From NCBI GenBank assembly GCA_029204225.1, contig CM055108.1:17517779-17581778 (forward strand): DNA of 64,000 bases, given 5' to 3'. The position numbers and the translations under genes are program-made. How positions within the stretch are numbered: the stretch's first letter is position 1; the number at the start of each line of letters is the position of its first letter. Under the pieces are notes generated by a model, which did no database searches, had not been told where the DNA came from, and saw only the letters and a program-made list of their open reading frames with translations. This document shows positions 1 to 64,000 of the stretch, piece by piece. Origin of the DNA: Diphasiastrum complanatum (Eukaryota; Streptophyta; Lycopodiopsida; Lycopodiales; Lycopodiaceae).

Positions 1-503
1 AGGAGAGGGAAGATCAGAGTTTTGGGTACTCTTCAAGGCTGTTCTAAGGTGTAGTAGACACCTCCTAAAGTGATTTAGGTTCAGTCCAACCATTGCTTGA
101 CTTATGCACCAAATTAGATCAATTTTTCATCAATTTTGATCATTTTTTGCTTGTGATTGGATAGTAGATTGTGTTGCATCCTCATTAAGTTCCATTTAGC
201 TCTTTTACAAGTTATTTTGGAAGTATATTAGGTTGCTGAAATTCACTCTTGATCAGATCATTTGGAAGCTTTAATGTTCTTTATAGAAAGAGGGGCAATT
301 CTACTAGTATTGTCTACTTCAATCAAGCAAGTGCATTGTTTCTAGTATTCTATGATCTGATTTTGTTAGAGATCATTCTTAGATCTTTATAGGAAGTCTA
401 TTACTGATCTTTTCAGGTCCCTAAGAAGTGGGATAAGATAGACCTTCAATCAAATCAATAGAAGTAACCTTCATTTGTGTCAAGTCCTTGATTAGGAGAC
501 TAG

Positions 504-3500
504 ATGGCATCTATAAATGCATATCTTTTGGATACTAATGAAAGGCTCAACAAAACTAACTATTCCATATGGAAAGTTAGAATGGAATATATCATGATCA
601 TGCAAGATATGATGGAAATTGTAAATGGTAAGGAGGGTGAACCTATTCATCCTCAAGAAAAAGCCAAATACATCAAGAGGTGCAATGTTGCACTACATTG
701 CATAAAAATGAATGTTGCAAATGAGCTCTTAAGAGAGGTAGGAGATTGCACTTCAGCTCAAGATGCTTGGGAGACTTTGCAAAAGATCTATGAATCCAAG
801 AACCAAACTAGAATGTTAGCTTTGAAGAATCAAATCTATAGAAGCTATCAAAAGAAAGGAGAGAGTGCACATACTTTTGTCCTAAGAGTAAAGGAATTGA
901 ACAAAGAGCTAGCCTTTATAGGTGACCCTATCAAGGATGAAGAGCTTGTTCAACTCATATTGAATGGACTAAGCTTTGAATTTGACAATTTGGTTCAGGG
1001 ATATGCAGTTATGGGTAAGCTACCCGTACTTGAAGAACTCCAAGGCACACTCATGGCCGAGGAATCAAGAAGGAGCCAAATGCAAGAGAGGATGGATAGG
1101 GTTTCCATCCAAGGTGGAGATGACCAAGCTCTCTTCACCAAAGGCAAAGGCAAGTCCAAAGGCAAAGGATCAACATTTAAGAAGTCTACAAAGCTTGAGG
1201 ATCAAGAAGGACCCTCAAAGGCATCTCCATCAACCACCAAAGTCAAGAAGGACAAATCAAAGGTGAAGTGCTACTATTGTAGCAAGATGGGGCATTATGC
1301 CTCGGAATGCTTCAAGAGGAAGCAAGATCAAAGCCAAGCCAACATGAGCAAAGAGGAGGAGGAGGAGAGTTCACATGAGGACTCTCTCATGATGTCCATA
1401 TTTTCTTCAACAAGCTTCAAAGGAGAAGATCCTTGGTGGATTGACTCGGGTGCTAGTTCACACATGACTAGTAAAAGGGAGTTTTTCTATTCTCTCTTAT
1501 CTTATGATGGACCTATAAAGTCTATCTATACAGCAAATGATGAAGCTTGTAAGATTGAAGGAGTTGGTAGCATTCCCCTTTGCTTAGGATCTTCCAAAAA
1601 GATCAACATAGAAGGTGTTTTGTACATTCCTACAATAACAAAGAATCTACTAAGTGTTGGCCAAATGGTAGACAATGGTTTCAATGTTGACTTTGCTTCA
1701 AATGAATGTTTCATCAAGAAGAAGGGTAAGATAGTGGCTAAGGGCACTAGACTTGGCAAACTTTATAAGTTGGATGCATTTGTTGATACTAATGTTGTCA
1801 TGTTGGCCGAGAAGAGCAAGATATCTACCTTTACTTTATGGCACAAAAGACTTGGACATGTCAACTCGGGTTCCATGGAGGCTATGATCAAGGAGGAGTA
1901 TGCTTTAGGCCTACCAAGGTCTATTGGGAAGGAAGACAAGGTTTGTGAAGCTTGTGCCTTATCCAAGGCACATAAAAAGGTGTTTCCTAACTCCATCACA
2001 AAGTCATCTCATCCTCTTGAACTCATACACTCGGATGTGCACATTTCTAGCACCAAATCTAATGGAGGTTCATCCATGTTTTTAACCTTCATTGATGACT
2101 ACTCAAGTTATTGTTGGGTGTTCTTACTTTCCTTCAGGTCTCAAGTACTTGATACTTTTGTAAAGTTCAAGTTGTTTGTGAAAAAGCATCATAATCATAG
2201 CATCAAGATTCTTAGAAGTGACAATGGTGGAGAATTCATCTCCAATGAGTTCAAGGCCTTTTGTGAGGAGGAAGGGATCAAGAGAGAGACTTCTTGTCCT
2301 TACACTCCTCAACAAAATGGAGTTGCTGAAAGAAGGAATAGAACATTATGTGAATGTTCTAAGGCGTTAAGATTAGATGCTTGTTTGCCCAAATCCTTTT
2401 GGGGTGAGTCTCTTGTATGTGCAAACTACTTGATTAATAAGGTGTCTTGCAAAGCAATTCAAGGCAAAACTCCTTATGAGATGTTGTATGGAAAGAAACC
2501 CAATCTTAATCACTTGAAAGTTTTTGGGTGTATATGTTATGTGCATGTGCCATTGGAAACAAGAACCAAGGAGGATCCATCTTCCACAAGAGGGATCATG
2601 CTTGGATATGCAAGCTCAAGCAAGGGCTACAAAGTCTATCTCCCATCCTTGAACAAATTTGTTGTTTCAAGGGATGTCATATTTGATGAACATCATATGC
2701 ATATGCTTGAAGAAGGCTCAAGTGCTCCAACAATCAAGAAGAAGATGGCCGAGGAGCAAGATCTTGGTTTTGAGGAGGAGCTCATGGAGGAGCAAGCACC
2801 AAACCCACCTATCACACCAAGGAGATCTTCAAGGGCAAAAGTGGAGCCATCAAGGCTCACATATCAAGGCAAAAGACAGCAAGTTGAGGGTATCTCATCC
2901 ACTTCTTATGCTTTATCTAGTTTTTAAGAACCATCTAATGTTGAAGATGCATTGAACTCCAAAGAATGGTATAAAGCTATGCTGGATGAGAATGATGCCT
3001 TGATTGAGAATGAAACTTGGTTGCTTGTTGAGAGACCTCAAAGGAATGTAATAGAATGCAAGTGGGTCTTCAAGCTTAAGTTGAATGCAAATGGGAGTGT
3101 TAACAAACATAAAGCAAGATTAGTTGCAAAAGGTTATGCTCAAGAGAGAGGGATAGACTATGAGAAAACTTTTGCACCCGTGGCCAAGATGGTCACAATA
3201 AGGCTAATCATTGCACTTGCATCACATTTTGGATGGATTTTATGTCAAATGGATGACTCTAATGCTTTCTTGAATGGTTTTTTGGAAGAGGATATCTATA
3301 TGGAGCAGCCACAAGGGTTCATCAAGCATGGAATGGAGAACAAAGTATGCCATCTCCAAAGAAGCATCTATGGCTTGAAGCAAGCCTCGAGATCTTGGAA
3401 TTCAAGACTACATTGCTATCTTATTTCACTTTCTTTTGTTCAAAGTGAATATGATCCCACTCTTTCATTAAGTTTGATGATGTTGGTATTGTACTTTTAC

Positions 3501-4471
3501 TCATTTATGTAGATGACATCATCATTAGTGGAAATAGTGTTGATGGTATTGAAAAAATCAAGATAGATCTATCCTCAGAGTTCAAGATGGTAGATCTAGG
3601 GTGTCTTCACTTCATCTTAGGCATAGAAGTACTTAGAGGGTCTGATTTTATCTTTATAAGTCAAGTAGACTATGCTCAAAGTCTTTTGAAGAAGTTTAAG
3701 ATGGAAGTATGCAAAAGTGTTGACACACCAATGGAGCAAGATGTAAAAGTGCCAAATGAAGATGATGAAAGATCCTTCATGGACATCACTTTGTTTAGGC
3801 AACTTATAGGTTCCTTAATGGGGATCACTATAACTAGACCAGATCTTAGCTTTAGTGTATGTAGGTTGAGCCAATCCATGCAAAAGCCATTGAATATCCA
3901 TTGGAAAAAGACTAAGAGGATTCTAAGATACATCTCGGGTAGATTGGATTTTGGGATTCTATATAGAGGAGATGTGATTAACCTTCATGCATTTAGTGAT
4001 TCAGATTTTGCAGGGGACAAGAGGGATATGAAATCAACAAGTTCCTATTCAACTTTTATAGGAGAAGGTGTGGTTTCATGGCTTTCAAAAAAGCAAGAAA
4101 CTATATCTCTATCTTCAACCGAGGCCGAGTACAAAGCTTTGACAACCACTACAAAGGAGGTACTTTGGATCAAGAGATTATTGGTGGAACTAAAGATCAT
4201 GGATTCAGAGGAGGCACCAATCATCTACAATGACAATATATCAGCCCAACACCTTGCATCTAACCCAATCTTCCATGCAAGATCTAAGCACATTGAGATA
4301 TGCCATCACTTTGTGAGAGAAATGGTGCAAGCCAAGGAGATTGCTTTGGAGCATGTTCCAAGCAATGAATGTGTAGCTGATCTACTTACTAAACCACTTC
4401 AAAAGACACCTTTTATGAAGTTCAGATCATCACTTGGAGTGATTAGTAAAGCAATGATTGAACCAAGCTAG
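504..4471 (+). pseudogene. Copia-A1 gag-pol polyprotein, two lesions
   Basis: The single polyprotein supplies capsid, protease, integrase and reverse transcriptase/RNase H for retrotransposition. The start ATG at 504 is shared with A2. A CCHC zinc knuckle (C256, C259, H264, C269) is followed by protease motif DSGAS near residue 314, an integrase zinc-binding region (LWHKRLGH), the DDE core (RSDNGGEF), and a reverse transcriptase and RNase H (LSSTEAEY). Two lesions are seen against A2: a G-to-T change makes TAA at 2925-2927 between integrase and RT, and a one-base deletion near 3463 shifts frame just before the YVDD box. The box is still encoded in the shifted frame, which runs to 4471. The RT segment QMDDSNAFLNG differs from A2 (QMDVSNAFLNG). 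Confidence 0.95.
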
Positions 4472-4485
4472 ATAGTGAGGAGGAG

Positions 4486-5167
4486 TGTTAAAAATTCACA
4501 ATTCTAGCTTGACTAGTTTTGGTCATATGACTTGTAAATAGTTAGATGGTCATGATGTGGCTTGTCACACGTGCCAAATAGCATAGGATTCCATTCATAA
4601 GGATGTTCTCAAGTAGACCTAAGTGTTAGAACCTTTGGAATGAGTCCAAATTATGCTTAGATACAAGGGAGAAAAAATAGGAGCTATTTTTAATAATTTT
4701 TGCATTGTTGAGGGATCTCCAAGATTCCAACCCTAACTTGGTAGGGATGAAAGATCCACCAAAATTAGCATTAGGGATAGGTTTAGGGCTACTCATACCT
4801 GCCCAAAACCGTGATGGATCATGTATATATAGGTGATGATATCTCACCAAAATCAATCAAGCAATTTCATGTTTTTTCTCTCATAATAATGCAATTGCTC
4901 TCTATGTTCATAATTGTTTGAGTACTTGTGATTACTAGTGATTATATGATTGAATGTAGGTCTGGTGTACAGTACTCAGACTGTGGGAGGCCGTACTTTC
5001 ACACGTGTGAAGCCTTCTTCAAGGATTTGGACCATTTAGTGAGGTTCAAGCATAGATTTTTGATGGATTTTGATGGTTCAACTTGTGCTAATCTTATGAA
5101 ATCGTAATCTATTGTTTCCCTCATCATTTCAAGTGTTTTAGGATCCTTATTTGCTGTAATTTTTACA
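4486..5167 (+). repeat. 3' LTR of Copia-A1
   Basis: A 682-bp LTR beginning TGTTAAAAATTC and ending TAATTTTTACA, identical in length to both LTRs of A2. It contains a CACACGTGTGAAG segment near 5000 and supplies the promoter and polyadenylation signals of the element. Confidence 0.95.
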
Positions 5168-5199
5168 GCGAAGAAGAATTTGTAGTAGCAGCAAGAAGA

Positions 5200-8100
5200 C
5201 AATTCTGACACAGTCAAAGGTTTGCAAAATGATGATAAAGCACTGATGGTACAAGATCAACCCAGCAGAGATGCCCATCAATGGTATCTCGATTTAGGTG
5301 CTTCTCAGCACATGACACCATGAAAAGACTTTTTTTCTACACTCACAGCTACAAAATCAAAGTATATCATCTTTGGTGACTCCAGTTCACATCAAGTCGA
5401 AGTCCAAGGCTCTATTCGACTACAATTCTCTGATGGCATCACTAGGCAACTTAATGGTATACTTTATGTACCCAAGTTAACAAAGAACCTATATTGTCTA
5501 TTAGCAAGATCACAAATCAGGGCTATAGAGCTTTGTTCACTACCAGCCAATGTATTATTTTAGATGAAAATTCAAAAGAAATTCTCTTTGCTTATAGAGG
5601 AATAAATTTGTATATACTGAGTCACAATTTTGCACTTTCTGTGAGTGGTTTAGATGCTAATTTATGGCATCAAAGATTAGGTCATCTAAACATGCGTTCA
5701 ATATTGTATATGCATCATAAGAAAATGGTCAAGGACATAATATAAAAACTGTTACTACAACTAATCAGTCTGTTTGAAGAAATTGCTTACTTGGGAAACA
5801 ACCTAGGACTAGATTTCCAAGAGGACAAGCCAAAAGGACAAAGTCCATTTTGTCATTGATACACAATGACTTATGTGGTCCTATGAGCGTACCTTCATTA
5901 GGTCAAGCTCTGTATTTTATTACATTCGTTGATGACTACTCCCGATTTATCAGAATTATGTTCATAAAAAACAAGTCAGAAGCATTTAGTTGCTTCAAAG
6001 ATTTCAAGCAATACGTTGAGAATCAAACTGGTCAGAGGATCAAGGCCTTACGGTCTGATTCAGGAAGAGAGTACTTATCAAATGAAATGAAGGACTACTT
6101 ATCTTCAAGTGGCGTGCACCATCAGTTACTACGAGCTATACTCCACAACAGAATGGAGTAGCTGAATGGAAGAATCGCACATTGTTGGAAGCTGCACAAA
6201 CGATGACAATCAACGTGCATTTGCCTCAAACCTTTTGGGCAGAAGCGATCTCTACGGTGTGCTTTATGCAAAATTACTCTAGCACTAAAGTAGTTGATTC
6301 CAAGACACCGTTTGAAGCCTACTACGGCTACAAACCAAGTTTGAAACACGTAAGTATTTTCGAATGTTTCTGTTATAAACAAGTATCGTCTGATCTGAGT
6401 CAGAAGCTGGACCCAGTAAGTTGCAAAAACATCTTCATCGGCTATTCACACAAAGCATATCATGTATATGATGTTGATACAGGTGAGATCTCAGTCAACC
6501 GTGATGTTGTCTTTCTTGAAGACAAATTCCATGATTTCAAGCAGAAGTAGCCAATGCAAGAGCATGCCATAGCAGCTCCACCCTCCATCAATAGGCAACG
6601 ACCTACGATTGTTCAAACAATGAAGTTCATCCCAATGGCTCCACTTACTGTCGATGGACCTAGACCCATGATTGTTCAACCACAAGATGCTACGATCCCA
6701 GTCATTCACCAAGGAGAAACGCCTGCTCATGCACCTACAGTTCGAAGGTTTGTAAGACAACGTCAATAGCCTGATCGCTTCGTCCCTTAGGCTTTCATCA
6801 ATCATGATGAACCTGCCACCGTAGCAGAAGCCCTGTCAATGCCCCATTCAGAAAAACGAAAAGTTGCCATGGATGTGGAGTATCAGTCTCTAATGATGAA
6901 CAAGAATTGGAGTCTTGTCAATCCTCCTACAGGTGTAAAACCAATTGACTCCAAGTGGATTTTCAAGCTAACGCTTAAACCAGATGGATCAAATCCAAAT
7001 GAAAAGCTAGATTGGTAATTAAAAGATTTGAACAAGTATATGGCATAGACTACATTAAGCCCGTAAGCATCAGTCTATTCATACCTTATTGGTTATAGTT
7101 GTGGCAGAAGGTCTGGATATTCACTAGATGGACGTCCAGATGGCATTCCTACACGGATATATACAAGAAGACATATGCATTTGTCAACCAGAAGGTACGT
7201 CTTTCAAGGCAAGGAGCATTTGGTATGCAGATTGAATAAGGCATTATATGGTCTTAAGAAAGCTCCCAGGGCCTGGTATGAAAGAATCAATGACTTCTTG
7301 TTGTAGCACAATTTCACTTCTTGCTCCGCAAACTCTAATGTATATCTCAAGCATAAAGGATTAAGCTATGTTATAATAGCATTATACGTTGATGATTCCT
7401 TAATTGTCAACAATTCAAATCAGTTATTACAGGAAATCAAATCACTGCTTTCATCAGAGTTTGAGAAGACTGATTTAGGCCCAGTCCATTACCTTCTCGG
7501 TATGGAAATCAGTAGAGATCATGCGAGCAGAAGGCTCACCATAAGTCAACAATCTTACCTAATCAATGTACTTCATAGATACGACATGGAGGATTGAAAG
7601 CCCATAGATACTTCTATGGATCCAAGATCCAAGCTATCCAAAGACATGTGCTCCAGAACGAAGGCAGATCAGCAAGAAATGTACAAGTACCCAGTCAGTC
7701 ATAGATTCTATCATGTACTCTATGATCTGCACACGACCTGATCTTGCATATGCTATAAGCACACTATCTCAATACATGTCCAATCCATGCTTACAGCACT
7801 GGAAAGCTCTGCAAAGAGTATTGAAGTATATTCAAGCCTCAAAGCACTATGCCTTGAGTTACAACGGAAATACAGAAGCTGTACTCTCATTGATTACCTA
7901 TTTTGATTCAGACTGGGCAGGAGACGTAGATACCAGAAAATCCACCTCTGGCTATATTTGTTTTCTTGCAGGAGGACCCATTTCATGAAATAGCAGAAAC
8001 CAGAAATGCATTTTGTTGTCCTCTACGAAATCAGAATATGTTGCAGCTACATCAGTAGTGAAGGAAACAATTTGGCTAAAGAGGCTGCTGCAAGATCTGA

Positions 8101-8360
8101 AATCCCCACAGATCAGTCCAACAATACTCTAGTGTGACAATCAAAGCTGCATAGCTCTATCTCTGAACCCACAAACTCATAATAGAACGAAGCATATAGA
8201 ATTTCAATTCCATTTTCTTAGAAAGTTCAGAATAAAGATGTTGTACTAAGTTACTGTCATACAAACAGTATGTTGGCTGATATTTTGACAAAGCCATTGT
8301 CTAGAGATAAACATTGTACTTTAGTAGATATGATACATCTCAATTGTAGTTCAGATTCGT
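5200..8360 (+). pseudogene. Copia-B1 gag-pol remnant
   Basis: Open segments at 5494-5745, 5850-6161, 6182-6550, 6554-6769 and 7713-7988 carry, in order, protease (WYLDLGASQHM, where the catalytic DSG is changed to DLG), integrase zinc-binding region (LWHQRLGHLNM), integrase core (FVDDYSRF; RSDSGREY, where the usual GGE is changed to GRE), RT and RNase H. Stops and frameshifts separate them. Copia-B2 at 38.3-41.5 kb is the colinear homologue. Confidence 0.9.
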
Positions 8361-8381
8361 AGCAGTTAGCTTAAGGAGGAG

Positions 8382-9592
8382 TCTTGGAATTTAATCTAAC
8401 TCCTACTCAATTCAATAGCCCTTCTTCCTTCTCTAATTTTTACTTTCTCAAACGAAACTTGTAGAAAATGAACTATTTTTCAACAGTCTACATATATGAA
8501 CTAATTGTCACTACAGTTTGCATTTTTACTCAGGTTTTCCCACAGATGAAAAATCCGACACCCAACACTGTCGCTAATTTTTACCTTCCTGAGCAACTAA
8601 GTGTTTAGCGACACTTATGCAAGTTGTTTTTGGGCCATTTAGGCACTTCCTAAAAAGCAACTTTTTGCGAAAAATGTGACACTGCATTTTTACATGCAAT
8701 TTTTGACAGGCGACATTTAGGGCAAAAAGTGACACTACATTTTTACATGTAGTTTCTAACAGGCAACAAAAAGGTGAAAAACCCGATACTACAATTTACA
8801 CGGGATATTACACAAGCGACACTCTGCAGAAAATACACAGTATTTCAAATGGCAAAAAACCTGACACTGTAGTTTTACACGAGATACTACACAAGCGACA
8901 CTCTGCAGAAATACATAGTATTTCAAGTACAGATTGTCTATATCTTCACACTCCAATAACAACTGTTCTGATTAGTTAGTTGATCAATTGTTAAGCAATC
9001 TTGTAAATGTAAAGCTAGAATAATACAAGATTTTCTAGTTGCTAAGAATGTAAATAAGCGATTGAAGATATCATAAGTTAGAAGTCACAAGTTATCTGAC
9101 AGAGATACAACGACCAGAACAGGTCTTTCAGTAGCTGACTCCTCAGAGTTAGTGATTATATAGAGAGATAGAGATATTCAGAATGTTATAAATTGTTTTG
9201 AATCTGTAAGTAGGATTATGCTCTTATCAGCACAATTGTATTGTGACCTGATCGTTGTGTTTACAACATTATTATACAGATTCGCTATTGTTCTACACTA
9301 TCGCATTCTTGTTGAATGATAATAACTTTCACTGCTCTTACACAAACATTATTATCAGATAAATGTATGGCTGTCTCTGACGTCTTAATCAATTTTACAT
9401 TCTCTTCAAATCAGATTATCAGTATTAGAGGATTGCATGGCTGTCTCAAATGCCTAATCATTTCTACAATCTCTCCTTCACGGTAGTCCAAGGCTCCTAC
9501 ACTGATAATCTGATTCAACACAAAAGAACTGCTCGTAAACTCCATTCTCTAAGTAATCCATGATCCTATTATTAAGAATTTTTGTTTCATCA
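8382..9592 (+). repeat. 3' LTR of Copia-B1
   Basis: Begins TCTTGGAATTTAATC (expected TGTTGG) right after a purine tract AAGGAGGAG. It matches the left LTR of B2 (36087-37323) over nearly its full length and diverges after TTTCATCA. Between about 8590 and 8940 it carries internal repeats built on GCGACACT and TTTTACACGGGATACTACAC. Confidence 0.85.
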
Positions 9593-9639
9593 CCCACAAA
9601 ATCGTCTACATTGACCATAGAGTCAAGTAGGATGGATGG

Positions 9640-10131
9640 TGGGGGTATTTCCTGTATATAAATAAACAAGTGGGTCCCACCACTTAAAATATTGCTGGCC
9701 AAGCCTTACCTAGTAGGCCCCGCCATAGTACATTGTACAGTTAGAATAATAAGTGCGAGGGCACTGGCATCCTACGTATGTAAGCCTACCCCAATGAGCA
9801 CATTGCTAGTTGTTCTAAGTTATTCCATAGACACTTGGGCCGTAAGTGTAAATAAATAACTTTGAGGCCCAAGTTCACAAAGTCAAGTTGAAAAATAAGG
9901 AATCTAAGTTGCACAAAGTAAGACTCACATGATTCATGTGACTTGTCTTGTGCTTTCTTAGAACCATTAGATTTAAGTTGTGTTTCTTTGAAAGGTTTGG
10001 ATTAGAATCCTTGCCCCAATCAAGTGGCCAATTAGAGTGAAGGAGACTCACCTTGGAAATCTACAAAAGAGAGCCATTTCCTTTGTATTGTATCTCTATT
10101 CTCATTCTAATACAACTCTATTGGTTTTACT

Positions 10132-10198
<67 letters not shown>

Positions 10199-10414
10199 TT
10201 GTGTCGTCGACGAAGCATAGGGGTCCGTCGCTGGGAGCGGCAACCTCGCCCTTCACCTGCATAGCAAGAAGAGAGAGAGAGAGGAGAGAGAGAAGAAAGA
10301 GAGTGGAGAGAGGGGGAGAGAGAACCCCTAGGTTGAGAAAGGCTTTGGGGCTCGAGCACCTACCCAAAGCTATTCTATCCCAACGTAGGGAGAGAGGGAG
10401 AAGAGAGAGGGAGA

Positions 10415-10446
<32 letters not shown>

Positions 10447-10935
10447 TGGACATGGAGAAACCAAGAGAGTTTTATTAGAATGAGAATGGAAGATGATACA
10501 ATACAAAGGAAATGACTCCCTCTTATAGATTTTAGAGGTGAGCCTCCTTTACTCTCATTGCCCACTTCATTGGGACAAGGATTCTAATCCAAGCCTTTCA
10601 AAGAAACACAACTTAAATCTATTGGTGCTAAAAAAGCACAAGGGCACTCACATGATTCGTTTGAGTTTTAAACTGGACCCTTTTAGCTTTTTTATTTGCA
10701 ACTTGCCTTAGGGCCTCTAATGTCATTTTAGAGTTTTGAGCCCCTAGTCTCTTATTCCTAGGAATTACAACTTGCTACTTGTGCTCATTGGTGGCTGGGT
10801 TTATACACACAGGATGCCAGTGCCTTGCACTTATTATTCTATTGTACTGTGGCGGGGCCCACTAGGCAAGGCTTGGCCAACAGTATATTAAGTGGTGGGA
10901 CCCACTATTTATTTGTATACATGAAATACCCACAA
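9640..10935. repeat. Inverted pair of LTR-like arms around CT/GA tracts
   Basis: The plus-strand arm (about 9640-10135) and the minus-strand arm (about 10440-10935) are imperfect inverted copies of about 490 bp. Shared landmarks are the segment around TGGCCAAGCC, a short stretch with ACTTATTATTCTA, and CTCATTCTAATA. The starts TGCTGGCCAAGCC at about 9690 and, inverted, TGTTGGCCAAGCC ending at about 10884 look like LTR ends. The terminal phrase CCAACAGTAT recurs at the Gypsy border near 13654. I infer two solo or truncated Gypsy-type LTRs in opposite orientation. Confidence 0.6.
10136..10446. repeat. CT tract followed by GA-rich tracts
   Basis: A pure CT tract (about 10136-10195) is followed by a 70-bp unique spacer and then interrupted GA-rich runs (about 10268-10322 and 10389-10446). 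The opposed strand polarity sits at the centre of the inverted LTR-like arms, so the whole could fold on itself. Apparent ORFs of alternating Leu-Ser or Arg-Glu here are microsatellite translations, not genes. Confidence 0.9.
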
Positions 10936-11005
10936 CTCTCTTCCTTGGTTAGGACGGAATAGCTTTGGGTAGGTGCTCGAGCCCCCAAAGCCTTTCCTAG
11001 AGAAG

Positions 11006-11345
<340 letters not shown>

Positions 11346-11445
11346 CTCTCTCTTCCTCTCTTCTCTCTGCTCTCTTTGTGCTATGTAGATTGAGACGAGG
11401 TCGACGCTCCCAGCATTCGGACCCTATGCTACATTCACGACACAA

Positions 11446-11475
11446 GAGTGGCGTCATTGCCGGGGAGCGCCACAC
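11446..11475 (+). other. Gypsy primer-binding-site-like sequence
   Basis: GTGGCGTCATTGCCGGGGAG resembles the TGGCGCC...TTGCCGGGGA signature that follows the 5' LTR in many plant Ty3/Gypsy elements. It would place an LTR end just before 11448, after the CT-rich LTR-like sequence. It is diverged; no gag ORF follows. Confidence 0.45.
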
Positions 11476-11569
11476 ACTCGCCTCGCCACATAACCTTCTT
11501 TTTCTTCTCACACTCTCTTCTTCTTCTTCTCTCTCTCTCTTTTCTCTCATATGCGTCATTTTCACCTAA

Positions 11570-12760
11570 AAGTCAAAATTTTGGGGTAGTTTAGCATGGA
11601 TTAGTGTTAGTTTTTGCCGTTTTTTTGTGATTTTTTGTTTGTATGTACTATAGGGAGAGATTGTGTGGTGGGAGGATTAGTTCCAAACACCCAATCCATT
11701 CCAAAAATCCAAAAAATTCAAAAATATTCAAAATCTATTTTTTGCGGAAAAAATAGATGAGAAAACAGGCTAGAGGCCATAATTGTCAGATCTGTCCAAA
11801 CTAACCTTTGCAGACCTGGCAGTACCTTCTTGTACATCAGCAGAAACTATTGTACTTCCTACGAGAGTTAGTTCCCAGTCATTTTGCCAAAATAGCCAAA
11901 AAACAACCAAAAAATTTGAAAAAACCATAAAAATTTAAAAAAATACTACTAAGTAACCTTCGTAGAGACCATCTGTGAAGGTTCCCAAGATCCAGAATAG
12001 CAAAATCTAAGACAAAACCCTCACAAACATCAAAATTTCAAATTTTTGTGGGAACTAACCTTCGCAAAAGCTTCTGAAGTTCCATCTCACTGAGACAAGG
12101 ACACAGAAGAGCCTTCGAAAGATAGTTTGAATTATTGATTAATCTGTGAGCCAAAAAGTAATTTTGAGCGAACCGTCACAGACATCAATAACTCTCGCAC
12201 CACTGAGAAGTAACCTTCGCAGATCATCCCATTGTTTTTAAAATATCATTTTCCATCAGTGGTAAAGTCTGCGAGAGTTAGTTTGAGATATTGGTAAAAA
12301 TCTGAGCCAAAAAAGTGTTCCAGAACCCTCGCAGACAGTGAAATTTTCATAATTTACGAGAGCTAACTCTAGTAAGCTTTTCCATAGTTAGATCCCATCA
12401 GATCCAGCTCCTATGAAGTCTACAGAAGTTACTTCCCAATAGATATCAGAGTTTTTACTTAAAAACAACCTAAAGAACTTACCACAAACATAAAAAAATC
12501 TCGCACCACTAGGAAAGAACCTTTGCAGGATCGATATAAGTTAGATTTGAACTAGGTCTAGCTATTGTTAAAAGGTCGAGAGTTAGTTCCCAGTAGATTG
12601 CAAGAAATCTAGTTTTTTAGCTACAAAACAGTACAAAGAACTCTTGCATGACCAACCCTCACATTGAGTAACTTTCGTAGATATGATCAATAGCAAGATC
12701 GGCCTCAAATTTGTCTATTGTGAAAATTTTAGGCCAATCAGAGCTAGGATTAGAGAGATA
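11570..12760. repeat. Non-coding region with iterated AACCTTCGCAGA-like motifs
   Basis: No ORF of note. Variants of TAACCTTCGCAGA recur at about 11803, 11949, 12054, 12205, 12514 and 12665, and variants of GCGAGAGTTAGTTCCCAGT recur at about 11859, 12268 and 12571. The spacing is irregular, so this is a degenerate repeat rather than a clean satellite. Probably Gypsy leader or LTR-derived. From 12760 to 13000 I see nothing. Confidence 0.6.
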
Positions 12761-12999
12761 TCTGAAAAAAACCAATAAAAATGGCTAAAATCACACTATT
12801 AGCCGACTAAACTGATCAGATCTTGTCAAATCTAGGTTGTAGTCACACCATCCATTAAGATCCAACATCTCTGGACTGAATCAATGTAGTGGATTTCTTT
12901 TCCTTGCCTAACCTGAATCCAAGATCTAGTCAATCTAGCATCAAAGAGACGGAGTTAGTTGTCACGCGTAGGTTCGTTCCCATGAGAGCGATAGTTTAG

Positions 13000-13654
13000 T
13001 TTAGATTTTGATATGAATGGAGGATTCACATCTATCTCTACATCCATTAACCCTACTCTTTAACACTACACATTCCTTAACACTTACAATCCCTTAACAC
13101 TACACATCCACAACAGAGATAGCTTACTCTTTCTCTCTCCCCCTTTCTCTCTCATAAAAAGTATAGTAACATACAATCACAATAACACTCAGATCCAACA
13201 ATTAGCAAAATCCAAATAAGCATGAGAGATGGAGGAAAAGTGATAGAGAGTAAGGACATTCATCAATCTATTTCTGAAGAGAACCAATCTGCTTTATTAA
13301 AATGAGGAAATGAACATGAGGAGCAACTCGAGCTGGTCCCTTCTTATAGTAGAGAGGAGGACCCTGGCCTCTGAATTCTATTGGTCCAGTCTTGCCTCTC
13401 TTTTTATTCAAATTTAAAAAAGTGTGGGAACCATCAAAATTGGAGGGAAACCCAACTTTATTCACTAACTTGACATTTAGGCCTTGCGACATTAAGAGTT
13501 CCGCAAAAAGGCCTAAAGTCCTTTTATTAACTTTTAACTAATCAATCAAATAACTGTGTGATCATCGGGTTGGACTTACACATGCAGGGTGCCAAATCCC
13601 CCTCACTTATTAACTAGGGTTAGGGTTGCCTTGAGATCTGCAAACCCTCCAACA
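13000..13654 (-). repeat. 3' LTR-like sequence of the minus-strand Gypsy element
   Basis: On the minus strand, a G-rich tract (TGGTGGGGGAT) lies just upstream of TGTTGGAGGGTTTGCAG at 13654, which looks like a polypurine tract and LTR start. It follows directly after the stop of the coiled-coil ORF. The distal boundary is uncertain. A TTTTAATAAAGC polyadenylation-like sequence lies near 13295. Confidence 0.55.
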
Positions 13655-13682
13655 GTATCCCCCACCAAAACTGGTGGCGGTC

Positions 13683-16642
13683 TCACGACAGCTGCAATAT
13701 GCAGTTATTGGGGACTTTTATTGGTTCACGCCGAATCTTGATTAAATGATGCTGTATCTTCTCCATAAAATTGAGACGTGCAGTATTAAAATCCAAATTG
13801 TGTGGCAGGAAACAACGGTGGGCTCCAGCAATCCACTTGGAGGTTGTCCATGATGTGAAGCGTGATTCCCAGGAGCCTCCCATCATTGCCGCACGAAAAT
13901 ATAAACGAGCAACAAAAAACTGCTCTTTGATTTGCTCTGAGGCCATCGGCTTATTTGGATCGAATGCCAGAGGAGGGAGACAATTGTCCCATCTGGTTGC
14001 CACTGATGCCAATAGAGTTAGATCTTTAGCAAACATTGCTGATTGTCGCACCGTTGGATCTGGAGAGTGGACAAACTCTCGTTGATAGGCTTGTAAGACG
14101 CGATGGAAATCCACTGAGATGGTCCAGCTGTAAGTCTGATGGATGATTGGCCAATTGGACGTATGGATGGTGATTTTGTCCATAGCCAATCCCAAATCTT
14201 TCCATTTATTTCTTCGCGGCATTGGCACGTAATATGGATCTACCTGCAATTGGCGAGGGCTGGCAACGTAACTCCTAATTGATTCCAAAGTTTTCTCAAA
14301 AATCGTGATTCTCCATGCCGACTGCTCTCCCAATGTAGGTATTTTGTCCAATTCTTTGCCAGCCTCGATCTCGGAGGTCTTAAACTTTGGAACCCATCCA
14401 CCACGCGAGGACTCATGCGGATGTTGCTTTAAGAAGGTCTGGATCTGATCCTCGACGCTGATGGGCCTTCTGAATAGAGGTGTTGTCCTTGATGAAGATG
14501 GACCCGCTTGTACTGCCGGTATGGTTGGCAGTTGGTCTGCTATATCTGGAGCTCCCCATTGGTCCATGCTCGAATCAATCCCTATATCCATTGGTACGAC
14601 TTCTTGGCGTGGAGGGGAGAATTGCGGCATGACCGGTACGGGGATTTGTGGTCCAGCTTCCAACACTCGAACGGCTGCTTTTTCATAGGCGGTAATGGTC
14701 TCTTTAGCCTTTGCCAACTTGGTTGAAACTGCTCCTTTGAACCTGTCAAAGTGGCCTTGAAATCCCTGAAGGGCCACTTTGTATGTCTCCACTTTTTTGA
14801 ACAAATACGCAATCTCCGTCGGTGTGACCGGATGATCTGGTATTTGTGTTTGAAGATATGTATCACACTCAAGGGTGGTCACATCCAATTCACCTTGAAA
14901 CCACGTGCGATCTTGTTCAGCCATCTGTAATTGCCCCTTCAGTAGTTGCACCTGTTGCTTTGCATCTTGCACGACCTTATCCACCTGATCCTGTGCGATT
15001 GTCAGGGCGTTTTGTAGGAAGCTGATGTATTCTTCCAAGTGATCAACTTGTTGCTGGGCCAACTTCTTTTCGGCTTCAACCTTGTCTTCGTGTTGTTTGA
15101 CAATCTTTAACTCTCGATCCAACTGGACAAGTTTCTGGTTGATTAGAGTGTTTTTTGACCCCAAATCAGAGATTCTCTGTTCCATTTCTTTCTTTTTATC
15201 TAGCATCGACTGGATCACTTGTGCAAGGCTTGAAACCAAACCTAGAGCATCCCCAGAATCGACGGTTGTGGAGGCGACAGCAACAGGAAGACCTGATGGA
15301 GCTATCCTTGGTTGGCGTGGAATAGGTGCCACTATGTCTTCTTCTTCAAAATGGTCTTCCTCTTCAAACCCTTCAGGCATTGTGGCATCGAACTGTTTTG
15401 GTGATTTCACAGCTTTGTCGACCCGAAGTGCGGCTGGACTATCTTTCATATGAGGTTGCTGGCTGACATCTTCAACACCAACAGTAGATTCATGGATATG
15501 TCCGAATCCTCTTTCAGGAGATTGGAATTCAAAGGGCATAGGGCTCTGGGGCATTTCAAAACATTTGGTGGCCCCCAAGGGGATCGGAATCATCGAACAT
15601 ATCCATGAAGAACTGTGTGTTTGGGGAGGTGGCTTCGGTGTGTGGGGGTGAGGCAGCCTGGGCAGCTGTGATGGGAATGGTAGGCCCAATGGTCACAGAC
15701 TGTCCTTGAATGGAAGCAGAGGCGAGGGAAGCATCAGAGGCTGGGAGAATGGGAAGTTCAGTGCGAACAGCAGCAGGGGGTGGAAGCGTAGCTGACGAGG
15801 TATGCCTAGTGCGACGTCGTGATGCGGAAGGCAAGTCAAGAATAACGATCTCGCTGCGTGGAAGACGACGACTATGAAAACTCGAGGCCTGGTGAGATGA
15901 CTCGGCCGGTGCTTCTTCGTAGACCGAAAGCACAAAATCTAGGTGGAAGCCATGGATTCTGTTTTCTAAGTGAGAAGCAGCTAAAAGGGACAATAGAGAG
16001 CCGGCAGCGAACCGCTGCTAAGTATTGGCCTTACTTAATAGCTCGTTTGAGCTCACCAGAAACAGTCTTGAACCAATTATACGGTTCAAGAGGGGCTTTG
16101 GCTGACTTGGTGTGGGACTCCACTATCCTATGGAGGATCTGTGATGTGATGCGGTCTTTCCTAAGGTTGCCAACCATCAAGAAGTTGTTCAGTAACTGGG
16201 CGGCAGCATGGATTGAAGGCTCAGTGATGGCTTCCAGAAGGTAGCCATCATTGGTCCAATGCAGATCATTGGTGAGGTCAATATATGGCTTGATGGTCTG
16301 TTTGGCGTGCTTATGATTGGGTGAGGCCTGCGTGCCAGATGCTATACCTATAGCTGCAAGGGCGGCCTCAGTGACATGCACCTTATGTGTGGCTCCCTAA
16401 AAAGTGATATAAAATTTGGATTTCTCTTCCTTCCACATACTGAAGGCAAGAGTGATGAAATCCATATTGATGTGACCCGAAAAGGCTTTCTCATGAATAC
16501 CCATTGCAGTGAGCAGTAGCTCCACAAGGGTCATCCACTGAGTGACCATGCTTGTGCTAGGAAGAATCATGATGTCCATTGCAGATGGGACATCACGATG
16601 GATAGTATAGCGCGGAGACTGGGATGTATCGGTAGAAGACAT
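13683..16642 (-). pseudogene. Long coiled-coil ORF downstream of Gypsy pol
   Basis: The product is unrecognised. Reading starts at ATG 16642 (MSSTDTSQSPRY), passes a stop at 16397-16399 into an open segment (16031-16381), then a Pro/Ser-rich segment (15556-15993), and by frameshift enters the main open frame (13683-15689). The main frame has an acidic stretch (EEEDHFEEED) and about 170 residues of heptad-like coiled coil rich in Gln, Glu and Lys, then a Pro-rich hinge and a globular C-terminal part (VARLYFRAAMMGG) that recurs at 43483. It lies 3' of an integrase on the same strand and just before an LTR, the position of an extra or env-like ORF. No membrane segment is evident, so envelope function is not supported. 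An altered gag or host-captured gene is possible. Confidence 0.6.
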
Positions 16643-17545
16643 GATGATCAGAAAGGATATATAAAACGTGTAAAAGTGTATTAGAAAACAATGCAGGAAT
16701 TTTGGAAGGCATTAGTCGCAAGAAAAATTTGCAAGAGCTTCGCTAGCACAAGTGAGGAATAAATCGAATTCAGTCAACTTATAAGTGAATTTGGTGGGTC
16801 CATTACACTAAATACTAGTTTGGCTGATCACTTCTGAACAAAAATTTGCTAGCATGTACAGTACTGTGAAAATAGGCTATAAAAATCTCGACGAAGGTTT
16901 TTGGGGATTTGAACCTATCAGACGAACGTTTTCCAGATCCGGCGAAGGATGAACCTTCGCTGAGGAGGGTCCTTCGCCCATGTATTGTCATAAATGCATT
17001 TTTTTACAATCTGAACCTATGGTCAACCTAATTTTAACATTTTAAGATTATCTAGCAGGTCAGCGAAGGTTCATAATGAGGTTAAGATGCTCGATGAAGG
17101 TTCCCACAATGGCATATCAGTGATACTTCGCCTAACTCAAAAATTGGATTTTCTCTTGATAGAAACTTTTGCCCATCTTAAATTAGATAAATCTAGAGTG
17201 GATGTACAGTCTGAGAGCTCAGTGAAGGTTTCTAGTACTATATAGGCCAAATCTGACCAAAAAAGTGATTTTCTAAGTCTTTTTCCATCAAAAAATTATT
17301 GTGCTTCTTTTTTTTTTATGCTGATGACTTTTTGACTTTTGCTCATCAGTCTTTTCTTATTTCTTGCTTTACTTTTTTTTTTTTTTTTTTGTCTTTTTCC
17401 AAAAATCTCAAAAAATTAGGTACTGAAAACAAAAATTTGAAAAACAATTAAAATTTTTAAAAAAATATTGAGATCAGGCTTGCTGAACTGGCAGAGCAGG
17501 CTACCAAAACTTGCATAATCGACTGCCATTCATCGGAGTATCAAA
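16643..17545. other. Non-coding spacer with iterated CGAAGGTT motifs
   Basis: Between the integrase end and the coiled-coil ORF. CGAAGG, GAAGGTT or its complement recurs at about 16893, 16942, 16951, 16970, 17053, 17092, 17128 and 17223. The same motif family is seen at 11.6-12.7 kb. Poly-T runs lie near 17305 and 17372. I see no gene. Confidence 0.6.
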
Positions 17546-18580
17546 TCATTTTCCATCCAAGTGCTCAAGAATTATTGCGCCATAGTTCAAGATTTTCTTC
17601 ACTTTATACGGGCCTTCACCGGCAAACTTCAACTTTCCCTTGATCAGCTTGCTTTTGTACATCAACGCCAGATCTCCTGGTTTCAGATCTTTTTTGTGTA
17701 ATCGACAATCGTGCCATGCCTTGCGGCGTGCTTTCTCTACTACTAAGGCATGAACTGCCATCAATCGGGTTTCACATAATTTGTGCCCATAATGCTGCAT
17801 ACAGTTTATGTTCCCAATCGAACTGACTCGTTCAACTGTCTTTGTCATAATGGTGCAGAGAATCTTATTGGAAGATTCAGCTTGGCCATTCCCTCTAGGA
17901 TAGTAGGGAGTACTGAATCTGTGTATAACAAAAAAATCTTCCAGTAAGTATTTTATTGTTTGATTAACAAAGTGTGTACCCCGGTCACTGACAATCTCGA
18001 TCGAACATCCAAATCTGATTATAATATTTTCATATAGAAACTTGGCCATAGATTTTGCATCAGCAACTTTGACAGCTTTGGCTTCAACCCACTTGGTCAT
18101 ATAATCAGTTGCGACGATAATGTATCGGGCCTGAGATCCTTGCGCGGCAGGTGAATAGGTCCAACATAATCCAGTCCCCATTTTCAAATGGTGCTTGCGA
18201 TAAAACTGAATGCAAAAATTCATAGTTTTGTCGAGTAGGTCGTCGTGCTCACTGGCAAACATCACATGTCTGAATAAAATTTTTTATGTCCTAGTGAAGC
18301 ATAGGCCACCAACAACCTGATTGTAAAAGTTTGCGAACAGTAATATCTGTAGAGAAGTGTCCTCCACCCATGCCATTATGTGAAGACATGATTAAATCTG
18401 GTACTTCATGCGGTAAAACACACCTTCATAAAATATAATCTGATCCACGACGATACAATTGTCCTGCAATTAATTGATAAGGTTGAGCCTTATGAATCGA
18501 TTGTCTCTTCTGTACTTTTGTCAGGGAGTCATTAGGTTGTCCTTGTTAAAATTGAAAAACAGTCCATATTGATTTCTTGG
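17546..18580 (-). pseudogene. Ty3/Gypsy integrase remnant
   Basis: On the minus strand the zinc-binding part (VLPHEVPDLIMSSHNGMGGG, then WWPM and CDVCQ) carries the His and Cys ligands of the H2C2 integrase finger, with stops near 18290 and 18255. It is followed by the catalytic core in the open frame 17546-18265: ATDYMTKWVEA (first Asp), IVSDRGTHF (second Asp) and YPRGNGQAESSNK (Glu). The C-terminal GPYKVKKIL region is of the usual integrase tail type. RT and RNase H are absent upstream. The unrelated plus-strand ORF at 18689 begins about 100 bases away. Confidence 0.92.
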
Positions 18581-18688
18581 CTTGCTACAAATGTTGTACC
18601 ATGCAAGTATGTAGCTCATTAATGCAAAATGCCAAGTTTGGCCTACATAGAGTGGAGTCCCAGAACTAAGCAAAGTGCTTGATCAAAC

Positions 18689-19816
18689 ATGAAACCTAGC
18701 AAGTACACTCGAGAAATTCACTTAGTCTCATTTACTGATTTTTCCCAAAAGCTAGTAGTGGCTCATCCTTTCTTGGAGTGGCTAAACTTTGACACACGAC
18801 TTATTTCCGGTGTGCAACATGAATGCCTGGTGCGTGCAGCTTATTCTACATTTGATGATGAGCTCCAGACATTCAGGATTTCTAGACGCAACGAGGAGGA
18901 TCCAATTCCTACATCACCACATATCCTAAGCCACTTGGGGTTCCCGAATGAAGGAGAGCCTATGCATGGCAGAGGGCAATCATTTGATAGGAATTACTTG
19001 ATGCATCTCTGTACGGAAGACGGTGACACCTCCATCTATAACAATGATAGTTACGCTGTCAAGCTCATCTCGGATCCAGGACTTAGGACAACAACGGACC
19101 TTCTTGCGTTACTCACTGAGGTACAATCGTCAAGAATTGACAGGATTCCAAACAGCACTTTATTCACCCTATCATTTGGCTTGGAGGAACCTGTTACACG
19201 CCACTTCATGTGGGCAGAAAAGATAAGTATCAAATTATGTGCAGTGCTCAAATCAAGAAAACCTCTCACAAAGTGCGAATATCTCCTGCATATGCTCTTA
19301 AGCAAACATTACTTGGGTGACTTCCCTAGCATTCTCGCTCTCGAGTGCAAGAGCGTGCCTCATACCACCTCGACACGAGCTCAGCACCCCAAGAGGCTAA
19401 AAGGGGGAGAGGCAAAGGCAAAAAACAAGCCAGCACCCAAACGGTGCCACATCACTAGCACAAACACACCAGTGTCACTCACATGCAGCACGGAAGCAGA
19501 GTTGGAGTCACAGTGGCTAAAAGAGCATTCCCATAGCCAACACACAAAAGAACATTCAGAGGGCCACACACCAGGTAAAGACTCATCCAGTAGCAGCGAA
19601 CAACACTTGTGCAAATCCACCAGCCAAGGGCATGGAAACATCAACAAAATGGGAGACACAGCACAATCACCTTATCCAATGCCTAAAGACACTTCAACGG
19701 TGAAAATCATGGAAGCCATTGAAGAAGAATTGACTGCAACATCAAATTTGATGCGACATTTTGAGACAAAGGAGACAGAGGCGGAACCTCGTGTCCCACT
19801 GTGTTGTTCGTGGTAA
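18689..19816 (+). CDS. Unrecognised 375-residue ORF
   Basis: Starts at ATG 18689 and stays open for 375 codons. The first 230 residues look globular (motifs HPFLEWLNF, TDLLALLTEVQSS). The rest is low-complexity, rich in His, Ser, Thr, Glu and Lys, with KRLKGGEAKAKNK as a possible nuclear-localisation stretch. I do not recognise a family. No homologue is evident in the part of HU-2 inside the window, so it could belong to HU-1 or to a different repeat. It may continue into the S/T/P-rich segment after 19817 by frameshift or splicing. Confidence 0.5.
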   Translation: MKPSKYTREIHLVSFTDFSQKLVVAHPFLEWLNFDTRLISGVQHECLVRAAYSTFDDELQTFRISRRNEEDPIPTSPHILSHLGFPNEGEPMHGRGQSFDRNYLMHLCTEDGDTSIYNNDSYAVKLISDPGLRTTTDLLALLTEVQSSRIDRIPNSTLFTLSFGLEEPVTRHFMWAEKISIKLCAVLKSRKPLTKCEYLLHMLLSKHYLGDFPSILALECKSVPHTTSTRAQHPKRLKGGEAKAKNKPAPKRCHITSTNTPVSLTCSTEAELESQWLKEHSHSQHTKEHSEGHTPGKDSSSSSEQHLCKSTSQGHGNINKMGDTAQSPYPMPKDTSTVKIMEAIEEELTATSNLMRHFETKETEAEPRVPLCCSW

Positions 19817-20145
19817 GTGACCCACCAACCACCATCTCATCAACTCCCATCACATCAACCATCACTGTCACACTACCCATCACACTCACCCTCACCACTA
19901 CACCCCCTATTGTCTCCACAAATACACTCCCACTCTCCGCTGCACCAGTCACAATCACCTCTATGCAATCTCCGATGCATTTTTCAAATGTCTTTGACGC
20001 ATCCTTCAACATTGAAGAATTCTCACTTTCATTGTCGATCATAAATGCCGACACATCTCCAATCCCTATCACCCTCACTCAAACATCACACCCTTGTGAA
20101 AAATGCAAAAATAAGCTTGGTAGACGCCAAAAATCTTGTATATAG
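19817..20145 (+). CDS. Ser/Thr/Pro-rich segment with terminal Cys cluster
   Basis: An open frame overlapping the end of the previous ORF. It encodes Thr/Pro/Ser-rich sequence and ends with PCEKCKNKLGRRQKSC, a possible metal-binding knuckle, before the stop. It has no start of its own that I trust, so it is likely a further exon or frameshifted continuation of the 18689 ORF. Confidence 0.35.
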
Positions 20146-20231
20146 ATAAACACACATGTGTGGAGCCTGTTCCCACATGTGAAACTAGTGTACTTGTCAT
20201 GTACCATTTTTGACAAAAGAAAAGAGCAAAA

Positions 20232-21448
20232 ATGACTTACAAATCTTATTGGAAAGCAAAAATTTTGGAGTTTAAGACTACCCCGGGAGGTCAATCGATA
20301 TCAGAATTCTTAGTGCAACATGTATATATGCATTCAGAAATCAAAGTACATGATATCAATCCTCATGATCATCAACAATGTAATTGTAAGTATATCAAAA
20401 CATATGCACTCTACAACAATCATAGGTGATTTCCTTTATTGATGCTCTTCAGATTATGATTTAAATGCTTCAACATTGTTTTTTTCTTTCAAATTTATAT
20501 CCATCATGCATAAGTGAATGGGAGCCCGCACAATCACTTGCAGGAATATTAGACGTGATTCACTCTGATGTTGAAAAGCTACAATACAGAGGAAGAAGTC
20601 CAAAGAAACTTGCAGATTGTGGTATCTATTTTTATGAATCTTTATATACGCCACAAACAGATGGAGGTTTTGGCAAGCTCGAAGCAATTCCATTGCCTAG
20701 TTTTCAAAGTGATGAGTGGCCTACTCCTGACAGCATTGTTTCTGAATTCTTGAAATGCAAGCTACTCATTGATATTAAAAATGCTATGAAGATAAGCACA
20801 GGCTCAAAAATTGTTCACCTAAGTTGGTTTATCTCATTGCATACATTTGTTGATTTTTTCTCGAGTGCTAGTGTTCGTAGGACACCAACTTTATTTGTTT
20901 GCAAGGATTTATCAGATGAGACTTTGTCAGATCTCATGGATCAAGGTTGGGATAGTAAAACAAATAATGACATAGAATGCAGGATCAAAAAGTCCTCAAT
21001 GATCTTTCGTTATCATATCAAAAAGCAAATGCTCAGTCTCACATTTAGCTACCAGAGATACAAGAAAATTGAAGGTACATGGCTACCACTGGATCAAGAC
21101 TTTGAACTAAATGGTCACACAAACCGAATGGAGATAAGCATTATCTACAATGACGAATATTTGACTATGGTTGAGGTGGAAGAGCACTGGAAGCTTGATT
21201 TTATCAGAACAGAGCTCATGCTATTACAAACCAATCTACCAACATATTTTAGATTTATCATCAACGAAAGACTCGTAAGTACTTTATGTTTATTGCCATT
21301 TCAAAAAAGAACAAAATAATAGAAAATGTCATCATTTACAATTGCACATTCACTAATATTTGCCATGTCACAAATGCGAAAAAGACAGGAGCTGATAACG
21401 TGCTGCAAAGATCTACCTACAACAATCACCATTGTGGGAGAACAATAG
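20232..21448 (+). CDS. HU-1 plus-strand gene with possible beta-grasp C-terminus
   Basis: The upstream open segment 20232-20429 is followed by a main exon from about 20515 to 21274, a donor CTC|GTAAGT, and a short last exon 21389-21448 ending CCKDLPTTITIVGEQ. The homologue in HU-2 (58087-58985) keeps both the last donor position and the length of the last exon approximately. Conserved blocks are HLSWF, RTPTLFVCKDLSD, an aromatic strand FRYHIKKQMLSLTF and PLDQD. The C-terminal pattern (MVEVEEHW.L..IRTEL, then Y.RFII) resembles the hydrophobic spacing of ubiquitin-like beta-grasp folds. Function is unknown. It converges with the Ulp1-like gene 195 bp away. Confidence 0.55.
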
Positions 21449-21643
21449 TTTCAAATAAATTTTAGTAAAAATCTGTGTATACACTCTTTCATTCAATAAA
21501 TGAAAGCCCAAGTTGGGCATCTGTACATGTATTTTGTGCTCCCAAATTCACAAACTGGAGCAGCATTTGATATATCAATGTATATTTTTCTATGAAGTCT
21601 ATACATGTATTTTTGTTCTATGCTATCTATATTTTTTTTAATC

Positions 21644-22522
21644 TTAATTTAGTACAACTACATCATCCTTTGCACCATCATCAATAACGGGAGGCTGAAG
21701 CCTTGCCCTAGCCAGTATACTCAGGATAATTTCTTGTCTAAATCTGTACACCTGGCTTGATGTGTACTCAGGAAGTGTAAACTGCAAAATAGAACATTCA
21801 TGTATTAGTAATGGCCAATAACATCACCAGAATAGAGAACTAATCATGATTCCAAAATAAGAGTAAACAAAATTTATTACCTTAGAAATATCAACATCTT
21901 GTTGAAGGATGAACCACTCAAAAAACAACTTGGCATTTTACAATGTGTACCACCCACAGCTGAATGAATCATTTTGCTGGGGTGACTGCAAAATAATTCA
22001 ACACACAAGAAATCAATTATGAAACAGAATGAATTATATTGAGAATATTTAGAATACTGATTTCAAAATGCTATTAAGAAAGACAGAGTTTACCTCCAAG
22101 CTGGCGATCTGCCAGTTCACGGAATGGGGAACGTCTGTAGGAATATATTTACTTAGATATGGAATGTATATATCTACATCCTTATGTGTATTTCTCGCCG
22201 AATTCATCTTGACACAAAAACATTTGATAATATTATTTACAGATTTCTTAGTAGAGATCAGGTTTAAACTCCAGTGGTCACTGCAAAATAAGATTGAAAT
22301 TTCTTTAGTTGCAATTCTGAGAACTATTTTCATTGACAATGCCAATGTTAATGCATAAAACAGCAAGAAGAATTTAATATAACTTACTTTGTATGATAAG
22401 GTATGAGCAGATACTTTGTTGTTGGTGTGAATCCACTTGTCAAACACTGTGACAATGTGTCATTGTTCTCCTTGAAGGCCTGAAGCAGGAAGTTACTCTG
22501 CACCAACAACTCATTTGATGAA
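21644..22522 (-). pseudogene. Ulp1/C48 cysteine protease, catalytic exons (HU-1)
   Basis: Four exons on the minus strand: 22388-22522 (KYLLIPYHT), 22094-22280 (catalytic HWSLNLIS and KMNS), 21881-21985 (SPQQNDSFSCGWY, with the oxyanion Gln and nucleophile Cys) and 21644-21781 (VYRFRQEIILSIL, stop at 21644-21646). All introns have GT-AG ends with consistent phase. The third exon has one in-frame stop after CGWYTL. Ulp1 enzymes cut SUMO-type or ubiquitin-like proteins. The usual acidic residue after the His is replaced by Asn in KMNS, in both HU copies. The 5' part of the gene lies beyond the inserted Copia at 28685 and up. Confidence 0.85.
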
Positions 22523-23204
22523 TGTAAAAATTACAGCAAATAAGGATCCTAAAACACTTGAAATGATGAGGAAAACAATAGATTATGATTTCATAAGATT
22601 AGCACAAGTTGAACCATCAAAATCCATCAAAAATCTATGCTTGAACCTCACTAAATGGCCCAAATCCTTGAAGAAGGCTTCACACGTGTGAAAGTACGGC
22701 CTCCCACAGTCTGAGTAATGTACACCAGACCTACATTCAATCCTATAATCATTAGTAATCACAAGTACTCAAACAATTATGAACATAGAGAGCAATTGCA
22801 CCATTATGAGAGAAAAAACATGAAATTGCTTGATTGATTTTGGTAAGATATCATCACCTATATATACATGATCCATCACAATTTTGGGCAGGTATTAGTA
22901 GCCCTAAACCTATCCCTAATGCTAATTTTGGTGGATCTTTCATCCCTACCAAGTTAGGGTTGTAATCTTGGAGATCCCTCAACAATGCAAAAATTACCAA
23001 AAATAGCTCCTATTTTTTCTCCCTTGTATCTAAGCATAATTTGGACTCATTCCAAAGGTTCTAACACTTAGGTCTACTTGAGAGCATCCTTATGAATGGA
23101 ATCCTATGCTATTTGACACGTGTGACAAGCCACATCATGACCATCTAACTATTTACAAGTCATATGACCAAAACTAGTCAAGCTAGAATTGTGAATTTTT
23201 AACA
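22523..23204 (-). repeat. 3' LTR of Copia-A2
   Basis: 682 bp, bounded by TG...CA; on the plus strand it reads TGTAAAAATTACAG at the outer end and GAATTTTTAACA at the inner end. It abuts the target duplication ATGAA. Confidence 0.97.
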
Positions 23205-23287
23205 CTCCTCCTCACTATCTAGCTTGGTTCAATCATTGCTTTACTAATCACTCCAAGTGATGATCTGAACTTCATAAAAGGTGTCTA

Positions 23288-26200
23288 TTAAAGTGGTTTA
23301 GTAAGTAGATCAGCTACACATTCATTGCTTGGAACATGCTCTAAAGCAATCTCCTTGGCTTGCACCATTTCTCTCACAAAGTGATGGCATATCTCAATGT
23401 GCTTAGATCTTGCATGGAAGATTGGGTTAGATGCAAGGTGTTGGCTCGATATATTGTCATTGTAGATGACTGGTGCCTCCTTTGAATCCATGATCTTTAG
23501 TTCCACCAATAATCTCTTGATCCAAAGTACCTCCTTTGTAGTGGTTGTCAAAGCTTTGTACTCGGCCTCAGTTGAAGATAGAGATATAGTTTCTTGCTTT
23601 TTTGAAAGCCATGAAACCACACCTTCTCCTATGAAAGTTGAATAGGCACTTGTTGATTTCATATCCCTCTTGTCCCCTGCAAAATCTGAATCACTAAATG
23701 CATGAAGGTTAATCACATCTCCTCTATATAGAATCCCAAAATCCAATGTACCCGAGATGTATCTTAGAATCCTCTTAGCCTCTTTCCAATAGATATTCAA
23801 TGGCTTTTGCATGGATTGGCTCAACCTACATACACTAAAGCTAAGATCTGGTCTAGTTATAGTGATCCACATTAAGGAACCTATAAGTTGCCTAAACAAA
23901 GTGATGTCCATGAAGGATCTTTCATCATCTTCATTTGGCACTTTTACATCTTGCTCCATTGGTGTGTCAACACTTTTGCATACTTCCATCTTAAACTTCT
24001 TCAAAAGACTTTGAGCATAGTTTACTTGACTTATAAAGATAAAATCAGACCCTCTAAGTACTTCTATGCCTAAGATGAAGTGAAGACACCCTAGATCTAC
24101 CATCTTGAACTCTGAGGATAGATCTATCTTGATTTTTTCAATACCATCAACACTATTTCCATAATGATGATGTCATCTACATAAATGAGTAAAAGTACAA
24201 TACCAACATCATCAAACTTAATGTAAAGAGTGGGATCATATTCACTTTGAACAAAAGAAAGTGAAATAAGATAGCAATGTAGTCTTGAATTCCAAGATCT
24301 CGAGGCTTGCTTCAAGCCATAGATGCTTCTTTGGAGATGGCATACTTTGTTCTCCATTCCATGCTTGATGAACCCTTGTGGCTGCTCCATATAGATAGCC
24401 TCTTCCAAAAAACCATTCAAGAAAGCATTAGAGACATCCATTTGACATAGAATCCATCCAAAATGTGATGCAAGTGCAATGATTAGCCTTATTGTGACCA
24501 TCTTGGCCACAGGTGCAAAAGTTTCCTCATAGTCTATCCCTCTCTCTTGAGCATAACCTTTTGCAACTAATCTTGCTTTATGTTTGTTAACACTCCCATT
24601 TGCATTCAACTTAAGCTTGAAGACCCACTTGCATCCTATTACATTCCTTTGAGGTCTCTCAACAAGCAACCAAGTTTCATTCTCAATCAAGGCATCATAC
24701 TCATCCAACATAGCTTTATACCATTCTTTGGAGTTCAATGCATCTTCAACATTAGATGGTTCTTCAAAACTAGATAAAGCATAAGAAGTGGATGAGATAC
24801 CCTCAACTTTCTGTCCTTTGCCTTGATATGTGAGCCTTGATGGCTCCACTTTTGCCCTTGAAGATCTCCTTGGTGTGATAGGTGGGTTTGGTGCTTGCTC
24901 CTCCATGAGCTCCTCCTCAAAACCAAGATCTTGCTCCTCGGCCATCTTCTTCTTGATTGTTGGAGAACTTGAGCCTTCTTCAAGCATATGCATATGATGT
25001 TCATCAAAGATGACATCCCTTGAAACAACAAATTTGTTTAAGGATGGGAGATAGACTTTGTAGCCCTTGCTTGAGCTTGCATATCCAAGCATGATCCCTC
25101 TTGTGGAAGATGGATCCTCCTTGGTTCTTGTTTCCAATGGCACATGCACATAACATATACACCCAAAAACTTTCAAGTGATTAAGATTGGGTTTCTTTCC
25201 ATACAACATCTCATAAGGAGTTTTGTCTTCAATTGCTTTGCAAGACACCCTATTCATCAAGTAGTTTGCACATACAAGAGACTCACCCCAAAAGGATTTG
25301 GGCAAACAAGCATCTAATCTTAAAGCCTTAGAACATTCACATAATGTTCTATTCCTTCTTTCAGCAACTCCATTTTGTTGAGGAGTGTAAGGACAAGAAG
25401 TCTCTTTCTTGATCCCTTCCTCCTCACAAAAGGCCTTGAACTCATTGGAGATGAATTCTCCACCATTGTCACTTCTAAGAATCTTGATGCTATGATTATG
25501 ATGCTTTTCCACAAACAACTTGAAATTTACAAAAGTATCAAATACTTGAGACTTGAAGGAAAGTAAGAACACCCAACAATATCTTGAGTAGTCATCAAAG
25601 AAGGTTAAAAACATGGATGAACCTCCATTAGATTTGGTGCTAGCAATTTGCACATCCAAGTGTATGAGTTCAAGAGGAGGAGATGACTTTGTGATGGAGT
25701 TAGGAAACACCTTCTTATGTGCCTTGGGTAAGGCACAAGCTTCACAAACCTTGTTTTCCTTCCCAATAGACCTTGGTAGGCCTAAAGCATACTCCTCCTT
25801 GATCATAGCCTCCATGGAACCCGAGTTGACATGTCCAAGTCTTTTGTGCCATAAAGTAAAAGTAGATATCTTGCTCTTCTCGGCCAACATGACAACATTA
25901 GTATCCACAAATGCATCCAACTTATAAAGTTTTCCAAGTCTAGTGCCCTTAGCCACTATCCTATCCTTCTTCTTGATGAAACATTCATTTGAAGCAAAGT
26001 CAACATTGAAACCATTGTCTACCATTTGGCCAACACTTAGTAGATTCTTTGTTATTGTAGGAATGTACAAAACACCTTCTATGTTGATCTTTTTGGAAGA
26101 TCCTAAGCAAAGGGGAATTCTACCAACTCCTTCAATCTTACAAGCTTCATCATTTGCTGTATAGATAGACTTCATAGGTCCATCATAAGATAAGAGAGAA

Positions 26201-27186
26201 GAGAAAAATTCCCTTTTACTAGTCATGTGTGAACTAGCACCCGAGTCAATCCACCAAGGATCTTCTCCTTTGAAGCTTGTTGAAGAAAATATGGACATCA
26301 TGAGAGAGTCCTCATGTGAACTCTCCTCCTCCTCCTCTTTGCTCATGTTGGCTTGGTTTTGATCTTGCTTCCTCTTGAAGCATTCCGAGGCATAATGCCC
26401 CATCTTGCTACAATAGTAGCACTTCACCTTTGATTTGTCCTTCTTGACTTTGGTGGTTGATGGAGATGCCTTTGAGGGTCCTTCTTGATCCTCAAGCTTT
26501 GTAGACTTCTTGAATGTTGATACTTTTCCTTTGGACTTGCCTTTGCCTTTGGTGAAGAGAGCTTGGTCATCTCCACCTTGGATGGAAAGCCTATCCATCC
26601 TCTCTTGCATTTGGCTCCTTCTTGATTCCTCAACCATGAGTGTGCCTTGGAGTTCTTCAAGTATGGGTAGCTTACCCATAATTGCATATCCCTGAACCAA
26701 ATTGTCAAATTCAAAGCTTAGTCCATTCAATATGAGTTGAACAAGCTCTTCATCCTTGATAGGATCACCTATAAAGGCTAGCTCTTTGTTCAATTCCTTT
26801 ACTCTTAGGACAAAAGTATGTGCACTCTCTCCTTTCTTTTGATAGCTTCTATAGATTTGATTCTTCAAAGCTAACATTCTAGTTTGGTTCTTGGATTCAT
26901 AGAACTTTTGCAAAGTCTCCCAAGCATCTTGAGCTGAAGTGCAATCTCCTACCTCTCTTAAGAGTTCATTTGCAACATTCATTTTTATGCAATGTAGTGC
27001 AACATTGCACCTCTTGATGTATTTGGCTTTTTCTTGAGGATGAATAGGTTCACCCTCCGTACCATTTACAATTTCCATCATATCTTGCATGATCATGATA
27101 GATTCCATTCTAACTTTCCATATGGAATACTTAGTTTTGTTAAGCCTTTCATTGGTATCCAAAAGATATGCATTTATAGATGCCAT
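23288..27186 (-). pseudogene. Copia-A2 gag-pol polyprotein, nearly intact
   Basis: Open for 1020 codons from ATG 27186 down to 24124: gag with CCHC knuckle (CYYCSKMGHYASEC), protease DSGAS, integrase (RSDNGGEF) and RT through LIYVDD. A one-base deletion directly after YVDDIII shifts the frame; the RT thumb and RNase H continue in 23288-24103 (LSSTEAEYKAL). That frame ends early because a CAA codon has become TAA (KPL then stop); the homologous A1 frame runs about 25 codons further. These two lesions are all I see. Confidence 0.96.
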
Positions 27187-27984
27187 CTAGTCTCCTAATC
27201 AAGGACTTGACACAAATGAAGGTTACTTCTATTGATTTTATTGAAGGTCTATCTTATCCCACTTCTTAGGGACCTGAAAAGATCAGTAATAGACTTCCTA
27301 TAAAGATCTAAGAATGATCTCTAACAAAATCAGATCATAGAATACTAGAAACAATGCACTTGCTTGATTGAAGTAGACAATACTAGTAGAATTGCCCCTC
27401 TTTCTATAAAGAACATTAAAGCTTCCAAATGATCTGATCAAGAGTGAATTTCAGCAACCTAATATACTTCCAAAATCACATGTAAAAGAGCTAAATGGAA
27501 CTTAATGAGGATGTAACACAATCTACTATCCAATCACAAGCAAAAAATGATCAAAATTGATGAAAAATTGATCTAATTTGGTGCATAAGTCAAGCAATGG
27601 TTGGACTGAACCTAAATCACTTTAGGAGGTGCCTACTACACCTTAGAACAGCCTTGAAGAGTCCCCAAAACTCTTATCTTCCCTCTCCTTGAATGCTAGA
27701 AAGCCTCCTCTATGAAAACACCTCCAAAACTCGCTTAGAAATCAATGCTTGGAGCAAGCAAAACTTGCTATCTTGGTAATGTGAATTGAAGTCAACTTTG
27801 CCTCTGGTTTTAGACACCTAAACACCTGCAAATGAAGTCACACAACACCAATCTCCAATGTATTTGACTCACTTTGAGTTCTAGAATCAATACTAGATGC
27901 TAAGATCCAATCTACACAAGATTTAGATCAAAAATTGTGATCAAATTGAATTAAAACCAAGGATTTAGCTCATTTCAACCTTTA

Positions 27985-27997
27985 GGCTCTGATACCA
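27985..27997 (-). other. Primer-binding site of Copia-A2
   Basis: On the minus strand TGGTATCAGAGCC, complementary to the 3' end of initiator-Met tRNA, lies immediately after the 5' LTR, where minus-strand cDNA synthesis is primed. Confidence 0.93.
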
Positions 27998-28679
27998 TGT
28001 AAAAATTACAGCAAATAAGGATCCTAAAACACTTGAAATGATGAGGAAAACAATAGATTATGATTTTATAAGATTAGCACAAGTTGAACCATCAAAATCC
28101 ATCAAAAATCTATGCTTGAACCTCACTAAATGGCCCAAATCCTTGAAGAAGGCTTCACACGTGTGAAAGTACGGCCTCCCAAAATCTGAGTACTGTACAC
28201 CAGACCTACATTCAATCCTATAATCATTAGTAATCACAAGTACTCAAACAATTATGAACATAGAGAGCAATTGCACCATTATGAGAGAAAAAACATGAAA
28301 TTGCTTGATTGATTTTGGTGAGATATCATCACCTATATATACATGATCCATCATGATTTTGGGCAGGTATGAGTAGCCCTAAACCTATCCCTAATGCTAA
28401 TTTTGGTGGATCTTTCATCCCTACCAAGTTAGGGTTGGAATCTTGGAGATCCCTCAACAATGCAAAAATTACCAAAAATAGCTCCTATTTTTTCTCCCTT
28501 GTATCTAATCATAATTTGGACTCATTCCAAAGGTTCTAACACTTAGGTCTACTTGAGAGCATCCTTATGAATGGAATCCTATGCTATTTGACACTTGTGA
28601 CAAGCCACATCATGACCATCTAACTATTTACAAGTCATATGACCAAAACTAGTCAAGCTAGAATTGTGAATTTTTAACA
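27998..28679 (-). repeat. 5' LTR of Copia-A2
   Basis: 682 bp, partner of 22523-23204, ending at the second target duplication ATGAA (28680-28684). Confidence 0.97.
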
Positions 28680-28684
28680 ATGAA

Positions 28685-29108
28685 TCTCTTGCAATGTCAT
28701 ATTGCAAGAGTGTAAGCCCGGACTCTATCACAGGATCACTGATAGAAGCCCGTCTGTCTTTGAGATCCAAGCAATCTAGAACTCTAAAATTAATACTAAA
28801 ATCAAGCTCATCTAGTCTAAAACAAAAAGGAGTACCAATTGTATCTATAGCATCCGATATGTCTTTCTCAAATTTAAGATAATCATCCGAATCTATATAT
28901 GTACAAAAATTTGGAGGAGGAGGAGAAGGTGGTGGATGTGTAGTATCTACAGCAATTATAGGAGTATCCAAAACAGAGGTAGCTATATTTACAGCATTAT
29001 CAACAACAGCATTATCTACAATGGATTCTGGGATAGGCTTCACAGAATCTGAAGTGTTAGGCTTCACTTTCTTAGGAGCACGCTTGGGGCCTGTCTGCTT
29101 CCTAGGAC
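28685..29108 (-). pseudogene. HU-1 linker and N-terminal part of the Ulp1-like protein
   Basis: Continuation of the protease gene on the far side of Copia-A2. It begins near CPRKQTGPKRAPKK (basic), passes a Pro-rich stretch (THPPPSPPPPNF), then a helical part ending ASISDPVIESGL, which matches SDISDPVVEAGL in HU-2 and leads into the protease fold. There is no ATG at the head of this frame. It is in the same frame as the start of the H3-like ORF 29529 and HU-2 shows the same relation, so this may be the downstream part of one protein. The open frame runs a few codons into the Copia LTR, which is accidental. Confidence 0.75.
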
Positions 29109-29110
29109 AA

Positions 29111-29155
29111 CCTATCAGAAAGATAGGTACTGTAGGTACCTATCCTTCTGATAGG
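29111..29155. repeat. 20-bp inverted repeat at the H3-linker junction
   Basis: CCTATCAGAAAGATAGGTAC (29111-29130), spacer TGTAG, then its complement with one mismatch (29136-29155). A partial third copy (CTATCAGAAG) follows at 29168. It lies exactly between the histone-fold end and the linker in HU-1 and is absent from HU-2, so it is a local expansion that may have altered the frame. Confidence 0.9.
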
Positions 29156-29529
29156 TACCTATAGTATCTATCAGAAGCTGAAAATCCTTGGGCATTATGG
29201 TAACCTTCTTGGTATGGATGGCAAGCAAAAAAGAATCTTAAAAAAAAAAGGCTAATATAATCTTCAGCAGCCTCTTGAAGGCACTGAAGAGCACTCGATG
29301 TGAATCGAACGTGCTGTCCGAGATCATTTCTTGTTATGTTTCGGATAGCACGGTAGAATGGAGCTCTTGGGATCAACAAAGCTGTTGACCTCTGATACTT
29401 GCGTATCTCAGAGGGCCACCTGCTGCGGTTGCACGTTCTAGGTCTAGCAGGTGGTGTGATGGCAACCGCAGGAGATGAGGATGAGCCAGGAAAGAAGAAG
29501 TCCCTCCTTGTCTGCTTTCTCCTATCCAT
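29140..29529 (-). pseudogene. Histone H3-like (CENH3-like) ORF of HU-1
   Basis: Taking the second ATG (29529), the start is [10 protein letters not shown], which keeps the R, K, Q and T of the H3 tail start. A Ser/Pro/Ala tail leads to the histone fold: [19 protein letters not shown] (alpha-N and alpha-1), [18 protein letters not shown] (alpha-2). A homopolymer T10 near 29245 then shifts the frame; the neighbouring frame carries [19 protein letters not shown], the alpha-3 signature of H3. LLIP, the one-residue-longer loop 1 and EAAEDY recall centromeric H3. Histone H3 variants package DNA with H4; here the gene lies inside a mobile element. Upstream on the opposite strand is the divergent gene at 30348. 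Confidence 0.85.
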
Positions 29530-29535
29530 GGGCAT

Positions 29536-30347
29536 GAACTATGTGATAGCAGACTTGTGCGTGAAGGTTAGGATGAGAAGGGAGGGATGATAAAGAGCTC
29601 GCAGAGGACCACTATGTACGGACATAATGTACGGTATATTGGACCTATACAAGCCGAATATCAGAGATAACGATTAGATTTGAGGAAAGATGCACAAGTA
29701 CGATATGGGATGACACGTAGGCAGACGTATCGGACCTGTGCGCATGGAAGGTAGTAGGAGGAATTTCGATTGTGAAGGGCGCGCACAAATGCGATATGCA
29801 GAGCGAAAAAAAAAGTGAAATTTGTGATTTTATATCGGGGTTCCCACGTGCGAAAGAACGTCCTGTCACACGTGTGGGAGTTGTACGGACAAATGTGAGA
29901 GTGACACATGTCACCCTATCACATTACACGTGTGGGATTCGTACAATCGAATGCGAGAGCGACACGTGCTTATGAGCAATCGAATGAACACGTGACACGT
30001 GTTCAGGTGTCATTTCACACGTGTGCAGGTGTCATCTCACATGTGCCTGCGCCTGTTGTCCAATTGAAAGTAGACATGTGTCATAAGTTCGTTGACCACA
30101 CGTGAGAGAATTTAGTATAAATGGCATGAAAACCGAATAATTTTTTACCTTTTGAGTTCTCAAAATTCGCGACATATCGCTTTTGTGCGCGCTCATTGCT
30201 GTCCGTTTGCTTGCAACTATACCTACTCACGCACAAGTGCGATATTCTGTATCTGTCTGTCGTACATATCTATCTTCTGCGCCATTTCGATAGTTAGTTT
30301 TGGTTCAGTTCTCCCGCGCGCACAAGTGCGATATTCACGTTACTGCC
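29536..30347. promoter_or_regulatory. Divergent intergenic region with CACGTG cluster and iterated GCACAAGTGCGATAT
   Basis: Between the H3-like gene (left, minus) and the 30348 gene (right, plus). Eight CACGTG palindromes, mostly within ACACGTGT, lie between 29845 and 30102, along with several ACATGT variants. A second motif GCACAAGTGCGATAT occurs at 29692, 29781, 30231 and 30318, and inverted at 30174. HU-2 has a comparable CACGTG cluster at the same place. It is likely a bidirectional promoter or a protein-binding array, for example for bHLH/bZIP factors or the element's own proteins. Small ORFs here are not credible. Confidence 0.65.
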
Positions 30348-31864
30348 ATGGCCTCTTCCTCATCATCCTCACGAGAATCGGGCTTGAGTTCATTTCTGAG
30401 TGAATTTGGGATTACTGAAAACCTAGACTACTTCCACAGTCTATTCAGGCCATATCTACATGTTTTCAGGACTGCACAACCAAATTTTGACGTATTTTAT
30501 GAACATTATGTCAGATTCAGAGATATACTTAGCAAGCTTGTTTTCTCCATAGGTCCACTCCAGTACATGCATTATACTGATCTTTTTCATTTCTTCCCAG
30601 CTTTTAGACATAGACTGGATAGAATGTTCACCAAATTGTTTGATCTTTTCAAAAGTAGTTCTATGTGTCCATATTGCAACAAGAAATGTCGATTGATTGA
30701 ATATCAGAGTGGTTTCATACTTTTTCTGTTAGTTCAGATCCCAGATGATGATGAAGTTCCTATTGGTGACCCTCCTTTTGCACCCTCCTCTGTTCAGTCA
30801 ACCATTAAAGATATCAGTCACTTTCTTATCGACACTCCTGATAAAAAAAGTGACTTTATTGACATAAATACTGATGTTCTCCGAGACTCTTTCATTGGCC
30901 AAAATACATCTAATGATGAATCCAAATCTATGGAGGATTCGAAATGTCTTTTCAATTTGCCTGTATATTATATTAATGATGATGTATATTTTACTACTAC
31001 TGATTTATGTAAAATTTTTGACTATCGTGAGAACGAGGTTCTATGTTTATTATCCGGCACAATTTTTGAATTCTCCGACTTTGTAGATTTTGAGACAGAT
31101 GACCTTGTTGCTGGTATTGATTTTGATAATGAGGAGGGTCTTATGACCGGTGAAGAATGTCTGAATAAGACTTTATCAAATATAGCTGAGGATGGGCGAG
31201 GCAGGCCATCCGATGAAGAATTCATGACATTTCAATCCCAGATGGGCTTCCCTCGTCCATCATTAATGCATTTCACTGATGATTTCACTTCAGTACGTGG
31301 TCATTATATTGATCATCCTAATCTGGTTGTTGCTGATGATGAAGAATGTGTAAGTGTTTAATCTTCCTTGTCTTTAAATGTTTTTAATCACTGAATGTGT
31401 TTTTGCTAACATATTTCCTATTGCAGGATGCTCTCATAATAGATGATTTTGCTGCGAGACGAGGTGGTTTCAGACAACACACATCCTCGTTCCAGAGGGA
31501 CAGTGGACTGGGCCACTATCTTCGACATTTCTTGAAGAATGAGATTTGTATTGCTCATTCCAAGCTGAGCCCAGTCGGGGAGAGTCTTATAATGGCAGTT
31601 AAAGCTTTATCATTTTATCTAGGAGGACATAAATTTTTTAAGACAAATAAGATCATTTTTGTCAAAAGATCTTATGTTTTGAACATTTTAGGCTTTACTG
31701 ATGGGAATGTTCCTTTAAGGAGCTCCCATTATTCATTGTATTCCACTTATATTGAGCTTAGTGGAAATAAGGATAATGCACATCTATTAGATGCATACGC
31801 TAGCAGAGAATTCCTTCATGACAGTACTACCATAGAATCTGATACAAGATCTGATGGTGAATAG
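30348..31864 (+). CDS. HU-1 plus-strand gene, two exons, function unknown
   Basis: Exon 1 is 30348-31349 (ATG in MASSSSSSRESG), donor TGT|GTAAGT; exon 2 is 31427-31864, acceptor TTGCAG. Joined, it encodes 479 residues. HU-2 keeps the same phase-0 intron (62181/62275) and the block SDEEF..FQ, and after the junction DDFAARRGGF and HYLRHFLKNEIC. A CPYCNKKC knuckle near residue 105 may bind zinc. The C-terminal part (IMAVKALSFYLGGHKFF, IIFVKRSYVLNIL) is well conserved with HU-2. The gene looks intact here. A DNA-binding partner of the transposase is a guess. Confidence 0.7.
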
Positions 31865-31989
31865 TTGACTTTTTGTATTTTGGTATAATACAATCAATAC
31901 ATTTACATTGGATATTTCTCCTCTCTTGTTCAATGAATTTGCAAAGCAATTATGAACATGTCATGATGATCTTCTACTCAGCAATCATC

Positions 31990-34500
31990 TAATTTTCTCT
32001 TCATGTATGAACTTGCATGCTTTTGTAAACTTGTTGTATTGTGTGGACTTTGTTATATGTCGAATCTAAACTCTGCAGTAGAACCACTGAAACGATTGAC
32101 AAATGTAGTTTCGTTTTTCATTGGTTCCTCCATGTTGTGTATTTCGATGAAATACTGCTCGTGCTTGCCAGTGTGACTTCTCCATCCCTTGTGATGACCA
32201 TACACTCAAGCTTCCGTATGTATTTGCAAAAAATGTTGTATGACCTCTTAGTATGTGCTGCATATGTCAAAATCATAATGTTAGTCTTATGTTTGGATCT
32301 AAATATATATGAAAATTTGAAAGCATTTTGAAAATTTTATACTTACCATGTAATGAGTGATGTGATCTTCTCCCCATGCTTTTGATATTGCATTAACAAA
32401 CTCGATACAAGTCCTTTGGACAGCTTTCTTATCAATATCAGAGTATTTTTCTTTGCTTAAAATAGCAATCATACTATCAAGCTTTTTCCCTCACATCAAC
32501 TTTAAGTACTTTGGTTTTTCCGTCTTTCTCGAAGTCCTGAGTGGCAGCAATAATATCTGTCCAGACTGAGTGTTGAATATTAGAAGCCTTACCAGTATGA
32601 TTTGATAGAAAACGACATGTTTTTGCTCCTCCTATGCTTGGCTTAGTTGGCATGTTCCCATTCTTTCCTGAAAGCTTTTCATCTTTTTGAATTTTGGCAT
32701 GTCCTTTATGGAGTCTAGCTTTTGATAAAACTTCTTCTAATCGAGAGATAGCTTCCTTTGCTAATGATGTCGGCTTAGTATTCCAAGCAAAAACTATATG
32801 AAGATAAATGATCTTTTCTATTAATCTAACTTCTGCATAAAGAGTGCAAACATGCACATTTTTTAAGGGGGTAGGCAGCACAGGCTTCCAATTTGGATTT
32901 GCATATTCTCTAGTAATTCCTTTACTCCTAGTTACATCTTTTGTCATTTTCATGCAGTACAAACAAGGCTGTTTTGATGTAGCACCGTGAGAGACATTAT
33001 ACATACATTTCAATGTTTTCAAATCACCTGCTAAGTGCCATTCAACATTGAAGTCTCCAACTCCTGGAACATTGAGAAGTCCTCCATCCATATGGTCCTT
33101 GATGATCCTAGGATAAGATGTCCTTGAGAATATCCATATACCTGAAACGCTGCCAACCACCATATATCATTTTTTGACTGGACACTGAATTTGAAATCTT
33201 CTTGGTTCTCTATTTGTGATAGAGCACCATTCATGAGAGTTATACTAACCCTTTCCATCTTCTGCCCTTTCACAATTTCTGACTCATCTAACTTAAGTAC
33301 TATGATTATTCACCTTTTCATAGGTTATATCATAGAATGTGACGATGTATCTCAGCAAGTAATTTAGATCAACAAATAAATTGTTTGATGAATTATAGAA
33401 TATCGATCTTCCATCAGTTTCATACACCTCCTCAATATGAAATGGAGTTCCAGTGATCTTATGCATACCTATGTTTAATGTATCCCTCTCTTTCTTCAAG
33501 TGATATGTCCTAGGGATTGGGACTTTTCTAGTTCGAACTTGCTTAAAAGCTTATCTAATTAGTTTAAATATTGTTGCATATGCTTCCCTACTAATACCTG
33601 CAAAATCACAAGCACCCTAAACTATAGTCTTATCTAAAATATTTTGAATGTCCACCATCAAAGACTGCTATTTTACACTTTACATTTGAAATCCTATTGT
33701 TCATCATGATACGCTCAGTGGATTTGCAAGTCAATATTGTGCCCAATGACATTCCTAGTGAAGCATTGTCTTTAATATTTCGAGGAGCTACTAATGCAGA
33801 TCTGCAAAAAAAATAGATAGTTAACAAAATATCACCATAGCTGAAATTAAATCCAAATGTCATTGAAAGACTTACAAAATTTAGAATATGCTTACTTGAA
33901 TGCACGAATCCTTCTATTTCGATAACCTCCTTTTGAAAGCGTTTGAATATCCTTGCAACTTTGTCGCTTTCGCTTCTTACTTTCAGCCTTCTTCTTTACC
34001 AAATCCACATCCTTCAGTAATTGTAAGTTTTTAATACGAATAGATTGTAAGACTGATTGCATTTGCTCTAGTTCTGATTTGATATTGATTGTTATCTTCT
34101 GTAATGATTCATTATTTTTTCAAGTTGTTCATTTTCTTCTAACGTCTTTTGGAAATGACAATCTCTATTCTGAAAAGACATCCATTTTGGCTCACATATT
34201 ATAAGAGGATATCCGAATTAACTCACCTTCTAAAAAGTGAACTTTATTCATATAAAGTTGTTTTCCATGGTTTGCAATCTTTCACAATATCCTAGTAATC
34301 CAATATGCCCATTGCATATCCATGTAACTAAATGAGTTATTGAAGAGAATGTGGGATGTGTCAAAGTGCTTGGATCTTGTGGATATAATGTTCCATTTGT
34401 CCACAAATCCATGTTTTTCTTTCCTTCTGCCCTGCAACGAGAACGATCTTCAGCAGATATTTGAACTCCTTTGCCTCCTCTTCTCTACAAAGGTGCCACA
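31990..34500 (-). pseudogene. Transposase-like gene of HU-1 (multi-exon)
   Basis: Read on the minus strand. 5' exons near 34250-34480 and 33900-34020 (basic KKKAESKKRKRQSCKD) lead to a core (about 32477-33290, frameshifted near 33100): FNVEWHLAGDLKTLKCMYN, then CLYCMK (CxxC), HLHIVFAWN, and KPSIGGAKTCRFLSNH. The exon ends at 32347 with donor GTAAGT, and the next exon from about 32264 has GSLSVWSSQGMEKSHWQAR and FHRNTQHGG, with one stop after FQWFYCRV. An Asp in GDLK, a CxxC, and a Glu in QGMEKSH fit a DDE/RNase H-type transposase layout, but I cannot assign a superfamily. The HU-2 homologue is at 62431-64000. Confidence 0.6.
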
Positions 34501-34900
34501 TCAATAGGGATATCCACATGTAGATGATATAATGTCATCATCAAAAAAATAATAGAGTAATCAGTTGCATCACAGTACTATGACCAGATTCTATGAAGCA
34601 AAACAAAATACTCATCTTTGATTATATTATATACTATGTACGATCAATACAATCTCCATGCTTGTATGCTTGATTCAAATTTGGAAATGCCGCTCATTTT
34701 TTCATTCCAATAGGTAGTTGCGCTCATATTTCCATTCTCGTGGAAGGAATGCATATGTAAACATTTTGCAATTTTTCCTGATTCAAATTTGGGGATGGCG
34801 GTCATATTCTAGATCCAGTGAAAATATTGCCCTTTTCGTAACCAATGGAGGGAATATTTTTGAATTTTATCAAGTTATACTGCGAACTGTTAACAGTTCT

Positions 34901-35289
34901 TAATTGTGACTATAGACACTGTGGTTAGATTATTGGGAGTTGGGGAGGCCTTGGGAGTGGTGTGGGCAAGCAAATAAACAATATTGTTTTATTTATTTTG
35001 ATATTTTTGTATATCCTACATGGCATTCCTTAAAGGGTCTTTTTGATATTGAGAACTCCTCTAATGGTTCTCTCATTGCTAATTCAGGTTGTGTTCAACC
35101 ATTCTACTAGAACGCTCTTGGCTTGAGGTAGTATCCACAAGAATTCACCAATGGTTATATTTATTCTATTGGATAATATACTGGTGAGAAATTTTGTTTG
35201 TGAATGTCAAGTTCTATCGTGTGGAAAGGAGCCACCTGATTCTGTAAGTGTTCATTCATGTCCAATCTTAGTGGCAACCAACTGGTGGT
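34901..35289. other. Right flank of HU-1, no gene seen
   Basis: AT-rich non-coding sequence. The phrase TTAAAGGGTCTTTTTG near 35032 recurs near 43444, with ACTCCTCTAATG shortly after in both, so this is repeat-derived. The exact HU-1 end should lie here but no inverted terminus was recognised. Confidence 0.5.
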
Positions 35290-35720
35290 ACTAGAACTTC
35301 TAGAGTTGAAGGGACTATAGTAGGGGATTTGGCTTGTGCTGCTATTGGTAGTATTTCTAGTTTGTAGTATGGTGGCTAGATCTACTCATGGATATAGTAT
35401 AGTTTTAGAGAGGATCATCCACTTTTTAGGAATCTACCAAGCTTTCAAATGGAAAATAAACAAACAAGGATGGAGCACCAAGGCTTTCCTGGGGCGAAAA
35501 TAAAATTAAGTTGACTAAGGCTTACCCAACTAGCCTAGATTGACAAAACAATAAAACCGCCACAATAAACCGATGAAAAGGTGACAAGAGGAGGCCCGAG
35601 CACCTTCCCTCAAGCTATGCACCTTTCCAAAGGGAACACAAGTGACAGCAAGATAATCTCAAGAGAGAGCAATTTAGCATAATCTCAAAAGTATTGTGTA
35701 CAGTTCTTTTTGAAGATTTG
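35290..35720 (+). repeat. Dispersed repeat, left copy flanking Copia-B2
   Basis: Begins near GTTGAAGGGACTATAG and runs to AAAGTATTGTGTACA. It matches 42189-42733 in direct orientation but lacks an internal block of about 110 bp present in the right copy. Neither copy encodes a protein I trust. Confidence 0.85.
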
Positions 35721-35936
35721 TCATGGGGCCATCATCAAACTGCCTCATGGTATGCCTAAGGTGTCGAACATGTTGTATTGGAGCTCATTCACCAACCAAA
35801 CTGCTTTTTGGGTTGTGAGGGATAATTGCTCCCAAGCCCAATGTCAGGGAGTGTGCGTGTATAGATAGGATATGGCATGGGATTGAATGGAAGAAAATCT
35901 GGAATGGGGGGACATGTTGGAGTGTAAGCAAATGCA

Positions 35937-35957
35937 GGGGGGGGGGGGGCGGGGGGG
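35937..35957 (+). other. G-run with quadruplex potential
   Basis: Thirteen G, one C, then seven G. It lies in otherwise non-coding sequence (35721-36086) where no gene is seen. The run may also be a sequencing-length artefact. Confidence 0.8.
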
Positions 35958-36086
35958 TCATTGTGGGATGATAGGAGATGATTGTGGTAGGAGGGCTGGT
36001 GACTGAATGCGAGTTGGAGATGTGTGAAGTGGATTCGTTGTGGTGGTGGTGGATGTGGTTTGTGTGAATAGTTGTAAGGCAAAATC

Positions 36087-37323
36087 TATTGGAATTTAAT
36101 CTAACTCCTACTCATCCCAACAACCCTTCTTCCTTCTCTAATTTTAACTCTCTCAAATGAAACCTGCAGAAAATGAACTGCTTTTCAACAATCTGCATAT
36201 AAGAACTAATTGTCGCTATAGTCTACATTTTTACTTAGGTTTTCCCACAGGCAAAAAACCCGACACCCGACACTGTCGCTAATTTTTACCTTCCTGAACA
36301 ACTAAGTGTTTAGCGACACTTATGTAAGTTTTTTTTGGGCCATTTAGGCACTTCCAGAAAAGCGACACTTTTTGCAATAAGTGTGACACTACATTTTTAC
36401 ATGCAATTTTTGACAGGCAACAATAGGGCAAAAAGCAACACTTCTTTTTTATATGCAGTTTCTGACAGGCGACAAAAAGGCGAAAAACCCGACACTGTAG
36501 TTTTACATGGAATATTACACAGATGACACTCTGTAGATATACACAGTATTTCAAGTGGCAAAAAATCCGACACTGCAGTTTTACACGGGATACTACACAG
36601 GCGACACTCTATAGAAATACACAGTTTTTTTAAGTATAGACTTTCTATATCTTCACGCTCCAATAACAACTGTTCTAATTAGTCAGTTGATTAGTTGTTA
36701 AGAAATCTTGTAAATGTAAAGCTAGAATAATACAAGATCTTCCAGTTGCTATAAATGTAAATGAGCAATTGAAGATATCATAAGTTAGAAGTCATAAGTT
36801 ATCTAACAAAGATACAATGACCAGAACGAGTCTTTTAGTAGCTGACTCCTCAAAGTTAGTGACTATAGAGAGAGGTAGAGATATTCAAAATGTTAGCAAT
36901 TGTTTTGAATCTGTAAGTAGGATCACACTTATCATTGCAACTGTATTGTGACCTGATCGTTGTGTTTACAACATTATAACACAAATTCGCTATTGTTCTA
37001 TACTATCGCATTCTTATTGAATAATAATAACTCTCACTCCTCTTACACAAACATTATTATCAGAGAAATGTATGGCTATCTCTAACGCCTAGATTAACTT
37101 TACATTCTCTTTAAATCAGATTATCAGTTGTAGAAGATTGCATGGCTATCTCAGATGCCTAATCGCCTCTACAATTCCTCTTTCACGGCAGTCTAAGACT
37201 CCTACACTGATCATCTGATTCAACACAAAAGAACTGCTTGTAAACTCCATTTGCTAAGTAATCCACCATCCTGTTATTAAGAATTTTTGTTTCATCAATT
37301 GACATCAATCCAAAATGTCAACA
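36087..37323 (+). repeat. Left LTR of Copia-B2
   Basis: About 1237 bp from TATTGGAATTTAATC (expected TGTTGG) to ATGTCAACA. Internal repeats of about 70 bp built on GGCGACACT and TTTTACACGGGATACTACAC lie at 36330-36630, as in the other B LTRs. Confidence 0.88.
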
Positions 37324-37327
37324 GATG

Positions 37328-37339
37328 TGGTATCAGAGC
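37328..37339 (+). other. Primer-binding site of Copia-B2
   Basis: TGGTATCAGAGC, complementary to initiator-Met tRNA, four bases after the LTR end. Two further GTGGTATCAGAGC copies follow at about 37370 and 37389, so the site is locally triplicated. Confidence 0.85.
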
Positions 37340-37483
37340 TGATAATTTACATTCCTCGCATCCCACAAAGTGGTATCAGAGCTCACAAGTGGTATCAGAG
37401 CCACAGGTTTATTGGATTACTAGAGTCTAGGACTTATAACAGAACTTAATACATTCTAGTTCTATAGAGTTGGTTCATTCAAT

Positions 37484-40400
37484 TTGTGTTTTATCTCTTA
37501 CTCAATTACAATGGAAGGTTCAACCTCAGAGATCCTCTTGATCAACAAATTCAATGGAGATGACTTCCACATGTGGAAGTTTAAGATGAGGATGATCTTG
37601 ATCGAGAAGGAGCTTTGGGGATATGTAAATAGTTCAATAGCCAAACCGGCAGAACCTAAACTGCTTCCAGCATGGAAAGCAAAAGATGGCAAAGCACTTG
37701 CCATTGTATCCCTGAACCTAAAGGACACTCAGATTGCTCATGTATCAAACAACACCACCTCCAAAGAAGCGTGGGACATCCTTACAGGCATCTATGAGAC
37801 CTCAGATGTTTCCCTTGTCTCTTCTTGAGAAAGAAGATATTGACACTCAAAATGAGTCTTAGGCACCTCAGTCAGCGACCATCTGAATGAGTTCAAACAG
37901 TTGCTAAACCACCTGGTTGCAATAGGTTCACCTATCTCAGAAGAAGACTCTATTATGTCTTTTCTTGTCAGTCTTCCATCCTCCTACAACAATTTAGTGT
38001 TGCTTCTTAGCAATACTCTAGCGTTGTCTCTCCAAAAATTGACAACAAGTCTGTTGCAAGAAGAAGTTAGGAGGAAAAGCTTGTCTTTGACAATGAGTAC
38101 CAAATCCATGGCACTCTACTCAAACAAGCAATAGTCCAAGAAGAAGAAAGATTTCAAGGATAAGAAGACTTTGGCAGAATAGCCAGTAGCATCGCAACCA
38201 CAACAATAGCAGCACAGTCAATCATTGTTTAAGACCAAGCTATTTTGCAGATATTGCAAAAGAACCAACCACGACATCAAATACTGTCGCATCCTCAAGC
38301 ACAATGAAGCAAGGAAGAAGATACAGCAGTAGCAAGAAGGCAACTCTGACACAATCAGAGGTTTGCAAGATGATGATAAAGTGCTAATGGTACAAGATCA
38401 ACCCAATAGAGATGCCCATCAATGGTATCTCGATTCAAGTGCTTTTTAGCACATGAAACCATGCAAAGACCTCTTCTCTACACTCACAACTACAATATCA
38501 AAGTATATCTTCTTTGGTGACTCCAGTTCACATCAAGTCGAAGGAAAAGGCTCTATTCGACTACAATTCTCTAATGGCATCACCAGGCAACTTAATGGTG
38601 TACTTTATGCACCCAAGTTAACAAAGAACCTATTGTCTACTAGGAAGATCACTAAACATGGCTATAGAGCTTGTTCACTACCAGTCAATGTACTATTTTA
38701 GATGAGAATTCAAAAGATATTCTCTCTACTTACAAAGAAGGAAATTCATATATACTGAGTCATGATTTTACACTTTCTGTGAGCGGTTCAGATGCTAATT
38801 TATGGCATCAAAGATTAGGTCATCTAAACATGCATTCAATCTTGTATATTCATCATAACAAAATGGTCAATGACATGAATATAAATTTTGTTACTACAAC
38901 TAATCAGTCTGTCTGTAAAAATTGCTTACTAGGGAAACAACCTAGAACTAGATTTCCAAGAGGACAAGCCAAAAGGGCGAAGTCCATTGTGTCACTGATA
39001 CACAGTGACTTATGTGGTCCTATGAGCGTATCTTCCTTAGGTCAAGCTCTGTATTTTATTACATTCATTGATGACTACTCCCAATTTACCAGAATTATGT
39101 TCATAAAGAACAAGTTAGAAGCATTTAGTTGTTTCAAAGATTTCAAGCAACACGCTGAGAATCAAATTGATCAGAGGATCAAGGCCCTACGGTCTGATTC
39201 AGGGGGAGAGTACTTATCAAATGAAATGAAGGACTACCTATCTTCATGTGGCGTGCACCATCAGTTTACTACGAGCTACGCTCCACAACAAAAAGGAGTA
39301 GCTGAACGAAAGAACCGCACACTATTGGAAGCTGCACAATCCATGACAATCAATGTGCATTTGCCTCAAACCTTTTGGGCAGAAGCGATCTCTATGGCCT
39401 GCTATCTGCAAAATTACTCTAGTAGTAAAGCAGTTGATTCCAAGACACCGTTTGAAGCCTAATACGACTACAAACCAAGTTTGAAACACCTACATGTTTT
39501 TGGATGTCTCTGCTATGCACAAGTACCATCTGATCTGAGGAAGAAGCTAGACCCAGTAAGCTGCAAAAACATCTTCATCGACTATTCAACATCACACAAA
39601 GCATATCGTGTATATGATGTTGATACAGGTCAGATCTCAGTCAGCCGTGAAGTTATCTTCCTTGAAGACAAATTCCATGATTTCAAGCAGAAGCAGCCAA
39701 TGCAAGAGCATGCCATAGCAGCTCCACCCTCCATCAATAGTCAATGTCCTACGACTATTCAAACAATGAAGTGCATCCCAATGACTCCACTTACCGTCGA
39801 TGGACCAAGACCCGCGATTGTTCAACCACAAGATGCCACAATCCCAGTCATTCACCAAGGAGAATTGTTTGCTCATGCACCTACAGTTCGAAGGTCTGTA
39901 AGACAACGACAACAGGTTGATCGCTTCGTCCCTCAAACTTTCATCAGTCATGATGAACCTGCCACCATAGCAGAAGCCATGTCAATGTCCAATGCAGAAA
40001 AATGGAAAGCTGCCATGGATGTTGAGTATCAGTCTCTAATGAGTAACAAGACCTGGAGTCTTGTCAATCCTCCTATAGGTGTAAAACCAATTGACTCCAA
40101 GTGGATCTTCAAGCTAAAGCTTAAACTAGATGGATCAATATCCAAATGGAAAGCTAGACTGGTGGTTAAAGGATTTGAACAAGTATTTGGAATAGACTAC
40201 ATTGAGACCTTTAGTCTAGTGGTAAAGCATCAACCTATTCGTATCTTATTGGCTATAGCTTCTACAAAATATTTGGACATTCATCAGACGGCATTCCTAC
40301 ACAAATATATACAAGAAGACATATTCATTTATCAACTAGAAGGTTACGTCTTTCAAGGTAAGGAGCATTTGGTATGAAAATTGCATAAGGTATTATATGG

Positions 40401-41519
40401 TCTTAAGCAAGCTTTGAGGGCCTAGTATGAAAGAATCAATCACTTCTTGTTGCAGCACAATTTCACATCGTGCTCCATAGACTCTAATGTATATCTCGAG
40501 CGTAAAGGGTCAAGCTATGTTATAATAGCATTATATGTTGATGATTCTTTAATTATCAGCAATTCAGATCAGTTATTACAAGAAACCAAATCTCTATTTT
40601 CATCAGAGTTTGAGATGACTGATTTAGGCCCAGTCCATTACCTTCTCGGTATGGAGATCAACAAAGATTGCGCGAGCAGAAGGATCACCATAAGCCAACA
40701 ATCTTACCTAATAAATGTACTTTGTAGATACAGCATGGAGGATTGAAAATCCATAGATACTCCTATGGATCTAGGATGCAAGCTATCCAAAGACATGTGC
40801 CCCAGAATGAAGACAGATCAACAAGAAATGTACAAGTACCCCTATCAGTCAGTCATAGGTTCTATCATGTACACTATGATCTACACACAACCTAATCTTG
40901 CATATGTTGTAAGCACACTGTCTCAATACATGTCCAATCCAGACTTACAGCACTGGAAAGCTCTGCAAAGAGTACTGAAGTACATTCAAGCCTCAAAGCA
41001 CTATGCCTTGAGTTACAACAGAAATATAGAAGCTGCACTCTCATTGATTACCTATTCTGATTCAGACTGGGCAGGAGACGTAGATACCAGGAAATCCACC
41101 TCTGGCTACATTTTTTTTCTTGCAAGAGGATCCATTTCATGGAATAGCATAAAGCATAAATGCATTTCGTTGTCCTCTACAAAATCAGAATACGTTACAG
41201 CTACATCAACAGTGAAAGAAACAATTTGGCTAAGGAGGTTGCTGCAAGATCTGAGTTTCCCACAAATCGGTCCAATAATACTCCAATGCGACAATCAGAG
41301 CTGCATAGCACTATCTTTGAACCCATGAACTCATAATAGAACTAAGCATATAGAAGTTCAATTCCATTTTCTTAGAGAGAAAGTTCGGAATAAAGATGTT
41401 GTACTAAATTACTGTCATACAGACAATATGTTGGCTGATATTTTGACAAAGCCATTGTCTAGAGATAAACATTCTACTTTAGTAGATATGATAAATCTCA
41501 ATTGCAGTTCAGATTCGTA
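37484..41519 (+). pseudogene. Copia-B2 gag-pol remnant
   Basis: Gag starts at ATG 37511 (MEGSTSEILLINKFNGDDF); CCHC knuckle CRYCKRTNHDIKYC near 38242; protease WYLDSSAF with a stop after it (DSG changed to DSS). Integrase is at 38671-39462 (LWHQRLGH, FIDDYSQF, RSDSGGEY) and the RT region at 39481-40746 (YVDDSLIIS). RNase H is at 40765-41328 (STSGYIFF, LSSTKSEY). At least six stops or frameshifts interrupt it. The integrase core is better preserved than in B1. Confidence 0.92.
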
Positions 41520-41539
41520 GCAATTAGCTTAAGGAGGAG

Positions 41540-42189
41540 TGTTGAAACTTAATCTAACTCCTACTCATCCCAACAGCCCTTCTTCCTTCTCTAATTTTTA
41601 CTTTCTCAAACGAAACCTACAACAAATGGACTATTTTTCAACAGTCTGCATATATGAACTAATTGTCGCTACAGTCCGCATTTTTACTCAGGTTTTCCCA
41701 CAGGCAAAAAACTTGACATCCGACACTGTCACTAATTTTTACCTTCACGAGCAACTAAGTGTTTAGCGACACTTATGTAAGTTGTTTTTGGGCCATTTAG
41801 ACACTTCCAGAAAAGCCACATTTTTTGCAAAAAATGCGACACTACATTTTTACATGCAGTTTTTGACACGCGACAATTAGGGCAAAAAGCGACACTGCTT
41901 TTTTACATGCAGTTTCTGAGAGGCGACAAAAAGGTGAAAAACTCGACACTACAATTTTACACGGGATATTACACAAGCGACACTCTGCAGAAATACACAG
42001 TATTTCAAATGGCAAAAAACCCGATACTACAGTTTTACACGAGATACTACACAAGCAACACTTTGTAAAAATACACAGTATTTCAAGTACAGAGACCGTC
42101 TATATCTTCACGCTCCAATACCAACTATTCTAATTAGTCAGTTGATCAGCTGTTAAGCAATCTTGTAAATGTAAAGCTAGAATAATAGG
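41540..42189 (+). repeat. Right LTR of Copia-B2, truncated
   Basis: Starts TGTTGAAACTTAATC after AAGGAGGAG. It matches the left LTR for about 650 bp to GCTAGAATAATA, then breaks into the dispersed repeat. Confidence 0.9.
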
Positions 42190-42733
42190 AGGAGCTATAG
42201 GATTGAAGGGACTATAGGAGGGGCTTTGGCTTGTGCTGTTGTTGGTAGTATTTCTAGTTTGTAGTACGGTGGCTAAATCTACTCACGGATGTAGTATAGT
42301 TTTAGAGAGGATTGTCCACTTTTTAAGAATCTACCAAGCTTTCAAATGGAAAATAAACAAACAAGGATGGAGCACCAAGGCTTTCCCAACTGGTGCCCGG
42401 GGCGGAAATAAAATTAACTTGACTAAGGCTTACCCAACTAGCCTAGATTGACAAAACAATAAAACCTTGCTAAGGTGGTGCCCAACTAGCAAGATCACTA
42501 AACTAGATCCTATTTTAACACCCAAAAGGGAGATGGAAATAATAGATTGCGGCTAATTAAGCAACTAGCAAATAAAGCATGCCACAATAAACCGATGAAA
42601 AGGAGACAAGAGGAGGCCCGAGCACCTTCCCTCAAGCTATGCACCTGTCCAAAAGGAACACAAGTGAAATAGCAAGATAATCTCAAGAGAGAGCAATTTA
42701 GCATTATCTCAAAAGTATTGTGTACATGACCAA
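42189..42733 (+). repeat. Dispersed repeat, right copy flanking Copia-B2
   Basis: Direct repeat of 35290-35720 with an extra internal block (about 42465-42580). It begins exactly where the B2 LTR is cut off, suggesting a recombination joint. Confidence 0.85.
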
Positions 42734-43482
42734 TACCTCTCCTTTTATAGCAAGGAGGGTCTTCCATAAGTATCCAGTAACTTATGGAATTAGTTTAAAA
42801 CTAGCCATTCTAGAACTTCTAATTAGGAGTTAGAACTTTAAAAAGTTTCTAATTTGAAACTTAAAATAACTTAAGACAAATATTTCTAAGCTTAAGTTTC
42901 TTAAGTCTAAGTTATAATCCTAAGTTTAGTCTATTTTATTATTTTAAGCTTCTACTCATGGACTTACATGGTCACCAACTACCGTGTATTTTACCAAAAG
43001 CACCATGGGAACCCGGATCGCGACGTCAGATATTTTGCAGATAATTGCGGCCTGGTGGCATTTTTGACAGAACTCAAGGGTTCTTGGGATCGAGGGCTAC
43101 CCATTAGAGGAGTTCTAAATCGAAAAAAGATCCTTTGTAGAGATTCTTTTTATATTTTTTTCTCAATTTTTTCTTACACATGGACCAATCAAAACACTCA
43201 AATTTGAAATCTACGTAACGTAACTTTTTGAGTCCACATTTTCATTCCAAACTAAAACTAGCATAACTTTTTAGTGGTAAGTCCAAATTTAGCGGAGTTT
43301 GGTGCATTGGAAAGCGCTCAACAAGGGCTTTCCAATGATATGTTAAATGACATATTTGGGGCTACGATTAAAAAGTTATGGCAAGTCAAAAGTATTAGTG
43401 TTATAATATTTTAATAATATAAACTACATCTTGCACGGATTCTTAAAGGGTCTTTTTGGAGCTCAAAACTCCTCTAATGACC
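42734..43482. other. Non-coding stretch
   Basis: AT-rich sequence with no supported gene. It shares the phrase TTAAAGGGTCTTTTTG with 35032, so it is probably old repeat sequence. Confidence 0.6.
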
Positions 43483-43722
43483 AACAGCCATTGATATCAA
43501 TAAGCCACTACGAATGCAAGACAACCACATTAATGTAGCACGGCTGTATTATCGAGCAGCCCTCACTTCGACACTGCACGTTGATATGATGGAGCTGTGG
43601 AAAACCCATCAGTTTTTGCACAGTATGCTCCACTACTACAAACCCATGCCCTTCCTTAACAAACTACGTTGTCAAATGATGGAGGGCATCAGCAACAAAA
43701 TTTACCAATCCCGACAACAATA
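43483..43722 (+). pseudogene. C-terminal fragment of the Gypsy post-pol ORF
   Basis: Encodes VARLYYRAALTS and an adjoining segment that match the C-terminal end of the coiled-coil ORF at 13683-16642 (VARLYFRAAMMGG). As there, the stop is followed by a purine tract (AATAAGGAGGGGAAT) and an LTR start, TGTTAGCAACTG, at 43808. This second example ties the ORF to a retrotransposon 3' end. Confidence 0.65.
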
Positions 43723-43807
43723 ATCTCGTCTCCAAGAAGCTTAAAAGATCTAGGACGAAAAAGCTTCAATTGGTGTGGGACCACCAATCCAATAAGGAGG
43801 GGAATAT

Positions 43808-44031
43808 TGTTAGCAACTGTGCAAACATAGTGAAAAAAAATAAAAACGAGAAATAAAACTCCGTGGGATGTGTTTTGTAAGTCCACATATGAGTATGTGT
43901 CAATAAACTTCTACCATGGCATTTTCGAATGCATTATATTAGTCACCATATTTGTTATCTTTTGTTCTTTTCAAGATAGATATAAAGGATGTCTTTATCT
44001 CATTCTTGTTTATCTTTGATTGAGAAGTTTG
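43808..44031 (+). repeat. LTR-like fragment after the Gypsy remnant
   Basis: Starts TGTTAGCAACTGTGC after a purine tract and continues to the GTTTG target site of Copia-C. The far end is lost, because sequence beyond Copia-C (49522 onward) is a Copia RNase H remnant. Confidence 0.45.
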
Positions 44032-44296
44032 TGTTAGAAATCAATGATAAACTTCATTGTTACTGTTTATGATGTACATTAATGTTGACAGCTATTACCA
44101 GCTGTAATTAGCCGTAGGCTAGTCTATTAATCTATTTGTAGGTTTTCTCTCTCTATCAAGGTTCAGGGTTTATATGTACATTTTATATTCAGTGTGAAGT
44201 TAGTGTGATAGAGTGATATTGCGTGTTCTTCTTCCGTCTCCCTACTTGGTGATTGTTTATGGTGAATGCTTGATGTTGCATTTCTTATTATTGACA
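44032..44296 (+). repeat. 5' LTR of Copia-C
   Basis: Begins TGTTAGAAATCAATG and ends TTATTGACA. Its partner differs at a handful of positions. Confidence 0.95.
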
Positions 44297-44308
44297 TGGT
44301 ATCAGAGC
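44297..44308 (+). other. Primer-binding site of Copia-C
   Basis: TGGTATCAGAGC follows the 5' LTR directly and is complementary to initiator-Met tRNA. Confidence 0.93.
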
Positions 44309-44839
44309 TACGATAGTCCTGCGTGCCTGATCAGTGGATACATCTTGTCACAGGCTCCACAATGAAGTGAGAAAGTCCTTCACAGGAGGTGAAAGCTTGA
44401 AGAGACAAAAACGGCTGGAAGAAATTCTTCTTGATGTATTTTGTAGGTTTTGGAGCTCACAGTTATTAGTGGAGAACGAAGACACAGTCTCGGAGGCATT
44501 GGAAAGGCCAGGGCAGCATCAGACAGATTGAAAATCTGTTGAGTGGAAAAAGTTTTACAATATTTTTTTTTAGTCTTTGTGAAAAGTATCACTTGTTAGA
44601 GAGTTGTGCCAAGAAATCTCTCATTTGTTTGTTTGGAGTACTGCAAATCACACCAAATAGTGTCTAGTACTGCCATTTAGAGCTTTGAGGCTTCATACCT
44701 TTCACATTACTGATATCTGTCTGTTTGAATGATCACTCGTTTCGAAATCTAAGCAAAGAGGAGGCGGCGTAGCCGCCGCGCCAAAGTAGAGAATCTAGAA
44801 TATTTCCTCTGAAAGTTCTTATATTCTCTCCATTTTATA

Positions 44840-45065
44840 TTTGTACCAATATCGGATCCAAGCGCGCTAGCTGAAGAGAAACCCGAGCAGTCCGATATCA
44901 CATGTCCGTACCAACATCGGATCCAAGCGCACGAGCTAAAGAGAATTCTTAGCAGTTGTACATCCGCACTCCAGTCCGATATCGCATGCTCCAATATCGG
45001 ATCCATGCCCACAAGTTAAAGAGGACCCTGAGCAGTCGTACTTCCGCGCTCCATTCCGAAATCAA
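44840..45065 (+). repeat. Three-copy tandem repeat in the Copia-C leader
   Basis: Units of 68-79 bp begin at about 44844, 44912 and 44991 with CCAATATCGGATCCA-like sequence and carry AGAG, GAGCAGT and CCGATATC. It lies just before gag and could be a packaging or regulatory signal of the element. Confidence 0.8.
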
Positions 45066-45177
45066 GTGTATAACCGAAAAAAAATTATTATACAGTTCTA
45101 TGGCGTGATAAAATTTGGAGACTAAGTTGTGTGCTCAGACTGAGCCATTTTTGTGATCCAGACTTGTCTATCTAGTA

Positions 45178-48100
45178 ATGGTAATTCTAAGGGAGAGTGT
45201 CCTCAATGAGTCAAGCAAATTGGAAGGAGCTGGCAACTATGCAGTTTGGAAATTTGAACTGAAGAACATTTTGATGGAAAAAGAGCTATGGGAGATCATG
45301 ACAGGTGAAGAGACACGGCCATTAATTGAAGAAGATCAACGGGAATTTGACAGGAGAAAATGGAAAGCACAAAATGTCATCAACTTATCAGTTAGAGATG
45401 CAATAATTCCCTACATTTTGGATTCAGAAGGACCAAAAGAAGCATGGGATACGTTGAAGGCATTGTTTGAGATCACAAACACATCTTGAGTGCTATTCCT
45501 GACGACGAAGCTGCTCACATTGTGGATGGATGATGGTGCAACTGTTGCTGATCACCTACTGAAGATCAAAGAGATTCGTGACCAATTAGCAGCAGTTGGA
45601 GAGCGAGTACATGATCGTGAGATCATGTAGTTGACATTGAATAGTTTGAGTGAGTCACATCAAATGTTTGTGACAAGTATAACCACACGGGAAAATCTTC
45701 CAATCTATGAAGAGCTAGGTGGATTGCTTTTGCAAGAAGGACAATGTCAAGAGAACTTGAGTCATCGCAACAAGGGATTTGATCAAGCTCTTGCAGTTAA
45801 GGGACATGGTGGTAGATTTGGTCGTGGAAGACACCAATCAAGAGGTGGAAACTCAAATCATGGATCATTCCAACAATGTCAAGAACAATTCAATGATGGC
45901 CCAAATCGAGGCAATTGGAATCAAGGCCGAGGTCAAGGACGTGGCTATTCCAGGCAAAATATACCTAAAAATTGTAAGTATTGCAACAAACCTGGCCACT
46001 GGGAGCGTGAATGCTTCAAAAAACAGAAGGAAATGGAACAAAGAAAAGACAAAGGGCAAGCGAAAAATTATGCTGATCAACATCAATTTGATGATTATTA
46101 TTATGAAAACAATTATACTGATCAACATCAATACGATGATGATCAATATGAAGATGATATAGGTGAGAGCTCAAAATTGTTCATTACAGCATTAATGACA
46201 AGTGATGAAACCAAGGATACCTGGTACATTGATAGTCGTGCATCCAAGCACATGACTTCAAGGAAAGAGTGGTTTTCAGAACTCAAGGAAACTCACAATG
46301 GTGGTGAAGTTGGACAAGCCGATGGCAAATTGCTATCTGTTAAAGGAGTTGGAGTGGTACCAATGAAGTTAGCCAGCGGGAAGATAAAGCAGATAAGCAA
46401 TGTGTAATATGTACCTGGCTTAGCTAACAATCTACTATTGTTGGGACGATGGCTGATCAACAACTCAAGGTTGACTTTGACAGCAACAAATGTCTTGTCA
46501 AAGACATCAAGAATCACTACAAAGTGATTGCTACAGGAGCTAGAGTCAACGGGAATCGACTCTACAAATTGAATGCGAGATCTTTTGCTCAAGCTATGGT
46601 AAGCATTGTTGATAGTCGAAGTGACCTTTGGCATCAACGATTCGGTCATATTAGTGCTCAAAAGAGGTAATCTAGTTATAGGATTGTCTGATATTTCTTT
46701 TGAAGGAAAAATTTGTGAAGGTTGCATTTTGGGAAAACAACACAGAGAGAGGTTTCCCAAAAGTTGAGCAAGGAGATTTGTCTACAGTGATCTATGTGGA
46801 CCTATGCAGAGTAGATCTCTTAGTGGCTACTATTACTTTATCACCTTCATTGATGATTATAACAGATGCATTTGGACTTATTTCATAAGCAAGAAATCAG
46901 ATGCTTTTGCTAAGTTCAAGGAATTCAAGGCATTAGTTGAAAAGCAAACAGGATGTTGCATCAAAACTTTGAAATCTGATGGAGGTGGTGAGTATTGTTT
47001 GACAAAATTTATTGTTTTCTGCAAAGATCAAGGGATCAAGAGGTAGACTACAACACCTTATTCACCACAGCAAAATGGAGTTGTAGAACGAAAGAACAGA
47101 TCTATTGTTGAGATGGCCAGGGTGATGCTCAAAAGAAAGGGTCTATCAAACACCTTTTGGGCAGAAGCTTGTAGCATAGCTACGCACATCCTGAATTGGT
47201 GTCCTACAAAATTCGTGGAAGGTAAGACACCTCATGAAGCTGTTACTGGAAAGAAACCTAATATTTCTCATTTGAGAGTATTTGGTTGTGATGCCTATGC
47301 TCATATTCCTGATGAGAAACGAAGGAAATTGGATGCAAAAGCTATCAAGTGTATTTTCCTTGGATATGATGAGAAGGCCAAGGCATACAGGATGTATGAC
47401 ACAAATGCACAGAAGCTTGTAATTTCTAGAGATGCTACGTTTGACGAGATGGGCCAAGGTGAACAATATGAAGTAATCACTGAACCTTTTGATGAGGGAG
47501 CAAAAGTACAGGTCAAGAAGAAAGTGGATTTTGATCCATTGAACAAAGGCAAGCCTAATGCTGAAATTCCCAAGAGAGTACCTAAATGGTACTTATCAGT
47601 CATAGATGGTGCAAAGAAGGGAGATACTCCTGAATCTAGTGAGCAAGGAGAGCCTAGAAGATCAAGTAGAAATCGAAAACCTCCTGCAAGATTAGAGATG
47701 AATCTAGCCCTAATGGGATCCATCTTAACGGCTCAAGAACCTAAAGCTTTCAACGAAGCAAAGGAACACAAGGAGTGGCTTGCAACTATGGAAATAGAAA
47801 TGGAGGTTATATCGAAGAACAAAACGTGGGACTTGGTTGAGCTACCTGATGGTAAGACGCCTATCACATGTAAGTGGATCTACAAGACGAAGTATGGAGC
47901 GGATGGGCAACTCAACAAGTACAAGGCACGATTAGTTGCAAGAGATTTTGAGCAGCAGGAAGGTATAGACTTTGAGGAGACCTTCGCACCTGTAGCCAAA
48001 ATGGTAACTATTCGTTCTATCATTGCAATTTCTGCTTTCTATGGTTGGAGAATCCAACAAATGGACGTCAAATCTGCTTTTCTTGATGGAGTATTGGATG

Positions 48101-49262
48101 AAGAGGTATATTTAGAGCAACCTCAAGGGTTTGTTGAGCTAGGAAGAGATCATTTGGTTTGTAAACTCAACAAAACCATATATGGATTGAAGCAAGCACC
48201 ACAAGCATGGTACTCTTGCATTGATGAGCACTTCAAGCGAAGGGGAATGATAAAGTGTGTTGTTGATCCTAATCTTTACATTCTAAGACAAGATTCAGAT
48301 ATAGTGTTCATTGTGTTGTACGTGGATGATTTGATTATTACAGGAAGTAATGAGAGGTTAATTAATGAAATCAAATCTTTCTAATGCTTTTGACATGAGT
48401 AATCTAGGATTGATGCACTACTGTCTTGGCATTGAAGTATGGCAAAAAACAGACATGGTCTTTCTTACACAAAGCAAATATGCACGAGATTTGCTTTATA
48501 AGGTCAATATGCAGGATTGTAAGCCCTTGAGTACACCTATGGATGTCAACATGAAGCTTACTACATATGATGAATCTGAGAAAGTGGATGCTTATTTGTA
48601 TAGACAACTGGTGGATAGTTTGATTTATTTGACACACACACGGGCTGATATTTCTTATGTTGTTGGTGTTGTTAGCCAATTTATGCAAGATCCTAGTCAA
48701 GCACACTGGAAGTCTGCTAAACGTATTCTTAGATACATTCGAGGGACATTGAATTTTGGTTTGAAGTATGATCAGCCTGAAGCGTCAATGTTGGTAGGTT
48801 ATACAGATGCCGATTGGGCATGTAATATTGATGATAGAAGATCTACCAGTGGTCATACATTTAGTTATAGTACAGCTGCAGTTTCATGGAGCAGCAAAAG
48901 GCAACCTACAGTAGTTTTATCATCAACGGAAGTTGAATATCGAGCACTCAGCAATGCTACAGAAGAAGCGGTATGGTTACGAAGATTGCTTATGGATTTA
49001 GGTCAGCCATAGGTGGATGCTACTACTATATCTTGCGACAGTAAAAAATCTAGTTTTACATGCTCGAACCAAGCACATCGAAATACACTATCATTTTATT
49101 CGAGAGAAAATTCTTGATGGAGCCATTGATCTTGTTTTCTGTAAATATGAAGATCAAATGGTAGATATTTTTACTAAGTCATTACGTAGATATAAATTTG
49201 AGAGGTTTTGTACTCTATTAGGAATAGAAAAATGTAATTTTATCATTGAGGGAGAGTGTTAG
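45178..49262 (+). pseudogene. Copia-C gag-pol polyprotein, degenerate
   Basis: Gag begins at ATG 45178 and is broken at about 45489. CCHC knuckle CKYCNKPGHWEREC lies near 45975. In the protease the active-site DSG reads DSR (WYIDSRASKHM). Integrase follows ([23 protein letters not shown], stop at 47044). A long open frame 47113-48384 carries the integrase end and RT with IVLYVDDLIITG, then a frameshift, then RNase H (LSSTEVEY, 48365-49012) and the tail (49017-49262). Five or more lesions are visible. Confidence 0.94.
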
Positions 49263-49521
49263 AAATCAATGATAAACTTCATTGTTATTGTTTACGATGT
49301 ACATTAATGTTGACAGTTATTACCAGCTGTAATTACCCATAGGCTAGTCTATTAGTCTATTCGTAGGTTTTCTCTCTCTATCATGGTTCAGGGTTTATAT
49401 GTACATTTTATATTCAGTATGAAGTTAGTGTGATAGATTGATATTGCGTGTTCTTCTTCCGTCTCCCTACTTGGTGATTGTTTATGGTGAATGCTTGATG
49501 TTGCATTTCTGATTGTTGACA
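49257..49521 (+). repeat. 3' LTR of Copia-C
   Basis: 265 bp starting TGTTAGAAATC after GAGGGAGAG, ending GATTGTTGACA, followed by target duplication GTTTG. Confidence 0.95.
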
Positions 49522-49680
49522 GTTTGGCACATGAAAATAGGAGATCAACCATAGGTTATGCCTCTAATATTGGAAATGATTATTTCTCATTGGGTACTAA
49601 GAAATAAAAGATGTCTCTCTCAACTACATAAATTGAGTATATCCACCAAATGACAAAATTGACAAAAATGTAAAAATGAT
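49522..49680 (+). pseudogene. Copia RNase H fragment
   Basis: Reads HENRRSTIGYASNIGN and then FSLGTKK with a later LSTT..EY-like segment, which fits the Copia RNase H box (RRSTSGY ... LSSTEAEY). It contains stops and no flanking element remains. Confidence 0.6.
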
Positions 49681-49803
49681 TGCACTAGAAATGCAAAAAA
49701 AAAAAATAGTGAAAAAAATATGAAGTAAAAAATAATAATCCACAGTGTTTATTTCAAAGAAATGCGTCCACCAGGCACATTAACTAGCTTCATCATGCTT
49801 GGA

Positions 49804-49805
<2 letters not shown>

Positions 49806-49837
<32 letters not shown>
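49806..49837. repeat. AT microsatellite
   Basis: About sixteen AT dinucleotides. The surrounding 49681-50275 region holds no gene I can support. Confidence 0.95.
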
Positions 49838-49838
<1 letters not shown>

Positions 49839-50273
49839 ATTGGAGTCAAGACGGAGAGATGAGATACACATCCTATCTGTTATGATTATTATTATTCATA
49901 GTTGATCGATCAATGGAGAAAGAGAATTAGTAATCATGAGTGTCCAATTTTTTCATCTACTCTCCATAATCTTCACTCTCCTTTCCATCTCTCTAGCACC
50001 CATCTCTCTCTCGTACTACTCGCATGGCGGAAATTAGCTGGAGAAGCAGCGCTCATGCATGAATATCAAGCTTAATCCATTAGTTGAGCCATATTCGATC
50101 AATCAAATTCAGCCACTGGATTTTGCTTCTCACGGGTCCTACCTTAATTACGTAGCCAGAGGAGAACTTCATCACCAGGTAGACTCATTGATCGATCTCT
50201 ACAATATCATAAGAGTATCTCATATTTTTACAAATGGGGTTTCACTATGGCTTCCAATTTTCTCATCAATCTA

Positions 50274-50478
<205 letters not shown>

Positions 50479-50735
50479 TAGGACCGAATAGTTTGGGGAA
50501 GGTAATCACCAAAAGTCTCTCTAGTGGACTTCATCTTCCAGAATGCACTCGTAAGATTGAACATGTGTATAATTTGTAGCTCTTTCGTTAGCGCTATGCT
50601 AGGGTAGGGTGGAAGAAAAGGCACTAATTATTTTCTTTTGACAAGCATTTAGAAAAAAGTTCTCGATCATCTCGCTCTCTCCCATCCTCATCATGCCCCA
50701 TGTAGCACTCATGGGTAATTGAGAGTTCGGCACTC

Positions 50736-50857
50736 CTGCACATGAATGACACTTGGGCCTCTCAAAAAAATGAAAAGAGGATTATGTGTACAAACTCTGC
50801 ACATGAATGACACTTGGGCCTCTCAAAAAAATGAAAAGAGAATTATGTGTACAAACT
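50736..50857 (+). repeat. Tandem duplication, 61-bp period, two copies
   Basis: CTGCACATGAATGACACTTG and the following 41 bases are repeated with one visible change (GAGGATT versus GAGAATT). Probably recent slippage or unequal exchange. Confidence 0.9.
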
Positions 50858-50897
50858 CACCTGATGGAGATTTTGAACGAGAGAAATGGATGAATCC

Positions 50898-51833
<936 letters not shown>

Positions 51834-52787
51834 ATGGATCTTTCTCTTTCCTTGAACTGTAATTATAAGCGAGCATTGGAAGGTGAAGAATTAGTCAAGT
51901 GCCCTCATTGTGAATCTCTTAATACAAAGTTTCGCTTTTTCAACAATCATAAAGAGAATCAACCGAGATATAAGTGCAAAGATTGCGGCCTCACATTCAC
52001 AAAGAATGGGAAGGTAAGAAAAAGGAGTAAGCTGCATGTGCATGAGCAAGAAGAGCAAGTGCTAGTCATGACTCAAAATATTGCACATGAAGAAACAACT
52101 GAATTTGAAGGATTATCTCCACCAAACACTTGGCAAAGAACATTGGAGTTGGACAAATTAGGAAGTAATTGCTTGCATTGTGGCTCCATGGATATCAAAT
52201 TCCGCTATTTCAACAACAAAAAGCAAAGCCAAGCGAGATACCTATGCAGAAATTGTCATAAAACATTTACACGGGGTGGAAAATTAAGGAGCGGGACTAC
52301 GAAGCTGGTTAATTCAGTGCAACCAAGCCCCCGTGATTATAACGTCAAATCCCCTATAATTGAGGAAAATTTCGACAATATTGAAGCATCACCACCAACA
52401 CTTGATCAGGGTTGTTGGGACGACTACAACGTCTTTGACATTCAAAACGAAACTTTATTGAACATATTCACGGAAGAAGATGCAAAGCTGGTTGAAGATT
52501 GGATTGGAGGATTGACAGTTGATCAGCTTATGCGCAATATTGAATCTGATCAAACATGTGCTATGGGAAATTCGTATATGTACGAGGATCAAAGTCGCAG
52601 CAATATGCATACTGAAAGCCTTGAAGCAACCGAGCTCCCAATTGAAGATAATTTGGACAATGACTATCTACTCAACATTGAAGATTTGCAGTTCACAATG
52701 GAAGATTTGGGCAAGCTCAACTTTCTAGAGGACATTGAAGATTTGCTGGATTCATTGGAGAGTCATACTCCAAACGATACTACATAG
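51834..52787 (+). CDS. Dof-like zinc-finger protein with two Dof domains
   Basis: A 317-residue intron-less ORF from ATG 51834 (the frame is open to a GTG at 51789, but eukaryotic initiation favours the ATG). Dof proteins are plant-specific DNA-binding transcription factors recognising AAAG. Two complete CX2CX21CX2C fingers are present: C23, C26, C48, C51 and C113, C116, C138, C141, with typical surroundings (TKFRFFNN...QPRYKC and IKFRYFNN...QARYLC). The conserved Trp of the usual RYWT is Phe (LTFT, KTFT). The N-terminus DLSLSLN fits an EAR repression motif (LxLxL), and the C-terminal 80 residues are acidic (LEDIEDLLDSLES). Most Dof proteins have one finger. No lesion is seen, so it is probably functional. 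Confidence 0.9.
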   Translation: MDLSLSLNCNYKRALEGEELVKCPHCESLNTKFRFFNNHKENQPRYKCKDCGLTFTKNGKVRKRSKLHVHEQEEQVLVMTQNIAHEETTEFEGLSPPNTWQRTLELDKLGSNCLHCGSMDIKFRYFNNKKQSQARYLCRNCHKTFTRGGKLRSGTTKLVNSVQPSPRDYNVKSPIIEENFDNIEASPPTLDQGCWDDYNVFDIQNETLLNIFTEEDAKLVEDWIGGLTVDQLMRNIESDQTCAMGNSYMYEDQSRSNMHTESLEATELPIEDNLDNDYLLNIEDLQFTMEDLGKLNFLEDIEDLLDSLESHTPNDTT

Positions 52788-54540
52788 CAAACTATATACT
52801 GCTCTTCTTTCTATATCAACATTGACATTCAATAATTGTAGGCTTTTTTTTGATCATTTCTTGAGATTTCATTCTTTCTCCCATAGCTTTTTTTTTGCTT
52901 TGTATCGTCTCTTCTTCTACATACTCCCTTAATAATTCCCATTGACAAACAATCTTGTGTTGCTTTGCTACATGTAATTGGGTTGATTATTACTTTAGTT
53001 CTAAAAAGCACACAATATAAAATGGTAGCCAAATGATGGGAGAAGTGGTACATCCTCGAGATCTGCTTTCCTACAAGCACGTATTTTCATAGCAAATGTC
53101 AATGTGAGAGCGATAGCCAAGTATTAATATCTAGATCTTCAAGCAATCTTGAAAAGAAAAGAGCAAAAAAGACACAATGGCTTGGACACAAGGCTTTCTT
53201 GAAAATTAGCTTTAGAAATAGAAAAACTAAAAATACACAAAAAAGTGTCTTTCCTTTTAGGGAGTTTGGACATTATGCGAGCAAAAAGTGTGGGTTTGGC
53301 AAGTTTAGTTTGTCAAAAACTATCAACTGTGGTCAATGTCAAATTCAAATTTCAAAACATTGGCCCAACTCAACCTGCCAAGCATGAAAATCACATGTAA
53401 TGCAAGTCAAGATGATACATAAGATTTTGACATGAGATCACAACATGACATTCATAACTTTTTTGGTCATTTATAGCTAATATGAACGTGGCTGTGAATG
53501 TCAAGTTTATTTTGCTCCTAGTTCTACTTGTTGGCGAATAAAGCTGGTACACAAAAGAAAAAATTGAAATTGTTTTATAATTTAAAATTTACATATTTTT
53601 TAATGTTAGATTGATTTCTTTGTCACTTAGGAGTTCTATTCATTAACAAGTAGATCTAGTAGAGCCAAAAATGAAAAGAAAAATTCTTTTGACGTACTAT
53701 CTTTGTTCACTAGTGAGAGTTAGTAAGGCAAAAGAAATAGTTCAATTAAATTATTTTACAATGAATTTTTCAATTTTTTGAAAAGAAAATCAAAATTCTA
53801 TATTGTTTTTCAAAAAGTAAAATTCAAATCAAATAAACTCTACTCAAGTAGAGTTGGTGACTCTCTTTTTTTTTTTGGTCATTCACAATTCTATAAACAA
53901 CCCTTTGCTATATAAAGACCTAGAGGTTTGGTTGTCTTTATTAATAAATATTATGATTTTGGAGTTTGATATTTGTACATTGAGTTCACATATATTGAGT
54001 TCCATTTTATCTTAAGACTGTAAAAAAACAAGAATAAAAAACTCACAATACTTATAGACATCTATTCACAATTTGTCGATCTTCCCTTATTGGGAAAGGA
54101 AGGAGATGATTTGTGATTGGACCACAACATTTCAACTGAAAGTCCAATCAAGTTTAACTACTTGGATTAACTAGATTTTAAACTCAACTTTACAATTTCT
54201 TTAGTACTAAGCTATAAAATGGCCATTTAATTAAAGATTGCTTGTGCTTCTATGCTGATCAGCTACATTACTGTCAAGCTAGACTTATATTAAAAGAAAA
54301 GATAATCTTGGGCATACTCCTATTTATCTATACATATGGTTTACAAATTATTTTTGATGTTTACAATTTGGCCTATGTCCAAACTTAGCATTGTCTTAGA
54401 ATCAACCACACTTAGTGCATTTATGTTGAGATTGGGGTAAGTGGTGGAGGAGAAAGGAGCATAAGGGGAGCATAATGAAGAGGTATGGTGTTGGATAGAG
54501 GGAATATGGAGGTGTCGGAGGTGAAGTAGGCCTTTCAAGT
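52788..54540. other. 3' flank of the Dof gene, no gene seen
   Basis: AT-rich sequence with poly-T and poly-A runs. Short ORFs show no family resemblance. A polyadenylation signal for the Dof gene would be expected in the first 300 bases but none was assigned. Confidence 0.5.
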
Positions 54541-54684
54541 CCTTAAGCTAGGAATGAGAAACATGGCTAGGGGGCATTCCATAACTAGTTATTGGAATCC
54601 GGTAAGCATAACTTGAACACCTCCAAAATTTTCGTTTCGAATCGCTATGCTTCAAAACTTGGTACTCCTTTATCTGGATGTACT

Positions 54685-56080
54685 CTAGTGCGCATACATG
54701 AAGGTTGAGCCTATGTACAGTTCAACTGACTTGAATGGCAAAACTTTAAATTTTCCTTGGATTATGGGCCAACATAGACATCTCTTTTGCTCTATGCTAA
54801 GTTGGTCCCATAACCAGAGAAAACCTTCTTTTTCCCACATTGACTGCCAGTTCTCGAATGCCATGCCTATTGAGCTTGGTAGCATCAAATAATCGACATG
54901 CCATTGCAATTCGATGTTAAGATGGCAAGGACTCCACTTCCAAAATCATTCAGAAAAAACTTGAAAACGTTCTGCACATATGTACCTTCGTCTGATTTCT
55001 CCTCGGTTGTTTTGCCTTAGGCTATGCTTCTGCAACGTCCTGGCTGTGGATGTCTACAGCGAGCTTCTAGTCTTTGAGATATTGTTTTAGATCTGCTACT
55101 TCCTTTTGAAGGTCAAAGATTTTGATGCAGGCTTCAACATACTCTAAGTGATCAGCAACTCCCGAACATTTGTGAGTAGCCTGAAATTGCTTCGCCAATT
55201 CTTCAATATTTTCTAGGGCTTGCAAATATTCCTCGTGTGCATCTAGCCCAGAACAAATTGTTGTCTCAACGGATAGTTCATTCAGCTTGGCGAGTTCTTC
55301 TTCGACTAACACTTTGTTGTTTTCGAGCGGAAAAAGAAACTCAACTCAAAATTTTTTGAGCATCTGGTCCTGAAGAGACTGCAGCTTCAAGAGATCAATC
55401 TGAATTGATCCAAAGTTGTTGCATAATTGTAAGGCAGTTTCTATCTTTATTCTCCTAGTAGTCTTGAAGAGTGGTCTGTAGAGTGGTCTTTTGTGTGTTG
55501 ACCTTATTAAGCTCAGTTGTCAAAGAATCAAAATTTGTCTGCAATTCTGCAGACTTGGTCGTTAGTGTCTTATTGTTGTCCTTGTATGATTGGGCTTTGT
55601 CAATTAATTGTTGGAGCATTCGACCCAAAGAGCGATTTTGCTCAGTCAACAACTTGTTGTCTGCCTCTAGAAATGTAATCTTCTCAGCCAACATTTTAAT
55701 GTTGCTGGTCATCTCATCCGTATGTTGGAATAATTGCATCATGCTATCTTGGATGTGCAGATCATAGACATGGATTTTACCAACAATATCCTTGGCACCC
55801 AAGAAAAATTGATGATACCATCTATACAAATTCTCTTTGTCGTCCTCATCCACGTTCGTTGCCTCCTCATCAACCTCTTTGTCTTTGTCTTGCATCTGCG
55901 TGTCGGAGATGGTGTCTTCGCCATCCGTGGATGCAGAGCTCTTTGGCTTCTCAGAAGACCCGTTTGTAGCTAGGACGATGGCCAAAGTATCAGCTGCAGT
56001 AGAGGGCTCAGGTATATTTTGTGCAGCAACATTCGACTCTGTTTCCTTCGGGACTTCTGTTGTGTCGACCTCCATGGCTG
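54685..56080 (-). pseudogene. Coiled-coil ORF of a Gypsy remnant (third example)
   Basis: The minus-strand open frame 55455-56075 encodes MEVDTTEVPKETESN, an acidic stretch (DKDKEVDEEATNVDEDDKE) and a long coiled coil (EKITFLEADNKLLTEQNRSL). It continues with stops into 55067-55312 (further heptads) and possibly 54685-54909. The architecture of acidic stretch then coiled coil matches the ORF at 13683-16642, though sequence identity is low by eye. It lies 3' of an integrase fragment (56152-56250), as there. Confidence 0.5.
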
Positions 56081-56109
56081 CAGTGAATGCTGGTTGGACT
56101 TGTGAAACA

Positions 56110-56260
56110 GAGGTGTTTTTTTAGCTTCAAGACACCTTCTTAACTGATGATCTACACCAAGCTTATACAGAACATTGTTAATAATGGTATAAGGTACGAC
56201 TTTATATTGAAAGATTGTCTTTTTCTCCAAGTCATTCCCATCAGGATTGTGAAGAATTGC
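56110..56260 (-). pseudogene. Gypsy integrase N-terminal fragment
   Basis: Reads EKKTIFQYKVVPYTIINN then VLYKLGVDHQLRRCLE, the LYK.G.D..LRRC pattern that precedes the zinc-binding domain of Gypsy integrases. The rest of integrase is missing and the coiled-coil ORF follows at once, so an internal deletion is likely. Confidence 0.6.
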
Positions 56261-56379
56261 CAGAAATTGGCAAATCTAGCTTGATCAAAAACCATGTAGA
56301 ACTTTGTAAATATTGTGTATAATTGGGTTCCACACATGGAAGGCCAATATGCCACATGGCAACCCACTCCTAATGTAGG

Positions 56380-57550
56380 TTAGGTCAAGTCAAGAGAGTT
56401 GGTCATGTCTATTTGGTGGTCATCCCTACTTTATAGGACCTACACCTAGGTTTAAGATGAAAATTTGACCAACTAGCTACCTACCAAGCATAACTCAAGG
56501 ATCTAGGCTAGGGTTTCATTTTAGGGCAAGAAGAGTGAGTTAACTTCCTTATTACATGTTGTAAATCCACCTAACTTCAAGAAGGAAGTCGAATTTGCTA
56601 TGTATTCCAACTCCCATAGTGAGAAGATAGAATATTTTTTGGAGCTCATTGGCAATCTCAAGCTAGTTCACTATGTACATTGAGTTTTTGTGATCCAAAT
56701 GAAACCAAATCAATTTCTACGTGTTTCTCAGGTTGAACGCCGTACTACAGCCTATAGTACACACATGTGGCCTCCGATTTCAATGTTGATCAATGATTTT
56801 GATTGTTAATGCTTGTTGTTTGTCAAATTGCCAATCTAGATCAACTTTTTGATGACTAGTTTTTTGATAGATTGTTAAGCAAGCATCCAATCACTCTTGT
56901 GGATCTTTTGTAGATCAATTTATGGTCCTAAAGTACAGTACTTTCACATGGCATCGGAGCCAAGTACGAGAGCATAAGCCATTGATCTAATGAAAATCCA
57001 TTTTTAGCAAGTTTTGGTTCTAAAAACTACTATTGAGAGGGCAAGCTAGATTCTTGATTTTGGTGAGGAGATTTGATCCCAAACTTGGTAGGGGTCCAAA
57101 TCTGTACTGTCCACATGTGTGGGCACCTCTAGACCTGCATTTAATGCATGGTATTCATTTGATCCAAATAAATTCAATTTGTGAGCTTTTGATGTAATTT
57201 TTGGTGGAGATCTTAGGATAAGCTACCAAGATTGAGTGCCATTGATTAGATTTGACTTAGGGTCATGAGATCTAATTAATCTAGGCTGAAATAAGGTCCT
57301 ATAAACTTGTTTTACAAGTCTTTAATGTACATCAAAAAGTGTGAAAGAGATTTAGTCATGTTATTGTCCAAAAATAGCCAAAATTGGCAAGATTTGATTG
57401 TAAGTAGATTTCACAACATCTTATCTTCATTCCAAATTTGTGAGGGAGTGCTAGAACTGAGATTATAAGTCCATTTGTTGGATTAGAAATCTAATTTGAG
57501 TGAAACACGAGAGATTGAATTCTACAAATTGTGCTATTTGGAAGGTTAGG
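56380..57550 (+). other. Copia leader/LTR remnant
   Basis: TGGCATCGGAGCC at about 56949 is a diverged form of the Copia primer site TGGTATCAGAGCC, preceded by TTTCACA, which could be an LTR end. Near 57530 TNCAIWKVRMEL resembles the Copia gag start (NYSIWKVRME). No intact gene. Confidence 0.5.
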
Positions 57551-57627
57551 ATGGAGTTGCAGACACACCCACAAGCAAACCGAGAACAACATCACAGAAG
57601 CAAGAGCTACTAGAATCCATCAAGCCA

Positions 57628-58014
57628 GTGATAGCTGAGGAAGTCAAGAAATTGGCAACCAAGGAATTTCGACAGATTCTATCAGGGCTCTTAGTGCAAT
57701 CATTGCAAGGATTTCTTCATGATGAATTACAAAGGGGACCAGTGTCAAAAGAAAAAATTGAAGGCAATTCAGCACAAGATCCAAGGGAAAGTGCAGTCAC
57801 ACAGCCTTCAAATGGGAAATCTAATGACCAATGGAAGTCTAAAGTTGATGATTGCACCTCAACGACCAAGATTCAACCAAAGTCTCATTGTTCCACAATG
57901 CAGCAGTCCAAACCAACGCCAAACACGGGTATATCCATTTTCAAAAGGCCAAATCCAGGGAATCCAAGCCCGAATAGGCCTCCAGTCCACAGCAAGCACC
58001 AGTGCTCAAAATGA
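57628..58014 (+). pseudogene. Unrecognised ORF, possibly gag-derived
   Basis: 128 codons: EEVKKLATKEFRQILSGLL helix, then a Ser/Pro/Lys/Gln-rich tail. It follows the gag-like start at 57530 and precedes HU-2. I do not recognise it; a Copia gag remnant is the likeliest reading. Confidence 0.35.
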
Positions 58015-58086
58015 CAAAATCTTGTCCTCAATTTGTAAGATTGACTGCGGAGGAAAGTCGTCAGGTTCAAGCACACCACGAATACC

Positions 58087-58985
58087 TTGGATAGACAAAG
58101 TAGTCAAGTGAGCACATCGTATCCACATTACAAATTGGGAGAGTCTAGGACATTGGGAATAGTTGCGCCAATCTATGAAGAGCAATATCAGCAAGTTTTA
58201 TCTTGGGATACTCTAATGGAATGCCTCGACTACCCAATTGTCAATGAACAAGGTTATCCGGAATGGCCACCAGAATCTTAATGCTTTTGTTCCAAGCTAT
58301 ATAATGATGTACAAAAGTCACTCAAAACTAGTACAGGATCCAAAAATGTGCACTTAAGCTGGTTTGTTCCAATGTCATTGTTTGTCAGCTCTTTTTCAAA
58401 CACGGAAGTGCATCGAACTCCCACATTGTTTGTTTGCAAAAATCTTTCAGATGATTTTTTATTCAAATTCATGGACAAAGGTTGGGATATAAGATCCACT
58501 GCAGATATTTCTTGTAGAATCAAACTTTCATCCATATCATTTAGATACAATATAGAAAAGCAAATGCTTAGTATGGTGTTTCATTATCAGAGATGGAAAG
58601 AACACAATGGTACTTGGGCCCCATTAGATCAAGATCTAGACAACATTGGACACACTGATCGTATAGGCATTGATATCACGACAAATGGGGATTTACTTAC
58701 TACTATTGAGGTTGAGCAAGACTGGACCTTATTCTACATTAGAACGGAACTGACACTTTTACAGCAAGTTATCCCCGAATATTTCAACTTTATATTAGAT
58801 GGAAAATTGGTATGTAAAATCCATGAATTTGTATATTGATTTATATTCATTATCCTTTTTGTCAATATTTGGATCACTAACTGTAATCTGATTAATGTAT
58901 GTTTGTGCATATACGTAAAAGACATGAAGAGAAAATCAAATGCAAAGATTTGGACAGAATTGTTCAGATAATAGAGCAATCATGA
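58087..58985 (+). pseudogene. HU-2 plus-strand gene with possible beta-grasp C-terminus
   Basis: Homologue of 20232-21448. A frameshift or stop near 58279 separates YPEWPPES from the main part KNVHLSWF...RTPTLFVCKNLSDD, PLDQDLDNIGHTDRIGI and the C-terminal IEVEQDW.L..IRTEL then YFNFILDGKL. The donor TTG|GTATGT at 58809 and the last exon (about 58932-58985, KIKCKDLDRIVQIIEQS) parallel HU-1. The DG between the last strands is as in ubiquitin-like folds, but there is no C-terminal Gly-Gly. Confidence 0.6.
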
Positions 58986-59162
58986 TACAAGATTTGTAAA
59001 AGCTCTCATAAATATCAATATATTTCTCATTTTCTGAGAATGTACATGTGTGTTGTGTATTTAACAATGGATGCTTTTTTCTCATTGTCTCTATCTTTCA
59101 TATGCCCATAATTATTCACAGGGCATTACATAAAAAATGTATATCTCTATTTAATCTATTAT

Positions 59163-60606
59163 TTACAGCTCAAAGTAGTATGGATAATTTCCACCCTGCA
59201 CTAGTGTCAGTTGTTGACTTGATTGGCCTCCCGTTTCTGCAGCTGGACTGGGTGTTGCATTAGATAATAAGTTCACCAACATCTGTTGACGAAACTCATA
59301 TATCTCATTCATTGAAAATGCTCAACATTTATACTGCAAATCCAAAAGAACCGAGTCAATTGACTTATCAAAAACCAAATCGAAAACAACTTAGTTAGGC
59401 CATTCACTAGTCTATTTACCTTTCGTATATCTGGAGCCCTGGATTGCATGATGTACCACTCTAAAAAGTCCTATACATTGCGGATGGAGAACCATCTACA
59501 ACTATGTCCATCCTCTTGTTGAGTTGACTTCAATCACAAAACGTATAATAGGTTAGTTATGCACTCTGAAAAAAACAGATCATATTACCTATCAAATACT
59601 TGATGAGAAATACTTACTTCTACATCAACAATCTCCAGGTGTCTATTTAAAGTGGCCCCATCCGGCCTTGGCAAAAATGGCAACATTCTGCTGTACATCA
59701 CGTCCATTTCGGCATGGGTAGACTTTAAGGAGTTCATCTTTAAACAGATGGGATTAATGATCCCATATGAATCTTCCCTAAGGGAGATTATATGCATACT
59801 CCAATGCTTACTGCAAACAAGAGATAATTAGTTAAACTAAAGGAATTACAATACCTATTAAAAATATTACTAGAATATATTCTATGTAATCACTTACTTT
59901 TGGCAGTATGGAATAATAAAGACTTTGGTCTCCAAGGTTGTATGGAGAAGATACTTCATCGCCTTAGTTGGACTATGAAGGCTGTGTGAGAAAAAGGACA
60001 GCACAACTCCAATGTCCTTAGTATCATCGCATGACATCTATTTACAAAATACATCAAACCAGCCTCCACAACTGGATCTGATATATCTGAGGTCTTCTCC
60101 TTCAGGGCATCACAAAAGTCTTTATTTATGTGATTTATATAATTAATTGAACTTAGAAAAAAAGAAAATTGACCACCTAGCTTGTCAATTTCTTTGGCAA
60201 CATACTCATCAAAAATTATATACCTCTAAGAATCCAAAAATGAATCTTTGGGATCAACAGGAAATCTTACACAAAGATCCTTATAAAAATCGCCTATTAA
60301 ACTTAAATCTAGATCTGATATTATGTTATCTACAGTTGAGTTCATATCCTCGTTATTGTGAGATGGAATGGAGGGAATGGAAGAGGAACTACTTGAATAG
60401 TTAGGGGTGGTGGGAGGAGAAGAAAGCACTGCAGACTGGTGTGATGGTCCAACCAAAGGACGAGAGATGTGAGGGGGGGATGGTGACTCACTGAGTACCA
60501 CCCTTTGCTTGGCAGGCCTATTGGGCTTGGTCTACTTCGTTCTTCGTTGAGGAACAAGACCTCTCTCTATAGGTGGTGACCTAGAAGTGAAGCCACTCTT
60601 AAAGAC
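59163..60606 (-). pseudogene. Linker and Ulp1/C48 protease of HU-2
   Basis: After the H3-like stop the same frame continues with PIERGLVPQRRTK, a stop, then a Ser/Pro-rich linker (60226-60501), another stop, and KEKTSDISDPVVEAGL. A frameshift near 59950 leads to KVFIIPYC. Exons: to 59898 (donor GTAAGT), 59618-59810 (catalytic KHWSMHIIS and KMNS), 59420-59527 (STQQEDGHSCRWF with Gln and Cys; one stop) and 59163-59333 (IYEFRQQMLVNLL; one stop). Intron positions and phases equal those of HU-1. The Gly after the catalytic Cys is Arg here. Not functional as it stands. Confidence 0.85.
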
Positions 60607-60987
60607 TTAATCGTATGTACTCCTCAGCCTCATGACAAGATGCATGTCCTGAGGCATGAGGGTAACCCTCTTAGCGTGCACTGTACAAAGCATGGAGTCC
60701 TCAAAGAATTTGACTTGGAAGTCCTCATAGGTAGTATGGAGGGCTTCCAGGACTGTTATGTTCCAGCGAACATCATGTGAGAGGGACCTTGTTACCAGTC
60801 TCACAGACCTGTAGAAAGGAGCACGGGGAATCAGAAGATTTGTGGTCCTCTGAAGTCTCCTGATATCCCTTAACCATGGTCTTCTGGGCCGACCTACTCT
60901 CCTACCAGTTCCCACTGCCCTTTGTAGAGGAGGGTGAGGAGGCGGGGCAAATGTGGTAAGGCAGGCTGTCTGCTTGGTACGGGCCAT
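60607..60987 (-). CDS. Histone H3-like (CENH3-like) ORF of HU-2
   Basis: 126 residues from ATG 60987, open throughout. The tail begins MARTKQTA, the canonical H3 start with Lys4, then turns Pro-rich and loses the Lys9 and Lys27 contexts. The histone fold runs from about residue 40: [18 protein letters not shown] (41-58), VRW (73-75), and EDSMLCTVHAKRVTLMPQD (96-114). LLIP, VRW and DSMLC...RVTLM are features of plant centromeric H3. The stop falls at the residue where canonical H3 ends. The linker of the protease gene follows in the same frame, so the stop may be original (separate histone) or a decay lesion in a fusion. Core positions such as LEALHTTYEDF are diverged. Confidence 0.85.
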   Translation of the reverse strand: MARTKQTACLTTFAPPPHPPLQRAVGTGRRVGRPRRPWLRDIRRLQRTTNLLIPRAPFYRSVRLVTRSLSHDVRWNITVLEALHTTYEDFQVKFFEDSMLCTVHAKRVTLMPQDMHLVMRLRSTYD

Positions 60988-61983
60988 TGCAAGGTAGGGT
61001 ATCGATATGACGCACCAACGAGCAAGGAAAGCAAGTATTCGACAGGGGAGGTGAGTGATGGCGATATGAGTGATGGTGTATCGCCACGACGCATGGGTAG
61101 GCCAGTTGTACTGGTATGTGGGTCCTTTGGCGCGTGGTAGCGATATGCGTCTAACGTGGTGCGGAAGTGGACGAAGGAAACTAAGGAGAGCCAGAGAACA
61201 AAGAATTAAGAAACTGAAATAAGACCCAAAAATGTCCTATAGAACATCCCATCATATTCACACGTGTGATGTGACAGCTCCACTCCCCGCACGTAGTGCA
61301 ATCGACATTGTATACTTGAGAAAATCCTTTGGCAACAAGTCGAGCTTTCCTTTTGTCGATGATCAGACGGCTGGCATGCACGTGCGAGGACACATGGCGA
61401 CATTTGGACTACACACGCGTCAGAAGACGACTGGGGCGTACGATAGTACAGTTGTCATGCACGTGCGAGGACGCGTGTCAGGATCCGAAGTGTACACGTG
61501 TCATTCAGAATGATTTTGCCGTCGTTTCCACACGTGTGGCAATTTTGACCGCACATTCTGAGACACATGTACGGTTCAGATGCCCTGTATTAGACTATAT
61601 ATATGAGTGTCATTTCTGTAATTCAGTTTCGCATATTGAGTCCAATTAACCGGCCCGCTCCAAATCTGTTTGTACAATATCGCTACCACGCGCCCAGCAA
61701 AGACATCCATAGTTGCACTGATTCCCTGGCACGTGAGCCAAATCTGTGAAATGCACAAATCTCAAGCCGTCCATCAGAAGGGTACCTTGTTGCAAGCACT
61801 CATAAAAATCCTTTTACAATTTAGAAAAAAATTTCTTGTGCTCAATAACAAATCTCTCTATGTCAAACTGAAAATCGAAATAGGACAAAAAATGGGCCTG
61901 TCTGTCGCTAACCTCAGCATCAACTGGGAAAGAACTAAGAGTTTATCATAGATCAAACTAGCAGACGAGGAGGCCATATCAAT
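60988..61983. promoter_or_regulatory. Divergent intergenic region of HU-2 with CACGTG cluster
   Basis: Lies between the H3-like gene (minus) and the 61984 gene (plus). CACGTG occurs at about 61262, 61379, 61459, 61495, 61531 and 61728, mostly as ACACGTGT or GCACGTGC, with ACGCGT variants. CGATATG and GACGCA motifs recur around 61001, 61052, 61079, 61142 and 61983. Same position and motif as HU-1. No credible gene. Confidence 0.62.
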
Positions 61984-62430
61984 ATGACGCGCCGGTTAGC
62001 AAGGGAACATAAACGAGGTAAGCGTGAGGCTAATATGCCCAGTGAGGAGGAGTTTTTGGCTTTTCAGAAAAAGTATCCGCCACCTCCCACATATACTATT
62101 CCAGCTAACCAGCAATCCACCATTATTGCTGGTCACAATCTAGATGCTGCTGGTATGATCCAAGCTGACGAGGAGGATTTGGTAAGTACACCTTCTCACG
62201 AAAATCATTCATTATTTAACGTGTAATTGATTATTGATCTGCTAGTTTGACTAACACTTGATTATGTGTTGTAGGATATCATTGAAGTTGATGCCTTTGC
62301 TAGCAGGCATGGAGGATTGAGAGAGAGACTAGGCGGGAGACAGAAGGATGCCTCATTGGCTCATTATTTGAGACATTTTTTAAATAACAAAATTTGTGCT
62401 CTTCATGAAAGGTTTTTTGTAAATGTAGAA
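61984..62430 (+). pseudogene. HU-2 plus-strand gene, cut by inversion
   Basis: Exon 1 is 61984-62181 (MTRRLAREHKRGKREANMPS, basic start; EEEFLAFQ), donor TTG|GTAAGT; exon 2 starts at 62275 (EVDAFASRHGGL, HYLRHFLNNKICALHER). The frame is lost at about 62430, where an inverted segment begins. Exon 1 is much shorter than in HU-1 (66 versus 334 codons), lacking the CPYC region. Confidence 0.65.
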
Positions 62431-63147
62431 ACTTTATCGTCGATTTTTATCAAATCATTCTAAAGAGTCGTCTAAGATCCAATATTCGGTTTGGAAAGAT
62501 GTTATTTCTATGACAGAAGACTTTGAAGATAAAGGAACAACAAGGGTAAAGAAGGTTGAAGTTTGAAAAAAGCTCGATAATATGATTGAAGTGCACAACA
62601 ATAGAGTTTGTAGATGCAGTTCGGGTGGCTTGGGGCTTAGATCACATCACCCACTATATGGTAAGATACATTTGAACAGTGTCTTAAAATTTTATAATTT
62701 TAGTATAACTTGCTTGATAGATTCTAACCAATGCATAAATCTTTGATATTGCAGCACATACTAAGGCATCATGCATCATTTTTTGCAAAAAAGTATGGCA
62801 GTTTGAGTATATGGTCTTCACAAGGAATGGAGAAATCACATTGGCAGGCAAGAGCAGCATTTCATCGAAATACGCAACATGGTGGAACATCCTCAAAAAA
62901 TAGTTACATCATTCAGCTATTCCAATGGTTTTATAGACGAGCTCAAGTTCGATACACAACAAGATCAACTGAATATCAAAGATTCAAAAAAGCATGTAAA
63001 TTTATTGCCAAAATTAGATTGATGGCATTCAATAAAGATCAAACACGTGTGATAAAAAACTCTCAAATTTCACATACATTAAATGAAAAAGAGTACAATC
63101 ATTTTTTTTCATTGTCTCTAAGGACAATTTTTGTTGTGTGGTCATGA
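62431..63147 (+). pseudogene. HU-2 transposase-like gene, inverted C-terminal part
   Basis: On the plus strand: RRFLSNHSKESSK and SVWKDVISMTEDFEDKG, a stop near 62566, an intron ending GCAG|CAC at about 62754, then GSLSIWSSQGMEKSHWQAR, FHRNTQHGG and FQWFYRRAQVRY. It matches the HU-1 minus-strand gene at 31990-32615, but here lies on the opposite strand from its own N-terminal part (63386 up). Confidence 0.7.
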
Positions 63148-64000
63148 AGGAATTTTTTCTTATCATACGGAGTCAAAAATCGAGTGGATCGCCTTTTGCT
63201 CAAATCTATATATCCTGAAAGAATTGCCAGAGCAAAGGATCTCATAGGAACATTTTTTGGCACGTAATTAAACACTTTAAGAGCAACATCTCTTTTGACA
63301 AAAATGATTCTATATGTATTTTTTGGGTATTTATGCCCTTGGGCAAAATAAGATAGGGCCTTGATGGCCATGATTTTGACTCCTCCTATGCTAGGTTTAT
63401 TGCGTATGTTTCCTGTTTTTCCCAAAAGCTTTTCATCTTTTGTATTTTAACATGGCCTTTATGGAGGCCTGCTTTTGACAACACGTCCTCTAATTGAGCA
63501 ATTGCTTGTTTTGATGCTAACTCTGGCTTAGTATTCCATGCAAACAAGATATGAAGATATATTAATTTTTCTATGATCCTCACCTCTCCATGAAGTGTGC
63601 AAATATGCACATTTTGTAAAGGGATTGGTAGTACTGGTTTCCAGTTGGGATCTTCAATATCTCTTAAAACTCTTGTGTTCCTTGAAATGTCATTTGATGA
63701 TTTCATACAATATAGACATGGATGTTTCGAATTTGCTCCATGAGATACATTGAACATACATTTCAATGACTTCAGCTAAATGTCATTCCACCAAAAATTC
63801 ACACTTTTCAGGAACACTAAGTACTTTGCCATTCATATGATCCTTTATGATATCTGGATAACTTGTTTAGCTAAAAATCCAGGAAAGAACATCGTGATCC
63901 TGTTCAACATATGGATCACAAGTTTTTATGTATTCAAAACAATTACCAAAAGAAATTGCACATGAATAACAGCCATTTTTTACCTGAAAACATGCTAGCC
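63099..64000 (-). pseudogene. HU-2 transposase-like N-terminal part joined to plus-gene C-terminus
   Basis: On the minus strand: a decayed start (TSYPDIIKDHMNGK with stops near 63870), a small deletion replacing the AGDLK block, CMFNVSHGANSKHPCLYCMK (CxxC kept), HLHILFAWNTKPE, then KPSIGG. At about 63367 this joins in frame to IMAIKALSYF and IIFVKRDVALKV, which in HU-1 is the C-terminus of the plus-strand gene. The chimera results from the inversion. The element continues beyond the window. Confidence 0.68.

Follow-up and report, generated by a model that had tools for sequence, protein, structure and literature searches.

A histone H3 gene in a DNA transposon is already known. According to the accessible text of a report published in 2013, the fungus Pyrenophora tritici-repentis has a hAT transposon with an H3-like gene, H3L, of which its genome holds 26 copies (PMC3538342). 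There, as in the element that we propose here, a DNA transposon combines a transposase gene and an ORF of unknown function with an H3-like gene; the fungal one belongs neither to canonical H3 nor to CenH3, as appears to be the case for ours. In contrast to ours, it has a hAT transposase, a fungal host and near-identical copies, and the available part of the report does not mention a protease joined to H3 (PMC3538342).

Other described transposons share different parts of this content. Kaonashi (KIU) and other Mutator-like elements (PMC13317346), as well as Ginger1 (PMC2836005), are DNA transposons with an Ulp1 domain, and Ulp1-bearing Vandal elements are described as escaping silencing (PMC13317346). 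Unlike our element, they have other transposases, and the accessible text of these two reports does not mention a histone. Fungal TET/JBP transposons, some of them of the CMCT group, including ESTA, carry a presumed anti-silencing chromatin enzyme as cargo, and some have RAG1-like transposases; however, their cargo is a dioxygenase and their hosts are fungi (PMC12730594, available text). ProtoRAG and Transib, as far as the available text of their reports goes, share with our element the RAG1 fold, the D-D-C(2)C-H(4)H-E plan and another gene in convergent orientation to that of the transposase (PMC9435367, PMC4411706); in contrast, ours gives no RAG1 match by sequence profile, shows no CAC-type ends in our searches, and has four genes, of which gene A lacks a Kelch or PHD match in Pfam. 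One survey, in its accessible part, mentions 39 Transib-like proteins in plants (PMC9435367). What appears to be new here is a plant element of the RAG1-fold type in which H3 is fused to an Ulp1-like protease. In the texts that it gave access to, our literature search returned no H3-Ulp1 fusion in a transposon and no plant transposon with this content, in line with what an earlier note on this DNA had stated, although a fungal hAT element with an H3-like gene had already been described.

The window, by which we mean the whole stretch of 64,000 nucleotides analysed, contains two diverged copies of a multi-gene element, E1 at about 20.4-34.5 kb and E2, which begins near 58.2 kb and reaches at least the window's end. 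Both have the same gene order: gene D on the plus strand, H3 and the Ulp1-like protease on the minus strand, gene A on the plus strand and the transposase on the minus strand. This identical order supports the multi-gene element that the earlier note had proposed around the H3, and its homologous element some 30 kb away is confirmed; this one, too, has an H3, together with counterparts of the transposase, the protease and genes A and D. The H3-Ulp1 gene, gene A, gene D and the transposase very probably make up the element. Gene D (E1, 20465..21316, plus strand, identified by comparison with E2; E2, conserved part at 58261..58836, plus strand) is 54-56% identical between the copies, the E2 part having 54% amino acid identity to E1, and matched no Pfam family above cut-off. 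By eye only, its C-terminal part has a ubiquitin-like look; the structure model was poor (pLDDT 41) and was not used. Gene A lies at 30348..31861 (plus strand) in E1, with one presumed intron (31350-31427). In E2, its 5' and middle part, recognized by a match to E1, is at 61978..62412 (plus strand), and its 3' part, 44-45% identical between the copies (44% for the E2 feature), is at 63132..63389 on the minus strand, inverted relative to E1. The stretch at 60988..61977, between the divergent H3-Ulp1 gene and gene A, is presumed from its position to be their shared promoter. By eye, the intervals between H3 and gene A (29530-30347; 60988-61984) contain many ACACGTGT-like palindromes, which could be regulatory sites.

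Both window copies are pseudogenic, dead elements. E2 has suffered an internal inversion (~62413-63389), in-frame stops and a frame break. In E1, the H3 is broken and the protease is interrupted by an LTR retrotransposon. This retrotransposon (22523-28679) has 682-bp LTRs that are 98.4% alike, TG..CA ends and the target site duplication ATGAA; a copy related to it lies inverted at 1-5167.

The transposase-like gene seen previously is supported as a transposase, since a RAG1/Transib fold was found on a transposase relative. The E1 gene (31988..34535, minus strand) contains frame breaks and presumed introns. E2 parts matching it are at 62439..63018 (plus strand; C-terminal parts with the SQGMEKSHW exon, in inverted orientation compared with E1) and, towards the window's end, at 63375..63914 (minus strand; middle part with LKSLKC and CLYC). 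The two transposases are 68-77% identical, one match being 68% over 113 aa. The E1 composite has the D, D, C(2)C, H(3-4)H, E plan given for the CMCT group in the available text (PMC12730594); its cysteines are at +20 and +23, its histidines 25 and 20 before the E, and its D2-E distance is 256, while the RAG1 residue numbers in the accessible part of another report give 19, 22, 25, 20 and 254 (PMC4914335). PDB profile searches with the transposase and with its last exon gave no RAG1 match. For plant CACTA (TNP2), the profile PF02992, which we take to be tnp2, was absent from the Pfam matches of 7 homologues at E up to 1. Transib ends are CAC-type terminal inverted repeats (TIRs) with a 5-bp target site duplication (TSD). 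A CAC/GTG scan around E1, which is decayed, found no convincing end pair, a TIR+TSD scan gave 1 match against 0-4 in five shuffles and nothing convincing, and a blastn-short search for element ends likewise yielded nothing convincing; the right end of E2 lies beyond the window. A viral structure library returned 0/166 matches at E <= 0.001, and no relatives were confirmed in the viral and genome contigs searched. Taken as a whole, our best explanation seems to us evenly balanced between right and wrong; it comprises a plant DNA transposon of the CMCT kind (RAG1/Transib/EnSpm-like group), perhaps of a lycophyte, its gene for an H3 joined to an Ulp1-like protease, and the proposed action of this protein on the element's chromatin.

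The ORF under study (60607..60987) has 126 codons and lies on the minus strand, which the earlier note had not specified, with its ATG at 60987 and its stop at 60609-60607. It encodes a histone H3 domain with a short N-terminal tail. The profile search bears out the H3 reading, with a clear match to Pfam PF00125 (E 5.3e-23, 82 bits, cut-off 26.4), and residues 1-123 match PDB H3 chains (E 3e-22); the VRW and FEDSMLC..HAKRVTLM motifs noted before are both in the ORF. Its closest relative among 55 matches is P0002 of the clubmoss Diphasiastrum complanatum (64% identity, E 3e-43), from which we guess at a lycophyte source. The second H3 domain, in E1 (29151..29529, minus strand), was recognized by its match to E2, to which it is 39-47% identical; it contains a stop, and its second half is in another frame, flanked by two breaks. 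Of the residues expected at the H3-H3', DNA-contact and H4-facing positions, E2 keeps 7/7, 7/10 but only 7/14, respectively, E1 keeps 3/7, 7/10 and 9/14, and two CENH3s keep 7, 6-7 and 10-11. The tails of E2, E1 and P0002 have one lysine each (K4), compared with 8 in canonical H3, 4-9 in four CENH3s and 10 in P0133. Among other proteins, the long environmental protein P0109 (735 aa) has an H3 domain at the C-terminus, and P0176, P0180 and P0182 have long stretches ahead of the H3 fold; fusions of H3 to other sequence may be more frequent than has been recognized.

In both copies the H3 frame runs on into the protease. The E2 region with the linker and the N-terminal part of the Ulp1-like domain (60031..60606, minus strand, homologous to E1) is in the frame of H3, where its 192 codons contain 2 stops; the other two frames have 17 each. 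Its E1 counterpart (28690..29114, minus strand; 142 codons) has 0 stops in the frame of the H3 ATG, against 14 and 17. Judging from the reading frames, a histone H3 and an Ulp1-like cysteine protease look to have been encoded together by a single gene, of which the ORF would be the 5' part. P0002 reads, in matching sequence, through the site that the earlier note had taken for the canonical H3 end, so that the stop there is probably premature. An unbroken fused ORF is present in neither window copy, both having stops or frame breaks, and two fused-looking outside proteins, P0133 and P0178, gave no significant match to the window linker-protease (Z -0.3 to 2.3). The catalytic part lies beyond the inserted retrotransposon in E1 (21878..22507, minus strand), where its exons score above the PF02902 cut-off (28.9 bits; cut-off 20.7), and in presumed exons in E2 (59417..60025, minus strand; HW and QQEDGHSC), which fall under it (14.7 bits, E 0.029). 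The protease parts of the copies are 32-49% identical. The catalytic set of Ulp1 (C48) is His-Asp-Cys plus Gln; by eye, both copies have the His, Gln and Cys, and both have Asn at the Asp position.

The protease that the earlier note had placed in the element is thus present, but it follows H3 in the H3 frame, likewise on the minus strand, and is probably no separate gene. Two separate genes, one for an H3 that stops at 60607 and, downstream of it, one for an Ulp1-like protein, are improbable in our view: E2 does have a stop close to the H3 end, and P0002, as annotated (137 aa), ends nine residues past that site and lacks the protease; however, the two parts share a frame with few stops in both copies, P0002 does not stop where E2 does, and the E1 linker-protease ORF has no Met ahead of its retrotransposon junction. 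We give still less credence to a local duplication of clustered host genes in place of a transposon, which we regard as highly unlikely. It would suit a pair of copies that point the same way in only 64 kb of DNA and the lack of any TIR or TSD in our scans, but the RAG1-fold DDE protein seen on a relative argues against it, as do the 42 homologues, several of which are 58-69% identical to E1 and one 96% identical over a quarter of the query.

Two further alternatives concern the role of the H3. The earlier note had suggested that the H3 is CENH3-like and might steer insertion towards centromeric or otherwise special chromatin. PRAPF, RW and FEDSMLC..HAKRVTLM do resemble plant CENH3, and most named plant matches of the H3 search are CENH3 or H3-like. 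We built two trees, one from 143 rows out of 149 (6 were dropped as partial or gappy) and a smaller one of 58 rows chosen from these (85 left out); they include no lycophyte CENH3, and some of the 19 rows called CENH3 are so labelled solely from grouping with named CENH3 in the larger tree. In the 58-row tree the transposon H3s form one group (84/75), with P0013 inside it, and lie outside the 19-row CENH3 branch (91/94), although a weak wider branch (87/82) holds both and excludes canonical H3. In the 143-row tree they do not form one group (E1 pairs with P0113, and P0133 and P0178 lie elsewhere), and the window H3 is away from the CENH3 rows. Neither tree places the window H3 within CENH3. 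A longer loop 1 is a CENH3 trait; E1 and P0002 have one, whereas E2 has no extra residues there and keeps the ordinary H3 length. CENH3 identity is not confirmed and centromere targeting not supported, and we think the two together very unlikely. Less remote, though still unlikely, is passive cargo, that is, an H3 fragment captured by transduplication and joined to the protease by chance, of no use to the element. Transposons commonly capture host genes, both window H3s sit in dead elements, the role of Pyrenophora H3L is given as unknown in the available text (PMC3538342), and the H3 changes faster (dN/dS pairs 0.77/2.41 and 0.50/1.92) than the transposase (0.19/1.81 and 0.16/1.59). In contrast, the H3 is at the same place in both far-diverged copies and E2, unlike E1, retains all the expected H3-H3' residues. 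Moreover, dN is below dS in all nine E1/E2 segments, with dS near saturation and infinite in three, which speaks for past coding selection rather than present function.

Of the roles that the earlier note had offered, protection from silencing fits better than centromere targeting, chiefly because the H3 is joined to an Ulp1-like protease, a joining which that note had missed. The fusion points to an element that formerly produced its own chromatin protein. We tentatively propose an H3-anchored anti-silencing protease, which is possible but short of probable. The H3 part would pair with H4 and join or dock on nucleosomes, and would thereby bring the protease to the element's own chromatin; there, the protease might free silencing factors of SUMO or a similar modifier, and a K4-only tail could carry no K9 or K27 methylation. 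A more doubtful extension is that a family of RAG1-fold plant transposons builds its own nucleosomes. Its H3 would keep K4 and the nucleosome contacts but no other tail lysine, and would be tied to a protease for SUMO or a similar modifier, so that the element's chromatin would escape both K9/K27 methylation and SUMO silencing. Should the fusion prove real and be expressed, it would be a case of a transposon that anchors an enzyme on chromatin by means of a histone and so counters silencing directly; it would also establish a multi-gene RAG1-fold element in a plant.

Elsewhere in the window, repeats that are 75-93% alike occur at 5167-9522, 35301-37227 and 38308-42386, at spacings of about 27.7 and 33.1 kb; a Copia-type gag lies at 37460-37825. 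The region at 51789-52784 points to a plant source, since it encodes a protein with two Dof zinc fingers (PF02701, E 7e-32, two stretches); Dof proteins are plant-specific and usually have one.
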